From Ideonella livida (lineage in GTDB: Bacteria > Pseudomonadota > Gammaproteobacteria > Burkholderiales > Burkholderiaceae_C), in NCBI RefSeq assembly GCF_010499455.1, contig NZ_JAAGOH010000030.1, positions 1-52,495 of the forward strand: a stretch of 52,495 nt of DNA, written 5' to 3'. Each line of letters starts with the position of its first letter. Position 1 is the first letter of the stretch. This document shows, piece after piece, positions 1 to 52,495 of the stretch. Below the pieces are notes generated by a model. The model was given only the letters and a program-made list of their open reading frames with translations, ran no database searches and was not told the DNA's origin. The translations under genes were made by a program, and so were the position numbers.

Positions 1-453
1 GCCGAGCTGGCCGCCGCCGCCCTGGCCTGGGCCGAGCCGGTGCTGGCCGCCGGCGCCACGCCGCTGGTCTATGCCACCGCCGCACCGCAGGCCGTGCAAA
101 CCGCCCAGGCCCGCCTGGGCGTGCACGAGGCCGGCGCCCAGGTGGAGGCCACGCTGGCCGCCGTGGCCGCCGGCCTGGTGGCACGCGGCGTGCGGCAACT
201 GGTGGTGGCCGGCGGTGAAACCTCCGGCGCCTGCGTGCAGGCGCTGCAGGTGAGCCAGCTGCGCATCGGCGCGCAGATCGACCCCGGCGTGCCCTGGTGC
301 CATGCCCACAGCCCGGTGGCCGGTGGCGCGGGCCTGCGCATCGCGCTCAAGTCCGGCAACTTTGGGGGTGAAGACTTCTTCACCCGCGCCTTTGTGCGGG
401 CGGCAGAGGCCGACGCGGCGCTGGCAAACCTGGCATCGGGCATGGCCGCATGA
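1..453 (+). CDS. otnK: Four-carbon acid sugar kinase family protein (OtnK-like), C-terminal part
   Basis: This is the last 150 codons of a gene that enters from the left edge; the frame is open from base 1. The visible part carries the C-terminal nucleotide-binding signatures of the OtnK/DUF1537 kinases: a VAGGETSGA segment, an IDPGVPW segment and a final KSGNFGGEDFF segment. Known members phosphorylate 3-oxo-tetronates with ATP in the cytoplasm, and the product is decarboxylated by OtnC. The stop codon overlaps the start of the next gene in an ATGA arrangement, so the two are translationally coupled, as in otnKC operons. The exact substrate (threonate- or erythronate-derived) cannot be read from the fragment. 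Confidence 0.9.
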   Translation, partial: AELAAAALAWAEPVLAAGATPLVYATAAPQAVQTAQARLGVHEAGAQVEATLAAVAAGLVARGVRQLVVAGGETSGACVQALQVSQLRIGAQIDPGVPWCHAHSPVAGGAGLRIALKSGNFGGEDFFTRAFVRAAEADAALANLASGMAA

Positions 454-1178
454 CAACCCACGCCACCGAGAACGCCCTGCGCGAGCAGGTGTGCGCCGTG
501 GGCGCCAGCCTGTTCCAGCGCCGGCTGGTGCACGCCACCGCCGGCAACCTCAGTGTTCGCCTGCCCGACGGCTACCTCATCACCCCCACCGACGCCTGCC
601 TGGGCAGCCTGGACCCCGCCCGCCTGGCCAAGGTGGGGCCCGACGGCGTTCAGCTCAGCGGCGACCGCGCCAGCAAAACCCTGGTGCTGCACCGCCGCAT
701 TTACGCCGCCGCGCCGCAGGCCGGCTGCGTGCTGCACACCCACTCCACCCACCTGGTGGCGCTGACGCTGCAGGGCGTGTGGCGCCCGGCCGCCATCCTG
801 CCGCCGCTCACGCCGTACTCGGTGATGAAGGTCGGCCCGGTGCCGCTCATCCCCTACCACCGCCCCGGCGACCCGCGTGTGGGCGATCTGGTGGCCCAGG
901 CCATCACCCGCGCCGCCGCGCAGGGCGTGACCCTGCAAGCCGTGATGCTGGACCGCCTGGGCCCCAATGTGTGGGCCGACACCCCCGCTGCCGCCATGGC
1001 CCGGCTGGACGAACTGGAGGAAACCGCCCAGCTCTGGCTGCTGGGCGGCCGCGCCGGCACCGGGCTGGACGCCGCCGCGCTGGACGAACTGCGCCAGGCC
1101 TTTGGCGCGCACTGGTGGCCCGGCAGCGGCGACCCGGGCGCGCTGGACCTGTGCGACGCCACCACCCCGGCCGACTGA
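450..1178 (+). CDS. otnC: Class II aldolase / OtnC-like 3-oxo-tetronate 4-phosphate decarboxylase homologue
   Basis: The 242-residue product has the class II aldolase fold signature: an AGNLS phosphate-binding segment near residue 31 and an H-T-H zinc motif at H96/H98. In OtnC proteins this fold decarboxylates 3-oxo-tetronate 4-phosphate to dihydroxyacetone phosphate. Two positions are odd. The family's catalytic Glu after the Ser-Lys pair is Thr77 here, and the third zinc-ligand His of the usual Asn-His-Gly motif appears as Leu170 in Arg-Leu-Gly. The start overlaps the upstream kinase stop by 4 bp. Membership in the otn pathway follows from coupling to otnK; full catalytic competence is uncertain because of the two substitutions. 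Confidence 0.85.
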   Translation: MTTHATENALREQVCAVGASLFQRRLVHATAGNLSVRLPDGYLITPTDACLGSLDPARLAKVGPDGVQLSGDRASKTLVLHRRIYAAAPQAGCVLHTHSTHLVALTLQGVWRPAAILPPLTPYSVMKVGPVPLIPYHRPGDPRVGDLVAQAITRAAAQGVTLQAVMLDRLGPNVWADTPAAAMARLDELEETAQLWLLGGRAGTGLDAAALDELRQAFGAHWWPGSGDPGALDLCDATTPAD

Positions 1179-1185
1179 GGACACC

Positions 1186-1863
1186 ATGTCCAACGCCCCG
1201 CGCATCACCCTGATCCACGCCGTGCAGGTGGCCATGCCGCCCATCGAGGCCGCCCTGGCCCAGCTCTGGCCCCAAGCCCAAGCCGAGCACCTGCTGGACG
1301 CCGGCCTGAGCCCCGCCCTGGCCGCCGCCGGCCAGCTCACGCCCGCCCTGCACGCCCGCATCCACCGGCTCACCGCGCACGCCCTGGCCAACGGCAGCCA
1401 CGGCGTGCTGTTCACCTGCTCGGCCTTTGGCCCGGCCATTGAGGCCGCTGCCGCTGCCCACGCCGCCCCGGTGCTCAAGCCCAACGCGGCCATGTTCGAG
1501 GCGGCCCTGGCCGCCGCACCGCCCGCCGGCGGCCGCTTGGTGATGTTGGCCACCTTCCCCAGCGCCGTGGCCTCCATGGAAGCAGAATTTCACGCCTTGT
1601 GCGCCGCCCAGGGCCGCACCGGCCTGCACCTGCACACCCTCTGCCTGCCCGAGGCCCTGGCCGCCGCCCAAGCCGGCCGCTGGGACGAGCACGACCAACG
1701 CCACCTGGCCGTACTGCCGCAACTGGCTGGGTTTGACGCCGTGCTGCTGGCCCACTTCTCCAACGCCGGCCTGCAAACCCGGCTGCAGGCGCTGCTGCCG
1801 GTGCCGGTCCTGGCCGCGCCGCAGGCGGCGGTGCAGGCGCTGCGGGCGCGGCTGGGGGGTTGA
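1186..1863 (+). CDS. Aspartate/glutamate racemase family protein
   Basis: The product has 225 residues. The ATG lies 7 bp after the upstream stop, so the gene is the third member of the otn-like operon. The first catalytic-cysteine region of the Asp/Glu/hydantoin racemase superfamily is present (FTCSAFGPAIE, C78). In the second half the position of the other active-site cysteine reads LLAHFSNAG, so only one cysteine is obvious. That is known in relatives acting as decarboxylases or isomerases rather than two-base racemases. A role in handling a chiral carboxylate linked to tetronate or tartrate use is inferred from context only. The frame stays open upstream, but the coupled ATG is preferred. 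Confidence 0.8.
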   Translation: MSNAPRITLIHAVQVAMPPIEAALAQLWPQAQAEHLLDAGLSPALAAAGQLTPALHARIHRLTAHALANGSHGVLFTCSAFGPAIEAAAAAHAAPVLKPNAAMFEAALAAAPPAGGRLVMLATFPSAVASMEAEFHALCAAQGRTGLHLHTLCLPEALAAAQAGRWDEHDQRHLAVLPQLAGFDAVLLAHFSNAGLQTRLQALLPVPVLAAPQAAVQALRARLGG

Positions 1864-1878
1864 AGGGGCAGCGCGCCC

Positions 1879-2910
1879 TCAGGCCTGGGGCAGGGGCCAG
1901 TGCTGCGCCAAGGCCGCCAGCAAAGGCTGGTCGTTGGGGTGGGTGAGCACCTGCGGCAGTTGCGCCTGGGGCACCAACATCACCGCCTGGGTTTCCCAAC
2001 CCATGTCCGCCGGGAGGCCGCCCACCCGCTCGGCCAAGTAGTAGCGGGTGTAGCTTTGCGAGCGCTTCAGGTCGATCAGGTGGGCCCGCAGGCGCACCTG
2101 CAGGCCAGACTCCTCAAAGGCCTCCACCAGCGCCGTGGCCTGCAGGCTGCGTCCGGCCTCCACCCGCCCCTTGGGGAAGGTGGCGCTGTAGCCGGCGAAC
2201 TGGTTGCTGGGGGCCACCACCCAGAAGCGCCCATCCGGCTCGCGCACCACCACGCCGGCGGCCCGCTTGTAACCCGCCGGGGGCTGGAACGGGGGCTCGG
2301 CAATGGCATGCGCCTGGGCCAGTGCCTCCCAGCCGGCGGTGTGTTGCGGCGCCGCCCAGGCGGCCAGGGCCAGGCCGTTCAGCGTGGGCGGCAGCGGGCC
2401 GTCGGGCAGCACACAGGCCCGCGCGGCGGGATCGCCCCAGGTGGCCAGCGGTGTGGCCTGGCTGGGGTGTTTCAGCACCAGCGGCTGGCCGTGTTCATCG
2501 GGGCGCGGGTGCAGCACCGGGCCGGCTGGCGCGACCTTGAGGGGCACCGCCGGCTGGCCCGCGAACTTTGCGGGCTGGGTTTGCAACTGGTGCAGCACGT
2601 CCCACACCTCGTGGTACAGCCCGGCGCGGCCGTACCCTTGCACCTTGGCCACCGCGGACTTGAAGTTGCCGTAGGTCAGCGTCTGCACCAGCTTCACCAT
2701 GGCCTGTTCCACCGCCGGACGCGGCGCCTGGGCGCGGAAGCGGTAGTCGTTGTGGCTGCTCTCTGAAATCTCGCCCAGCTCGGGCAGGTGCAGGGCGCGC
2801 AGTGATTCCAGGTCCGCGCGCACCCGGGCGCGCACGGTCAGGGTGTTGTGTGCCGCATCGCCCGGCTTTCGCACAATGCTGAAGAAACCGATGGGGGTGA
2901 TCAACCACAT
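1879..2910 (-). CDS. Nudix hydrolase-like protein with an N-terminal extension domain
   Basis: The product has 343 residues. The ATG at 2910 is chosen because AGGAAGGA lies just upstream on the minus strand, although the frame is open to 3105. Residues 1-110 form a domain of unknown function and residues from about 210 a Nudix fold. The Nudix box around residue 265 reads GRVEAG-RSL...VEAFEESGL. It keeps the G, the late E and the EE pair, but the first Glu is Arg and the Arg of the RE pair is Val. Metal binding through the EE pair is plausible, yet the substrate (a nucleoside diphosphate linked to X) is unknown. The gene converges on the racemase gene and is divergent from tetR. Confidence 0.8.
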   Translation of the reverse strand: MWLITPIGFFSIVRKPGDAAHNTLTVRARVRADLESLRALHLPELGEISESSHNDYRFRAQAPRPAVEQAMVKLVQTLTYGNFKSAVAKVQGYGRAGLYHEVWDVLHQLQTQPAKFAGQPAVPLKVAPAGPVLHPRPDEHGQPLVLKHPSQATPLATWGDPAARACVLPDGPLPPTLNGLALAAWAAPQHTAGWEALAQAHAIAEPPFQPPAGYKRAAGVVVREPDGRFWVVAPSNQFAGYSATFPKGRVEAGRSLQATALVEAFEESGLQVRLRAHLIDLKRSQSYTRYYLAERVGGLPADMGWETQAVMLVPQAQLPQVLTHPNDQPLLAALAQHWPLPQA

Positions 2911-3107
2911 GAGGCGCGTCCTTCCTGAGCTGTTGGATGTTCGGCGACCGCGTGGGGCGGTGCCGATATCGGCATTGGGCACCACCAGCTGGCCCAGGGT
3001 ATGAGCCAGGGAATGGACGCTGCGGTGCTTGTGGCGCCCGCACCACGGCCCCGGCAAGGCCCTGCACCGGCCCCGGGGCTTGCTCAGGTATGCCCCTCGC
3101 CCCATAA

Positions 3108-3136
3108 AATACGGATGTATTCAATACAACCGTATT
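3108..3136. promoter_or_regulatory. Palindromic operator upstream of the tetR-smr operon
   Basis: The arms at 3109-3121 (ATACGGATGTATT) and 3123-3135 (AATACAACCGTAT) flank a single C and match at 12 of 13 positions; the next outer pair (3108/3136) also matches. The site is AT-rich in a roughly 70% GC context and ends 11 bp before the tetR start codon, so a bound repressor would cover the promoter and start region. It is the natural candidate for autoregulation by the TetR protein. Confidence 0.75.
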
Positions 3137-3146
3137 CCATAAGCCC

Positions 3147-3761
3147 ATGCCTCGCCTTCCGCGCATTGACCGCCAGCAGGTGCTGGACGTGGCCGAAGCC
3201 ATCGTCGTGCAGCACGGTGCCGGCCAACTGACCATTGACGCGGTGGCCCGCGCCGCCGGCATCACCAAGGGCGGGGTGCAGTCCTGCTTTGGCACCAAGG
3301 ACCAATTGGTCACGGCGCTGCTGCAGCGCTGGGCCGGGGCCTGGGAGGCCGCCAAAGCCAGGGCAGCGATGCCAGCGGAGCCAGGAGCCGCACCGCTGAC
3401 GCCGGTGCAGCAGCATGTGCGGGTCACGGCCACCGAAACCGCGCTCAACGCCCGCGCCGCCAGCCTGCTGGCCGCCGTGCTGCAGTCGCCCGCGCAGACC
3501 GAGTGGCTGCGCACCTGGTACGCCGAGCAACTGCTGCCCCTGGACCTGGGCACCGACGACGGCCGCCGCGCCCGCCTGGCCTTTCTGGCGACCGAAGGCG
3601 CGTTTTTGCTGCGTTACCTGGGCTTGGCGCGGTTTGACGACTCCCAGTGGCAAGACCTGTTTGCGGACCTTGAACGTTGCGCCCGGCCGGCAGGCGCCAG
3701 CCCGGCCATCGACGCCGGAGACACCGGCCCCACGGACAACACCCCGCAGGCGGCCGCATGA
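3147..3761 (+). CDS. TetR/AcrR family transcriptional regulator
   Basis: The 204-residue product has an N-terminal TetR helix-turn-helix at about residues 12-58, with the LTIDAVARAAGITKGGVQSCFGTK pattern. The C-terminal ligand domain is variable. The stop overlaps the start of the SMR exporter gene (ATGA at 3758-3761), so regulator and exporter are co-translated. A near-perfect palindrome immediately upstream suggests direct autorepression, relieved by an exporter substrate such as guanidinium or a quaternary amine. The last 25 residues are polar and Pro/Ala-rich, probably a disordered tail. Confidence 0.88.
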   Translation: MPRLPRIDRQQVLDVAEAIVVQHGAGQLTIDAVARAAGITKGGVQSCFGTKDQLVTALLQRWAGAWEAAKARAAMPAEPGAAPLTPVQQHVRVTATETALNARAASLLAAVLQSPAQTEWLRTWYAEQLLPLDLGTDDGRRARLAFLATEGAFLLRYLGLARFDDSQWQDLFADLERCARPAGASPAIDAGDTGPTDNTPQAAA

Positions 3762-4117
3762 GCGGGAGCGCCTGGATCGGCACCTGGAGCGCCACGGGCC
3801 TGAGCTGGCTGTTCCTGGCCCTGGCGGGCGTGGCCGAGATCGGCTGGCCGGTGGGCCTGAAGCTGGCGCAAACCCCCGCCGGGCGCTGGCCCGGCACCGC
3901 GCTGGCCCTGGCCTGCCTGGGCGTGAGCGGCTGGCTGCTGTGGAAGGCGCAGCAGCACATCCCGCTGGGCACCGCCTACGCGGTGTGGACGGGCATTGGC
4001 GCGGCCGGCACCTTCGTGGTGGGCGTGCTGGTGTTTGGTGACGCGCTGACGCCGCTGCGGGCGCTGGGCGTGGGGCTGATCGTGGCTGGGGTGGTGGCGC
4101 TGAAGCTGGCGCATTGA
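3758..4117 (+). CDS. SMR family exporter, guanidinium exporter (Gdx/SugE)-like
   Basis: The 119-residue inner-membrane protein has four predicted transmembrane helices. The conserved membrane Glu is E27 in the segment LALAGVAEIGWPVGLK, which resembles the Gdx/SugE motif (Glu followed by a Trp-Pro/Ala-x-Gly-Leu-Lys pattern) more than EmrE. A TAYAVWTGIGAAGT segment, also typical of Gdx, lies in helix 3. Family members work as antiparallel dimers exchanging protons for guanidinium or quaternary ammonium. The N-terminus is about 13 residues longer than usual. Translation is coupled to the upstream TetR regulator; guanidinium as substrate is a family-level inference. Confidence 0.85.
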   Translation: MSGSAWIGTWSATGLSWLFLALAGVAEIGWPVGLKLAQTPAGRWPGTALALACLGVSGWLLWKAQQHIPLGTAYAVWTGIGAAGTFVVGVLVFGDALTPLRALGVGLIVAGVVALKLAH

Positions 4118-4143
4118 CGGGCGGCGGGTGAGCTGCCGGTCCG

Positions 4144-4464
4144 AGGTTGAGGGTTCAGGTGGCCGGTGATGCAGGTGTCGTTGTCCACCAGCAGCATGCG
4201 GTTGCCGCTTGCGCAGGGATAGCACGCCGTCATCTTGTTGCTGTTTTTGGAGAAGGCATCGTTGGGACTGGGGGCCACCAGAACGACGTGCACGCCCAGT
4301 TCGTCCAGAAATGACTTCAAGCCGACGGGCACCTCGCCCACCGCCAGCACCTCCATGCGGTGAGCCCGGGCATGGCGGTGCCATGTGGCCACCAGCAGCG
4401 CCGTCAGTTGGTTGAACTTGGTCCGCTGGGGGCGGGCATCAAAGACGGTGCGGATCGTGAGCAT
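4144..4464 (-). pseudogene. Truncated glycosyltransferase-like gene, 5' fragment
   Basis: The minus strand holds about 107 codons that look genuinely coding, with codon use like the neighbours. They begin MLTIRTVFDARPQRTKFNQL and run to a DND motif in LLVDNDTCITGHLN, which resembles the metal-binding acidic motif of GT-A fold transferases. After this the frame runs without similarity into the 3' end of the SMR gene on the opposite strand. The C-terminal half of the enzyme is missing, so a deletion has left only the N-terminal domain. The family name is a guess from the acidic motif. An alternative start is at 4479. Confidence 0.5.
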
Positions 4465-4628
4465 GGGAGGGAAAGGCATCGCGGGTGGCGGCACGGCGCG
4501 CGGCGCGCATCGGCCGGTCGTGCCTGCGCGCGCGCAGGGCGCAAAAGCGGGCACAGATGGGAGAGCTCCACGCCCACCCCTTCGGCGCTCATGTTACGGC
4601 GCGACTGACCTCACCCCGCGACGCCCCT

Positions 4629-5543
4629 TCAGAACCGGTAAAGCTGCGCCGGGTTGTCCACCATCAGGCGCTGCCAGGCGCCGGGCGGGCACCAGGCCTG
4701 CAGCGTGGCCAGGGTGGCGGCCAGGTCCGGTGTTTGGAAGGGTTCGATCGCCAGGGGGTCACGGGCGTCGCGCTGGGCGCCGCCGCTGGTGTGCGGCCAG
4801 TCCGAGCCCCACACCAGGCGCTCGGGCCAGCCGGCCAGCAGGGCTTGCACCCAGGGCGCCAGCGCCGGATGGCCGGGGCCGCCGTCAGCGCAGCGGTAAA
4901 AGGCCGAGAGCTTGACCCACACGGCGCCGCTGTCGAGCAGGCGGCGCAGCGCCTCCCACTGCCCAGCCCAGTCCGGCGAATGTGCCGCGCCGGGCTGACG
5001 CAGCAGGCCGCCCAGGTGGTCCAGCACCAAGGGCAGGCCCAGGGTGGGCTGGGCCTGGGCCAGCAGCGGCAGTAAGCTGGCCGCGCCATGCACCTGCAGG
5101 TGCCAGCCGCTGCCCTGCAGGGCCTGGCGGGCCTGGTCCAGCGCAGCCAGCACCCGCGCCGGCTCGCGCTGGTGGGCCACCTCGAAGTTCAGGCGCAGGC
5201 CACGCACGCCTTGCGACCCCATCGTCCCGAGCGCCTGGGCCGTGGGGGCGCCGCCTGCCAGGTCCAGCACCACCACGCCCCGGGCGCGTTCCGGGCCCAG
5301 CGCCTGGATGGCCCGCAGCAGGGCGCGGTTGTCTGCGCCGTACACGCTGGGCTGCACCAGCACCACACGCCCCAGCCCCAGCCGCTGCAGGTGGACCTGC
5401 AGCGCCGGCACCGGGGCGGCCGCCGGGGTGTAGCGGCGCTGGGGGTCATAGGGCACGGCCTCGGGGTCGAAGATGTGCACATGGGTGTCGGTGGCCAGGG
5501 CAGGCAGGGTGAGCGGCGGGACAGGCGTGGGCAGTGCGGACAT
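4629..5543 (-). CDS. TIM-barrel amidohydrolase (LigI / fucono-lactonase-like)
   Basis: The product has 304 residues. The N-terminal DTHVHIFDP motif gives the metal-binding H21 and H23; HLGG near residue 170 and WGSDWPH near residue 250 supply the remaining His/Asp ligands of the amidohydrolase superfamily. Family members (2-pyrone-4,6-dicarboxylate lactonase, fuconolactonase) hydrolyse lactones in the cytoplasm. The gene lies 68 bp downstream of a Bug receptor gene on the same strand, so it may process an acid or lactone imported by that system. The frame is open further upstream, but the ATG at 5543 places the first strand at the usual distance. The substrate is not identifiable. Confidence 0.85.
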   Translation of the reverse strand: MSALPTPVPPLTLPALATDTHVHIFDPEAVPYDPQRRYTPAAAPVPALQVHLQRLGLGRVVLVQPSVYGADNRALLRAIQALGPERARGVVVLDLAGGAPTAQALGTMGSQGVRGLRLNFEVAHQREPARVLAALDQARQALQGSGWHLQVHGAASLLPLLAQAQPTLGLPLVLDHLGGLLRQPGAAHSPDWAGQWEALRRLLDSGAVWVKLSAFYRCADGGPGHPALAPWVQALLAGWPERLVWGSDWPHTSGGAQRDARDPLAIEPFQTPDLAATLATLQAWCPPGAWQRLMVDNPAQLYRF

Positions 5544-5611
5544 GGCGGGGCGTGGCGTCAAGGGGTCGCGGGCTTGGGCCGGGCGGTGGGAAAGGCACCC
5601 GGCCCCGGGGC

Positions 5612-6646
5612 TCAATCCGGCGTGATGTTGCGCGCCTTGATGAGCTGGCCCCAGCGCTGGGTTTCGCTCTGGATCAGGCGGGCAAAGTCCTCCGGCGTGC
5701 CGCCACCCACCACGTTGCCGGGCTCGGTGATGCGCTTGGCCAGGTCGGGCTCCTTGAGGGCCTGGTTGATGGCCTGGTTGAGCTTGGCCACCACGGCCGG
5801 CGGCGTGCCCTTGGGCGCCACCACGCCAAACCAGTTGGAGATGACCATGTCGTTCACACCCAGCTCGGCGAAGGTGGGCACGTCGGGCAGCGAGGGCACG
5901 CGCTTGTCGTGCGCCACGGCCAGGGCGCGCATCTTGGCCGGCTGCGATTTCAGGTAGCCCAGGGACGAGGGCACCATCTCGAACATGTAGTCCACGGTGC
6001 CGCCCAGCAGGTCGTTGATGGCCGGGCCGCCGCCCCGGTAGGGGATGTGGATGGTGTCGATGCCGGTGAGCACCTGCAGGCTCTCGCCCGCCAGGTGGAA
6101 GGAGCCGCCCGAGCCGGCCGAGGCATAGCTCATCTTGCCGGGCGCGGCCTTGGCGGCGGCCAGCAGCTCCTTGAGGCTCTTGTGGGGCGAGCGATCGGCA
6201 CTCACCACCAGCACCAGCGGGCCGCGCTCAATCAACGCCACCGGGATCAGGTCCTTCTGCGGATCGAAGGGGATCCGGGGGAACAGGGACTTGTTGACCG
6301 CCAGCGGCGCCAGGTTGCCGATGCCGAGGGTGTGGCCATCGGGCGTGGCCCGGGCGATGAAGTCGGTGCCGATGTTGCCGTTGCCGCCGGGCTTGTTGTC
6401 CACGATCACCGTCTTGCCCAGGATGTTGCTGAGCTTGTCGGCCAGTTGCCGGGCGCGGGTGTCAGAACTGCCACCGGCCGCGTAGGGCACGATGAGGGTG
6501 ATGGTCTTGCTGGGCCAGTCGGCACCGGCGGCTGGGGCTTGCGCCTGGGCTGCAGGGGCCAGCAGCCAGGCGCCGGCGGCAACGGTGGCCGCCAGGGCTT
6601 GGCGGCGGCGTGCGGACACCGGGTGGGCGGTAGAGGTGCGGGTCAT
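5612..6646 (-). CDS. Bug family tripartite tricarboxylate transporter substrate-binding protein (copy 1)
   Basis: The 344-residue periplasmic binding protein has an N-terminal signal peptide (Arg-rich start, hydrophobic stretch, cleavage near AAQAQA). The Bug signature follows: PSKTITLIVPYAAGG, then DNKPGGNGNIG and IPYRGGGPA. These contact the carboxylates of the ligand in known Bug proteins. AGGAG lies 8 bp upstream of the ATG at 6646, in preference to the ATG at 6670. Among the five Bugs here it is most like the 17812-18804 copy (shared LGIG...LAVN.SLFP and GGGTPE.FA segments). No TctA/TctB membrane genes are in the window. The gene lies 82 bp downstream of a porin gene. Confidence 0.92.
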   Translation of the reverse strand: MTRTSTAHPVSARRRQALAATVAAGAWLLAPAAQAQAPAAGADWPSKTITLIVPYAAGGSSDTRARQLADKLSNILGKTVIVDNKPGGNGNIGTDFIARATPDGHTLGIGNLAPLAVNKSLFPRIPFDPQKDLIPVALIERGPLVLVVSADRSPHKSLKELLAAAKAAPGKMSYASAGSGGSFHLAGESLQVLTGIDTIHIPYRGGGPAINDLLGGTVDYMFEMVPSSLGYLKSQPAKMRALAVAHDKRVPSLPDVPTFAELGVNDMVISNWFGVVAPKGTPPAVVAKLNQAINQALKEPDLAKRITEPGNVVGGGTPEDFARLIQSETQRWGQLIKARNITPD

Positions 6647-6728
6647 CGGGAATCTCCTGGAGGGCCGCAAAGGCCGAGAGGGCGCGCCGGGCCAGCCGGC
6701 GCAGTCAGGTCACGGACAGGGGCGGCGC

Positions 6729-7679
6729 TCAGAAGCGGTGGCGCACGCCCAGGCTGGAGCCGGCGGCGGCCTCCCGGGTGCCCATGAAGTCAGGCTGGCT
6801 GGTGGTGCCGGTCAGGGTGTTGCGGTCCAGCAGCATGTACACATCGGTGGTGCGGTGCAGCTGGTGGATCAGGCCCAGGGTGGTGGACGTGCGGGTGCCT
6901 GCCTTGGCGCCGCTCTGGGTGTCCTTGATGAGGGCGGTGGTGACGGTGGTGGCCGGGCTCAGGCGCCAGTTCAGGCCCAGGCTGCGCACCTTGTGGTCGC
7001 TGGCGGTGGAGGCGTCGTCATGGCGCTTCATCCAGCCCAGGAAGACCTTGGCCGGGCCGAAGCTGGCGTTGCCGCCGGCGCCGGTGATCTCGCGGGTGGT
7101 GGCGCCGTCGGCGCTGGTGATGTCCTGGCGGTAGGCCAGCACTTCAAAGGCGCTGGCCTTGTAGGCCAGGCCCAGGCCGCGGCCCTTGCCGGCCTGCTCG
7201 TCCAGGCTGGCGGCGGCCAGCACCTCCACCGGGCCGAAGGTGTTGCCATAGCGCAGCATATTGTCTTGGCGCGCGACGTGGTGGCCGGAGTAGACCGACA
7301 GGGCGTCGGCGTTGGCGTTGCCCTGGGCCTGGAAACGGCCCGACAGGGTGTGGGCCACGGTGTACTGGCGGCCCAGGCTGAGGGTGCCGGCGGCGGTGTG
7401 CGACAGGCTCAAGGACACCTCGCGGCCAAACAGGCGGCCCGAAGGGGCGGCGGCGTTGCCGTTGTTGCCGCTGGCGGTGGACTGCTGCGACACGCCGGTC
7501 GAGGGGTCGTAGCCGGCCTCCAGCAAGAAGGCGGCACTCAGGCCATCGCCCAGGTCTTGGGTGCGGCGCAGGCCAAAGCGAGAGGAGGTGTAGGCGCCGT
7601 CGGTCAGCGAGTTCTGGGCAGAGCCGTCGGCGCGGACGTTGGAGGCGTGGCGCACGGTGAGGTCCAACAGGCCGTAGAC
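6729..7679 (-). repeat. 951-bp inverted repeat, left copy (porin barrel)
   Basis: This segment is near-identical, in opposite orientation and without indels, to 19091-20041. Similarity starts abruptly at the GTCTAC codons of the first barrel strand and ends at the porin stop. Neighbouring signal peptides and flanks do not match, so the identity fits gene conversion or a constrained recent duplication better than duplication of a whole block. Confidence 0.9.
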
Positions 7680-7829
7680 GGTGGTGCCGGCAGCGGCGCC
7701 GGCCTGGGCCTGGGCGGCCAGCGGGGCGGCGGCCATCAGGGCCAGGGCGGTGGCCTGGCGGCAAGCCACCCGCAGGCCCGACATACCCATCATTTCAGTG
7801 GAGCTGTGGGCGGCGGTCTGGAAGGTCAT
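6729..7829 (-). CDS. Gram-negative general porin, copy A of a near-identical pair
   Basis: The 366-residue outer-membrane beta-barrel has an N-terminal signal sequence (cleavage near AAQAQA), a VYGLLDLTVRHAS first strand and a terminal Phe (GVRHRF) typical of Omp85-inserted barrels. It belongs to the Porin_4 type common in Burkholderiales. GGAG lies 8 bp before the ATG at 7829. From the first strand to the stop (6729-7679) it is almost identical to the porin at 18956-20041, with 11 amino-acid differences over 316 residues and no indels, whereas the signal peptides are unrelated. It lies between two Bug genes on the same strand, with a terminator separating it from the upstream Bug gene. Confidence 0.95.
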   Translation of the reverse strand: MTFQTAAHSSTEMMGMSGLRVACRQATALALMAAAPLAAQAQAGAAAGTTVYGLLDLTVRHASNVRADGSAQNSLTDGAYTSSRFGLRRTQDLGDGLSAAFLLEAGYDPSTGVSQQSTASGNNGNAAAPSGRLFGREVSLSLSHTAAGTLSLGRQYTVAHTLSGRFQAQGNANADALSVYSGHHVARQDNMLRYGNTFGPVEVLAAASLDEQAGKGRGLGLAYKASAFEVLAYRQDITSADGATTREITGAGGNASFGPAKVFLGWMKRHDDASTASDHKVRSLGLNWRLSPATTVTTALIKDTQSGAKAGTRTSTTLGLIHQLHRTTDVYMLLDRNTLTGTTSQPDFMGTREAAAGSSLGVRHRF

Positions 7830-7859
7830 GAAGATGTCTCCTGTGGTGGTGTGAGCGAG

Positions 7860-7894
7860 AAAAAAGGGGGTCCGGCCCTGACTCGCCGGACCCC
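7860..7894 (-). terminator. Rho-independent terminator between Bug copy 2 and porin A
   Basis: The arms GGGGTCCGGC (7867-7876) and GCCGGACCCC (7885-7894) are perfectly complementary around an 8-nt loop. On the minus strand they are followed by C and a run of T (7865-7860). The hairpin lies 42 bp after the Bug stop (7936) and 38 bp before the porin start, within what otherwise looks like one operon. Confidence 0.9.
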
Positions 7895-7935
7895 GCAAAG
7901 AAGCCCCTGGAGGCCCCGGAAGAAAACGCGATGGA

Positions 7936-8940
7936 TCAGTCCGGCTGGATCTGGGCCTTGCGGATGAGCTGGCCCCAGCGGGCCACCTCGGCGTGCAGGA
8001 ACTGGTCGAACTGCGCGCGTGGCTGCGGCGCGGGCTCAGCGCCGATCTCGGCCAGACGGGCCTTGACGTCGTCGGCGGCCAGGGCGCGCAGCACCTCGCG
8101 GTGCAGCTTGTCCAGGATGGGCGCGGGCGTCTTGGCCGGGGCCGAGAGGCCCACCCAGTGCACCAGCTGGTAGTCGGGCAGGCCAGCCTCGGCAAAGGTG
8201 GGCACGTCCGGCAGGCGGGCCAGGCGCTTGGCACCGCTGACGGCCAGGGCCTTGACCCGGCCGCTCTGCAGGAAGGGGCCGCCGGCGGCGATGCTGTCGA
8301 CCAGCAGGTCGATCTCGCCGCCCATCAGCGCGGTGATGGCCTGGCCGCCCCCCTTGTAGGGCACATGCTGCATCTGCACGCCGGCCTGAACCTCCAGCAG
8401 GGCGCTGGCCAGGTGCGAGGTGCTGGCCGCCCCGCCGCTGCCGAAGTTGATGCGGTTGGGCTGGGCCTTGGCGGCGGCCAGCAAGGCCGGCAGCGACTTG
8501 TGCGCCCCGCCGGCCGGCACCATGGCCACGATAGGGCTCTCGGCCACCTTGGTGATGCCGGCAAAGTCCTTGAGCGTGTCAAAGCTCAGCTTGCTGCCAT
8601 ACAGCGCGGGGGCGGTGACAAAGGGCGCGCTGTTGAACAGCAGGGTGTGGCCATCGGCCGCTGCCTTGGCCACCGCAGCCGTGCCGATGGTGCCACCCGC
8701 CCCGGGCCGGTTCTCCACCAGCACCTGCTGGCCCAGCTGGGTGCTGAGCTTGGCGGCCAGGAGGCGGGCCATCACGTCGTTGGGGCCGCCAGGGGCAAAG
8801 GCCACGACCAGGGTGACGGGCTTGGACGGGTAGGCGGCAGCGGCATCGGCCGCCCAAGTGGCCGGCGCGGTGGCCAGCAGGCCCAGGGCCAGTCCCGCCA
8901 GGGCGCGGCGCCGCAGGGAGGGGAAGAAGTGTCGGGTCAC
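7936..8940 (-). CDS. Bug family tricarboxylate-type substrate-binding protein (copy 2)
   Basis: The 334-residue exported receptor has a signal peptide with cleavage near PATWAADA. Bug motifs follow: YPSKPVTLVVAFAPGGPND, ENRPGAGGTIG and VPYKGGG. A GTG start at 8940 is chosen because GGAG lies 6 bp upstream; a TTG at 8952 is in frame but overlaps that ribosome-binding site. The product would bind an organic acid in the periplasm for a TctAB-type permease encoded elsewhere, or feed a signalling system as some Bugs do. The gene is divergent from a lactonase gene and is followed by a terminator and then the porin gene. Confidence 0.92.
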   Translation of the reverse strand: MTRHFFPSLRRRALAGLALGLLATAPATWAADAAAAYPSKPVTLVVAFAPGGPNDVMARLLAAKLSTQLGQQVLVENRPGAGGTIGTAAVAKAAADGHTLLFNSAPFVTAPALYGSKLSFDTLKDFAGITKVAESPIVAMVPAGGAHKSLPALLAAAKAQPNRINFGSGGAASTSHLASALLEVQAGVQMQHVPYKGGGQAITALMGGEIDLLVDSIAAGGPFLQSGRVKALAVSGAKRLARLPDVPTFAEAGLPDYQLVHWVGLSAPAKTPAPILDKLHREVLRALAADDVKARLAEIGAEPAPQPRAQFDQFLHAEVARWGQLIRKAQIQPD

Positions 8941-8975
8941 GGCCGTCTCCAATGAGGTCTCACAAGAGCCAATAT

Positions 8976-8999
8976 TGTATTAAGGCATTGTTTGATACA
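8976..8999. promoter_or_regulatory. Possible operator in the Bug/lactonase divergent region
   Basis: The 178-bp divergent intergenic region (8941-9118) has an unusually AT-rich core at 8965-9010. Inside it TGTAT (8976-8980) and ATACA (8995-8999) form an inverted repeat with a 14-bp spacer. The nearby GntR-type regulator gene (11798-12787) is one possible source of a binding protein. The arms are short, so this is weak evidence. Confidence 0.35.
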
Positions 9000-9118
9000 T
9001 TTATAGGGGTTTGCACTGCGGCATGACGCAGAACAACAAGACCTCTCCACCAGACCGTCGCCGGTGTCTGCGCCCCCCACCCGGACCGCCCCCTTTCCGC
9101 CTCCCTGCCCGCCTGACC

Positions 9119-10201
9119 ATGCCCCCACCCCCTCCGCCCCACCCCCACCGCCGCTACGCCTACGTGGGCTGCCGCACCACCCGAGAACGCAACGCCCGAG
9201 GTGAAGGCCTTTCGGTCTTCGCCCTGGACGAACAAGGCACCCTGCGGCCGGTGCAGCAGCTGCGCGGCCTGGTCAACCCGTCTTACCTGGTGCTCAACCG
9301 CGCCGGCACCCGGCTGTACGCGGTGCACGGCGACCAGCAGGAAGTCAGCGCCTTTGCGGTGGATCGGATAACGGGTGAATTGCACTTTCTCAACCAACAG
9401 GACACACAAGGCCGCAACCCGGTACACCTGGCGCTCTCGCCCGACGAGGGGGTGCTGGTGGTGGTCAACCACCTGGGCGCCAGCCTGGCGGTGCTGCCGC
9501 TGGACGCCGACGGGCGACTGGCCCCCCTGGCCCAGCTGCAGCCGGTGCAGGGCCCGGTGGGCCCGCACCGCGCGGAGCAGACGCAGCCCAAGCCGCACTT
9601 CGTGGCCTTCACCCCCGGGGGCGAGAGCCTGCTGGTGCCCGACAAAGGCACCGACCGCGTGCTCTGCCTGCGCATGCGCCAGGGCGCCCTGCTGCCCCGC
9701 CTGCTGGACCAGACGGGGCTGCGCGCCGGCGCCGGCCCGCGCCACCTGGTCCACCACCCGCAGCAGCCCTGGAGCTATGTGGTCAACGAGCTGGATTCCA
9801 CCGTCACCGCCTGCCGGCGTGAGGGCGCGGCCGGTCTGCTGCGCCCCTTTCAGTGGCACACCACCCTGCCCGACGACTTTCTGGGCGACAGCCGCGCCGC
9901 CGCCATCGCGCTGGACGCCAACGGCCGCACGCTCTACGCCAGCAACCGGGGCCACGACAGCATCGCGGTGTTCGAGGTGGACCCGGCCAGCGGCCGGCTG
10001 CGCTGGCGCCAGGCCCAGTCCACCGGCGGCCGAACGCCGCGGGCCTTCACCCTCTCGCCCTGCGGGCGCTGGCTGTTCGCCCTGAATGAAGACAGCCACA
10101 CCATCGCCCGCCTGCCGGTGGACCCGGCCACTGGCACGCTGGGCGCGCCTGAGGCGCACACCGAGACCGGCAGCCCCACCTGCCTGGTGTTTGCGCCCTG
10201 A
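9119..10201 (+). CDS. Lactonase family protein, seven-bladed beta-propeller (copy A)
   Basis: The 360-residue product resembles the YbhE/6-phosphogluconolactonase and carboxy-muconate cyclase group: repeated blade motifs such as NPSYLVLNRAG, GRNPVHLALSPDE, HLGASLAVLP, VNELDSTV, LYASNRGHDS and FTLSPCGRWL. No signal peptide is visible, so it should be cytoplasmic. The ATG at 9119 matches the start of the paralogue at 20298-21404 (roughly 60% identical by eye); the frame is open to 9011 and no strong ribosome-binding site distinguishes them. A sugar-acid lactone is the likely substrate. The gene ends 2 bp from the convergent aldehyde dehydrogenase gene. Confidence 0.85.
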   Translation: MPPPPPPHPHRRYAYVGCRTTRERNARGEGLSVFALDEQGTLRPVQQLRGLVNPSYLVLNRAGTRLYAVHGDQQEVSAFAVDRITGELHFLNQQDTQGRNPVHLALSPDEGVLVVVNHLGASLAVLPLDADGRLAPLAQLQPVQGPVGPHRAEQTQPKPHFVAFTPGGESLLVPDKGTDRVLCLRMRQGALLPRLLDQTGLRAGAGPRHLVHHPQQPWSYVVNELDSTVTACRREGAAGLLRPFQWHTTLPDDFLGDSRAAAIALDANGRTLYASNRGHDSIAVFEVDPASGRLRWRQAQSTGGRTPRAFTLSPCGRWLFALNEDSHTIARLPVDPATGTLGAPEAHTETGSPTCLVFAP

Positions 10202-10203
10202 GC

Positions 10204-11637
10204 TCACGCCACGGCCCCGACCGCCCACCAGCTGCGGGTGTTGCAGAACTCGCGCAGGCCGGCGGCGGCCAGCTCGCGGCCGTAGCCGCTCTTCTTGGTG
10301 CCGCCAAAGGGCAGGCGGGCATCGCTGGCGGTCACGGCGTTGATGAACACCGCGCCGGTGGTCAGGCCCTGGGCCAGTTGGCGCGCACGCTCAGTGCTGC
10401 CGCTCCACACGCTCACGCTCAGGCCAAAGGGCGTGGCGTTGGCCAGCGCCTGGGCATGGACGTCGTCTTGCGCCACGGCAATGGCCGCGGCCGGGCCAAA
10501 GGTCTCTTCGTCAAACACCGCCATGCCCGGCTGCGCGCCGGCAATGACCGTGGGGGCGAAGTAGCAGCCCGCGCCCGGCAGCGCTTGCCCACCGGCCAGC
10601 AACTGCCCGCCGGCGGCCACCGACTGCGCGATCTGCCGCGCCAGCGCGTCGCGCAGGTCGGCGCGGGCCAGCGGGCCCACCTGCGTGGCCGGGTCGGTGG
10701 GGTCGCCCACCACCAGGGCCTGGGTGCCGCGCACAAAGGCGTCGGTGAAGGCCTGGGCCACACCGGCCGAGACGATGAAGCGCTTGGCGCACACGCAGCT
10801 CTGGCCGGCGTTGTGAAAGCGCGCCTTCACGGCGGCGGCCGCAGCGGCCTGCACATCCGCATCGTCCAGCACGATGAAGGCGTCCGAGCCGCCCAGCTCC
10901 AGCACCGACTTCTTGCTGGCCCGGCCGGCGGCCGCGCCCACCGCGGCACCGACGCGGTTGGAGCCGGTGAGGGTGACGGCGGCGATGCGGTCATCGGCGA
11001 TCAGGCGCTCGATGGTGGCGGGCACGGCGGGCTCGGCCACCACCAGCGTGGTGACCAGGTGCGCAGGAAAGCCCGCGTCCACAAACAGCTGCTGCAGCGC
11101 CAGGGCACAGCCGGTGACGTTGGGCGAGTGCTTGAGCAGCACGCCGTTGCCGGCGGCCAGGCTGGGAATGGCAAAGCGCATGACCTGCCAGACGGGGAAG
11201 TTCCAGGGCATGACGGCCAGCACCAGGCCGATGGGCTCGTGGGCCACCCAGGCCTGCACAGGCGGCTGCATGCCAGCGATCTCCACCGGCTCGTCGGCCA
11301 GCAGGCGCGGGGCCTGGGCCACGTAGTACAGGGCGGTGACGGCGGACTTCTCCATCTCGCCGGCGGCCTCGGCCAGGGGCTTGCCCATCTCGGCCGTCAC
11401 CAGGGCGGCGAAGGTGTCCTTCTGGGCACGCAGGGCGGCGGCCAGGCGCTCCAGCGTGGCCAGGCGCAGTGCCAAAGGCTGGCGGCCCCAGGCCAGGGCG
11501 GCGGCGTGGGCCAGGGCCACGGCCTGCTCGATCTGCGCCGGGCTCTGGCTGGGGTAGTGGGCCAGCACCGCACCCGTGGCGGGGTTGAGGGTGGTGATGG
11601 TGTCGGGCGTGTCGGGGGTTTGGGCGGTGTCGGTCAT
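10204..11637 (-). CDS. NAD(P)-dependent aldehyde dehydrogenase, succinate-semialdehyde dehydrogenase-like
   Basis: The product has 477 residues from the ATG at 11637; in-frame ATGs at 11658 and 11670 are equally possible because none has a clear ribosome-binding site. The ALDH hallmarks are present: MPWNFPVWQVMR, the cofactor loop FTGS-like VTLTGSNRVG, the catalytic base in LELGGSDAF and the nucleophile C281 in HNAGQSCVCAKR. The short form and the MPWNFPVWQ motif match the GabD/Sad subgroup, which oxidises succinate semialdehyde and similar acid aldehydes in the cytoplasm. It follows the GntR gene on the same strand after 160 bp. The true substrate in this acid-utilisation region is unknown. 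Confidence 0.9.
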   Translation of the reverse strand: MTDTAQTPDTPDTITTLNPATGAVLAHYPSQSPAQIEQAVALAHAAALAWGRQPLALRLATLERLAAALRAQKDTFAALVTAEMGKPLAEAAGEMEKSAVTALYYVAQAPRLLADEPVEIAGMQPPVQAWVAHEPIGLVLAVMPWNFPVWQVMRFAIPSLAAGNGVLLKHSPNVTGCALALQQLFVDAGFPAHLVTTLVVAEPAVPATIERLIADDRIAAVTLTGSNRVGAAVGAAAGRASKKSVLELGGSDAFIVLDDADVQAAAAAAVKARFHNAGQSCVCAKRFIVSAGVAQAFTDAFVRGTQALVVGDPTDPATQVGPLARADLRDALARQIAQSVAAGGQLLAGGQALPGAGCYFAPTVIAGAQPGMAVFDEETFGPAAAIAVAQDDVHAQALANATPFGLSVSVWSGSTERARQLAQGLTTGAVFINAVTASDARLPFGGTKKSGYGRELAAAGLREFCNTRSWWAVGAVA

Positions 11638-11797
11638 GGAGGTCGGGACGGCGGTCATGGGGGCGGTCATGGAGACGTTTGGGGCGGCGTTCGGGCAAGG
11701 CTTCGCCCAACCGGGGCCGCAAGGGACGTCCGGGATCGGCAAAACAGGCGTGGGGGTGGCGGCAGGCCGTCCACCGCAGGCTGGACGGCTTAAGACC

Positions 11798-12787
11798 TCA
11801 GCGGATGCCGGGGGGGGCGGTGGCGCCGGCCTTCTCGCGGGCGGCGTCGCGCAGGTGCAGGCGCATGAAGTCGGCGGCGGCCTCGCGCTGGCCGGAGAGC
11901 AGCAGGTCGATCAGCGAGAGGTGCTCGCGGCAGCGGCGCACGGTGGCGGCCGGGTCCACGGCCTTGCGGTACTCCATCAGCCGGCGCAGCTGGTTCACGC
12001 GCTTGAGCGCGTCCACCATGAAGGCATTGCCGGAGAAGGCGGCGATCAGCTCGTGCAAGCGGGCGTTGGCGTCAAAGAGCTGGGCGGGCGAGGCCCAGGC
12101 GGCCGCGCCGTCCACCAGGGCCTGCTGCTCGGCGCGGCAGCGGCGCAGCGCGGCCTCGTCCAGCACCCAGGCGGGCTCCAGGATGGCGGCAGGCTCCACC
12201 AGGATGCGCAGGCGGTAGCCTTGGTCATAGGCCGCGCCGGTGCTGAGCGTGGGCAGAAAGCCCCAGCCGTTGCCGGGCAGGCGCTCCATCCAGCCCTCCT
12301 GCGCACAGCGGCGCAGCACGGCGGCCAGGCGCTGGCGGGTGACGTCGTAGCGACGCATCAGCTCGTTCTCGCTGCTGCGGTCGGGCAGCAGGCCGGCCAG
12401 GCGGTCTTCGGCAATGCGCAGGTAGAGCTGCTCGTCCTCCTGCGCCGGGGGCAGTGCGGCGGCCAGGGCCGGCAGCGCCAGGGCGCGCTGCACATCGGCC
12501 TGGCCGGTGGGCGCCGCACCGCCCACCCCGGCCGGGGTCTCGGCCGCCCAGGCCGTTGCCAAAGGCGCCAGCGCCGCCACGGCGTAGCCGCCCTCGGGCC
12601 GGGGCACGATCACCCCGCGCTGCGCCAGCTGCTGCATGGCCACTCGCACAGGGGTGCGGGAGACCTTGAAGCGCTCGGCAATGCTGCGCTCGGGCAGTGG
12701 CGTGCCTGCGGCCAGGGCCTCACCACGCAGCCAGGCTTCGATGCTGGCGGCCAGGGACTCGGAGATGTTGCGGGTCATGGCGGTCAT
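11798..12787 (-). CDS. GntR/FadR family regulator with two winged-helix domains
   Basis: The 329-residue product is about 90 longer than usual FadR-type proteins. Residues 5-70 form a canonical GntR winged helix (LPERSIAERFKVSRTPVRVAMQQL). Residues 108-170 look like a second one (LLPDRSSENELMRRYDVTRQRLAAVLRR, then GNGWGF). An FCD-type all-helical ligand domain fills the rest, with its metal-binding His residues in the LHELIAAFSG and REHLSLIDLL helices. The ATG at 12787 has AGGA 7 bp upstream. The protein probably senses a carboxylate and controls the adjacent dehydrogenase, Bug or aldehyde dehydrogenase genes. Confidence 0.85.
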   Translation of the reverse strand: MTAMTRNISESLAASIEAWLRGEALAAGTPLPERSIAERFKVSRTPVRVAMQQLAQRGVIVPRPEGGYAVAALAPLATAWAAETPAGVGGAAPTGQADVQRALALPALAAALPPAQEDEQLYLRIAEDRLAGLLPDRSSENELMRRYDVTRQRLAAVLRRCAQEGWMERLPGNGWGFLPTLSTGAAYDQGYRLRILVEPAAILEPAWVLDEAALRRCRAEQQALVDGAAAWASPAQLFDANARLHELIAAFSGNAFMVDALKRVNQLRRLMEYRKAVDPAATVRRCREHLSLIDLLLSGQREAAADFMRLHLRDAAREKAGATAPPGIR

Positions 12788-12867
12788 TGTCGGATCCTGT
12801 GGGTGGGAGGCTGGCGAAGGGAAAGCGGCACGGGGTGTGGCGTGTCGTGGCGTCGGCCCGGTGCAGG

Positions 12868-13935
12868 TCAGAGCGCGGCGGCCACGGCCTGGGCAAAGGC
12901 TTGGCAGCCCAGCGGGCCGCCCAGGTCGGCGGTGCGGGTGGCAGGGTTCTCCAGCACGCGGTCCACGGCCTGGTCGATGGCACGGCCGGCGGCTTGGAAG
13001 GCCGGCAGGCCACGGCGCTCGCCCAGCCAGTCCAGCAGCATGGCCACGGAGAGGATCATGGAGCTGGGGTTGGCCTTGTCTTGGCCCTGGATGTCGGGGG
13101 CCGAGCCGTGCTGGGCCTGGGCGCAGCACAGCGCGTCACCCGCCATGACCGAGCCGGCCAGGCCCAGGCTGCCACTCAGCTCGCTGGCCAGGTCCGAGAG
13201 GATGTCGCCATAGAAGTTCTCGGCCACCAGCACGTCAAAGCGCTCGGGGTTGCGCACCAGGTAGGCGGTGCTGGCGTCCACCAGCAGGTCGTCCAGCTGC
13301 ACGCCAGGGAACTCCTCACGCGCCACCTTGCGGGCCGATTCCAAAAACAGCCCGTCGGTCATGTGGAAGCTGTTGGCCTTGTGGATGACCGTGACCTTGC
13401 CACGGCGCTTGACGGCCAGCTCGCAGGCGCGGCGGGCGATGCGCTCGCTGCAGTGGCGGGTGATCTTGCGCACCGACAGGGCCATGTCCGGGCTGGGCAT
13501 CATCTCGCCCCAGCCTTGGGCCATGTTGCGGTCGGGGTAGAAGCCTTCGGTGGCCTCGCGCATGATGACCAGGTCCATGGTCTTGCCCGGGCGCAGGTTG
13601 GAGGGCAAAAAGGCCCGGGTGCGCGCCGGGCGCACATTGGCGTACAGGTCCAGCCCCACGCGGAAGGCGGCCGAGATGTTGCGCCCGCCCTGCGACGGCG
13701 CCGGGTAGTCGGCATGCGACTGGGTGCCCAGGATCACGCCGTCAAAAGCGCGGGCGCCTTGCAGCACCTCCTCACGCAGCGTGGTGCCGTGCTTGTCCAG
13801 GCTGGCAAAACCGATGTCTTCGGTGTGGAACTGCAGGTCCAGGCCGTGGCGGGCGTCGGCGGCGCGCAGCACGGCCAGCGAGGCGTCAACAATCTCAGGG
13901 CCGATGCCGTCGCCGGGCAACACGAGGAACTTCAT
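12868..13935 (-). CDS. Isocitrate/isopropylmalate dehydrogenase family protein, tartrate dehydrogenase-like
   Basis: The 355-residue cytoplasmic oxidoreductase starts MKFLVLPGDGIGPE. It carries the family's substrate loop (NLRPGKTMDLVIMREATEGFY), KANSFHMTDGLF, and the metal-site aspartates in the FYGDILSDLASELSG segment. The REATEGFY form and the lack of leuB-type context favour a tartrate or D-malate dehydrogenase-type activity, oxidising a 2-hydroxyacid with NAD and often decarboxylating it. It lies 74 bp downstream of a Bug receptor gene and 80 bp upstream of the gntR gene, all leftward, which fits an acid-utilisation operon. Only a weak ribosome-binding site (AGAAAG) is seen. Confidence 0.85.
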   Translation of the reverse strand: MKFLVLPGDGIGPEIVDASLAVLRAADARHGLDLQFHTEDIGFASLDKHGTTLREEVLQGARAFDGVILGTQSHADYPAPSQGGRNISAAFRVGLDLYANVRPARTRAFLPSNLRPGKTMDLVIMREATEGFYPDRNMAQGWGEMMPSPDMALSVRKITRHCSERIARRACELAVKRRGKVTVIHKANSFHMTDGLFLESARKVAREEFPGVQLDDLLVDASTAYLVRNPERFDVLVAENFYGDILSDLASELSGSLGLAGSVMAGDALCCAQAQHGSAPDIQGQDKANPSSMILSVAMLLDWLGERRGLPAFQAAGRAIDQAVDRVLENPATRTADLGGPLGCQAFAQAVAAAL

Positions 13936-14009
13936 GGGGTGTCTTTCTGAAGAAGGAAGAGGGGAATGGAAAGCGTGAAAAGGGGCTGGCGGTGGGGACT
14001 GGCGGGCGC

Positions 14010-14996
14010 TCACTCCAGCGTGATGCCGGCCTTGCGGATGACCTGGCCCCAGCGGGTGGACTGGGATTTCATGAAATCGCCCAGCGCGGCGGGCGTGCCG
14101 CCCACGGGCACGGCGCCCAAGGCGTCCAGCCGGGCCACGATGGCCGGCTCCTTGAGCACGGCGTTGACCTCGGCGTTGAGCCACTGCACGGCAGCGGCCG
14201 GTGTGCCCGCTGGCGCCACCACGCCGTACCAGGCGGGCACATCAAAGTCGGCCATGCCTTGCTCGGCAAAGGTGGGCACCTGCGGCAAGTCTTTCAGCCG
14301 CTGCGAACCCGTCACGCCCAGCGCGCGGATCTTGCCGACTTTGAGGTGCGAGAGGGCCGAGGTGGCGGTGTCAAAAATCATGTCGATCTGGCCGCCGATC
14401 AGGTCCACCATGGCCGGGCCGCTGCCCTTGTAGGGCACATGGGTCAGGTCGGTCTGCGTTTGCTGCTGGAACAACTCGCCCGCCAGGTGCACCGAGGTGC
14501 CTGCCCCGCCCGAGCCAAAGTTCAGCTTGCCCGGCTTGGCCTTGGCGGCGGCGCGCAGGCCGGCCACGTCCTTGAGCACCGAGCCCGCCGGCACCACCAG
14601 CACCGTGGGCGCGGTGGCAATGTGCACCACCGGCACAAAGTCTTTCTCCGGCGCGTAGCGCAGCTTGGGGTAGAGGTGGGCGTTGACCGGCAGGGTGAAC
14701 TGGCCCAGCAGCACGGTGTAGCCGTCGGCGCTGGCGCGGGCGGCGGCCTCGTGGCCAATGTTGGTGCCCGCGCCGCCGCGGTTGTCGATCACAAAGGTTT
14801 TGCCGGTGCGCTCGGTGATGCGGGTGGTGATGAGGCGGGCCACGTTGTCGCTGCCGCCGCCCACCGCGAAGGGCACGATGACGGTGATGGGCTTGGCCGG
14901 GTAGGCCTGGGCCCAGGCGGCGGGGGCAGCCAGGGCACCGAGCGCGGCGGTGGCCGTGGCCAGCAGCGCGTGTTGGCACAGCGTGCGTCGTTGCAT
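14010..14996 (-). CDS. Bug family tricarboxylate-type substrate-binding protein (copy 3)
   Basis: The 328-residue exported receptor has a signal peptide (MQRRT start, cleavage near AAWAQA). Bug motifs follow: YPAKPITVIVPFAVGGGSD, DNRGGAGTNIG and VPYKGSGPAM. GGAG lies 9 bp before the ATG. It stands between a cupin gene (77 bp upstream) and the tartrate dehydrogenase-like gene (74 bp downstream), all on the minus strand, so it probably binds the hydroxyacid that the dehydrogenase oxidises. No membrane partner is encoded nearby. Confidence 0.92.
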   Translation of the reverse strand: MQRRTLCQHALLATATAALGALAAPAAWAQAYPAKPITVIVPFAVGGGSDNVARLITTRITERTGKTFVIDNRGGAGTNIGHEAAARASADGYTVLLGQFTLPVNAHLYPKLRYAPEKDFVPVVHIATAPTVLVVPAGSVLKDVAGLRAAAKAKPGKLNFGSGGAGTSVHLAGELFQQQTQTDLTHVPYKGSGPAMVDLIGGQIDMIFDTATSALSHLKVGKIRALGVTGSQRLKDLPQVPTFAEQGMADFDVPAWYGVVAPAGTPAAAVQWLNAEVNAVLKEPAIVARLDALGAVPVGGTPAALGDFMKSQSTRWGQVIRKAGITLE

Positions 14997-15073
14997 GGAC
15001 GTTGTCTCCGGGTGTTGGTGTGAGGTGAACCGCTGGGCCGCTGCGTGCACGGCCAGGCGCCGATCAGCCGTGA

Positions 15074-15496
15074 TCAGCCGTGCTCGGCCGACACGAAGCG
15101 GGTGGCGCCGGTCTCGGTGAGGGTGCGGGTGGCGTCCAGCCGGGCGTAGATCCAGAGGATCTTCATGGGCTGGGTGTCCGACAGGTTGCGGAAGCGGTGC
15201 GACAGGCCGGCGGGCAGCCAGGTGGTGTCCAGCGGCTGCAGGCGCACTGGCTCGCGGCCTTCGATGTCCAGCATGGCCTCGCCCTCCAGCAGCACCACGC
15301 TCTCTTCGCAGTTGTGGCTGTGGAACGGAATCTTGGCGCCCGCCGCAAAGGTGGTGATGCCGTTGATGAAGCCCTGCGCCCCAATGCGCGGCCCCACCAG
15401 CGGGATGGTGGCGGCACCGCCGCCCCGGTCGTGGCTGCCGATGTCGGAGGGGCGCAGCACGGCGGGCTGCGGGGGGTGAGACGGGGCGATGGACAT
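15074..15496 (-). CDS. Small cupin-domain protein
   Basis: The 140-residue single-domain cupin has motif 1 as GAKIPFHSHNCEESVVLLEGE (metal His/His/Glu) and motif 2 as PAGLSHRFRN. GGAG lies 9 bp before the ATG at 15496; the frame is open to 15661 but that stretch overlaps the AT-rich promoter region. It heads a leftward operon of cupin, Bug, tartrate dehydrogenase-like and GntR genes and is divergent from a LysR gene. Such cupins may be metal-dependent isomerases or binding proteins; the function is not predictable here. Confidence 0.82.
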   Translation of the reverse strand: MSIAPSHPPQPAVLRPSDIGSHDRGGGAATIPLVGPRIGAQGFINGITTFAAGAKIPFHSHNCEESVVLLEGEAMLDIEGREPVRLQPLDTTWLPAGLSHRFRNLSDTQPMKILWIYARLDATRTLTETGATRFVSAEHG

Positions 15497-15518
15497 GGTG
15501 GGGCTCCGGAGGTGGCGA

Positions 15519-15660
15519 CAAGACCGATACGTCTTGCTGCTTGGTTTTTTATGATGCCAAAGCGCCATTTTTACGCCATACGCAGAAACCACAAAACCAA
15601 AATTCGCGTCAACAGCATCGAAGAAGTGGTCTTTTGGAAACCCAAAGATCCAACTCCACA
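15519..15660. promoter_or_regulatory. AT-rich divergent promoter region with a perfect dyad (cupin / LysR)
   Basis: The 230-bp gap between the cupin and LysR genes drops well below the local GC content at 15537-15660. A perfect inverted repeat, CAAGAC (15519-15524) and GTCTTG (15531-15536) with a 6-bp spacer, lies 23 bp upstream of the cupin ATG. The arrangement suits LysR-type control of the divergent operon, although the dyad is not a classic T-N11-A box. Confidence 0.45.
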
Positions 15661-15726
15661 CGCAAGCGCTTGACCCGATCGGTGTGATGGAATGTCCGCC
15701 GCCACGGCCAAGCGCCTCACGCCCTC

Positions 15727-16656
15727 ATGCACCACGACCTCACCTCCCTGCAGCTCTTCGTCACCGTGGCCGAGTGCGGCAACCTCACCCGCGCGGCGGA
15801 GCGGGCGCACCTGGCCGTGTCGGCCATCAGCAAGCGCATGGCCGAGATGGAGGCACAGGCCGGCACGCCGCTGTTGCAGCGTTTTGCGCGCGGTGTGGGG
15901 CTGACGCCGGCAGGGCAGTCGCTGCTGCACCATGCGCGCCGGCTGCTGCAGGTCATGCGCGAGATGGACGCCGAGCTCACCGCGTACGCCAGCGGCATCA
16001 AGGGCCATGTGCGGCTGCAGGCGGTGGCCTCGGCGCTCACCCAGTTCTTGCCCGAGGAGATCGAGGGCTTTCTCTCGCGCTACCCGCAGGTGCAGCTTTC
16101 GGTGGAGGAGCGCACCAGCCGGGCGGTGGTGCGGGCGGTGGCCGAGGGCGCAGCCGACCTGGGCGTGATCACCGGCCACACCGCGCTGCAGGGCCTGACC
16201 GCCCTGCCCTACCACCGCGACCGCCTGGTGCTGGCCGTGCCGCCCGGCCATGCCCTGGCGCGCCGGCGCGGCGTGCGCCTGGCCGAGGCCCTGGCCTACC
16301 CGCTGGTGGGCCCGCAGCCCGGCAGCGCCCTGGCCCAGTTGCTGGAGGACGGCGCCCGCGCCGCCGGCCTGCCGCTGCCCCAACGGGTGCAGGCCAGCAG
16401 CTTTGAGGTGATGGCGCGCCTGGTGGAGGCCCGCCTGGGCGTGACCGTGCTGCCCGAGGGCACCGTGCGCCGCGCCGCCGAGGCGCGCCGCCTGCGCCTG
16501 GTGCCGCTGCGCGAGCCCTGGGCCGAGCGCCAGCTCATGCTGGTGGTGCGCGACCTGGACGAGTGCGGCCACATCGCGCGCACCTTCATCGAACACCTGC
16601 AGCGGGCGGCGGGCACCTGGGGGGTGGGGGCCGCAGAGGGTCCGGCAGCCGGCTGA
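15727..16656 (+). CDS. LysR family transcriptional regulator
   Basis: The 309-residue product has an N-terminal winged helix (residues 1-62: LTSLQLFVTVAECGNLTRAAERAHLAVSAISKRMAEME, read across the helix-turn-helix) and a C-terminal periplasmic-binding-like effector domain from about residue 92. It is divergent from the cupin-Bug-dehydrogenase operon, the usual arrangement for a LysR activator of its neighbour, and is followed by two Bug genes on its own strand. No clear ribosome-binding site precedes the ATG. The effector is probably a small organic acid, by context only. Confidence 0.9.
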   Translation: MHHDLTSLQLFVTVAECGNLTRAAERAHLAVSAISKRMAEMEAQAGTPLLQRFARGVGLTPAGQSLLHHARRLLQVMREMDAELTAYASGIKGHVRLQAVASALTQFLPEEIEGFLSRYPQVQLSVEERTSRAVVRAVAEGAADLGVITGHTALQGLTALPYHRDRLVLAVPPGHALARRRGVRLAEALAYPLVGPQPGSALAQLLEDGARAAGLPLPQRVQASSFEVMARLVEARLGVTVLPEGTVRRAAEARRLRLVPLREPWAERQLMLVVRDLDECGHIARTFIEHLQRAAGTWGVGAAEGPAAG

Positions 16657-16662
16657 ACGGGG

Positions 16663-16716
16663 CGCTGGCAATGGCCAGCGTTCTCCAACCGGAAACGCTG
16701 GCATGGCCAGACTTCA
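16663..16716. promoter_or_regulatory. Dyad-rich regulatory element upstream of Bug copy 4 (element E1)
   Basis: There are two inverted repeats: CGCTGGC/GCCAGCG (16663-16669, 16674-16680) and CTGGC/GCCAG around ATG (16698-16710). Bases 16678-16716 match 20199-20237, upstream of the second lactonase gene, at 31 of 39 positions without gaps. The element ends 77 bp before the GTG start of the Bug gene, a typical operator or activator distance. Confidence 0.55.
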
Positions 16717-16793
16717 CTTCTCCGGCGGGGGGCGCCTGCCCAGAATGCCGCGGCATCAGGCCCGGTCAAGGGCCGCCACAAGGAGACATCCCC

Positions 16794-17792
16794 GTGAACA
16801 CCCGCCGCTTGCTCGGCCGCACCCTGGTTGGCGTGGCCGCCTCGGTCTGCGCCGCAGGGTCTGCCCCCAGCTGGGCGCAAGACGCCTGGCCCACCAAACC
16901 CATCACCCTCGTGGTGCCCTTCTCCGCCGGTGGTGGCGTCGATGTGATGACGCGCCTGCTGGCCGACAAGCTGCGGGTCTCGCTCAAGCAGCCGGTGAAC
17001 GTGGAGAACCGCGCCGGTGGCAGCGGCATGATCGGCGCCGTCTCGGTGGTGCGGGCGCCCGCCGATGGCCACACGCTGCTGATGGCCTCGGCCGGCGAGA
17101 TCGCCATCAACCCGCACGTCTTCAAGGCCAAGATGCAGTACCAGCCCGAGAAGGACCTGGCGCCCATCACCTTGATGGTCAAGGTGCCCAATGTGCTGGT
17201 GGTCAACCCGCAGCTGCCCGTCAAAACCGTGGCCGAGCTGCTGGCGCATGCCAAGGCCCATCCGGGCAAAGTGAGCTACGGCAGCTCCGGGGTGGGCAAC
17301 CCGCAGCACCTGGCCGGTGAGCTGCTGGAGCAGCTGAGCGGCGTGGGGCTGACCCACATCCCCTACCGCGGCGCGTCCAACCAGCTCACCGACACCGCCG
17401 GCGGCAACCTCGACTTCACCTTCGTGAGCCTGGGCGGTGCTCGGCCCTTCATCAAAGACGGCCGCGTGCGCGCCGTCGCCATGAGCAGCCCCGCCCGCAC
17501 CCCGCTGGCGCCGGAGCTGCCCGCCATCGCCGAAACCAAGGGCCTGGAAGGCTACGCGCTGGAGAACTGGTTCGGGCTCTACGCCCCGGCGGCCACACCC
17601 GCGGCCGTGCAGGCCAAGCTCAACGCCGCCGTGAACGCCGCGTTGAAGGAGCCTGACCTGGCCAAGCGCCTGCAGGAGTTGGGCGGCGACCCGGCCCCGA
17701 TGACACAAGACGCTTTCCGCGCCTTCATCAAGGCCGAATCGGCCCGCTTCGCCAAGATCGTCGAAGCCGCCCGCATCACGCCCGACAACTGA
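16794..17792 (+). CDS. Bug family tricarboxylate-type substrate-binding protein (copy 4)
   Basis: The 332-residue exported receptor starts with GTG at 16794, 8 bp after AGGAG (16781-16785). The signal peptide ends near APSWAQDA. Bug motifs: WPTKPITLVVPFSAGGGVD, ENRAGGSGMIG and IPYRGAS. The next Bug gene starts 19 bp after its stop, so copies 4 and 5 form a tandem pair in one transcript. Its ligand pocket sequence differs clearly from copy 5, suggesting different ligands rather than redundancy. Confidence 0.92.
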   Translation: MNTRRLLGRTLVGVAASVCAAGSAPSWAQDAWPTKPITLVVPFSAGGGVDVMTRLLADKLRVSLKQPVNVENRAGGSGMIGAVSVVRAPADGHTLLMASAGEIAINPHVFKAKMQYQPEKDLAPITLMVKVPNVLVVNPQLPVKTVAELLAHAKAHPGKVSYGSSGVGNPQHLAGELLEQLSGVGLTHIPYRGASNQLTDTAGGNLDFTFVSLGGARPFIKDGRVRAVAMSSPARTPLAPELPAIAETKGLEGYALENWFGLYAPAATPAAVQAKLNAAVNAALKEPDLAKRLQELGGDPAPMTQDAFRAFIKAESARFAKIVEAARITPDN

Positions 17793-17811
17793 GCCCTGAA
17801 AGCCCCCCACC

Positions 17812-18804
17812 ATGCAACGCCGCACCCTGCTGCAGGCCAGCGCCAGCGCCGCCCTGGCCCCCTTGGCCTCTTTGACCCCGTCCTCCGCCCACGCCCAATC
17901 CACCGCCTGGCCCGCCAAGCCCATTACCCTGGTGGTGGCCTTTGCGGCCGGGGGCAACAACGACCTGCGCGCCCGCCAACTGGGCGTGCCCGCCGCCGCC
18001 CTGCTGGGCCAGACCCTGGTGGTGGAGAACAAGCCCGGCGCCAGCGGCAACATCGGCCACGACTTCGTGGCCCGCGCCGCCGCCGACGGCTACACCCTGG
18101 GCATTGGCGCCATGGGCCCGCTGGCGGTGAACCCCTCGCTGTTCCCCAAGATGAGCTTCGATCCCGCCCAGGCCTTCGCGCCGGTGCTGCTGATCGAGAA
18201 GGCGCCCCTGGTGCTGGTGACCCGCGCGGACAAGCCCTTCCGCTCGGTCAAGGACGTGGTGGCGGCGGCCAAGGCCAAGCCCGGCGCGCTGACCCTGGGC
18301 AACGCCGGCAACGGCGGCGCGCACCACCTGGCCGGCGAGCTGTTCCAGGACGCGGCAGGCATCGACATGCTCTCGGTGCCCTACAAGGGTGGCGGCCCGG
18401 CCGCCGGCGCCCTGCTGGCCGGCGAGATCGACCTGATGTTCGAGCAGACCTACGCCGCCCTGCCCTCCATCCAGGCCGGCAAGACCCGCGCCCTGGCCGT
18501 CACCTCGGCCAAGCGCCTGCCCAGCCTGCCCGACGTGCCCACCCTGGCCGAGCTGGGCCACCCACAGGCCACGGTGAGCAACTGGCTGGGCCTGATCGCC
18601 CCCAAAGGCACGCCTGCGGCCGTCATCCAGCGCCTGAACGAGGTCTTCAACACCGTGCTGCGCCAACCCGATCTGGCCGCCAAGATCACCGGCCCGGGCA
18701 ATGAGCTGGGCGGCGGCACCCCAGAGGAGTTCGCGGCCTTCATCGCCGCCGAGCGCACCCGCTGGGCCGCGCTCATCAAGGCCAAGGGCATCCGCCTGGA
18801 GTGA
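17812..18804 (+). CDS. Bug family tricarboxylate-type substrate-binding protein (copy 5)
   Basis: The 330-residue exported receptor has an MQRRTLLQ start and cleavage near SSAHAQS. Motifs: WPAKPITLVVAFAAGGNND, ENKPGASGNIG and VPYKGGGPA. Among the window's Bugs it is closest to copy 1 (5612-6646), sharing the LGIG...GPLAVNPSLFP and GNELGGGTPEEFA segments. Each of these two lies next to one of the twin porin genes, so receptor and porin may have been duplicated together and then diverged at different rates. A terminator follows the gene. Confidence 0.92.
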   Translation: MQRRTLLQASASAALAPLASLTPSSAHAQSTAWPAKPITLVVAFAAGGNNDLRARQLGVPAAALLGQTLVVENKPGASGNIGHDFVARAAADGYTLGIGAMGPLAVNPSLFPKMSFDPAQAFAPVLLIEKAPLVLVTRADKPFRSVKDVVAAAKAKPGALTLGNAGNGGAHHLAGELFQDAAGIDMLSVPYKGGGPAAGALLAGEIDLMFEQTYAALPSIQAGKTRALAVTSAKRLPSLPDVPTLAELGHPQATVSNWLGLIAPKGTPAAVIQRLNEVFNTVLRQPDLAAKITGPGNELGGGTPEEFAAFIAAERTRWAALIKAKGIRLE

Positions 18805-18872
18805 TCCCCCCGCCGCGGCCACCGGCCACGGCTCACCCCATTCTTCCGGGTCCCACCAGAGGGACTTGTTCG

Positions 18873-18903
18873 GGCCCGCCCCACGGGGTCGGGCCATTTT
18901 TTT
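18873..18903 (+). terminator. Rho-independent terminator between Bug copy 5 and porin B
   Basis: GGCCCG-CCCC (18873-18882) pairs with GGGG-CGGGCC (18885-18895) with one bulged T, followed by A and seven T (18897-18903). It lies 69 bp after the Bug stop and 52 bp before the porin ATG, mirroring the terminator at the other porin locus. Confidence 0.88.
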
Positions 18904-18955
18904 GCCCTCGCCACGCGACAGGCACCGCCCTTACCCCAACAAGAGGAGACAACGC

Positions 18956-20041
18956 ATGAACCGCTTCCCCCGCCGCACCATCAGCCTGGCCACGGGCGCC
19001 CCGCTGGCCGCCGCCGCCATGATCCTGCTGGCCCCCAATGCCCAGGCCCAGGCTACCCCGGCCGCTGGCCCTGCCGTGGCCAGCACCAGCGTCTACGGCC
19101 TGCTGGACCTCACCGTGCGCCACGCCTCCAACGTCCGCGCCGACGGCTCCGCCCAGAACTCGCTGACCGACGGCGCCTACTCCTCCTCTCGCTTTGGCCT
19201 GCGCCGCACCCAGGACCTGGGCGATGGCCTGTCCGCCTCCTTCTTGCTGGAGGCCGGCTACGACCCCTCCACCGGCGTCTCCCAGCAGTCCACCGCCAGC
19301 GGCAACAACGGCAACGCCGCCGCCCCTTCGGGCCGCCTGTTTGGCCGTGAGGTGTCCTTGAGCCTGTCGCACACCGCCGCCGGCACCCTCAGCCTGGGCC
19401 GCCAGTACACCGTGGCCCATGTGCTCTCGGGCCGCTTCCAGGCCCAGGGCAACGCCAACGCCGACGCCCTGTCGGTCTACTCCGGCCACCACGTCGCGCG
19501 CCAAGACAACATGCTGCGCTACGGCAACACCTTCGGCCCGGTGGAGGTGCTGGCCGCCGCCAGCCTGGACGAGCAGGCCGGCAAGGGCCGTGGCCTGGGC
19601 CTGGCCTACAAGGCCAGCGCCTTTGAACTGCTGGCCTACCGCCAGGACATCACCAGCGCCGACGGCGCCACCACCCGCGAGATCACCGGCGCCGGCGGCA
19701 ACGCCAGCTTCGGCCCGGCCAAGGTCTTCCTGGGCTGGATGAAGCGCCACGATGACGCCCCCACCGCCCGCGACCACAAGGTGCGCAGCCTGGGCCTGAA
19801 CTGGAGCCTGACCCCCGCCACCACCTTCACCACCGCCCTCATCAAGGACACCCAGAGCGGCGCCAAGGCAGGCACCCGCACCTCCACCACCCTGGGCCTG
19901 ATCCACCAGCTGCACCGCACCACCGATGTCTACGTGCTGCTGGACCGCAACACCCTGACCGGCACCTACAGCCAGCCCGACTTCATGGGCACCCGTGAAG
20001 CCGCCGCCGGCTCCAGCCTGGGCGTGCGCCACCGCTTCTGA
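18956..20041 (+). CDS. Gram-negative general porin, copy B of a near-identical pair
   Basis: The 361-residue outer-membrane barrel has a signal peptide with cleavage near PNAQAQA, a first strand VYGLLDLTVRHAS and a terminal Phe. AGAGGAG (18942-18948) precedes the ATG at 18956. The mature barrel matches porin A at 305 of 316 residues, while the signal sequences differ entirely. Substitutions cluster in the last third (for example Arg to Ser before the NW-L segment and Thr to Tyr near the final loop), where loops may set pore properties. The gene sits between the Bug pair and the second lactonase gene. Confidence 0.95.
   Translation: MNRFPRRTISLATGAPLAAAAMILLAPNAQAQATPAAGPAVASTSVYGLLDLTVRHASNVRADGSAQNSLTDGAYSSSRFGLRRTQDLGDGLSASFLLEAGYDPSTGVSQQSTASGNNGNAAAPSGRLFGREVSLSLSHTAAGTLSLGRQYTVAHVLSGRFQAQGNANADALSVYSGHHVARQDNMLRYGNTFGPVEVLAAASLDEQAGKGRGLGLAYKASAFELLAYRQDITSADGATTREITGAGGNASFGPAKVFLGWMKRHDDAPTARDHKVRSLGLNWSLTPATTFTTALIKDTQSGAKAGTRTSTTLGLIHQLHRTTDVYVLLDRNTLTGTYSQPDFMGTREAAAGSSLGVRHRF
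19091..20041 (+). repeat. 951-bp inverted repeat, right copy (porin barrel)
   Basis: This is the partner of 6729-7679 in opposite orientation, equal in length and without indels. It starts at the GTCTAC codons of the first barrel strand and ends at the stop. The copies flank 11.4 kb containing two Bug, lactonase, aldehyde dehydrogenase, GntR, tartrate dehydrogenase-like, cupin, LysR and further Bug genes. Confidence 0.9.
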
Positions 20042-20198
20042 GCGCCACCAACCGACCACCAGCCGGCCACCCACGGCTTCTCCGGTCCCAATGGGATCCA
20101 GAAACCTGGGGTGGCCCTCGTTCCCGGCAAACCGGCAAAACCGGTGGCGATCCCAGGCGCGTCACCGGTTGGCGTCGATGGCGCCGTACGCGGAGCCA

Positions 20199-20237
20199 AC
20201 GTTCTCTTCCGGGAAACGCTGGCCTGACCAGTCTTCA
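20199..20237. promoter_or_regulatory. Regulatory element E2 upstream of the second lactonase gene
   Basis: This 39-bp segment matches 16678-16716 at 31 positions without gaps. It keeps the AAACGCTGG core and the CTGG/CCAG dyad (CTGGCCTGACCAG) and ends 60 bp before the lactonase ATG. The 256-bp gap 20042-20297 contains nothing else I can name. Confidence 0.55.
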
Positions 20238-20297
20238 ATGGCCAAGCCCGCCTGCCCCTTCTAGCATGGCGTCCGCTGGCCCCTTCCGCTGCAGAAC

Positions 20298-21404
20298 ATG
20301 AACCTGCTCACCGCCTACCTCGGCACCCGCACCACCCGCGAGCGCAATGCCCGTGGTGAAGGCCTGAGCGTGCTGCGCTTTGACCCCGCCACCGGCGCCC
20401 TGCAGCGCGTGCAGCTGCTGGCTGACCTGGTGAACCCGTCGTACCTGGCGGTGAACCGGGCCGGCTCGCGCCTGTACTGCGTGCATGGCGACGGCTTCAG
20501 CGCCAGCGCCTTTGCCATCGCGGCCGACGGCACGCTCAGCCCGCTCAACACCGTGGACACGCGCGGCCGCAACCCGGTGCACCTGGCGCTGTCGCCCGAC
20601 GAAGGCCACCTGCTGGTGTGCAACCACCTGGGCGCCAGCCTGGTGCTGCTGCCCGTGCAGGCCGACGGCCGCTTGGGCGACGTGGTGCAGCAGGTGGACT
20701 TTGGCGCCGGTGAAGGCCGGCCCTTTGGTGGCAGGCTCGGCGGCCCCATCCCCGGCCAGCTGGGCCCGCACCGGGTGGAGCAGCCGCAGGCCAAACCGCA
20801 CCAATGCCCGTTCACCCCCGACGGCCGCCACGTGCTGGTGCCCGACAAAGGCCTGGACCGCATCGTGAGCCTGCCCTGGGACGGCCAGCGCCTGCGCCCC
20901 GAAGCCGCCACCGCCGTGGCCGCGCGTGAGGGTGCCGGCCCGCGCCACGCCGTGGGCCACCCGCAGCAGCCCTGGGTCTACACGGTCAACGAGCTGGACT
21001 CCACCGTGCTGCTGTGCACCCAGGCCCCCGACACCGGCACCCTGAGCCCACGCCAGGTCGTCAGCACCCTGCCCGACACCTTCTGCGGCCACAGCCGCGC
21101 CGCCGCCATTGCCCTGGACGCCGCCGGCCGCCTCCTTTACGCCAGCAACCGCGGGCACGACAGCGTCGCCGTCTTTGCGGTGGACCCCGACACCGGCCGG
21201 CTCAGCCTGCGCCAGGTGCAGGCCACCGGCGGCCGCACGCCGCGGGCCTTCACGCTCTCGCCCTGCGGCCGCTGGCTGCTGGCCCTGAACGAGGACAGCG
21301 ACACCGTCACCACCTTCACCGTGCACCCGGACGACGGCACCCTGCAGCCCACCGGCGCCGTGCTGCACGCCGGCAGCCCGGTGTGCCTGGTGTTCCGGCC
21401 CTGA
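20298..21404 (+). CDS. Lactonase family protein, seven-bladed beta-propeller (copy B)
   Basis: The 368-residue paralogue of the 9119-10201 product shares TRTTRERNARGEGLSV at the N-terminus and the same blade motifs (GRNPVHLALSPDE, HLGASL, VNELDSTV, LYASNRGHDS, RTPRAFTLSPCGRWL). It has an extra Gly-rich loop near residue 140 (EGRPFGGRLGGPIPG). No signal peptide is visible. It is 55 bp upstream of the aconitase gene, so it probably shares its transcript. A lactone of a hydroxy di- or tricarboxylate is a reasonable but unproven substrate. Confidence 0.87.
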   Translation: MNLLTAYLGTRTTRERNARGEGLSVLRFDPATGALQRVQLLADLVNPSYLAVNRAGSRLYCVHGDGFSASAFAIAADGTLSPLNTVDTRGRNPVHLALSPDEGHLLVCNHLGASLVLLPVQADGRLGDVVQQVDFGAGEGRPFGGRLGGPIPGQLGPHRVEQPQAKPHQCPFTPDGRHVLVPDKGLDRIVSLPWDGQRLRPEAATAVAAREGAGPRHAVGHPQQPWVYTVNELDSTVLLCTQAPDTGTLSPRQVVSTLPDTFCGHSRAAAIALDAAGRLLYASNRGHDSVAVFAVDPDTGRLSLRQVQATGGRTPRAFTLSPCGRWLLALNEDSDTVTTFTVHPDDGTLQPTGAVLHAGSPVCLVFRP

Positions 21405-21459
21405 ACCGGCCCGCCTCTTCTCTGACCCTCTGCCTTCACCGCCTGTCTTGCCCGCGCCC

Positions 21460-24135
21460 ATGACCACCCCCGCCCTGCCCGCCACGTTCACCCCGCTGGA
21501 CCTCACGCTGGCCGGCACCCCCGGCCGGCTGCATGACCTGCCGGCCCTGTTTGGTGAACGCCTGCGGCGCCTGCCCGTCACCCACCGCCTGCTGCTGGAG
21601 AACGTGCTGCGCTGCATGCAGGGCGCCGAGCGCGCCGCCGCCGTGCAGGCCCTGCTGGACTGGGCCGACACCGGCCGCAGCGAGGCGGAGATCGAGTTCC
21701 AGCCTGGCCGCGTGCTGATGCACGACACCACCAGCACCCCGGCGCTGGTGGACATCGCCGGCCTGCGCGACGCCCTGGCCGAGGCCGGCGCCGACCCCGC
21801 GCGGCTCAACCCCGTGCTGCCGGTGGACGTGTCGGTGGACCACTCGCTGGCGGTGGAGGTCTTCGCCCAGGCCGATGCGGTGGCGGTGAACCTGGGCCAC
21901 GAGATGCGCCGCAACCGCGAGCGCTACCAGTTCCTGCGCTGGGCGGCGGCCAACCTGCGCGGCGTGCGCGTCAACCCGCCGGGCACCGGCATCATGCACA
22001 CGCTCAACATCGAGCAGCTGGCCACCGTGGCCACCACCGAGGCCCGCGACGGCGCCACCTGGTTCGTGCCCGACATGATGATCGGCACCGACAGCCACAC
22101 CCCCATGGTCAACGGCCTGGGCGTGCTGGGCTGGGGCGTAGGCGGGCTGGAGGCGCAGACCGTGATGTTCGGCCTGCCCACACTGCTGCGCATCCCCGAG
22201 GTGATCGGCGTGCGCCTGGTCGGCCGGCTGGGCGCCGGCGTGCTGGCCACCGACCTGGCGCTCACCGTCACCCAACGCCTGCGGGCCATCGGGGTGTCGG
22301 GTGAATTCGTCGAATTCTTCGGCCCCGGCGCCGCCGCGCTGAGCGCCGACGACCGCTGCGTGCTGGCCAACATGGCGCCCGAATACGGCGCCACCACCGG
22401 CTTCTTCGCCCCCGACGAGGCGGTGATGCAGTACCTGCTGCGCACCGGCCGCCCCGCCGCCCAGGTGGACCTGGCCCGCGCCGTGCTGCAGCGCCTGGGC
22501 GTGTGGGCCGACCCGCAGGCCACCTCCGAGCCCACCTACACCCAGGTGATCGAGGTGGACCTGGGCGCCGTGGGCCTGCACATCGCCGGCCCGCGCCGCC
22601 CGCAAGACCTGCTGCCCCTGGGCGCCGCCCGCGCCACGCTGGCGGCGCTGGGCTTTGCGCCCCAGGCCCAGGCCGCGACCACGACCGCCGACGGTGCCCA
22701 GGCCCTGCCCGCCCTGCCGCGCCACCCGGTGGCGGTGGCCGCCATCACCAGCTGCACCAACACCTCCTCACCCGCGCTGCTGGTGGCCGCCGGCCTGCTG
22801 GCACGCAAGGCCCGGGCCCTGGGCCTGAAGCCGCCGGCCTGGGTCAAGACCTCGCTCACCCCGGGCTCGCCGGCCGCCGCCGACTACCTGGCCCGCGCCG
22901 GCCTGCTGGCCGACCTGGAGGCGGTGGGCTTTGGCATCGCCGGCTTTGGCTGCGCCACCTGCATCGGCAACCCCGGGCCCATGCTGGAGGTGATCCGCCG
23001 GGGCCGCGAGGCCGGTGCCATCCACCCGGTGGCCGTGCTCTCGGGCAACCGCAACTTCCCCGGCCGGGTGCACCCGGACCTGGACCTGGGCTTTTTGATG
23101 TCGCCCCCGCTGGTGGTGGCCTTCGCCCTGGGGGGCGACGCCGAGCGCGACCTGAGCGCCGAGCCCGTGGCCCACACGCCCGAAGGCCGCCCGGTGATGC
23201 TGGCCGAGCTGTGGCCCAGCCACGCCGAGATTGACGCCCACCTGGCCCAGGGCCTGGCCGCGCCAGACTTTGGCCGCGCCTTTGCCCAGGCCAGCGCCAA
23301 CCCGGTGTGGCAGGCGCTGCAGGCGCCGCAGGCCGCCCGCTTTCCCTGGAGCCCGGCCTCCACCCAGCTGCGCCGCCCGCCGTTTGCCTCGGCGGCGCCC
23401 GAGTGGGGCCCGCAGCTGGGCCACTACACCGCACAGCCGCTGCTGGTGCTGGGTGACGACATCACCACCGACCACATCTCGCCGGCCAGCGCCATCCCGC
23501 CCGACAGCAGGGTGGCCGACTTCCTGGTGGCCCGTGGCGAGCGGCGCGACGACCTGAACGTCTTCGCCTCGCGCCGGGGCAACTGGGAGGTGATGCTGCG
23601 CGCCGCCTTCCACAGCAAGACGCTGGGCAACCGCCTGGCCCCTGGCGCGCCCGTGGCCCACACCCTGCACGTGCCCAGCGGCACCGTGGCCCCGCTGTGG
23701 GAGGTGGCCGAGCGCTACCGCCAGGCCGGCACCGCCGTGGTGGTGGTGGCCGGCGAGCGCTACGGCACCGGCTCCTCGCGCGACTGGGCGGCCAAGGGCC
23801 AGCGCCTGCTGGGCATCCGCGCGGTGCTGGCCTGCAGCTTCGAGCGCATCCACCGCTCCAACCTGGTGGGCATGGGCATCCTGCCGCTGCGCCTGCCCGA
23901 AGGGCTGCACCCCGACACCCTGGCCCTGCAGCCGGGCGACACGCTGGAGGTCCACGCCCCGGCCGACACCCTGGCCCCGCGCAGCCCGGTGCCCGTGACC
24001 CTGCGCCGCGCCGATGGCCGCGAGCAGGCCTTCACCGCCACCGCCGCCGTCGAAACGCAAGGCGAGGTGGCCCTGCTGCGCGCCGGCGGCGTGATGCCGG
24101 CCATCCTGCACAAGACCCTCCAGACCCTGTCATGA
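21460..24135 (+). CDS. Aconitase family hydratase (AcnA-like)
   Basis: The 891-residue product has the length and order of AcnA/IRP-type aconitases. The iron-sulfur cluster cysteines are C432 (AAITSCTNTS), C498 and C501 (GFGCATCIGN). GTDSHTPMVNGLGVLGWGVGG precedes them, and the swivel-domain GSSRDWAAKG lies near residue 770. The ATG at 21460 is preferred over a TTG at 21448. The lactonase and solute-binding neighbours, and the position outside any TCA-cycle cluster, suggest a paralogue for an aconitate-like imported acid rather than the housekeeping enzyme. The stop overlaps the next start (ATGA). Confidence 0.88.
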   Translation: MTTPALPATFTPLDLTLAGTPGRLHDLPALFGERLRRLPVTHRLLLENVLRCMQGAERAAAVQALLDWADTGRSEAEIEFQPGRVLMHDTTSTPALVDIAGLRDALAEAGADPARLNPVLPVDVSVDHSLAVEVFAQADAVAVNLGHEMRRNRERYQFLRWAAANLRGVRVNPPGTGIMHTLNIEQLATVATTEARDGATWFVPDMMIGTDSHTPMVNGLGVLGWGVGGLEAQTVMFGLPTLLRIPEVIGVRLVGRLGAGVLATDLALTVTQRLRAIGVSGEFVEFFGPGAAALSADDRCVLANMAPEYGATTGFFAPDEAVMQYLLRTGRPAAQVDLARAVLQRLGVWADPQATSEPTYTQVIEVDLGAVGLHIAGPRRPQDLLPLGAARATLAALGFAPQAQAATTTADGAQALPALPRHPVAVAAITSCTNTSSPALLVAAGLLARKARALGLKPPAWVKTSLTPGSPAAADYLARAGLLADLEAVGFGIAGFGCATCIGNPGPMLEVIRRGREAGAIHPVAVLSGNRNFPGRVHPDLDLGFLMSPPLVVAFALGGDAERDLSAEPVAHTPEGRPVMLAELWPSHAEIDAHLAQGLAAPDFGRAFAQASANPVWQALQAPQAARFPWSPASTQLRRPPFASAAPEWGPQLGHYTAQPLLVLGDDITTDHISPASAIPPDSRVADFLVARGERRDDLNVFASRRGNWEVMLRAAFHSKTLGNRLAPGAPVAHTLHVPSGTVAPLWEVAERYRQAGTAVVVVAGERYGTGSSRDWAAKGQRLLGIRAVLACSFERIHRSNLVGMGILPLRLPEGLHPDTLALQPGDTLEVHAPADTLAPRSPVPVTLRRADGREQAFTATAAVETQGEVALLRAGGVMPAILHKTLQTLS

Positions 24136-24926
24136 CCCTGCCTGCCCTGCCCCCCACCCTGTTCACCCCCGCCGAGGCGGCCACGCTGCGCACCGCCCTG
24201 GCCCCTCAGGGCACCCTGCGCGCCTGCATCAACCTGGGCAACCCCATCCTGGCCGGGCTGGACGCGGCCGGCGCGCCCTGCGGCGTGTCGGTGGACCTGG
24301 CCACCGCCCTGGCCCAGCGCCTGGACGTGGCGCTGCAGCCGGTGGTGGTGCCCGCCGCCGGCCTGTCGGTGGAGACGGTGCGCGCCGAGCAGGCGGACGT
24401 GGGCTTCTTTGCCATCGACCCGCAGCGCGGCGAGGGCATCGCCTTCACCGCGCCCTATGTGCTGATCGAGGGCTGCTACCTGGTGCGCGCCGATTCGCCC
24501 CTGCAGGACAACGCCGAGGTGGACGCCCCCGGCCGCACCGTGGTGGTGGGCCTGGGCAGCGCCTACGACCTGTACCTCAGCCGCGCGCTGACCCAGGCCA
24601 CCGTGCGGCGCGCCCCCACCTCACCGGCCGTGGTGGCGCACTTTCTGGCCGAAGGCGCCGAGGTGGCCGCCGGCGTGAAGCAGCAGCTGCAGGCCGACGC
24701 GGCCGCCGCCGCAGCCGCCACCCCGCCCCAGGCCCTGCGCCTGCTGCCCGGCCGCTTCATGGTGATCCAGCAGGCCATGGGCTGCCCACGCAGCCGGGGC
24801 GCCGCAGCCGCCACCCTGCTGGCGCGCTTTGTGGAAGCGGCCAAGGCCAGCGGCTTCGTGGCCGCTGCGCTGGCGCGGCATGGCATCCAGGGTGCCGGGG
24901 TGGCGCCGGCGGCCGGCACCGCCTGA
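24132..24926 (+). CDS. Family 3 solute-binding-like protein without a signal peptide
   Basis: The 264-residue product resembles periplasmic amino-acid-binding proteins (SBP_bac_3): GTLRACINLGNPI at the start of lobe 1, VSVDLATALAQRL, ADVGFFAIDPQRGEGIAFTAPYVLIEG and a second lobe from about residue 120. The protein starts MTLPALPPTLFTPAEAATL and goes straight into the fold; there is no basic-hydrophobic leader, and no upstream start in this frame supplies one. Its ATG overlaps the aconitase stop, so the two are co-translated. A cytoplasmic ligand-binding or enzymatic role linked to the aconitase is inferred. Confidence 0.8.
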   Translation: MTLPALPPTLFTPAEAATLRTALAPQGTLRACINLGNPILAGLDAAGAPCGVSVDLATALAQRLDVALQPVVVPAAGLSVETVRAEQADVGFFAIDPQRGEGIAFTAPYVLIEGCYLVRADSPLQDNAEVDAPGRTVVVGLGSAYDLYLSRALTQATVRRAPTSPAVVAHFLAEGAEVAAGVKQQLQADAAAAAAATPPQALRLLPGRFMVIQQAMGCPRSRGAAAATLLARFVEAAKASGFVAAALARHGIQGAGVAPAAGTA

Positions 24927-25038
24927 GGCCTGGGCACGGCGCCGCCAGCCCACCGGCTCAAGCCCGCGCCGCCCCGGCCGATAGCTTCAGCGAGATCGCC
25001 GGCGCGTCGCGCGGCGCCCGCCCCGCCATCGCGCCGCC

Positions 25039-27357
25039 ATGCCCCTGCCGACTGCCAACCGCCGCATCCTGCTGATCGACGACATGCCGTCGATCCATGA
25101 GGACTTCCGCAAACTGTTGGCCCCGCACGCGGGCCGGCCGGCCGCGACGGCCGCCGCCAGTACGCTGGACGATGACGAGGCCTGGCTGTTTGGTGACGCC
25201 CCGACGCGGGCCGCCGCCAGCACGGCGCCGGCGGTGCCGCTGGACGCCGACTTTGAGCTGCACTCGGCCCACCAGGGCCAGGAAGGGCTGCGCTGCGTGC
25301 ACGACGCCCTGGCGGCAGACCAGCCCTTTGCCATGGCCTTTGTGGACATGCGCATGCCCCCGGGATGGGACGGGGTGCAGACCATCCAGGCCCTGTGGCA
25401 GGCCGACCCCCAGCTGCAGGTGGTGATCTGCACCGCCTACACCGACCACTCCTGGGCCCAGGTGATGCAGCAGCTGCAGGCCAACGACCGGCTGCTGGTG
25501 GTCAAGAAGCCCTTTGATGCCATCGAGGTGCAGCAGGCCGCGCGGGCGCTGGTGCACAAATGGTCGCTGGCGCGGGCGGCCAACGCCACACGCGAGGGGC
25601 TGGAGCAGGCGGTGGCCGAGCGCACCCAGGCCCTGCGGGTGCACGAGCGCGCGGTCGAGGCCGCGCTGGACCCCATCCTCATCACCGGCCCGGTGGAAGA
25701 GGGCCTGACCATCCGCTACGCCAACCCGGCGTTCCACAAGGTCACGGGCTACACGCCGGACGAGGTGCTGGGCCGCCACCCGCGCTTCCTGGTGGGCCAG
25801 GAGACGGGCCAGGCCGGCCTGCACGGCCTGGGTCGGGCCATCGCCCGTGGCCGGGAAGGCGAGGCGCTGCTGCGCAGCTACCGGCGCGACGGCAGCCTGT
25901 TCTGGAACCAGGTGCGCCTGGCCCCGGTGCCCGACGAGCACGGCCAAGCCACGCACTTCGTGGGCATCCTGCACGACGTGACCGAGGCCCGCGCCCAGGC
26001 CCAGGCCCTGGCGCACCAGGCCCAGCACGACGCCCTGACCGGCCTGCCCAACCGGGTGCTGCTGCAAGACCGGCTGCGCCACGCCATCGCCCAGGCCCGG
26101 CGCGAGCAGACCGGCCTGGCGGTGCTGTGGCTGGACCTCGACCATTTCAAGGACATCAACGACAGCCTGGGCCATGCGGTGGGCGACGCCCTGCTGCAGG
26201 GGCTGGCGCAGCGGCTGCAGTCAGCCGTGCGGGCCTCGGACACGGTGGCGCGGCTGGGGGGCGATGAATTTGTGCTGCTGCTGCCCGGCATCCACCGGCA
26301 GGGCGATGCCGGCACGGTGGCGCGCAAGGTGCTGGCCGCCCTGTCCACGCCCATCCTGGCGCAGGGCCATGCCCTGCGCGCCAGCACCAGCGTGGGGGTG
26401 GCCCTGTTCCCGCAGGATGGCCACGACCCCGAGCAGCTGCTGATGCATGCCGACATCGCCATGTACCGGGCCAAGGCCGAGGGCCGCAACACCTTCCAGT
26501 ACTTCTGCGGCGAGATGAGCCAGGAGGCCCGCGAGCGCGAGGCCCTGACCCAGGAGCTGCACCAGGCGCTGGAGCGCCAGGAGTTCGAGCTGCACTACCA
26601 GCCGCGCTGGTGCCTGGCCAGCGGCCGCATGACCGGGGCCGAAGCCCTGCTGCGCTGGCGCCACCCGCACAAGGGCCTCATCTCGCCGGCTGTCTTCATC
26701 CCGGTGGCCGAGGAGACCGGGTTGATCGTGCCCATCGGCCAGTGGGTGCTGCAGGCCGCCTGCCGGCAGGCCAGCCTGTGGCGGACCCAGGGCGGCCCCG
26801 ATCTGCCGCTGAGCGTGGCGGTCAACGTGTCGGCGCGGCAGTTCCGCCAGCATGACCTGCGGCGCACGGTGGAGCAGGCCCTGGCCGAGACCGGCCTGCC
26901 CGCGCACCAGCTGGAGCTGGAAATCACCGAGAGCCTGATGATGCAGCGCCACGAGGTGGTGGCGGACACGCTGCAGGCCCTGCGCGCCCGCGGCGTGCGA
27001 CTGGCGATCGACGACTTTGGCACCGGCTACGCCAGCCTGAGCTACCTGCGGGACTTCCCGCTCGACCTGCTCAAGATCGACCGCAGCTTTGTGCAGCAAC
27101 TGCATGAACGGGCCACGGATCGCGCCATCGTGCAGGCCGTGCAAAGCCTGGCCCGGGCGATGGCGCTGACCGTGGTGGCCGAAGGCATCGAGACCCAGGC
27201 ACAGCTGGACATGCTGCGCCACCTGGGCTGCGACCAGGCACAAGGCTTTCTGCTGGCCCGGCCGCTGCCGGCCCCGGCGCTGGCCGACTGCTGGGCCCAG
27301 GGGCCGCACCCCTTGCTGAGGGGCGTCACGGCCGCGCCGCCGCCCGGCCCGACCTGA
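25039..27357 (+). CDS. REC-PAS-GGDEF-EAL cyclic-di-GMP signalling protein
   Basis: The 772-residue cytoplasmic protein has four domains. An N-terminal receiver has the acidic pair near residues 12-13 and predicted phospho-acceptor D103 (FVDMRMP); D103 is about 45 residues later than usual because of an Ala/Pro-rich insert near residues 30-70. A PAS/PAC domain spans about 215-325 and a GGDEF domain about 330-490. The A-site is intact (GGDEF at 407-411), with an inhibitory RxxD site at 398-401. The EAL domain (E535-A-L and DDFGTG at 658-663) is also intact, so it may both make and break c-di-GMP. No partner kinase is adjacent. It converges on the methyltransferase gene, 3 bp away. Confidence 0.92.
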   Translation: MPLPTANRRILLIDDMPSIHEDFRKLLAPHAGRPAATAAASTLDDDEAWLFGDAPTRAAASTAPAVPLDADFELHSAHQGQEGLRCVHDALAADQPFAMAFVDMRMPPGWDGVQTIQALWQADPQLQVVICTAYTDHSWAQVMQQLQANDRLLVVKKPFDAIEVQQAARALVHKWSLARAANATREGLEQAVAERTQALRVHERAVEAALDPILITGPVEEGLTIRYANPAFHKVTGYTPDEVLGRHPRFLVGQETGQAGLHGLGRAIARGREGEALLRSYRRDGSLFWNQVRLAPVPDEHGQATHFVGILHDVTEARAQAQALAHQAQHDALTGLPNRVLLQDRLRHAIAQARREQTGLAVLWLDLDHFKDINDSLGHAVGDALLQGLAQRLQSAVRASDTVARLGGDEFVLLLPGIHRQGDAGTVARKVLAALSTPILAQGHALRASTSVGVALFPQDGHDPEQLLMHADIAMYRAKAEGRNTFQYFCGEMSQEAREREALTQELHQALERQEFELHYQPRWCLASGRMTGAEALLRWRHPHKGLISPAVFIPVAEETGLIVPIGQWVLQAACRQASLWRTQGGPDLPLSVAVNVSARQFRQHDLRRTVEQALAETGLPAHQLELEITESLMMQRHEVVADTLQALRARGVRLAIDDFGTGYASLSYLRDFPLDLLKIDRSFVQQLHERATDRAIVQAVQSLARAMALTVVAEGIETQAQLDMLRHLGCDQAQGFLLARPLPAPALADCWAQGPHPLLRGVTAAPPPGPT

Positions 27358-27360
27358 GCG

Positions 27361-28254
27361 TCAGTGCCCGCGGCCGGGCGCCGCGAACGGGTCCGGCCGC
27401 AGCCCCCCCAGGGCCATGAAGCGGCGCAGCGCGTCCAGGTCACGACGCCAGGCCGGCGCCAGGCCCTGGCGCCACTGGCTCAGGGTGGCGAGCTGGCGTG
27501 GGGACAGACCGCGGTACGGCGTCTTGAGCAGCACCAGCAGGGGCACGCCGAAGGTGCTGTGCAGGCGCACGTCTGTTGGCAGCAGGCGGCGGGACAGCTC
27601 GGCAAAGTCCTCCTTGAGGAAGGCGGCCCGCAACGAGTCCTCGAAGTCCTGGGAGAAGCGGCGTGGCTGATGCACCGCGTTCATCCAGGCCACGGTGCGC
27701 ACCGAGGCCAGGCTCTTGAGCCGGCCAAAGTCGCACAGGTAGACCGCGCCCCCCGGGCACAGCACCCGGGCCACCTCCGCCAAGCAGGCCGCCAGGTGGT
27801 CCGAGGTCGGCAGGTGATGCAGGGCCATGGTGCTGACCACGGCGTCCTGGCTGGCGGTGGGCACGGTGCGCAGGTCGGTGATGTCCGCCACCTCGAAGTC
27901 CAGGTTGTCCAGCCGCTGGGCCCGCGCATGCGCCCGCGCCACGTCCAGCATGGGGGCCGACAGGTCCACCCCCAGAAAGCGGGTGTCCGGGTTCAGCCGA
28001 GCCACCTGGGCCAGCTGGGTGGCCGGGCCGCAGGCCAGGTCCAGCACCTGGCGCGCCCCGGCCAGCGTGGCACTGAGGTGGGCGCTGTGAAACAGGTAGG
28101 AGGCGGCCATCACGCCGTCGATGCGGCCGGCATGGGCGTAGTCGCGCACCTGCGCCGGGTCCTCCATCACGCGGTCAGGCTCACATTGACGGACCAGATG
28201 GCGTGGGCCCAAGGTCTCGCGCAGCAGGACGGGAATCAGGGCGGGGCGGAGCAT
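27361..28254 (-). CDS. SAM-dependent class I methyltransferase
   Basis: The 297-residue product has motif I as VLDLACGPATQLAQVA (residues 70-85), an acidic end of strand 2 in FLGVDLSAPML, VADITDL and the post-motif STMALHHLP. This is a UbiE/Methyltransf_11 fold with a C-terminal helical extension of about 100 residues. Its start overlaps the 3' end of the nitroreductase-like gene by 19 bp, so the two genes are co-translated and likely act together, for example modifying one small molecule. The substrate is unknown. Confidence 0.85.
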   Translation of the reverse strand: MLRPALIPVLLRETLGPRHLVRQCEPDRVMEDPAQVRDYAHAGRIDGVMAASYLFHSAHLSATLAGARQVLDLACGPATQLAQVARLNPDTRFLGVDLSAPMLDVARAHARAQRLDNLDFEVADITDLRTVPTASQDAVVSTMALHHLPTSDHLAACLAEVARVLCPGGAVYLCDFGRLKSLASVRTVAWMNAVHQPRRFSQDFEDSLRAAFLKEDFAELSRRLLPTDVRLHSTFGVPLLVLLKTPYRGLSPRQLATLSQWRQGLAPAWRRDLDALRRFMALGGLRPDPFAAPGRGH

Positions 28255-29318
28255 GGGTCAGCAACTTCCAGAAAAGAAGGGGTGGGGCGCCGGCCAGAAC
28301 GGGCGGCGATGCGGGTCGGATGGCCCACCCGCAGCAGCAGGTGCAGCATGCGGTCGGCTGGCAGGCCCATGGCCTGGGCAAGGGCCTGGCCGGCCCGCAA
28401 GGCGCGGTGGGCCGCCGGGCCCACCGTCAGGCCCTGCTGTGCCCGCAAAGGCAGGTCCACCCCGGCATAGCAGGGCTGCACCGCCAGGCCCAGCCGCTGG
28501 CAGGCCAGCCACAGGCGCAGCAGGGTACGGCCGGCGTCCCAGGCGGCATCCTCGGCCTGCGGGCCACATAGGGCTACCCAGGTGGCACCGCGGCGCAGGG
28601 GCCAGCTGCCGCCCAGCGCCAGCAGACGGCACAGTCCCAGCGGCGCCAGCCGTCGCAGGCGGCACCCGCGGCCCAACCAGCGCAGCAGCGCACCGCCGCC
28701 CGGGGGCAGGTGCAGGGTATCCAGACCAATGCCGTCAGGCGGTGGCACCGGCCCGCGGGTCCAGCGCAGGTGGGTGAACAGGCGCCGTTGCAGTTCCGGC
28801 TCGGCCAGGCGCAGGGCCTCGCAGGTGGTGAGGGCCCGCACCACCGCGGGGGCCGCGGCCGGCGCGGCCACCTGCAAAGAGATGGGGCCCTGCGGCAGGA
28901 CCGGCGGCAGGTCCGGCGCAGACGGCGCGGGCTGGGCAAACGGGTGACGATTGGTCTGGCGCTGGCGCAACTCGTGCAGGACCGGCAGCGCCACGGGCGC
29001 ATGCACATCGTGTACGGTCAATTGCCAGGGCGCACGGGGCTCGGGGGCATGCCAGTCGGCCTGACGGGTCACCCGGGCCCCGGCCAGCAGATGCAGGCTC
29101 TCGTGCAAGGTGCCGGCGGCCAGCAGGGTCTCATGGGCCCAGGGTCCGGCGACCTCGGGCAGGGCGGCATGCTTCAGGTGCAGCGTGCCGCCTTGCAGGG
29201 TCAGGCGCCAGGGCTGGGCGTTCTCGGCCGAAGGGCTGCACCGGACGGCCTCGACCAGCGCGTCCAGGGGGTTCAGCGCGGCAAGGGAATCCAGGGCCGC
29301 GGGAAGCGAAAAGGCCAT
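28236..29318 (-). CDS. Nitroreductase-like (Acg-type) flavoprotein
   Basis: The 360-residue product has RCSPSAENAQPWRL near residue 27, the FMN-phosphate-binding Arg/Ser and Asn-x-Gln-Pro-Trp motif of the nitroreductase superfamily. A long middle insertion and a C-terminal half with AGRTLLRLWLACQRLGLAVQPCYAG follow. The size and low conservation fit the Acg-like branch, whose members bind FMN but often lack activity on standard substrates. The gene is first in a two-gene operon with the methyltransferase (19-bp overlap). Nothing upstream within 500 bp links it to other genes. Confidence 0.7.
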   Translation of the reverse strand: MAFSLPAALDSLAALNPLDALVEAVRCSPSAENAQPWRLTLQGGTLHLKHAALPEVAGPWAHETLLAAGTLHESLHLLAGARVTRQADWHAPEPRAPWQLTVHDVHAPVALPVLHELRQRQTNRHPFAQPAPSAPDLPPVLPQGPISLQVAAPAAAPAVVRALTTCEALRLAEPELQRRLFTHLRWTRGPVPPPDGIGLDTLHLPPGGGALLRWLGRGCRLRRLAPLGLCRLLALGGSWPLRRGATWVALCGPQAEDAAWDAGRTLLRLWLACQRLGLAVQPCYAGVDLPLRAQQGLTVGPAAHRALRAGQALAQAMGLPADRMLHLLLRVGHPTRIAARSGRRPTPSFLEVADPCSAPP

Positions 29319-29817
29319 GTGCCGAGCATGCCGCAGGCCGCGCCAGCGCCTGCGCCGCCGCCTGTCGAGCGCCAGAGGCAGTTTGTTGAACCACCGCCCG
29401 GCGATGTGGAGCAGCTGCCCGTCCCACTTCCAGGCGTACTGGAAGACATCTAGGTGCCGCCACGAGCGGTGGTGTCGAGCTTGACGTCCTCGACCCCCCA
29501 GGGCCGGTGCAATGCCGGTGCGCAGGTGGACAACGCTTCGACTTCGACGCTCATCGGCTCAGTCCTGTCTCCACGCCCCTCAACTGGGGTCTACCGGCCG
29601 GCATTCCCAATGTGGGGTTCCACACGCCCGTCCGGCCCGGGCCGTTCCAGCCGCCCGGCAACGTTGGGGCCAGCCCGGTCAACGTGACCGGCACGGCCAA
29701 GGCGCGCAAGCCATTCCGGGGAAGAGGAAAGCGGCAACCAGGCATGGGGCGGGCCACGCGCAGTGGGCGACGTGGCCGAAGGTGATCATCCCGCCATGGC
29801 GCCGCACTGTCGCGCGC
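29319..29817. other. Non-genic stretch with possible gene remnants
   Basis: These 499 bp contain no recognisable gene. Two plus-strand frames look more protein-like than random: 29330-29453, Pro-rich and ending in PLPGVLEDI and a stop, and 29462-29750, with segments such as VELDVLDPPGPVQ and PAGIPNVGFHTPVRPGPF. Neither has a good start, and I cannot place them in a family. They could be pieces of a deleted gene. Confidence 0.3.
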
Positions 29818-30504
29818 TCACCAGGGCACCTCCACCTTCTGCACATCGCGGTGCTGGGCGATGTAGAGCGAAGGCAGGAAGCGTGAAAGGAAGGTGAACT
29901 CGTTGTAGCAGTGCTGCAGCAGGGCGGTGCCAAAACGGTCGGGCAGCATCTGTTCAATGGCCTCGGGGCTGTGGCCGGCGGCAGGCAGGTCCTGGCCCAT
30001 GAAGAAGTGGCTGCGCAGCGCGCAGCCCCAGGGCGTGTCGCGGACGATGTGCAGCAGCCGGCCGCCCAGCAGGCGGCCGTCGGGCAGGCGCGGGGCGTCC
30101 CAGCCCATGCCGGTGCGGCCACACACCGCGCCGCTGATGCGGCCTTCGGCCCGGGCCTGCTGCACGGCCTGAGGGTCGAAGAACTCGGTCTCGTCGCGGA
30201 ACTGGATGAGCAGCTGGGCCTTGGGCTCACCGGTGAAGAATTCCTCCACCACATGGGTGCTGCCCACATGGGTGTCGGGTGTGCCCCCCTCCCAGGCGCT
30301 GGAGACATGGTCCACCGGGTGCCACCAGATGTAGCGCTCGGTGTCCGGGCGGGAGCGGAACCACCACTCGAACATGGCGCCGTTGCAGCGGTGCAGGTCG
30401 GTGCGGCAGGCCACGTGCAGCACGCCGTCGGGCAGGCGTTCGTAGCCAGTCTCCAGGCGCAGGGGCTCGGGGTGCAGCAGGGCATTGACTTCGTCGAGTC
30501 GCAT
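29818..30504 (-). CDS. DAPG hydrolase (PhlG)-family C-C hydrolase
   Basis: The 228-residue product has the PhlG/phloretin-hydrolase layout: FEWWFRSRPDTERYIWWHPVDH around residues 45-66, EE at 87-88 and a C-terminal HxxxE (H198, E202). These correspond to the zinc ligands His, Glu, His and Glu of 2,4-diacetylphloroglucinol hydrolase. Characterised members cleave an aryl-ketone carbon-carbon bond hydrolytically. The ATG at 30504 is used although the frame is open to 30579. It is the last gene of the leftward operon, 71 bp after the Liv-type ATPase gene. The physiological substrate is unlikely to be DAPG itself and is unknown. Confidence 0.82.
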   Translation of the reverse strand: MRLDEVNALLHPEPLRLETGYERLPDGVLHVACRTDLHRCNGAMFEWWFRSRPDTERYIWWHPVDHVSSAWEGGTPDTHVGSTHVVEEFFTGEPKAQLLIQFRDETEFFDPQAVQQARAEGRISGAVCGRTGMGWDAPRLPDGRLLGGRLLHIVRDTPWGCALRSHFFMGQDLPAAGHSPEAIEQMLPDRFGTALLQHCYNEFTFLSRFLPSLYIAQHRDVQKVEVPW

Positions 30505-30575
30505 GGGCTTGTCTCCGTCTTGGGTTGTCGTGCGGCGCAATGCCGACGCGCCGGGTTGGGAAGTCTGGAAGATCG

Positions 30576-32366
30576 TCAATCGGCGGTGCCGATGTAGAGG
30601 TGGCGCAGGCGTGGGTCCTCGCGCACGGCACGCGCCGGGCCCGACAGGGCGAAGCGGCCATGCTCCATGACATGCACCTCATCGGCCAGGGCCAGGGCGC
30701 GCTCCACGTCCTGCTCCACGATGAGCATGGTCAAACCGGCGGCCTTGAGCTGGGCCAGGGCCTGGTAGAGCCGATCCATCATCACCGGGGCCAGGCCCAG
30801 GCTGATCTCGTCAAAGACCACCAGGCGCGGACGGGCCATGAGGGCGCGGCCAATGGCCAGCATCTGCTGCTGCCCGCCCGACATGCTGGTGCCAGGCTGG
30901 TGGGCGCGCTCGGCCAGGTCTGGGAACAGCGCCTGCACCTGCGCCAGCCGGGCCTGGCGCTCAGGCGCCGGCAGCTTGCGCGCGGGCAGCAGCAGGTTCT
31001 CCTGCACGCTCAGGTTGGGAAAGATGCGCCGACCCTCCAGGCACTGGGCCAAGCCCAGGCGGGCAATGTGGTGGGCGGGGCGGCCGGTCACGTCCTGCCC
31101 GTCCACCCACAGCTGGCCGGCGCTGGGTGCCAGCGCGCCGCCAATGACCTGGGCCAGGGTGGTCTTGCCCGCCCCGTTGGTGCCCAAAATGGCCACCACC
31201 TGCCCGGGCCGCACCTGCAGGTCGATGCCGTTGAGCACCCGCGCCTGGCCATAGCCGGCGTGCACGCCCTGAAGTGCCAGCAGCGGCGTGTCGGCGGCCG
31301 GCACGCCAGGCGCCGGGCGCGGGGCCACCAGACCCTGCAACCCCGCCAGGCGGGCGGCGGCCGGGTTGCCCGGTACAGCCCTGGCGCCGGGCTGCACCTC
31401 ACCGGGCAGCTCGCCGGGCAGCGGCACCCAGCCGCTCGATCCCGCGTCGGATCCACTGGCGGATCCGCCAGCGGCGGCGCCAGGGCTTGCAGAATCCGCA
31501 GGCGCCGTGTTGCCCGCCCCGCCTTGCCCTGTGCCCAGGTAGACCGCGGCCACCTCATCGCTGGCCAGCACCTGCTGCACCGGGCCCTGGGCGAACAGCT
31601 TGCCAAAGTGGATCACCATGAGCCGGTCGCAGCATTCCTTGACCACCCGCAGCACATGCTCGATGAGGATGATGCCGGGCACTTCGGCGCGCAGGCTGCG
31701 GATCAGGGCGATGAGCTCGCTGACTTCGGCGTCCACCAGGCCGGCGCCCACCTCATCCAGCAGCAGCAGCTGGGGTTCCAGCGCCAGGGCGCGGGCCACC
31801 TCCAGGCGCTTGCGGCGCAGCAGGGGCAGGCTGCGGGCGGGGCCGTGGGCGGCGTCGGCCAGGCCGCAGCGAGCCAGGATGCGGTCGCAGGCGGCCTCGG
31901 CCTCGGCGCGGGAGCCCCAGGGGTGCAGGGCAAAGCGCGCGGCCAGCAGGTTTTCGCGCACGGTCATGTCCAGAAAGGGGCGCGGGATCTGGTAGGTGCG
32001 GCCCACGCCGCGGCGCGCCCGCTCGGAGGCGGCCAGGGCGGTGACGTCCTCACCGGCCAGCACGATGCGCCCGGCGCTGGGCGCCAGCGCCCCGCCCAGC
32101 AGGCCGATGAGTGTGGACTTGCCCGCGCCGTTGGGGCCGATGATGCCCAGCACCTCGCCGGCATCCAGTTGCAGGCTGACCTGGTCGGTGGCCACCACCC
32201 CGCCATAGCGCTTGACCAGGCCCTCGGCCTGCAGCAGGCGGGTGCCCGGGGCGGGCCGGGGGCGGCCGGTGGGGGTGGCGGGGGTGGTCAAGGCAGGGGA
32301 CGTCATGGCAGAAGGGGGCAAGGTCATCGGGTCACGGCGGGCGGCGCCCGCCAGGGGGGTGTTCAT
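30576..32366 (-). CDS. Fused LivG-LivF branched-chain-type ABC transporter ATPase
   Basis: The 596-residue protein carries two complete ATPase domains. The N-terminal LivG-like domain has Walker A GPNGAGKS at 77-84 and the YQIPRPF segment typical of LivG. The C-terminal LivF-like domain has Walker A GTNGAGKT at 395-402 and a SGGQQQMLAIGRALM signature. An Ala/Pro/Gly-rich linker of roughly 60-70 residues joins them. Normally LivG and LivF are separate. The start overlaps the LivM stop in an ATGA arrangement. The fusion would form the ATPase pair as one chain at the inner membrane, powering uptake by LivH/LivM. Confidence 0.93.
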   Translation of the reverse strand: MNTPLAGAARRDPMTLPPSAMTSPALTTPATPTGRPRPAPGTRLLQAEGLVKRYGGVVATDQVSLQLDAGEVLGIIGPNGAGKSTLIGLLGGALAPSAGRIVLAGEDVTALAASERARRGVGRTYQIPRPFLDMTVRENLLAARFALHPWGSRAEAEAACDRILARCGLADAAHGPARSLPLLRRKRLEVARALALEPQLLLLDEVGAGLVDAEVSELIALIRSLRAEVPGIILIEHVLRVVKECCDRLMVIHFGKLFAQGPVQQVLASDEVAAVYLGTGQGGAGNTAPADSASPGAAAGGSASGSDAGSSGWVPLPGELPGEVQPGARAVPGNPAAARLAGLQGLVAPRPAPGVPAADTPLLALQGVHAGYGQARVLNGIDLQVRPGQVVAILGTNGAGKTTLAQVIGGALAPSAGQLWVDGQDVTGRPAHHIARLGLAQCLEGRRIFPNLSVQENLLLPARKLPAPERQARLAQVQALFPDLAERAHQPGTSMSGGQQQMLAIGRALMARPRLVVFDEISLGLAPVMMDRLYQALAQLKAAGLTMLIVEQDVERALALADEVHVMEHGRFALSGPARAVREDPRLRHLYIGTAD

Positions 32367-33358
32367 GGCCGCCCTCCTCGCGCACGCCGGGCCAACGCCT
32401 GCTCCAGCAGGCCGGCCAGGCCCTGGGGCGCACGGCGGATGACCACGATCAGGATCAACCCGGTGATGGCCAGGTGCAGGGCCGGGGCGTCGGCCAGCAG
32501 CTCGGAGAGGGCCAGCACAAACACCGCGCCCAGCGCCGGCCCGGCGCGCCGGCCCTGCCCGCCGATGATGACCACCGAGAGCACGGCCACCGTCCAGCCC
32601 ATGCCAAAGGTGGCGTAGGGCTCCACCGTGCCCAGCTTCAGCGCCTGCAGGCCGCCGGCCAGGCCGGTGAGCGCGCTGGCCAGCATGAACACCAGCAACT
32701 TGATGCGGAAGGGGCGCACGCCCATCTGGCAGGCCGCGTCCTCGTCATCGCGCACGGCGCGCAGCAACAGGCCCAGGCGCGAGGCGGTCAAGCCGCTCAT
32801 GAGCAGGGTGGTGGCGGCCAGCAGGCCCAGCGCCCACTGCAGCAGGTGGCGGCTGTCGGGCGGATCGGCCGCCAGGAACAGGCCGGTGGCCCCGCCAAAG
32901 GGCGCGAAATTGACCATGAACAGGCGCAGCGCTTCGGCCAGGGCCAGGGTGCCCACGGTGAAGTACAGGCCGCGCAGGCGAAACACCGCCCGTGACACCA
33001 GTGCCGCCAGCCCGGCGGCGCCCAGCGCGCTCAGCGCCCAGGCGGCCGGCCAGGGCCAGCCAGCCTGGTTGCACAGGCCCACCAGCACATAGGCGCCCAC
33101 ACCAAAGAACGAGGCCGTGCCCAGCGAGACCAGGCCGCCGTAGCCGGCGAGCAGGTTCCAGGCCTCGGCCAACACAATGAGCAGGGCCAGGCGAAAACCC
33201 AGCTCCACCACGTAGTCCGACGCCTGGGTGGCGCCCAGGGCCAGTGCGGCCCAGGCCAGGGCCAGGCCCAGCAGGGCGCCGGCCGGGCCGCGCCAGATCG
33301 GGACCTGGGATGAGGCGGCCGGCGCCAGCACGGCGCCGCCCGGAAGATGCGTGGCCAT
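32363..33358 (-). CDS. Branched-chain-type ABC transporter permease (LivM-like)
   Basis: The 331-residue inner-membrane permease has 8-10 hydrophobic segments and LivM signatures: AEAWNLLAGYGGLVSLGTASFFGVGAY and the ATPase-contacting loop LLRAVRDDEDAACQMGVRPFRIKLLVFMLASALTG (read across residues 205-240). The ATG at 33358 overlaps the LivH stop by one base (TGATG), favouring it over the longer open frame to 33457. With LivH it forms the transmembrane channel for a small acid or amino-acid-like compound. Confidence 0.93.
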   Translation of the reverse strand: MATHLPGGAVLAPAASSQVPIWRGPAGALLGLALAWAALALGATQASDYVVELGFRLALLIVLAEAWNLLAGYGGLVSLGTASFFGVGAYVLVGLCNQAGWPWPAAWALSALGAAGLAALVSRAVFRLRGLYFTVGTLALAEALRLFMVNFAPFGGATGLFLAADPPDSRHLLQWALGLLAATTLLMSGLTASRLGLLLRAVRDDEDAACQMGVRPFRIKLLVFMLASALTGLAGGLQALKLGTVEPYATFGMGWTVAVLSVVIIGGQGRRAGPALGAVFVLALSELLADAPALHLAITGLILIVVIRRAPQGLAGLLEQALARRARGGRP

Positions 33359-34233
33359 CAGCGGCCTCCTTTCGACACCAGACCGGTGGGCCGCAGCGCC
33401 AGCACCACCAGGAACAGAACCAGGCCCACCAGGTCGCGGTAGCCGTCGCCCCACCACAGGGCCCCGGCGCTTTGCAGCAGGCCCATGGCCATGCCCGCCA
33501 GCAGGGTGCCCAGGATGTGGCCGATGCCGCCCAACACCACCACCGCCAGGCTGATGAGCAGGTAGGTGGCGCCGCCACTGGGGTTGAACGAGAAGGCGGT
33601 GCCCAGCAGCACCCCGCCCATGGCGGCGCAGGCCGCCCCCAGGGCGAAGGCCAAGGCATGCACGCGTCGGACGTCCACCCCGCAGGCCGCCGCGGCAGCG
33701 GGGTCGGCCGCACTGGCGCGCAGTGCCCGGCCAAAACCGGTGTGCGCCACCAGGCCATGCACGGCCAGCACCAGCGCCGCCGACAGGCCAAAGCCCAGCA
33801 GGTAGAGCCAGGGCACCGTGACCGGGCCCAGGTGCAGGGCGCGGGCGGCGTAGGGCAGGTCGATGCTGCGGCTGTCGGCGCTGAAGACCTGCACGAACAG
33901 GTTCTGCAGGATGATGGACACGCCGAACATGGTCATCATGGGCGCCTCCATGCCCTTGCCGGCCAGGGGCGCCACCAGCAGGCGTTGCAGCGGCCAGGCC
34001 AGGGCCGCCATGGCCAGGCCCACCAGGGGCAGCGCCAGCAGCGGATCCAGCCCGGTGAAGGCCAGCAGGTAAAAGCCCAGGTAGGCACCCAGCACCAGAA
34101 ACTCGCCGTGGGCCAGGTTCACCAGGCGCATCACCCCCAGCGCCACCGACAGGCCCAGCGCGGTCAAGGCCAACATGCCGCCCAGCAGCAGGCCCGAGGC
34201 CAGGCTGCTGGCGACCACCTCAGGATGAGGCAT
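33358..34233 (-). CDS. Branched-chain-type ABC transporter permease (LivH-like)
   Basis: The 291-residue inner-membrane permease has the LivH hallmarks: GVMRLVNLAHGEFLVLGAY early on and GFGRALRASAADPAAAAACGVDVRRVHALAFALG for the ATPase-contact loop. Two in-frame ATGs occur at 34239 and 34233. The Shine-Dalgarno sequence AAGGAG (34245-34240) abuts the first and is 6 bp from the second, so 34233 is the real start. The gene follows the binding-protein gene after 25 bp and overlaps livM. Confidence 0.93.
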   Translation of the reverse strand: MPHPEVVASSLASGLLLGGMLALTALGLSVALGVMRLVNLAHGEFLVLGAYLGFYLLAFTGLDPLLALPLVGLAMAALAWPLQRLLVAPLAGKGMEAPMMTMFGVSIILQNLFVQVFSADSRSIDLPYAARALHLGPVTVPWLYLLGFGLSAALVLAVHGLVAHTGFGRALRASAADPAAAAACGVDVRRVHALAFALGAACAAMGGVLLGTAFSFNPSGGATYLLISLAVVVLGGIGHILGTLLAGMAMGLLQSAGALWWGDGYRDLVGLVLFLVVLALRPTGLVSKGGR

Positions 34234-34258
34234 GGTCATCTCCTTGCGTCGTTTGCGC

Positions 34259-35467
34259 TCACTGCGCCACCGGCAGCGGGAAGATCAGCTTGCCGTTGGC
34301 GCGGTCCTTGGGCCACACCACCACCGGCTTGCCGCCCTGCCACTGCATGAGGGTGATGGGAATGCGCGAGGTGTGGTTGACGTCGAACTTGACCGGGCCC
34401 ACCACATAGGACTTGTCGGTGCGGCCAATGGCGGCGTTGATCTTCTCGCGGTCCAGGGTGCCCGCGGCGGCGATGGCGTCCAGCAGCACCTGCGCGGCGG
34501 CATGGCTGTCGGCGATGTGCTGGCTCTGGGTCTGGCGCGTCTCGCGCTCAAAGCGCTTGGCCAGCTCCGCCGCGCCGGGGTAAGGGAAGCTGGGGTCCCA
34601 GTAGCCGCCCACCAGCACGCCTTCGGCCAGTTTGCCCAGGCCCTGGGCGAACATTTCCGGCTCGGCCCCCTTTTCCATCACCAGGAGCTTGGGCTGGAAG
34701 CCGGCCGAGGCCATCTGCTTGCGGATGGCCATGGCCTGCGGCGGAATGGCGTCCACCAGCACCACCTCGGCCTCGGCGGCGCGGGACTCGCCAATCATGG
34801 CGGTGAACTGCTGCGCGTCCACCGGAAAGCTGCTGTTGTGGACCACGGTGTAGCCATGCGTCTGGGCATGCATGGGCCAGAGTTGACCGCCCACCACGAC
34901 ACCGTCGGGGCCGTTGTCGGCCAGGATGGCCAGGCGCTTGTTGGTGGCCAGGCTGTAGTCGGCCAGCAGCTTGAAGGGGGCGGAGGACAGGTCCACCTCG
35001 TCAAAGAACAGGGCCCAGGCGTATTGCCACTTGCGCACCATCTTGAAGGCGCCCAGCGGCGCGCAGCCCGTGACCAGGGGCACTTTGCGACGCTCGGCCA
35101 CCAGGGCGCCGGCATTGACCAGCGCCGGCGTGCACGAGCCCAGCATGGCCACCACCCCGTCGCGGGTGATGAGGGTCTGGGTGTTGCTGGCGGCCACGTT
35201 GGGGTCGGTCTTGTCGTCGCGCACGATCAGCCGCACGGGCAGCTTGCGGCCCTCCACCAGCAGGCCGCCGGCCTTGTTGAGGTCATTGACGGCGGTCTCG
35301 TAGCCCCACTTCTGGTACAGGCCGAAACCGGCCAACGGGCCCGACAGGGGCAGGGAGGCGCCGATCAGCACCTCGTCGGCCGCCTGGGCGGCGGGGCTGA
35401 TCAGGGTGGCGGCCAGGGCGGCGGCCACGGTGGCGGATGCCAGTTGCTTCAAGTTTGAGTTGGCCAT
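34259..35467 (-). CDS. Liv-type ABC transporter substrate-binding protein
   Basis: The 402-residue periplasmic protein has a signal peptide with cleavage near SPAAQAAD, then VLIGASLPLSGPLAGFG and the Peripla_BP_6 fold. AGGAG lies 8 bp before the ATG. It is the receptor of the LivHM-GF system encoded directly downstream and follows an outer-membrane barrel gene by 18 bp. In Burkholderiales such receptors often bind aromatic or short-chain acids rather than leucine, and the enzymes in the operon point the same way. Confidence 0.93.
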   Translation of the reverse strand: MANSNLKQLASATVAAALAATLISPAAQAADEVLIGASLPLSGPLAGFGLYQKWGYETAVNDLNKAGGLLVEGRKLPVRLIVRDDKTDPNVAASNTQTLITRDGVVAMLGSCTPALVNAGALVAERRKVPLVTGCAPLGAFKMVRKWQYAWALFFDEVDLSSAPFKLLADYSLATNKRLAILADNGPDGVVVGGQLWPMHAQTHGYTVVHNSSFPVDAQQFTAMIGESRAAEAEVVLVDAIPPQAMAIRKQMASAGFQPKLLVMEKGAEPEMFAQGLGKLAEGVLVGGYWDPSFPYPGAAELAKRFERETRQTQSQHIADSHAAAQVLLDAIAAAGTLDREKINAAIGRTDKSYVVGPVKFDVNHTSRIPITLMQWQGGKPVVVWPKDRANGKLIFPLPVAQ

Positions 35468-35485
35468 GGTCTTGTCTCCTCGTTG

Positions 35486-36868
35486 TCAGAAAAACACCAG
35501 CACGTCGGCCGACAGGGTGGTCTGCCGGCTGGCGCGGCCGCCGCCAAAGGCCTGGGCGCTGCCGTGGTGGCTTTGCCAGTCATGGCGGATCTCCGGGCGC
35601 AACACCACGTTGGGCGTGAGGTCCTGGCGCAGGCCCAGGGTCAGGGCGTTGAAGTCCCCGGCCACGGCGGTCACCGGAAACAGGGCCTGGGCCTGGCGGT
35701 CCTGGAAGGTCTCCAGCCGCGCGCCCCACTGGCGGTCGGGCGCGGTGCGCCACAGCACCCGGGCGTTGGCGCCGCGCCAGCTGCCGCCGGCAAAGCCCGG
35801 GCCGGTGAGCACGTCGATGGTGTCGGCACGGCCGTCGCCGTCTTGCCGGCCCCACAGCAGCTCGCCATGCAGCTCCACATCGTTGGCCGGATGGCTGGTG
35901 AAGGACAGGCTGTGGTGCTGGCGCAGCTGGCCGCGCGGCGAGATCAGCCGGGCCACGGGCATCTGCACCACACCGCCAGGCTCGTTCTGCTCGTTGCCGC
36001 GCATGAAGCTGTAGTCCACCCAGGTGGCCATGTCGCCGCTGCGCCAGCGCAGGGCGCCCACCCAGCTCTTGTCGCCGTTGTTGTCTTGCCAGTTCTGGCG
36101 GCCATTGACCACACCCGCCTCACCCATGAGCAGGCCCCAGTCGCTGCGCATGAGGTTGGCCGAGGCCAGCACGCCCGCCACCTGGTCGGGCTGGGCCACC
36201 ATGGCATAAGCCTTGGAGTAGAAGAAGTTGGGGCCGGGGCGCCAGTCGGGCGGAATCTCGCTGCCCACGCCGGAGCCGAAGCGGCCCACGGTGAAGGCCA
36301 CCCCCAGCCCCACCGGCAGGTAGGCCTGGGCGAAGACCTGGGGCAGGGCCAGGTAGTTCTGGCGGGTGCTGCCCGGGGCGGTGCCGGCGGGGGTGCGGTT
36401 CAGGCCCCACTCGGCATCCAGCCCCAGCATCCCGGCGGGCAGGCCGTTGCGGCCATAGGTCAGCTCGGCGTGCACGCCCCAGTCAAACTCCCAGGGCACC
36501 GGGCCCGGCGTGGGGGTGATGCGCGGCAGCAGGTTGGTGCGCGCCATGGGGCGCTCCAGCACCAGGGCCAGCGCATTGAGCTGCAGGCCTTCGTCAGCCG
36601 GGCCCACCACGGGGAAGTTGGAGTGGCCGGCCGCGGCCTGGTTGTGGGTGCTGGCATCGTTGGCCGACCAGCCCAGCTGCAAGTAGCCGCTGGCGTTCCA
36701 GCCGGTGGCGGCGTTGAAACGCTCGAACAGCGCGTAGGGCGCGGCCGGGGGGCCGTCGTCCTCGGGTTCGCCCGCCAGGGCGGGGGCGCCGGCCAGCAGG
36801 CTGCAGGCCAGGACGCAGGCCCGCGCCAGGGGCGTGGGCGAAGGCGTGGGCAAAGGCAGTGCGTTCAT
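35486..36868 (-). CDS. Outer-membrane beta-barrel protein (putative BBP2-type porin)
   Basis: The 460-residue product has a signal peptide (cleavage near APALAGE), alternating amphipathic strands, an early NASGYLQLGWSAND segment and a C-terminal VLVFF ending suited to barrel assembly. The layout fits putative beta-barrel porin-2 proteins rather than the Porin_4 type elsewhere in this window. GGAG lies 10 bp upstream of the ATG. Placed just before the Liv-type receptor gene, it probably gives the operon its own outer-membrane channel. Confidence 0.82.
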   Translation of the reverse strand: MNALPLPTPSPTPLARACVLACSLLAGAPALAGEPEDDGPPAAPYALFERFNAATGWNASGYLQLGWSANDASTHNQAAAGHSNFPVVGPADEGLQLNALALVLERPMARTNLLPRITPTPGPVPWEFDWGVHAELTYGRNGLPAGMLGLDAEWGLNRTPAGTAPGSTRQNYLALPQVFAQAYLPVGLGVAFTVGRFGSGVGSEIPPDWRPGPNFFYSKAYAMVAQPDQVAGVLASANLMRSDWGLLMGEAGVVNGRQNWQDNNGDKSWVGALRWRSGDMATWVDYSFMRGNEQNEPGGVVQMPVARLISPRGQLRQHHSLSFTSHPANDVELHGELLWGRQDGDGRADTIDVLTGPGFAGGSWRGANARVLWRTAPDRQWGARLETFQDRQAQALFPVTAVAGDFNALTLGLRQDLTPNVVLRPEIRHDWQSHHGSAQAFGGGRASRQTTLSADVLVFF

Positions 36869-37009
36869 CTCGGGTGTCTCCTCGAGCGGTGGGGTGCGGG
36901 TGCCGGCAGGTGGGGGGCTTGAGCCCCCTCGGCTAGGGTGCGCCGGCGGCGGTGGAAAGCAGGGACAGGCGGTGACTTGGCGTGGTGTGCTCAGGCGCTG
37001 GCGGCCGCG

Positions 37010-37951
37010 TCAGAACGCCACCTGGGCAGCCCCCTTGAGGGCCAGCATCTGCCGCGCCTCGGCCGGCGTGGCGATCTCAAAGCCGAGTTCTTCCAACAGG
37101 TGGCGGATCTTGCGCACCTGCTCGGCGTTGCTGCGGGCCATCTGGCCGCGGCCCAGGTACAGGCTGTCCTCCAGGCCCACGCGCACATGGGCGCCCTGCA
37201 GCGCGGCGGCGGTGAGCAGGCCCATCTGGTGGCGGCCCGCGCCCAGCACCGACCACTGGTAGCTGTCCGCCCCGAACAGCCGGTTGGCCGTCTCGCGCAT
37301 GAAGGTCACGTTCTGCGGGTCGGGGCCGATGCCACCCAGGATGCCAAAGATGGTCTGGATGAAGAACGGCGGCTTGATGAGGCCCTGGTCCACAAAGTGC
37401 GCCAGGTTGTAGAGGTGGCCCACGTCGTAGCACTCGAACTCGAAGCGCGTGCCGCAGCCCTCGCCCAGGTCCTGCAGGATGTGGCGGATGTCGCGGAAGG
37501 TGTTGCGGAAGATGATGTCTTCAGTGCCCTCCACATAGGCCTGCTCCCAGCCGTACTTCCAGTCCTTGATCCGGGTTGCGGCCGGATGGATGGAGAAGTT
37601 CATCGAGCCCATGTTGAGCGAGGCCATCTCGGGCTTGAAGCGCAGCGGCGGGGCCAGGCGCTCGGCCAGGGTCATCTTGGTGCTGCCGCCGCTGGTGATG
37701 TTGATGACCGCGTCGGTGGCCGCGCGGATGGCCGGCAGGAACTGGGCGAAGACCTCGGGATCGGCGCTGGGGCGGCCGTCGGCGGGGTCTCGGGCATGCA
37801 GGTGCAGGATGGCGGCGCCGGCCTGGGCCGCTTCGATGGCCTGCTCGGCGATCTGGGCGGGCGTCAGCGGCAGGTGCGGCGACATGCTGGGCGTGTGGAT
37901 GGCGCCGGTGACGGCGCAGGTGATGATCACCTTCTGGGCTGGGCGTGCCAT
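37010..37951 (-). CDS. BKACE family beta-keto acid cleavage enzyme
   Basis: The 313-residue (DUF849) protein starts KVIITCAVTGAIHTPSMSP. The zinc ligands H50 and H52 lie in ILHLHARDP; SLNMGSMNF and a late VGLEDSLY complete the site. Characterised BKACE enzymes condense a beta-keto acid with acetyl-CoA and release acetoacetate plus a new acyl-CoA. The gene directly follows a 3-hydroxyacyl dehydrogenase gene (28-bp gap) that could make the beta-keto substrate. The length is normal for the family. Confidence 0.93.
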   Translation of the reverse strand: MARPAQKVIITCAVTGAIHTPSMSPHLPLTPAQIAEQAIEAAQAGAAILHLHARDPADGRPSADPEVFAQFLPAIRAATDAVINITSGGSTKMTLAERLAPPLRFKPEMASLNMGSMNFSIHPAATRIKDWKYGWEQAYVEGTEDIIFRNTFRDIRHILQDLGEGCGTRFEFECYDVGHLYNLAHFVDQGLIKPPFFIQTIFGILGGIGPDPQNVTFMRETANRLFGADSYQWSVLGAGRHQMGLLTAAALQGAHVRVGLEDSLYLGRGQMARSNAEQVRKIRHLLEELGFEIATPAEARQMLALKGAAQVAF

Positions 37952-37979
37952 GGGGGCGTGCTCCTGGGTAGGGGGAGGA

Positions 37980-38954
37980 TCAGCGGGGCGGGGCTGTGAC
38001 GTCAGCAGGGTGTTCGGCCACCCTCTCGGCTGCGGCTTCAGCCGCGTTCATGGCCTTGAGGTGCGCCAGCACCCGGGCGCGCAAGGCAGCCTGTTCGCCG
38101 GGCGTCCAGGCGCGAAAGCCTTGGCCCGTCTTCATGCCCAGGCGGCCCTGGTCCATGAGCTGCTGCAGGTAGGCGTTGGGGGCGGTGTCGCGGTTCAGGT
38201 CGGCCAGCACGGTCTGGTGGATGGCCTGGGTCAGGTCCACGCCCACCAGGTCGGCGTTCTCCAGCGGGCCCAGCACCGGCAGGCGCCGGCCAAAGCTGGC
38301 CTTGACCACCGTGTCCACGGTGGCGGCGTCGCACACACCGTCGGCCACCAGGGCCACGGCCTCGCGCCACAGGGCATGCTGCAGGCGGTTGCCGATGAAA
38401 CCCGGCACGTCCTTGGCCACCAGGGCCGGCGTCTTGCCCACGGCGGCCAGCAGGTCGGCCATGCGCTGGGCCAGCGCCGGGTCGGTCTCGGGCGTGCGGA
38501 TGACCTCCACCAGCGGCACCAGGTAGGGCGGGTTCCACCAGTGGGTGCCCAGGGCGCGGTGGCCGGTCTTCAGGCCCTGCATGATGGCGGTGATGGGGAT
38601 GACCGAGGTGTTGCTGGCCAGCAGGGTGTGGGCCGGGCACAGGGCTTCCAGCTCGGCAAAGAGCCGCTGCTTGAAGCCCAGGTTCTCCGGCCCGGCCTCG
38701 AAGACCACGTCGGCCCGGGCCACCGCCGGGGCCAGGTCGGCCAGGGGCGTCACCCGCTGGGCCACCTGCTGGGCGGCGGCGGCGTCCTGACCCAGGTCGA
38801 TCAGGTTGGCGGCAATGCGCCCGCGCAGCGAGGCCAGGGCCTCGGCGCTGGGGTCGGTCACCGTGACGGGGTGCCCGGCCACGGCGAAGACCTGGGCGAT
38901 GCCGTGGCCCATGAGGCCCGCGCCCACGACGGCGATGTGTGCAAGATCAGCCAT
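37980..38954 (-). CDS. 3-hydroxyacyl-CoA / beta-hydroxyacid dehydrogenase (3HCDH family)
   Basis: The 324-residue cytoplasmic enzyme has a Rossmann fingerprint GAGLMGHG at 11-18, then ASNTSVIPITAIM and HWWNPPYLVPLVEV (catalytic His of the HxxNP motif), VPGFIGNRLQHALWREA, and a C-terminal helical domain ending in GRLGMKTGQGF. The HWWNPP form resembles family members that oxidise free beta-hydroxyacids. The ATG at 38954 starts 4 bp after the SDR stop; the frame is open to 38987. Together with the downstream BKACE it forms a likely oxidise-then-cleave pair. Confidence 0.9.
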   Translation of the reverse strand: MADLAHIAVVGAGLMGHGIAQVFAVAGHPVTVTDPSAEALASLRGRIAANLIDLGQDAAAAQQVAQRVTPLADLAPAVARADVVFEAGPENLGFKQRLFAELEALCPAHTLLASNTSVIPITAIMQGLKTGHRALGTHWWNPPYLVPLVEVIRTPETDPALAQRMADLLAAVGKTPALVAKDVPGFIGNRLQHALWREAVALVADGVCDAATVDTVVKASFGRRLPVLGPLENADLVGVDLTQAIHQTVLADLNRDTAPNAYLQQLMDQGRLGMKTGQGFRAWTPGEQAALRARVLAHLKAMNAAEAAAERVAEHPADVTAPPR

Positions 38955-38958
38955 GGCG

Positions 38959-39777
38959 TCAGCCCGCGGTGTAGCCACCGTCGGCATAGACGGTGTGGCC
39001 GGTGTGGAAGTCGCTGGCCCGCGAACACAGGAAGAGCAGCGGGCCGGCCAGGTCTTCCGGCTCGCCCAAGCGGCCCAGCGGCACGCGGGAGAGGAAGCCC
39101 TCGCGCACGGTGCGCGCCTTCTCGGTGTCCTCGAACATCCAGGCGGTGAGCGGCGAGCGGAACACGGTGGGCGCGATGGCGTTGACGGTGATGCCGTGCC
39201 GGCCCCACTCGCAGCCCAGGGCGCGGGTCAGCCCATCGGTGGCGGCCTTGCTGGCGCAGTAGGCGCTGTAGCCGGCCGGGTGGCCCAACTTGCCCCGGGC
39301 CGAGGAGGTGAGCACCACCTTGCCGCCGGTGCCACGCGGCACCACCCGCTGGCCAAAGGCGCGGCACAGCAGCCAGGGGCTGGTGACGTTGCCTTCCATC
39401 ACGCCCTCAAAGCGCGCCAGGGGCATGTCGATGATGGGGCACGGGTCGTTCAGGCCCGAGGCCACCACCAGGATGTCCAGCGCGTTCCAGGCCTCCAGCG
39501 CGGCGTCCATGATGGCGGCGCAGTCGGCGTCGGTGCTGGGCCGGCGCGCCACGGTGACCACCTGGGCGCCCAGGTCGCGACAGGCGGCGGCGGTGGCCTC
39601 CAGCGCGGCGGCATTGCCGGCGGCCAGCAGCAGGCGGGCGCCGGCGCCGGCCAGCACCTGGGCCGCCAGGCTGCCAAAGGCACCCGAGGCGCCGGTGACC
39701 ACGGCCACCTTGCCCCGCACGCTGAACAGGTCCTGGGGCTGGCGCAGCCATTGGGTTGAAGTCTCGGCAGTGCTCAT
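38959..39777 (-). CDS. Short-chain dehydrogenase/reductase
   Basis: The 272-residue SDR has TGASGAFG (28-35) for the cofactor, catalytic S158/S159, Y173 and K177 (YSAYCASK) and a C-terminal HTVYADGGYTAG. The usual NNAG motif reads VVASG. Its ATG overlaps the stop of the upstream cupin gene by 4 bp, and its stop is 4 bp from the next start, so it is embedded in the operon. It would oxidise or reduce an alcohol/ketone in the pathway, with NAD(P) specificity not determined. Confidence 0.92.
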   Translation of the reverse strand: MSTAETSTQWLRQPQDLFSVRGKVAVVTGASGAFGSLAAQVLAGAGARLLLAAGNAAALEATAAACRDLGAQVVTVARRPSTDADCAAIMDAALEAWNALDILVVASGLNDPCPIIDMPLARFEGVMEGNVTSPWLLCRAFGQRVVPRGTGGKVVLTSSARGKLGHPAGYSAYCASKAATDGLTRALGCEWGRHGITVNAIAPTVFRSPLTAWMFEDTEKARTVREGFLSRVPLGRLGEPEDLAGPLLFLCSRASDFHTGHTVYADGGYTAG

Positions 39778-40145
39778 GAACGCTTCTCCTGGCCCTGGGG
39801 CGCGCCCCCGGGCGGGTACGGCATGACCACCAGCAGGGTGGCCACCTCGTTGCCGTGGTTGCGCATCTCGCGCACCTCGCCGGGCGGGATGCAGACACTG
39901 TCCAGGGGGCCCAGCACGGCCTCCTCGCCAGCGGTCTTCAGGTTCACCGCACCGGCCAGCACCACGTACACCTTCTCCAGGGCCGAGCTGTCGGGGCCGG
40001 CGCCCCCACCGGGCAGCAGGTGGGACAGGCCCACCCAGAACTGCCCGGGACCACCGGCCTCGAAGCCCTGCAGGCGCAGGGCCCGCATGTCGTAGTGGTT
40101 TGGCGCCTCGTAAGGGGCCGCCTGACCAAATCGCTTGATGTGCAT
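39774..40145 (-). CDS. Small cupin-domain protein of the IclR-linked operon
   Basis: The 123-residue single cupin barrel has LLPGGGAGPDSSALEKVYVVLAG as motif 1 and CIPPGEVREMRNHGNE as motif 2. The classical first two histidines of motif 1 are absent (replaced by GPDSS), so metal binding may differ or be lost. It lies 15 bp after the cyclase gene and overlaps the SDR gene. A binding or isomerase role is possible; nothing specific can be assigned. Confidence 0.85.
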   Translation of the reverse strand: MHIKRFGQAAPYEAPNHYDMRALRLQGFEAGGPGQFWVGLSHLLPGGGAGPDSSALEKVYVVLAGAVNLKTAGEEAVLGPLDSVCIPPGEVREMRNHGNEVATLLVVMPYPPGGAPQGQEKRS

Positions 40146-40160
40146 GGCGGCGCCTTGGCT

Positions 40161-41003
40161 TCAGTCCTGGCCGTTGGCCAGGCGGTAGCCGCCCTGGCGG
40201 TCGACGATGGCCACCAGGCGCACGATGCAGCCGTCGCCCTGCTTCCAGCGCCACGGGAAGGCGGCAAAGGTGACGCGCATGCCGGTGACCTTGTCGATGT
40301 CGCCGCCCACGTTCTCAATGCCGCAGATACCGGCCTTCAGGATCGCCTGGTGGCAGGGCTCCCACTCGGGAAAGTCCTCGATCACCTTGCGGCCGGTCTC
40401 GCGCTCGTACTCGCGGTTCACGTCCGGCAGCAGGCCGTGGGGCCAGCCCGGGCCGTGCGGGCCAATGGCCGTGCCCAGCGGATGGTCCAGCGCCTGGGTG
40501 TCGGTGCCGATCATCTTGACCTTCTTCTTGGCAAACCACTCGCCCGCGCCCTTGTAGAAGCCGGGGGAGTAGGCGTAGTACTGGCGGTTGTCGCCATACG
40601 TCTTGTGCCAGCCGGTGTTGACGATGACGATGTCGCCCTCCCGGATCTGCGGGCTGGCCTTCTCCAGGTCCTCGGCGGTGATCACCTCCCACTTGCCCTT
40701 GGGAATGCTCACCACCACGCCGGTGCCGAAGAAGTGCGGCAGCGGCACCTCGTCCATGAAGGCGGTGCCTTCGACCACATGCGCCGGCGCGTCAATGTGG
40801 GTGCCCGAATGCATCACGGTGGTGATGCGCTGCGTGAGCACGCCGCTCTTGGCCATGGAGTGCAGACGCTCGATCTTCACGTCCTCGAAGTAAGGCCAGC
40901 AAGGCTGGCCCAGGCCCCAGGGGTGGCTCAGGTCATAGAACTCCAGCCCCATGTCGTTGTTGAGGTTCTCCTGGTACTGCGTACCGCGGATATCGAGGGT
41001 CAT
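40161..41003 (-). CDS. Cyclase family metal-dependent hydrolase (kynurenine formamidase-like fold)
   Basis: The 280-residue product has the family metal motif HSGTHIDAPAH (H65, H69, D71, H75) and later GTDTQALDHPLG and FAAFPWRW. AAGGAG lies 8 bp before the ATG at 41003. Relatives hydrolyse amide, lactone or isatin-type rings. It is the first gene of the 11-gene leftward operon and is divergent from iclR, so it probably carries out an early ring-opening step. Confidence 0.9.
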   Translation of the reverse strand: MTLDIRGTQYQENLNNDMGLEFYDLSHPWGLGQPCWPYFEDVKIERLHSMAKSGVLTQRITTVMHSGTHIDAPAHVVEGTAFMDEVPLPHFFGTGVVVSIPKGKWEVITAEDLEKASPQIREGDIVIVNTGWHKTYGDNRQYYAYSPGFYKGAGEWFAKKKVKMIGTDTQALDHPLGTAIGPHGPGWPHGLLPDVNREYERETGRKVIEDFPEWEPCHQAILKAGICGIENVGGDIDKVTGMRVTFAAFPWRWKQGDGCIVRLVAIVDRQGGYRLANGQD

Positions 41004-41102
41004 GTCGCGCTCCTTGCAGGGTGCCGCCCAGGCGAGCGGCCGAACGGGGATGGCCGCCGCCTGCGGGGCGGAAGCCGATGTGGGTCTGATTCGCCGCGTT
41101 TG

Positions 41103-41140
41103 CTGTATCGTTATTCGGTACAGCTGTATCGCAATGCGAT
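41103..41140. promoter_or_regulatory. IclR-type operator with three half-sites, plus a further dyad
   Basis: Half-sites are CTGTATCG (41103-41110), its inverted near-copy CGGTACAG (41116-41123) and CTGTATCG again (41124-41131). The last two form a 16-bp palindrome with one mismatch. ATCGCA-A-TGCGAT (41128-41140) is a perfect overlapping dyad. The cluster lies midway between the divergent cyclase and iclR starts. PcaU/PobR-type IclR regulators are known to use three repeats of which two are palindromic, so this is the likely binding site. Confidence 0.75.
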
Positions 41141-41297
41141 TCATTGGGAGCGGAGTGTGTGGGAAGAAAACCACCTTGCGCACTGGTGGAAACCCACCCG
41201 GGCCGACCGGGCCGATGGGCTGGCACACTGCGGCCGACATGCCGCGCGGCACCGCGCCCGGCGCCAGACCCCATCGCAGAAAAGTGCCCCAAAACCC

Positions 41298-42122
41298 ATG
41301 AAGGCCGAGGACTCCACCGCCACCCCCAGCGGCCCCGACGACGACAAGCGCCCCGACGAGGGCCGCGCCACGCCCGACAAGGGCGGCATTCAGGTGATCG
41401 CCCGCGCCGCGGCCGTGCTGCGCGCGCTCAAAGACCATCCGGCCGGCCTGTCACTGGGCGAGCTGGCCAAGCTGCTCAAGCTGCCGCGCTCCACGGTGCA
41501 GCGCATCGTGGACGCGCTGGACGAAGAGAACCTGGTGATTGCCGCCTCGCCCACGCGCGGCGTGCGCCTAGGCCCGGCCTTGCTGGCCCTGGCTGCGGCC
41601 ACGCGCTTTGAGATCGCCGAGATCGCCCGGCCCACGCTGCAGGAGATTTCTCGCCTGTGCGGCGAGACGGTGGACCTCTCGGTGCTGGACGGAGACAAGC
41701 TGGTCTTCGTGGACCAGATCGCCGGCGTTCACCGCCTGCGGGCCGAATCGGCCATTGGCGTGTCCTTCACGCTGCACGCCACCGCCCCGGGCAAGGCCAT
41801 GCTGGCGGCCCTGGAGCCGGGCGCCCTGGCCAACCTGCGGCCGCGCCTGAAGCTGCTGCGCCTGACGGCGCACACCCTCACCGCCTGGCCGGTGCTGGAG
41901 GCCGAGTTGGCCCGCGTGCGCGAGACCGGCCTGGGCACCGACCTGGAGGAAAACTCCCTGGGCATCTGCGCCCTGGCCACCGCCCTGGTGCTGCCCGGCG
42001 GTGAGATGGCCGCGCTCTCGGTGCCCGTGCCCACCCAGCGCTTTGAGGCCATGCGCGGGCAGGTGAGTGAGCTGCTGCTCAGCCTGGGCGGACGCCTGCA
42101 GCAGCAGCTCAACGGGCGCTGA
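41298..42122 (+). CDS. IclR family transcriptional regulator
   Basis: The 274-residue product has a charged N-terminal tail of about 30 residues, an IclR winged helix at about 32-90 (LSLGELAKLLKLPRSTVQRIVDALDE) and a GAF-like effector domain (ETVDLSVLDGDKLVFVDQI, HATAPGKAMLAAL, GICALATALVLP). The ATG at 41298 fits the domain start; the frame is open far upstream only because it is antisense to the cyclase gene. Divergent placement and the triple half-site operator indicate direct control of the 11-gene operon. Confidence 0.93.
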   Translation: MKAEDSTATPSGPDDDKRPDEGRATPDKGGIQVIARAAAVLRALKDHPAGLSLGELAKLLKLPRSTVQRIVDALDEENLVIAASPTRGVRLGPALLALAAATRFEIAEIARPTLQEISRLCGETVDLSVLDGDKLVFVDQIAGVHRLRAESAIGVSFTLHATAPGKAMLAALEPGALANLRPRLKLLRLTAHTLTAWPVLEAELARVRETGLGTDLEENSLGICALATALVLPGGEMAALSVPVPTQRFEAMRGQVSELLLSLGGRLQQQLNGR

Positions 42123-42278
42123 GACCCCGCGCCGGCGGGTGAAGACCGCGGCAGGTGGCGCCCCGCCGGCGCCCGTCCTTCGCGTCCTCTGAAATGGCCG
42201 CCACCTGCGCCTGCCCTCCCGGGCAGGGTTCAGGGGAACACGGCGTCCGCCGATGGCCGGCGCAGCAGGCGCGGCATC

Positions 42279-42307
42279 CGCCACAAGCGCTGCAGGCGCT
42301 TGTGGCG
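42279..42307. terminator. Strong hairpin between convergent iclR and binding-protein genes
   Basis: The 12-bp arms CGCCACAAGCGC (42279-42290) and GCGCTTGTGGCG (42296-42307) are perfectly complementary around TGCAG. The hairpin sits 2 bp beyond the leftward gene's stop (42309) and 156 bp after the iclR stop. There is no T-run on either side, so it may act as a bidirectional hairpin that protects 3' ends or assists termination. Confidence 0.55.
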
Positions 42308-42308
42308 C

Positions 42309-43436
42309 TCAGCGCGCCAGCCAGGCCTCAAAACGCTGGCGCAGCGCGTCGCCGTGCTGCGCCCACCAGGCCGCATCCACCTGGATCGAGCGCTTGCGGT
42401 ACCAGGGGGCGCTGGGCAGCAGGTGGGCCAGCACCGGGTCGATCAGCGTGCTGGCCGATGTGCGGGTGGGGCCATAGGCCATCAGCGGTGCCATGGCCGC
42501 CATGACGTCGGGGCGGGTGGCAAAGCGCACGAAGTCCCGGGCCACGTCGGGCCGCCGGGTGCCCTTGACGATGCCCAGGCCGGCGATGTTGAGCAGTTGC
42601 CCGTCCCACATGAAGCGCAGGGACCGCGCGCCCTTGAGCATGGCGCCGTAGGCGCGGCCGTTGTAGGTGCTGGCCATGACCACCTCGCCGTCGGCCAGCC
42701 ACTGCAGCGGGGTCATGGGCGTGTCCCACCAGCGGATGTGCGGGCGCAGCGTGTCGAGCTTGCGCAGGGCCCGGTTGACCCCCTCGGGCGTGGACAGGAC
42801 GGCATAGACCTTGTCCACCGGCACGCCGTCGGCCAGCAGGGCCCACTCCAGATTGCCCTCGGGGGAGCGCAGCAGGCCGCGCTTGCCGGGGAAGCGCTGC
42901 ACGTCGAACAGGTCGGCGATGGAGTTTGGGTCGCGCTCGGTGCGGGCCTGGCGCTTGTAGACCATGACCGTGGACCAGACGATGGTGCCGGCCAGGCAGT
43001 CGGTCAGCCCGCCGGGCATGTAGTCGTCCTGCGGCTTCTCGCCCCCCAGGCCGGGCGCCAGCTGCGCGGGGTCCAGGCGCTCGAGCAGGCCCTCCTTGCA
43101 GGCGGCCAGGGCGTCGGTCATGGTCAGGTCCACCACGTCCCACTCTGCCCGCCCGGCGGCGCGCTGCTGGCGCAGCTGCGCCAGGCCGCCGGCGTACTCG
43201 GCCATCTGCACCTTCAGGCCGGTCTTGGCCATGTAGGGCTGCACCACGGTGCTCATCTGCGCCTGGGCGAAGTTGCCTCCCCAGGAGGTGAAGGTGAGGT
43301 CGGCGGCGGCCTCGCCCGCGGCCCGGGCCGCGCCGGGCGCCAGGCCGGCCAGGGCCAGGGCCAAGCCCAGCAGGGTGGCGCCAGGGCGGCGCCGGCGGAC
43401 GCAGGCCCCAAGGGGCTGCGGCGACAGGAGGGTCAT
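42309..43436 (-). CDS. ABC transporter extracellular solute-binding protein (polyamine/spermidine type)
   Basis: The 375-residue periplasmic protein has a signal peptide (cleavage near ARAAGE), then LTFTSWGGNFAQAQ and the SBP_bac type 1/8 fold with WDVVDLTMTDALA, STVMVYK and LADGEVVMASTYNGRAY. AAGGA lies 7 bp before the ATG at 43436. Relatives bind polyamines or related amines. No permease or ATPase gene accompanies it here, so it either uses a transporter encoded elsewhere or is an orphan. It is divergent from an amine-oxidase-like gene, which supports an amine ligand. Confidence 0.9.
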   Translation of the reverse strand: MTLLSPQPLGACVRRRRPGATLLGLALALAGLAPGAARAAGEAAADLTFTSWGGNFAQAQMSTVVQPYMAKTGLKVQMAEYAGGLAQLRQQRAAGRAEWDVVDLTMTDALAACKEGLLERLDPAQLAPGLGGEKPQDDYMPGGLTDCLAGTIVWSTVMVYKRQARTERDPNSIADLFDVQRFPGKRGLLRSPEGNLEWALLADGVPVDKVYAVLSTPEGVNRALRKLDTLRPHIRWWDTPMTPLQWLADGEVVMASTYNGRAYGAMLKGARSLRFMWDGQLLNIAGLGIVKGTRRPDVARDFVRFATRPDVMAAMAPLMAYGPTRTSASTLIDPVLAHLLPSAPWYRKRSIQVDAAWWAQHGDALRQRFEAWLAR

Positions 43437-43547
43437 GGGACGTCCTTTCTTGCGGGCGGGCACCGCCGGCGGCAGGGGCGGCGGGACAGGCGTTGCGTGC
43501 AAGGGTTTGCAGGGGTCATCAGGGGCTTGCACACCCGTCGTCCATTT

Positions 43548-43578
43548 TAAATACAATATGTCTATTGTTTGTAGACAT
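43548..43578. promoter_or_regulatory. Operator dyad in the binding-protein / FAD oxidoreductase divergent region
   Basis: Perfect 7-bp arms ATGTCTA (43558-43564) and TAGACAT (43572-43578) flank TTGTTTG. An AT-rich stretch with TAAATACAAT, resembling a -10 region, adjoins it on the left, and TTGCAC lies about 19 bp upstream. This is the only AT-rich part of the 216-bp divergent region, so both promoters probably overlap the dyad. The adjacent GlxA/AraC regulator (45961) is one candidate binder. Confidence 0.6.
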
Positions 43579-43652
43579 TGACGGACACCCCTTCTCCGGG
43601 CGGCCGCCCACCGCCCTTCGGCGGGGCTGCCCGCACAGCCTGAAACGACCCC

Positions 43653-44975
43653 ATGCCCGCTGTCACCTCCCTGCCCGCTGACGACGCCACCTGCGGCTGG
43701 TTCCACCTCAGCCCCAAGCGCCAGGCCCGGCCTGCCCACACCGGTCACAGCCATGCGCCCTGGGTGGTGGTGGGCGCGGGCTTCACCGGCCTGGCCGCCG
43801 CACGCCAGCTGGCCCTGCACTTTCCCGACCAGGAGGTGGTGCTGGTGGAGGCGCAGGAGGTGGGCTGGGGCTCCTCGGGCCGCAACGCCGGCTTTGCCAT
43901 CGACCTGCCGCACGACATCGGCGCGGAGGACTACATCGGGGACATCGAGACCGCCAAGACGGTGCTGCGCCTGAACCTGACCGGCCAGTCGCTGCTCAAG
44001 GCGTGGGTGGAGCGCCACGGCATCGACTGCCAGATGCGCGCCGTGGGCAAGTACCAGGCGGCGGTGGAGGACCGCGGCGTGGCGGTGCTGGAGGCCTACC
44101 GGCGCGGCCTGGACAAGCTGGGCCAGCCCTACGAGATGATCGGCGGCCAGCAGCTGCCCGAGCACCTGGGCACGCGCTTCTACCGCCAGGCGCTGTTCAC
44201 CCCCGGCACGGTGCTGGTGCAGCCGGCGGCGCTGGTCAAGGGCCTGGCCGACAGCCTGCCGCCCAACGTGACGCTGTACGAGCACACGCCCATCACCGGG
44301 GTGGAGTACGGCAGCGGCGCCACCGTGCTGCGCCACGCCGGCGGCAGCCTCACCGCGCAGCATCTGGTGCTGACCAACAACGCCTTCGGCATGAGCTTCG
44401 GCTTCCTGCCCGGGGCGATGCTGCCGGTGTTCACCTATGCCAGCCTGACCCGCCCGCTGACCCCTGCCGAGCAGGCCCGCCTGGGGGGCCACCGCTGCTG
44501 GGGCGTGATCCCGGCGGACCCCTTCGGCACCACGGTGCGGCGCACGGTGGACCAGCGCCTGCTGATCCGCAACAGCTTCAGCTTCAACCCCGACGGCCGC
44601 TCGCGGCCGCGGCATGCGGCGCGCTTTGTGCACCGCCACCTGCATTCCTTCGCGCAGCGCTTTCCGATGCTGCCGGAGGTGACGTTCGACTACACCTGGG
44701 GCGGCGCCCTGAGCCTGGCGCGCAACCACCAGTCGCAGTTCGGCGCGCTGCGCCCGGGTGTCTCGGGTGCGCTGTGCTGCAACGGCCTGGGCGTGACCCG
44801 GGGCACGGCCACCGGCAAGCTGCTGGCCGACTGGCTGGCCGGCGAGCGCGGCGGCCTCATCGACTTCCTCCTGGGCGCCGACGGCCCCAACCGCAACCCG
44901 CCGCAGCCCTTCCTCTCCCTGGGCGTGAACCTCAGCCTGATGTGGGGCCAGCAGCGCGCCGGCCGCGAATGCTGA
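43653..44975 (+). CDS. FAD-dependent oxidoreductase (DAO family, amine oxidase-like)
   Basis: The 440-residue product has an FAD-binding Rossmann motif near residues 34-50 (VVVGAGFTGLAAARQL), an EAQEVGWGSSGRNAGF segment typical of PuuB/GlpO-like DAO enzymes, and a C-terminal GLGVTRGTATGKLLADWLAG. It would oxidise a secondary or primary amine or an amino acid, giving an imine and H2O2 or passing electrons on. The DapA-family gene starts 47 bp downstream, suggesting sequential steps. Confidence 0.9.
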   Translation: MPAVTSLPADDATCGWFHLSPKRQARPAHTGHSHAPWVVVGAGFTGLAAARQLALHFPDQEVVLVEAQEVGWGSSGRNAGFAIDLPHDIGAEDYIGDIETAKTVLRLNLTGQSLLKAWVERHGIDCQMRAVGKYQAAVEDRGVAVLEAYRRGLDKLGQPYEMIGGQQLPEHLGTRFYRQALFTPGTVLVQPAALVKGLADSLPPNVTLYEHTPITGVEYGSGATVLRHAGGSLTAQHLVLTNNAFGMSFGFLPGAMLPVFTYASLTRPLTPAEQARLGGHRCWGVIPADPFGTTVRRTVDQRLLIRNSFSFNPDGRSRPRHAARFVHRHLHSFAQRFPMLPEVTFDYTWGGALSLARNHQSQFGALRPGVSGALCCNGLGVTRGTATGKLLADWLAGERGGLIDFLLGADGPNRNPPQPFLSLGVNLSLMWGQQRAGREC

Positions 44976-45022
44976 GCCCGCCCCGCGCCCCTTCCTCCCC
45001 CTTGACCTCAGGAATCCAAACC

Positions 45023-45919
45023 ATGCAATTCGAAGGCATCTACACCCCCGCCATCTCCCCGCTGGACGCCAACGGCGCCCTGGACCTGGACGCCTTTGAC
45101 CAGGTGCTGGAATCGCTGGTGGAGGCTGGCGTGCACGGCATCGTCATCGGCGGCTCCACCGGCGAGTACTACGCGCAGACCGCTGAGGAGCGCATCGCCC
45201 TGGCCCGCCGCGCCCATGCGGTGCTGGCCGGCCGCCTGCCGCTGGTGGTGGGCACCGGCGCCATCCGCACCGAGGAGTCGGTGGCCTATGCCCGCGCCGC
45301 CCGCGAGCTGGGCGCCGACGCCATCTTGGTGGGCTCGCCGCCCTATGCCCTGCCCACCGCCGCCGAGAACGCCGCCCACACCCTGGCGGTGGACGCCGCC
45401 GCGGGCCTGCCGATCATGCTCTACAACTACCCGGCGCGCATGGGCGTGCACATGGAAGACGAGTACTTCGACGCCATCGCCGGCTGCGCCAACGTGGCGG
45501 CCATCAAGGAAAGCTCGGGCGACATGGGCCGGGTGCACCGCCTGGCCTGCCGCCACCCGCAGATCGCCCTGTCCTGCGGCTGGGACGACCAGGCGCTGGA
45601 GTTCTTCGCCTGGGGCGCGCGCAGCTGGGTGTGCGCCGGCTCCAACTTCGTCCCGCGCGAGCATGTGGCCCTCTACCGCGCCTGCGTGCTGGAGCGCGAC
45701 TTCGACAAGGGCCGCCGCCTCATGGCGGCGATGATGCCGCTGATGGACGCGCTCGAAGGCGGCAAGTTCGTGCAGTCCATCAAGCACGGCTGCACCCTGG
45801 TCGGGCTCAAGGCCGGTGGCGTGCGCCGGCCGCTGCAGGCCCTGACGGCCGCCGAGCAGGACCACCTGGCCCAGGTCGTGGCCACGCTGCGCCGCGACGT
45901 GGCCGCCATCACCGGCTGA
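45023..45919 (+). CDS. Dihydrodipicolinate synthase (DapA) family lyase/aldolase
   Basis: The 298-residue TIM barrel has GGSTGE at 43-48, the catalytic Y134 in LYNYP and the Schiff-base K162 in AAIKESSGD. AGGAA lies 8 bp before the ATG. Because the genome must have a housekeeping dapA and this copy follows an amine-oxidase gene, a catabolic lyase, deaminase or dehydratase acting on a 2-keto acid is more likely. Hydroxyproline deaminases and keto-deoxy-sugar-acid aldolases belong to this fold; the sequence alone does not decide. Confidence 0.9.
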   Translation: MQFEGIYTPAISPLDANGALDLDAFDQVLESLVEAGVHGIVIGGSTGEYYAQTAEERIALARRAHAVLAGRLPLVVGTGAIRTEESVAYARAARELGADAILVGSPPYALPTAAENAAHTLAVDAAAGLPIMLYNYPARMGVHMEDEYFDAIAGCANVAAIKESSGDMGRVHRLACRHPQIALSCGWDDQALEFFAWGARSWVCAGSNFVPREHVALYRACVLERDFDKGRRLMAAMMPLMDALEGGKFVQSIKHGCTLVGLKAGGVRRPLQALTAAEQDHLAQVVATLRRDVAAITG

Positions 45920-45960
45920 GCCGGCACACCGCCCCGGGCCCGTCGCCAGGAGATCCCGCC

Positions 45961-46953
45961 ATGAGACCGCCGTGTCCCGACGCCACCCCGCCCCGGCTGC
46001 GCGTGGGCTTTGTGCTGGCGCCGCGCTTCACGCTGACCGCCTTCGCGGGCTTCGTCGACGCGCTGCGCCTGGCCGCCGACGAAGGCGACCGCAGCCGCGC
46101 GCTGCTGGCCCGCTGGGACATCCTGGACACCGCCCAGGGGCCGGTGGTCTCCAGCTGCGGGGCCTCGGTGGCACCCACCGCACCGCTGGAGTCGCCGGGC
46201 CGCTACGACTACCTCGTGGTGGTGGGTGGCCTGCTGCACGGCGGCCAGCGCGTGCCGGCCCGGCTCACCGCCTTCCTGCGCGAGGCCGCCGCCGCCGGCG
46301 TGCAGCTGGTGGGCCTGTGCACCGGCTCCTTCGTGCTGGCCCGGGCCGGCCTGATGGACGGCTACGTGGCCTGCGTGAGCTGGTTCCACCAAGAGGAGTT
46401 CCGCGCCGAGTTCCCCGGCGCCAGCCTGATCACCAACCAGATGTTCGTGGTCGACCGCGACCGCCTGACCTGCGCCGGCGGCACCAGCGTGGTCCACCTG
46501 GCCGCGCACATCATCGAGCGGCGCATCAACCGCGCCAGCGCCGTCAAAGCCCTGCGCATCATGATCGAGGAGCAGCCCCTGCCCTCGCGCACGCTGCAGC
46601 CCGAACAGGTGGTCTCGGTGGGCTCGCGCGACACCGTGGTGCGCAAGGCCATGCTGCTCATCGAGCAACAGCTGCACGCACCGGCCCCCATCGAGCAGCT
46701 GTGCGAGCCGCTGGGCATCAGCCGGCGCCAGCTGGAGCGCCGCTTCCAGCAGGACGTGGGCCTGAGCCCGGCGGAATACCGCAGCAAGCTGCGGCTGGAG
46801 CGCGCGCGCTGGCTGCTGCAGAACACCGACCTGGACGTCACCGAGGTGAGCTTCGAGTGCGGCTTCCAGGACGGGGCGAGCTTCTCGCGCTTTGTGCGCA
46901 AGTCGCTCCAGCTCAGCCCGCGCCAGCTGCGCCAGGCCCGCGCCATGAACTGA
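45961..46953 (+). CDS. GlxA family AraC-type regulator (DJ-1/PfpI domain plus HTH), copy 1
   Basis: The 330-residue product has an N-terminal class I glutamine-amidotransferase-like domain (residues 12-190: [41 protein letters not shown]) and a C-terminal double AraC helix-turn-helix from about residue 228 ([20 protein letters not shown]). AGGAG lies 8 bp before the ATG. The gene follows the lyase gene by 41 bp and precedes glyA, so it probably controls this catabolic group in response to an amine or amino-acid signal. Confidence 0.9.
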
Positions 46954-47086
46954 GCGGGCAGCCCCCCAGGCCGGGTCCGGACATGTCTCGACCGGCCTGC
47001 TTCCTGACGCAAACGGCCCCGCGCCGCCGCGCCTGCCCCGACAACATGAGGCCATTCCCCCACCGCCTCCACGGAGTCCTCCCATC

Positions 47087-48346
47087 ATGTTCAGCTACAG
47101 CAAGCAGACCCTCAAGGCCGTCGACCCCGATCTCTGGGCCGTCGTGCAGCAGGAACACCAGCGCCAGGAACAGCACATCGAGCTGATCGCCAGCGAGAAC
47201 TACACCTCGCCGGCGGTGCTGGCCGCCCAGGGCAGCCAGCTCACCAACAAGTACGCCGAGGGCTACCCCGGCCGGCGCTACTACGGCGGCTGCGAGTTCG
47301 TGGACCTGGCCGAGCAGATGGCCATCGACCGCGTCAAGCAGCTCTTTGGCGCCGACCAGCACGGCTGGGCCGCCAACGTGCAGCCGCACTCCGGCGCCCA
47401 GGCCAACGAGGCCGTGTTCATGGCGCTGATGAAGCCCGGTGACACCTTCATGGGCATGAACCTGGCCGAAGGCGGCCACCTCAGCCACGGCATGGCGCTC
47501 AACATGAGCGGCAAGTGGTTCAACGTGGTCAGCTATGGCCTGAACGAGAAGGAAGAGATCGACTACGACGAGATGGAGCGCAAGGCGCACGAATCCCGCC
47601 CCAAGCTGATCATCGCCGGCGCTTCGGCCTACGCCCTGCGCATCGATTTCGAGCGCTTTGCCAAGGTGGCCAAGGACGTGGGCGCCTTGCTGATGGTGGA
47701 CATGGCGCACTACGCCGGCCTGATCGCGGCGGGCGTCTACCCCAACCCCATCCCGCACGCCGACATCGTCACCAGCACCACGCACAAGAGCCTGCGCGGC
47801 CCGCGCGGCGGCATCATCCTGTGCCGGCCGGAACATGAGAAGGCCATCAACAGCGCCGTCTTCCCCGGCCTGCAGGGCGGCCCGCTGATGCATGTCATCG
47901 CCGCCAAGGCGGTGGCCTTCAAAGAGGCGCTGTCGCCGGAGTTCCGCCAGTACCAGCGCCAGGTGCTGGCCAACGCCGCCGCCCTGGCCCAGACCCTGAC
48001 CGAGCGCGGCCTGCGCATCGTCTCCGGCCGCACCGAGAGCCACCTGATGCTGGTGGACCTGCGCGCCAAGGGCCTGACCGGCAAGGCTGCCGAAGCCCTG
48101 CTGGGCCAGGCCCACATCACGGTCAACAAAAACGCCATCCCGCAGGACCCCGAGAAGCCCATGGTCACCAGCGGCGTGCGCCTGGGCTCGCCGGCCATGA
48201 CCACGCGGGGCTTCCGCGAGGAACAGGCCCGCCTGGTGGGCCACCTGATCGCCGACCTGCTGGACCGGCCGCAAGACCCGGCCACCCTCAGCGCGGTGCG
48301 CCACCAGGTCGCCAACCTGGTCCACGACTTTCCGGTCTACGGGTGA
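47087..48346 (+). CDS. glyA: Serine hydroxymethyltransferase
   Basis: The 419-residue PLP enzyme has [32 protein letters not shown] (read across residues 37-68), PHSGAQAN, a DMAHYAGL segment and the PLP lysine K234 in [13 protein letters not shown]. It interconverts serine and glycine with tetrahydrofolate in the cytoplasm. GGAG lies 10 bp before the ATG. Its place next to a GlxA/AraC regulator and an amine-catabolic group recalls the second glyA of glycine-betaine/sarcosine degraders, where it converts glycine to serine. Whether it is the only glyA in the genome cannot be told. Confidence 0.96.
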
Positions 48347-48423
48347 CCGCAACACCCGGATCCGGCCCCGCCCGCCCCGGCGGTCGGGCCGTCACGCTGT
48401 CCTGCCCTCCTAGGAGTTCCCTC

Positions 48424-49407
48424 GTGCAAGCAAGCCCTCGCCAACACCGTGTCCTGGCCCTGGCCCTGGCCCTCGCGGCCCTGACCGCCCCCTTCGCCCA
48501 GGCCGCCGAGCCCGCCAGCCTGACCCTCTCCGGCATGATCGACCTGGGGCTGTACCGCAGCAGCGCCGACCAGCGCTGGAACCTGGGCCCGGTCCAGCGC
48601 AGCCACATCGCCTTCAGCGGCAGCCAAGACCTGGGTGACGGCCTGAAGGCCACCTTCAAGCTCAGCCACCGCTTCAACCCGGACGACGGCAGCCAGGAAT
48701 CGGCCAGCAAGCCCTTCTGGCACGGCGAGTCCACCGTGGGCCTGAAGGGCGCCTTCGGCTCGGTGCAGGCCGGCCGCCGCCTGGACGCCGTCAACAGCCA
48801 GGACTGGCAGTTCGACCCCTGGGGCAACTTCGACCGCGTGGCCTCGCCCGCCTGGGAGACCTGGCACTACCACTACGCCTCCGACCCCACCGGCAACAGC
48901 GGCTCGGCCGAATACGGCCGCCTCAACAGCGGCGTGTTCTACGACTCGCCCAGCCTGGACGGCTTCACCGTGCACCTGAGCACCTCGCCCGAGAAGGCCC
49001 AGACCGCCAAGACCCGGCCCCTGGGCGTGTCGCTGAACTTCAACCACGAGCGCACCGCCTTCATGCTGGCCCGCAGCCGCAACAGCGCCGACGACACCGA
49101 CTCCTTCGCCGGTGCCCGCCTGAACCTGGCCCCGGTGGCGGTGATGGTGGCCTACAACGTCAGCGAAGCCGGCAGCGCCAAGGCCAAGTCCCTCACGGCC
49201 GGCCTGGAATACAGCCTGGGCGCCACCACGCTCAAAGCCGGCTGGGGTGAAGTGAAGGTGGACGAGGTGCGCGCCGCCCGTGTGATCGGCACCGGGGTCT
49301 CGTATGCCGTCAACGCCCGCACCACGGTCTATGGCGACGCCGCCCGCAAGACCTTCACCAGCGACAGCGCCACCGTCTACGGCGTGGGCGTGGCCTACTC
49401 GTTCTAA
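48424..49407 (+). CDS. Gram-negative porin (third porin of the window)
   Basis: The 327-residue barrel has a GTG start at 48424, 7 bp after AGGAG (48412-48416), and a signal peptide with cleavage near PFAQAAE. The first strand LTLSGMIDLGLYR, a middle SQDLGDGLKATFKL strand and the terminal VGVAYSF are typical of Porin_4 proteins. It is only distantly related to the twin porins. It lies 77 bp downstream of glyA. Confidence 0.92.
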   Translation: MQASPRQHRVLALALALAALTAPFAQAAEPASLTLSGMIDLGLYRSSADQRWNLGPVQRSHIAFSGSQDLGDGLKATFKLSHRFNPDDGSQESASKPFWHGESTVGLKGAFGSVQAGRRLDAVNSQDWQFDPWGNFDRVASPAWETWHYHYASDPTGNSGSAEYGRLNSGVFYDSPSLDGFTVHLSTSPEKAQTAKTRPLGVSLNFNHERTAFMLARSRNSADDTDSFAGARLNLAPVAVMVAYNVSEAGSAKAKSLTAGLEYSLGATTLKAGWGEVKVDEVRAARVIGTGVSYAVNARTTVYGDAARKTFTSDSATVYGVGVAYSF

Positions 49408-49414
49408 GTCACGC

Positions 49415-49699
49415 ATGGCGATCACCGACCTCATCGGGCTGCTGGGCGTGGCCGTCTACATGGTGGCCTACTTTTGTGTGCAGGTGCTGCGGCACCCGCC
49501 CAGCAGCCACCTGGTGACCTCGCTCAACCTGATCGGGCCGGTGTGCCTGCTGATCTCGCTGAGCCAGGACTTCAACCTGGCCTCGGCGCTGTCGCAGGCC
49601 TTTTGGTTCCTGCTCACGGTGGTGGGCTGGTGGCGCCGCGACCGGCCCGGCAGCGCCGGCCGGCCTGAGGCCGCCCCCACGGCGCAGCCCCGGCCGTGA
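49415..49699 (+). CDS. Small membrane protein of the CBU_0592 type
   Basis: The 94-residue product has three hydrophobic helices (LIGLLGVAVYMVAYFCVQVL, LVTSLNLIGPVCLLISL, LSQAFWFLLTVVGWW) and a charged Pro-rich tail. Its arrangement resembles the small CBU_0592 membrane family of unknown function. It starts 7 bp after the porin stop and is probably co-transcribed. No function can be assigned. Confidence 0.75.
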   Translation: MAITDLIGLLGVAVYMVAYFCVQVLRHPPSSHLVTSLNLIGPVCLLISLSQDFNLASALSQAFWFLLTVVGWWRRDRPGSAGRPEAAPTAQPRP

Positions 49700-49718
49700 G
49701 CCGCGCCGCCGGCTGACC

Positions 49719-49934
49719 AGCGGCCTGGGTTTTGCCACCGTATCGGCCGCCCTGGTCCTGAGCGACCGGACCCTGCCCACCCCGGACACCGCCCTGATCC
49801 TGGCGGCCGTGGCGGCTTGCTCGGCCGTGGGCGGCCTGCTGCTGTTGGGTGAGGTGCCCGACGCCTGGAGCGTGGCCGGCGGCGCGCTCATCGCCGCCGC
49901 CGGCGTGTTCAGCGCTCGATCTCCCGACCGCTGA
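49719..49934 (+). pseudogene. C-terminal remnant of an EamA/DMT-type transporter gene
   Basis: A frame ending at 49934 encodes about 70 residues resembling the last two helices of EamA permeases: TPDTALILAAVAACSAVGG, LLLLGEVPDAWSV, then AGGALIAAAGVFSAR. No start codon or N-terminal part is present; the preceding bases belong to the small membrane protein gene. The remainder was evidently lost by deletion. Confidence 0.65.
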
Positions 49935-49951
49935 AGCGGGCCTGTTGCCGC

Positions 49952-50669
49952 ATGACCCGTCTGCGCCATCTCCCCTCTCTGAATGCCCTGCGGGTGCTGG
50001 AGGCCGCGGTGCACTACCGCGGCTTCACTGCAGCCGCGCAGGAGCTGCGGCGTCACCCAGGCAGCGATCAGTCGCCAAATCGCACTGCTGGAGCGCGAGC
50101 TCGGCACGGTGCTGTTCGTGCGTCGCCACCGCGCGGTCGAGCCCACGCCCGCCTGCCAGATGTTGGCGGCGTCGCTGGCCCTGAGCTTTGCCAGCATCGC
50201 CGAGTTCCGCGAGCGCTACCCCTCAGCGCAGATCCGCATCGTCTCGCAAGACGCGCGACTGAATCTGGCCGCCGGCGAGGTGGATGCGCTGGTGCGCTTT
50301 GGCGTTCCGCCCTTTGACGACGGGCGCTGTGAGCTGATCGGCCAGGACATTCCGGACCGCAGCGGGTACACCTGGGCCGACTGGTTCGACCGCGCCGGCC
50401 TGACCCCACGCCACGCCGAACCGGCGCTGCGCTTCAACCACTACACCAAGGTGCTGCAGGCCGCACGCGCCGGACACGGCGTGGCGCTGGGCTGGCACCT
50501 GCTGGTGCAGAACCACCTGGCAGACGGTTCTCTGGTGCGGCTGGGCCAGGCCAGCGTCTTCCCCGAGGGACGCTACAACCTGCTGCTGCCAACCCGCCGC
50601 AAGACCCACCCCATGCGCGACATCTTCGTGGAGTGGCTGGCCGGGCGGCTGAGCCAGCCCACAGGCTGA
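49952..50669 (+). pseudogene. LysR (GcvA-like) regulator gene, frameshifted and internally deleted
   Basis: The first 30 codons from 49952 read MTRLRHLPSLNALRVLEAA and on to AAQEL, a normal GcvA-type helix-turn-helix start. Near 50045-50055 a single-base shift moves the continuation (VTQAAISRQIALLERELGTVLF) to another frame, which stays open to 50669. The effector domain is also short: the segment between LAASLALSFASI and AEFRERYPSAQIRI lacks the usual first strand and helix, and a second gap occurs near GQDIPDRSGYT. A frameshift plus deletions argue for a dead gene beside another decayed gene. Confidence 0.85.
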
Positions 50670-50687
50670 CCCGCCCGGCCCACGGCC

Positions 50688-51851
50688 TCAGGCCCAGGCG
50701 TACATGGCCGCCCCGCGCGCCATGTCGGCCAGCGGAATCATGGGCATCGGCATCGGCATGGGCATGGGCATCGGCACCGGGGCGGGCACGGGGGCCTCAC
50801 GCCGTTCGCCCAGCTCGATGAGGCCGCCCCGCTCGGCCGGCGTGCGGCTGCGGCCCTTGCCCACATGCACCGCGCCCTGGCCGCCGCCCTGGCGGCGGTG
50901 TTCACTGGGCGAGTGACCAAACAACGCCCGGTAGGCCTTGCAGAAGTGCGAGGCGGTCTGGAAGCCGCAGGCCACCGTGATCTGCATGATGGGTGCGCTG
51001 GTGTGCGACAGCAGCTCCCGCGCCCGGCGCAGGCGCAGCGAGAGGTAGTGCTGCGCCGGCGTGACCTGGTAGTAGCGGTGGAACAGGCGCTCCAGCTGCC
51101 GCAGCGAGATGCCCGCGGCCTCGGCGATCTCTGAGAGCGGCAGCGGCTCCTCCACATTGGCGGCCATCAGCTCCACCGCCTCGACCAGGTGCTCATAACC
51201 CGGCCCGACAAATTCGGGCTGGGGCAGCTTTTGCTGGTCGGACTGGTCGCGCAGCCGGTCCACGATGAACTGCTCGGAAATGGCCAAGGCGAGTTTGTGG
51301 CCGTGATGCAGGCGCACCAGGTGCAGCATCATGTGCAGGGGCGCCACCCCACCCGAGGCGGTGATGCGCCGGCGGTCGATCACAAACACCTCCTGCGCAA
51401 AATCCACATGGGGATAGGACTCCCGCAGGGCGGTGAGATTTTCCCAATGCACGGCGCAGCGGTAGCCGTCGAGCACGCCGGCCACGGCCAGCGCGTGGGT
51501 GCCGGTGCACAGGCCGCCCAGGGTCTGGCCCAGGCCGTCACGCCGGCGCAGGTCGGCCACCACGGTGTCGGAGATGGCCTTCTGCACCTCGACCCCGCCG
51601 CAGACAAACACCATGTCGCAGCGGTCCAGCGCCGCCAGCTCGGCGGCCCCGGCCAAAACCAGGCCGTTGCTGGCCGGGGTTTGTCGTCCCTCCACATGGG
51701 CCACGGTCCAGGTATAGAGCTCGCGCCGGCTGGTGAGATTGGCCATGCGCAGCACCTCCACCGCATTGGCAAAGGCGATCATCGAATAATTCTCCAGAAG
51801 GAGAAACCCAATATGGCGAACCTGGGGATGGACGTGGGACGACGAAACCAT
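50688..51851 (-). CDS. GlxA family AraC-type regulator, copy 2
   Basis: The 387-residue product has a DJ-1/PfpI-like domain (RHIGFLLLENYSMIAFANAVEVLRMAN; GLCTGTHALAVAGVLDG) at about 10-190 and an AraC double HTH from about residue 220 (LPLSEIAEAAGISLRQLERLF; ITVACGFQTASHFCKAYRALFGHSPSEH). Its N-terminus resembles GbdR/CdhR-type regulators of quaternary-amine catabolism. A C-terminal tail of about 60 residues is low complexity with Met-Pro repeats. It reads toward the LysR remnant, and its target is probably elsewhere. Confidence 0.9.
   Translation of the reverse strand: MVSSSHVHPQVRHIGFLLLENYSMIAFANAVEVLRMANLTSRRELYTWTVAHVEGRQTPASNGLVLAGAAELAALDRCDMVFVCGGVEVQKAISDTVVADLRRRDGLGQTLGGLCTGTHALAVAGVLDGYRCAVHWENLTALRESYPHVDFAQEVFVIDRRRITASGGVAPLHMMLHLVRLHHGHKLALAISEQFIVDRLRDQSDQQKLPQPEFVGPGYEHLVEAVELMAANVEEPLPLSEIAEAAGISLRQLERLFHRYYQVTPAQHYLSLRLRRARELLSHTSAPIMQITVACGFQTASHFCKAYRALFGHSPSEHRRQGGGQGAVHVGKGRSRTPAERGGLIELGERREAPVPAPVPMPMPMPMPMPMIPLADMARGAAMYAWA
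50744..50783. repeat. Short tandem hexanucleotide repeat in the GlxA C-terminus
   Basis: The plus strand reads GGCATC/GGCATG/GGCACC units in tandem, encoding alternating Pro-Met (and Pro-Val/Ala) on the minus strand near the end of the regulator. Such repeats can change length by replication slippage without shifting the frame, because each unit is 6 bp. Confidence 0.7.
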
Positions 51852-52271
51852 GGACTACACCTCGACGGCAGGTAAGGCGGGCAAGGTCCGGACCCCGGCG
51901 GCCGACCCCCGTGCGCGCGCGCCGCGCCATCGCGGCGCGGGGGACGGGAACAGGCCTGGCCATGGGGTCATCAGAACGCTCGTGCTGCGCGTCTGCCGGG
52001 GGCGCACAGGGGCGCCGCCGACAGGACTTGAACGATGGAAAGCAGAACCTGTGCCAAGCCTTGCGACCGGGCGGCGCCCGGCCCGCGGGGCCGGTGGGGC
52101 CAGCCGGCCGGCCCCTGGCGCAAAACCCCGCTTGAAACCGTGCACACCGGGGTTTGACCGGCCAGGACCCGGTGCATGCGGCACCAACACAGTGCCTTTT
52201 CAGTGCCCTATTTCACAACAGTTTCAAAAACCTGCAACCCGGTGATTACGCGCATGTCCAAAACCCGGACG
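51852..52271. other. Intergenic region upstream of the GlxA regulator
   Basis: These 420 bp show no convincing gene. The part at 52195-52265 is AT-richer than average and could hold the promoter of the regulator. An inverted repeat AAACCCCG (52123-52130) / CGGGGTTT (52148-52155) with a 17-bp spacer is present. A plus-strand open frame here is Pro/Arg-rich and lacks a ribosome-binding site. Confidence 0.4.
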
Positions 52272-52314
52272 AAAAAAGGCCAGTCCAGCACGCCGCAGCG
52301 TGCCGGACCGGCCT
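52272..52314 (-). terminator. Rho-independent terminator for a leftward gene at the right edge
   Basis: The 16-bp arms 52278-52293 and 52298-52313 pair with two mismatches around CGCA, followed on the minus strand by six T (52277-52272). It is one of the strongest terminators in the window and lies 48 bp after the stop at 52362. Confidence 0.9.
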
Positions 52315-52361
52315 GATCAAAGGGAGATTGACGGGTATGGGAGGAATATCCCCCCAGGGTT

Positions 52362-52495
52362 TCAGCCGCCCGCGCCGCCAGGCACCAGGGCCAGGCCGCG
52401 CAGGTGGGCCAGCAGGGCGCGGGCCTGCTCGGCGGGCGCGCCATGCACGACCTGCCCGGCCTGCCGGGCGGGCGCGGCGGTGCCGGTGGCCCGGG
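52362..52495 (-). CDS. C-terminal end of an unidentified protein (partial)
   Basis: A minus-strand frame is open from the right edge to a TGA at 52364-52362, giving about 43 residues, Ala/Gly-rich, including QAGQVVHGAPAEQARALLAHL. The strong terminator just downstream supports a real gene end here. No domain can be named from so short a piece. Confidence 0.5.
   Translation of the reverse strand, partial: RATGTAAPARQAGQVVHGAPAEQARALLAHLRGLALVPGGAGG

What the first reader, a model, noticed from the sequence alone, without database searches (positions are those of the whole stretch)
29818..42122. Uncharacterised 11-gene catabolic and uptake operon with two C-C-cleaving enzymes
One leftward operon with 1-4 bp overlaps or short gaps joins a cyclase-type hydrolase, cupin, SDR, beta-hydroxyacid dehydrogenase, BKACE, outer-membrane barrel, a complete Liv-type ABC importer and a PhlG-type hydrolase, with a divergent iclR gene. 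PhlG hydrolyses beta-diketone-like aryl ketones and BKACE cleaves beta-keto acids, so the order suggests import, ring opening, oxidation and two ketone cleavages. I know of no described pathway with this set; a polyketide-like or aromatic ketone substrate is my inference. This is the best candidate for an undescribed system here.
Basis: partly seen in the sequence, partly recalled or inferred. Interest (0 to 1): 0.75.

Follow-up and report, generated by a model that had tools for sequence, protein, structure and literature searches.

The report
Phloroglucinol uptake and breakdown operon
This is a bacterial gene set that most likely imports plant- or microbe-made phloroglucinol compounds and breaks their ring down for food by a pathway already described in 2023, so it is real and well organised but largely known rather than a new kind of system.

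Summary
The operon is real: eleven leftward genes (29818-41003), gaps -4 to 28 bp except one of 141 bp, and a divergent iclR (41298-42122). That no described pathway has this set is wrong: cyclase + SDR + 3HCDH-type dehydrogenase + BKACE is the phloroglucinol pathway (PGR, DPGC, TfD, TAL) reconstituted from Clostridium scatologenes (PMC10470551), whose survey figure also lists DAPG/phloretin hydrolase. Sequence agrees: the SDR's nearest solved structure is (recalled) phloroglucinol reductase; the cyclase has the W-x-Y motif; the dehydrogenase keeps the catalytic residues but not two CoA contacts; the BKACE passes NCBI's model for 3,5-dioxohexanoate. PhlG would release phloroglucinol from acylphloroglucinols. 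The core recurs in three phyla seen here; clusters with Liv importer and PhlG occur in Burkholderia, Pararobbsia, Pseudomonas, Cupriavidus and an unnamed genus. A palindrome in the iclR-cyclase gap has no other exact copy in the genome. Open points: a metal-free cupin of unknown role (relatives in 72 of 88 loci), a reductase without the NADPH motif, and a BKACE of another subfamily than the characterised lyase. New member of a known kind; the cupin is the interesting part.

The parts
41298..42122 (+). iclR: IclR-family regulator, divergent from the operon (274 aa, ATG 41298)
   Evidence: IclR_C and HTH_IclR; start chosen; 70 of 88 loci hold a relative in the stretch searched
41117..41130 (.). 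predicted IclR operator, palindrome GRTACANNTGTACC, 113 bp upstream of the cyclase start
   Evidence: only exact match in the 5.26 Mb draft genome; 10 of 12 exact matches in 88 loci lie within 350 bp upstream of the cyclase gene, 4 of the 10 in loci not used to find the motif
40161..41003 (-). cyclase-family hydrolase, dihydrophloroglucinol cyclohydrolase-like (280 aa)
   Evidence: PF04199; 91% to a Rubrivivax gelatinosus protein; W-P-Y motif in 88 of 90 rows
39774..40145 (-). small cupin without conserved metal ligands (123 aa), role unknown
   Evidence: PF07883; Y12, H17, G65, D82, R92 invariant in 74 sequences; AlphaFold model pLDDT 93; nearest fold TM1459
38959..39777 (-). SDR, phloroglucinol reductase-like (272 aa)
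   Evidence: best solved structure 5g4k/5g4l, 182 bits against 140 for the next protein
37980..38954 (-). 3-hydroxyacid dehydrogenase, TfD-like (ATG 38954 preferred; longest ORF starts at 38987)
   Evidence: 3HCDH; catalytic residues kept and two CoA contacts lost
37010..37951 (-). BKACE, predicted 3,5-dioxohexanoate (triacetate) cleaving (313 aa)
   Evidence: NCBIfam equivalog NF053538, 530.6 bits, cut-off 430
35486..36868 (-). BBP2-type outer-membrane porin (460 aa)
   Evidence: PF07642; relatives beside pathway genes in L082 and L138
34259..35467 (-). LivK-type periplasmic binding protein (402 aa)
   Evidence: PF13458
33358..34239 (-). LivH-type permease (293 aa)
   Evidence: PF02653
32363..33358 (-). 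LivM-type permease (ATG 33358 behind AAAGGAGG)
   Evidence: PF02653; start candidates
30576..32366 (-). fused LivG-LivF ATPase (596 aa)
   Evidence: two ABC_tran domains; a single frame covering both domains in 6 of 10 other loci checked
29818..30579 (-). PhlG-family (DAPG/phloretin) C-C hydrolase (TTG 30579 overlapping livGF, or ATG 30504)
   Evidence: PF18089 E 7.4e-40; 3hwp, 5xe5 and 5xey the only solved matches

Best explanation
An IclR-controlled operon for taking up and mineralising phloroglucinol and, very likely, acylphloroglucinols. Inferred order: BBP2 porin and Liv-type ABC importer bring the aromatic in; the PhlG-family hydrolase removes an acyl side chain to give phloroglucinol; the SDR reduces it to dihydrophloroglucinol; the cyclase-family hydrolase opens the ring to 3-hydroxy-5-oxohexanoate; the 3HCDH-type dehydrogenase oxidises this to 3,5-dioxohexanoate (triacetate); BKACE plus acetyl-CoA gives acetoacetate and acetoacetyl-CoA. 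The four last steps are shown biochemically for homologues of C. scatologenes (published) and are inferred here from sequence. The importer substrate and the PhlG substrate are inferred; the role of the cupin is unknown.
For: The published cluster has these four families together and its pathway was reconstituted in vitro; it is reported in R. gelatinosus, cited there as a phloroglucinol degrader. SDR: nearest solved chain 5g4k/5g4l by 42 bits, sharing the TVFRSxLTxWMF stretch. Cyclase: W36-P-Y38, as CsDPGC Trp20/Tyr22 by spacing. Dehydrogenase: Ser, His, Asn of catalysis kept, Lys56 to Gln and Asn221 to Arg, as the paper reports losses for TfD. BKACE: passes NF053538. PhlG: PF18089, and the four positions that I recall as Zn ligands (H129, E160, H270, E274) are kept as H66, E88, H198, E202 on the alignment. 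In 88 loci chosen by the cyclase, relatives of SDR are found in 82, cupin 72, dehydrogenase 66, BKACE 62. Part swapping: window-type SDR with the Trp-type BKACE in L043 and L045, Arg-type SDR with window-type BKACE in L050 and L051, as expected if both sets share intermediates. Core + Liv + PhlG in L019, L020, L022, L082, L087 and L119. Operator.
Against: The SDR lacks the TR(S/N) NADPH motif reported for phloroglucinol reductases (window AAGN). The BKACE has Ile, not Trp, at the Glu14/Trp16 position of TAL, so it is not of the CsTAL subfamily; conversely the Trp-type BKACEs of L099 and L043 do not pass NF053538 (243.7 and 239.7 of 430), and on what evidence NCBI named that model I did not see. 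R. gelatinosus DSM 1709 has a separate cluster (L099) whose SDR and cyclase are 39% and 60% identical to the window's; its 91% cyclase is an orphan next to iclR, so the 91% match does not by itself transfer the function. PhlG is far below NCBI's DAPG-specific cut-off (46 of 600 bits), and 10 of 12 other PF18089 flanks show no cyclase, cupin or BKACE. No activity, growth or transcript data for any window gene. The C. scatologenes proteins themselves were not held, so the comparison with them rests on residues named in the paper.
Confidence: 0.85

Rival explanations
1. Same chemistry on a substituted ring: the true substrate is an alkylated or otherwise substituted phloroglucinol (or resorcinol-like) compound, giving a substituted triacetate, and phloroglucinol itself is handled elsewhere.
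For: The window set is a distinct branch: cyclase apart from the R. gelatinosus L099/Acetoanaerobium one (100/100 support), another BKACE subfamily, no NADPH motif in the SDR; R. gelatinosus carries a cyclase of each branch, which suggests that they are not redundant.
Against: NF053538 names unsubstituted 3,5-dioxohexanoate; parts of the two sets are swapped in L043, L045, L050 and L051.
Confidence: 0.12
2. The core degrades phloroglucinol but PhlG and the Liv importer serve another aryl ketone and only share the transcript.
For: PhlG is divergent from both characterised members (49.9 and 45.6 bits); most other PF18089 genes lie away from the pathway (10 of 12); only 10 of 88 core loci hold a window-like PhlG at E 1e-8.
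Against: PhlG lies in the cluster in several genera, in different positions (L019, L022, L082, L087, L119); phloroglucinol, a product of this family's phloretin hydrolases (family knowledge), is the core's substrate.
Confidence: 0.15
3. Unrelated pathway: a beta-hydroxy acid or polyketide degradation with an unknown substrate.
For: Family annotations alone do not fix substrates; cyclase, SDR and 3HCDH families are broad.
Against: Each of the four core enzymes carries a pathway-specific mark and the set matches one published gene set.
Confidence: 0.04

Closest known systems
Phloroglucinol degradation cluster PGR-DPGC-TfD-TAL of Clostridium scatologenes (PMC10470551)
   Same: Same four enzyme families, same expected intermediates, same key residues in cyclase and dehydrogenase; the paper's survey figure legend also lists DAPG_hydrolase
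   Different: Here with an IclR, a cupin, a porin and a Liv ABC importer instead of the major-family transporter named there; SDR without the NADPH motif; BKACE of the NF053538 type with Ile in place of Trp16; no CoA transferase or thiolase in the operon (a CoA-transferase relative, 42%, lies elsewhere in the genome)
Rubrivivax gelatinosus DSM 1709 genes (L099, L018, L138)
   Same: CoA-transferase genes, cupin, SDR, cyclase and Trp-type BKACE together (L099); 91% cyclase + iclR (L018); 76% dehydrogenase, 58% porin and a 33% PhlG relative together (L138)
   Different: Genes are spread over three places; the SDR and BKACE of L099 belong to the other subfamilies
Burkholderia paludis / Pararobbsia silviterrae operons (L019, L022)
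   Same: iclR | cyclase-cupin-SDR-dehydrogenase-BKACE-LivK-LivH-LivM-LivGF-PhlG, fused LivGF, 63-90% identical proteins
   Different: No BBP2 porin found in the fetched stretch
PhlG (3hwp) and phloretin hydrolase (5xe5)
   Same: Same Pfam family and, by recalled ligand names, the same metal ligands
   Different: Scores of about 50 bits only; the match starts near residue 60-70 of those chains, so the window protein is shorter at its N-terminus; substrate not known

Membership tests
Phloroglucinol (PGR-DPGC-TfD-TAL) catabolic cluster | Four genes SDR, cyclase-family hydrolase, 3HCDH-type dehydrogenase and BKACE co-located | tested here: met
Phloroglucinol (PGR-DPGC-TfD-TAL) catabolic cluster | Cyclase with Trp and Tyr in place of isatin hydrolase Ile32/Leu34 | tested here: met
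   W36-P37-Y38, in 88 of 90 rows; matched by spacing, CsDPGC itself not held
Phloroglucinol (PGR-DPGC-TfD-TAL) catabolic cluster | Dehydrogenase keeps catalytic Ser/His/Asn but lacks CoA-contact Lys56 and Asn221 | tested here: met
   alignment to 6aa8: Lys56 to Gln, Asn221 to Arg; Ser117, His138, Asn188 kept; numbering offset of 20 inferred
Phloroglucinol (PGR-DPGC-TfD-TAL) catabolic cluster | BKACE acts on 3,5-dioxohexanoate | tested here: inconclusive
   passes the curated cut-off of NF053538, named for this substrate; activity not assayed, basis of the name not seen
CsTAL subfamily (Trp-type BKACE) | Trp at the position of Kce Glu14 | tested here: not met
   Ile in the window; Trp in L017, L043, L045, L099. 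Filed only as a BKACE predicted to do the same reaction
NADPH-dependent phloroglucinol reductase | TR(S/N) motif contacting the NADPH 2'-phosphate | tested here: not met
   AAGN in the window; 80 of 84 SDR rows lack Arg in that column. The SDR is called PGR-like
NADPH-dependent phloroglucinol reductase | Closest to the solved phloroglucinol reductase | tested here: met
   5g4k/5g4l 182 bits, next protein 140; that 5g4k is this enzyme is recalled, the entry's molecule name is generic
PhlG / DAPG hydrolase (PF18089) | Pfam cut-off and Zn ligands | tested here: met
   137 bits against 22.7; four ligand positions kept (ligand names recalled)
2,4-diacetylphloroglucinol-specific PhlG (NF047887) | NCBIfam equivalog cut-off 600 bits | tested here: not met
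   46.2 bits
Metal-dependent cupin enzymes (TM1459-like) | His ligands at TM1459 positions 52, 54, 58 and 92 (roles recalled) | tested here: not met
   columns 52, 54, 58 and 92 of the 74-sequence alignment hold no conserved His; 92 is invariant Arg. That these columns match TM1459's numbers is inferred from the aligned ranges 1-111, not printed residue by residue
Operon induced by phloroglucinol | Co-transcription and induction | not testable with these tools
   only gene spacing and the operator are known

The most novel reading that the evidence does not exclude
The small metal-free cupin is an unrecognised, generally needed catalyst of bacterial phloroglucinol breakdown, for example the tautomerase that dearomatises phloroglucinol to its keto form for the reductase or presents the diketo form of dihydrophloroglucinol to the cyclase. 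Together with a reductase that has lost the NADPH motif, this would make the route a redox-closed NAD(H) loop, and would mean that the beta-galactosidase label on the mycobacterial cupin relative is misplaced.
Probability: 0.3. Interest if true: 0.55.

Novelty: new member of a known kind. Interest (0 to 1): 0.35.

Why it matters
It turns an 'unknown pathway' into a testable, mostly known one, links acylphloroglucinol deacylation and dedicated uptake to the phloroglucinol ring-opening route in free-living proteobacteria, and points out one conserved component (the cupin) that the main text of the published pathway does not mention.

Tried and rejected
Rejected: carnitine-type route (3HCDH + BKACE), because the BKACE passes the 3,5-dioxohexanoate model, the dehydrogenase is far below the carnitine dehydrogenase cut-offs, and the cyclase and SDR would be unexplained. 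Rejected: cupin as a metal-dependent dioxygenase (Dke1- or quercetinase-like, my idea), because no metal His triad is conserved. Considered and weakened: direct hydrolysis of phloroglucinol by cyclase + cupin without reduction, suggested by L052-L054, which have cyclase, cupin and BKACE but no SDR or 3HCDH in the stretch; their genomes hold SDR relatives of 60% (L052, L053; best 37% for L054) and 3HCDH relatives of 49% (all three, the L054 one with a stop inside as read) elsewhere. Compositional sign of recent transfer: none (operon 71.2% GC, rest of window 72.0%), although the cyclase is absent at E 1e-40 from the 148 other relatives searched. R. gelatinosus 91% cyclase as direct proof of function: rejected because that genome's cluster is elsewhere. 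The fold list gave no functional answer for the cupin; rows such as RemF, KdgF, BacB and AerE share the fold only. L028 was set aside in the part-swapping argument because its BKACE and dehydrogenase look unrelated (TGAGDTT, VGHPFNPV). L110 gave no PhlG hit by tblastn although the family search had listed it weakly. With two mismatches allowed the operator pattern is not rarer in the window than chance would allow (4 found, 1.66 expected, 12 of 100 shuffles reach it); the case rests on the exact matches.

Literature: searches (with a PDB code, found nothing). No held paper has both 'phloroglucinol' and 'BKACE'; 'cupin' occurs 0 times in the main text of PMC10470551. Its supplements were not readable here, so whether this very operon or the cupin is listed there is unknown. 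Of PMC10470551 I saw the abstract, Results parts 1-2 of 3, section 12, the Discussion and search passages; of PMC7873859 only passages; of the others only listings.
Full report
WHAT IS THERE. The window (72% GC) is contig 30 of a 5.26 Mb draft genome. On the minus strand, from 41003 down to 29818, lie eleven genes: cyclase-family hydrolase, small cupin, SDR, 3-hydroxyacyl-CoA-dehydrogenase-type enzyme, BKACE, BBP2 porin, LivK, LivH, LivM, a fused LivG-LivF ATPase and a PhlG-family hydrolase. Gaps are 15, -4, 4, 28, 141, 18, 19, -1, -4 and -4 bp with the starts I chose. A divergent iclR gene runs 41298-42122.

THE KNOWN PATHWAY. A paper of 2023 (PMC10470551; abstract, Results parts 1-2 of 3, section 12, Discussion and passages seen) describes a cluster in Clostridium scatologenes with phloroglucinol reductase (SDR), dihydrophloroglucinol cyclohydrolase (cyclase family), triacetate-forming dehydrogenase (3HCDH family) and triacetate acetoacetate-lyase (BKACE family), reconstitutes the four steps in vitro, and reports the cluster in Rubrivivax gelatinosus, rhizobia, marine proteobacteria and mycobacteria; its Fig. 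8 legend includes DAPG_hydrolase, phloretin hydrolase. The window core is the same four families.

ENZYME BY ENZYME. SDR: the nearest solved chains are 5g4k/5g4l at 182 bits, the next protein 140; I recall 5g4k as the phloroglucinol reductase of Clostridium sp. ATCC BAA-442, whose structure the paper mentions (no code in the passage). Both share a TVFRSxLTxWMF stretch. The NADPH motif TR(S/N) is absent (AAGN), and 80 of 84 aligned SDR rows lack Arg in that column; the four with Arg are L017, L050, L051 and L099. Cyclase: W36-P-Y38, matching Trp20 and Tyr22 of the characterised enzyme by spacing, in 88 of 90 rows; one exception is WPSS (L016), the other is cut by the contig end (L055). Dehydrogenase: against 6aa8 the catalytic Ser117, His138 and Asn188 are kept and the CoA contacts Lys56 and Asn221 are Gln and Arg, as the paper reports losses for the triacetate-forming enzyme. 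BKACE: 530.6 bits in NCBIfam NF053538, 3,5-dioxohexanoate:acetyl-CoA acetone transferase, cut-off 430. It is not of the Trp type of the characterised lyase: the position holds Ile. Three window-type relatives also pass that model (L024, L082, L087; 525-534 bits) and the two Trp-type ones tested do not (L043, L099), so the model marks the window's subfamily; how NCBI came to its name I did not see. PhlG: PF18089, 49.9 bits to PhlG 3hwp and 45.6 to phloretin hydrolase 5xe5; the four positions that I recall as zinc ligands are kept; it fails the DAPG-specific NCBIfam cut-off (46 of 600).

CONSERVATION. With the window proteins as queries (tblastn, E 1e-8) I searched 88 loci chosen by the cyclase: 8 of the 9 plasmid records and the 80 that one search kept of 556. 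Several are cut by contig ends, and a hit means a relative in the stretch, not always a neighbour or an orthologue (for LivGF some are other ABC ATPases). Relatives are found for SDR in 82, cupin in 72, iclR in 70, dehydrogenase in 66, BKACE in 62, LivGF in 22, LivK, LivH and LivM in 17 each, PhlG in 10 and the porin in 1. L019, L020, L022, L082 and L087 hold core + Liv + PhlG (5 of 88); L019 and L022 have the window's order on one strand, while in L082 the Liv and porin genes and in L087 the dehydrogenase lie on the other strand (the order in L020 was not printed). PF18089 occurs in 6 of 370 class and 9 of 397 phylum genomes, own included in both. I fetched the flanks of all 12 other genomes: 2, of one genus (L119, L120), have it inside such an operon, L120 being cut by its contig end; 10 show no cyclase, cupin or BKACE in the stretch, though L122 has an IclR relative beside its PhlG. 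None of 148 other relatives has the cyclase at E 1e-40.

PART SWAPPING. SDR and BKACE come in subfamilies. In 29 loci the window-type SDR goes with the window-type BKACE. L043 and L045 join the window-type SDR to the Trp-type BKACE, L050 and L051 join the Arg-type SDR to the window-type BKACE, L031 and L034 join the window-type SDR to the actinobacterial-type BKACE (L028 set aside). This is expected if the sets share intermediates. The cyclase tree separates the L099/Acetoanaerobium pair from the other 88 rows and puts the window with L018, L019, L020 and L022 (midpoint root, bootstrap not fully settled, long branches flagged).

RUBRIVIVAX. R. gelatinosus DSM 1709 (the paper cites the species as a degrader) has CoA-transferase genes, cupin, SDR, cyclase and Trp-type BKACE together (L099), a second cyclase 91% identical to the window's beside an iclR (L018), and a 76% dehydrogenase with a 58% porin and a 33% PhlG relative (L138). 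This supports porin and PhlG as pathway partners, and also warns that the two cyclase branches may not be redundant.

REGULATION. The iclR-cyclase gap holds a palindrome, GRTACANNTGTACC, at 41117-41130, the only exact match in the genome. In 88 loci (1.55 Mb), 10 of 12 exact matches lie within 350 bp upstream of the cyclase gene; 6 of these 10 loci were among the 12 from whose gaps the motif was read, 4 (L014, L048, L050, L064) were not. Seventy-eight of the 88 loci have no exact copy there. A sigma-70 scan found nothing.

VERDICT. Known pathway, new member, with an unusually complete uptake and deacylation set. Shown: gene content, conservation, motif states, the candidate operator. Inferred: substrates, order, importer role, regulation. 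Unknown: cupin.

Noticed in passing
L052 8720-14630, L053 3033-7458, L054 5484-9713: Three betaproteobacterial loci have divergent BKACE | cyclase-cupin without SDR or 3HCDH in the stretch; D-2-hydroxyacid dehydrogenases (2-Hacid_dh) lie beside them in L052 and L053 (L054 not scanned). SDR relatives (60% in two of the genomes) and 3HCDH relatives (49% in all three) exist elsewhere in those genomes.
   Followed up: partly
L018, L099, L138 (Rubrivivax gelatinosus DSM 1709): Phloroglucinol-type genes in three places, with two cyclases of different branches and an orphan cyclase-iclR pair.
   Followed up: partly
L016 9153-13832 (Rhizobium sp. ACO-34A plasmid): Two tandem cyclases with SDR and 3HCDH relatives, but an annotated fumarylacetoacetase next in line and no BKACE found; the W-P-Y motif is not kept. 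Possibly a related route to another diketone.
   Followed up: no
window 30576-32366: LivG and LivF are fused in one frame with a long linker; a single frame covering both domains is also seen in L019, L020, L022, L023, L040 and L082 (6 of 10 checked).
   Followed up: yes
L012 and other Mycobacterium loci: Relatives of the cupin family that carries the 'beta-galactosidase' label lie next to cyclase, SDR and BKACE genes, which is hard to reconcile with a galactosidase role; 13 other mycobacterial loci show only SDR, cyclase and iclR relatives at the threshold used.
   Followed up: partly
window 42309-45919: Next to the operon, genes of an SBP_bac_8 binding protein (minus strand), a DAO-type FAD oxidoreductase and a DHDPS-family enzyme (both plus strand) look like a separate amino-acid or imino-acid catabolic set.
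   Followed up: no
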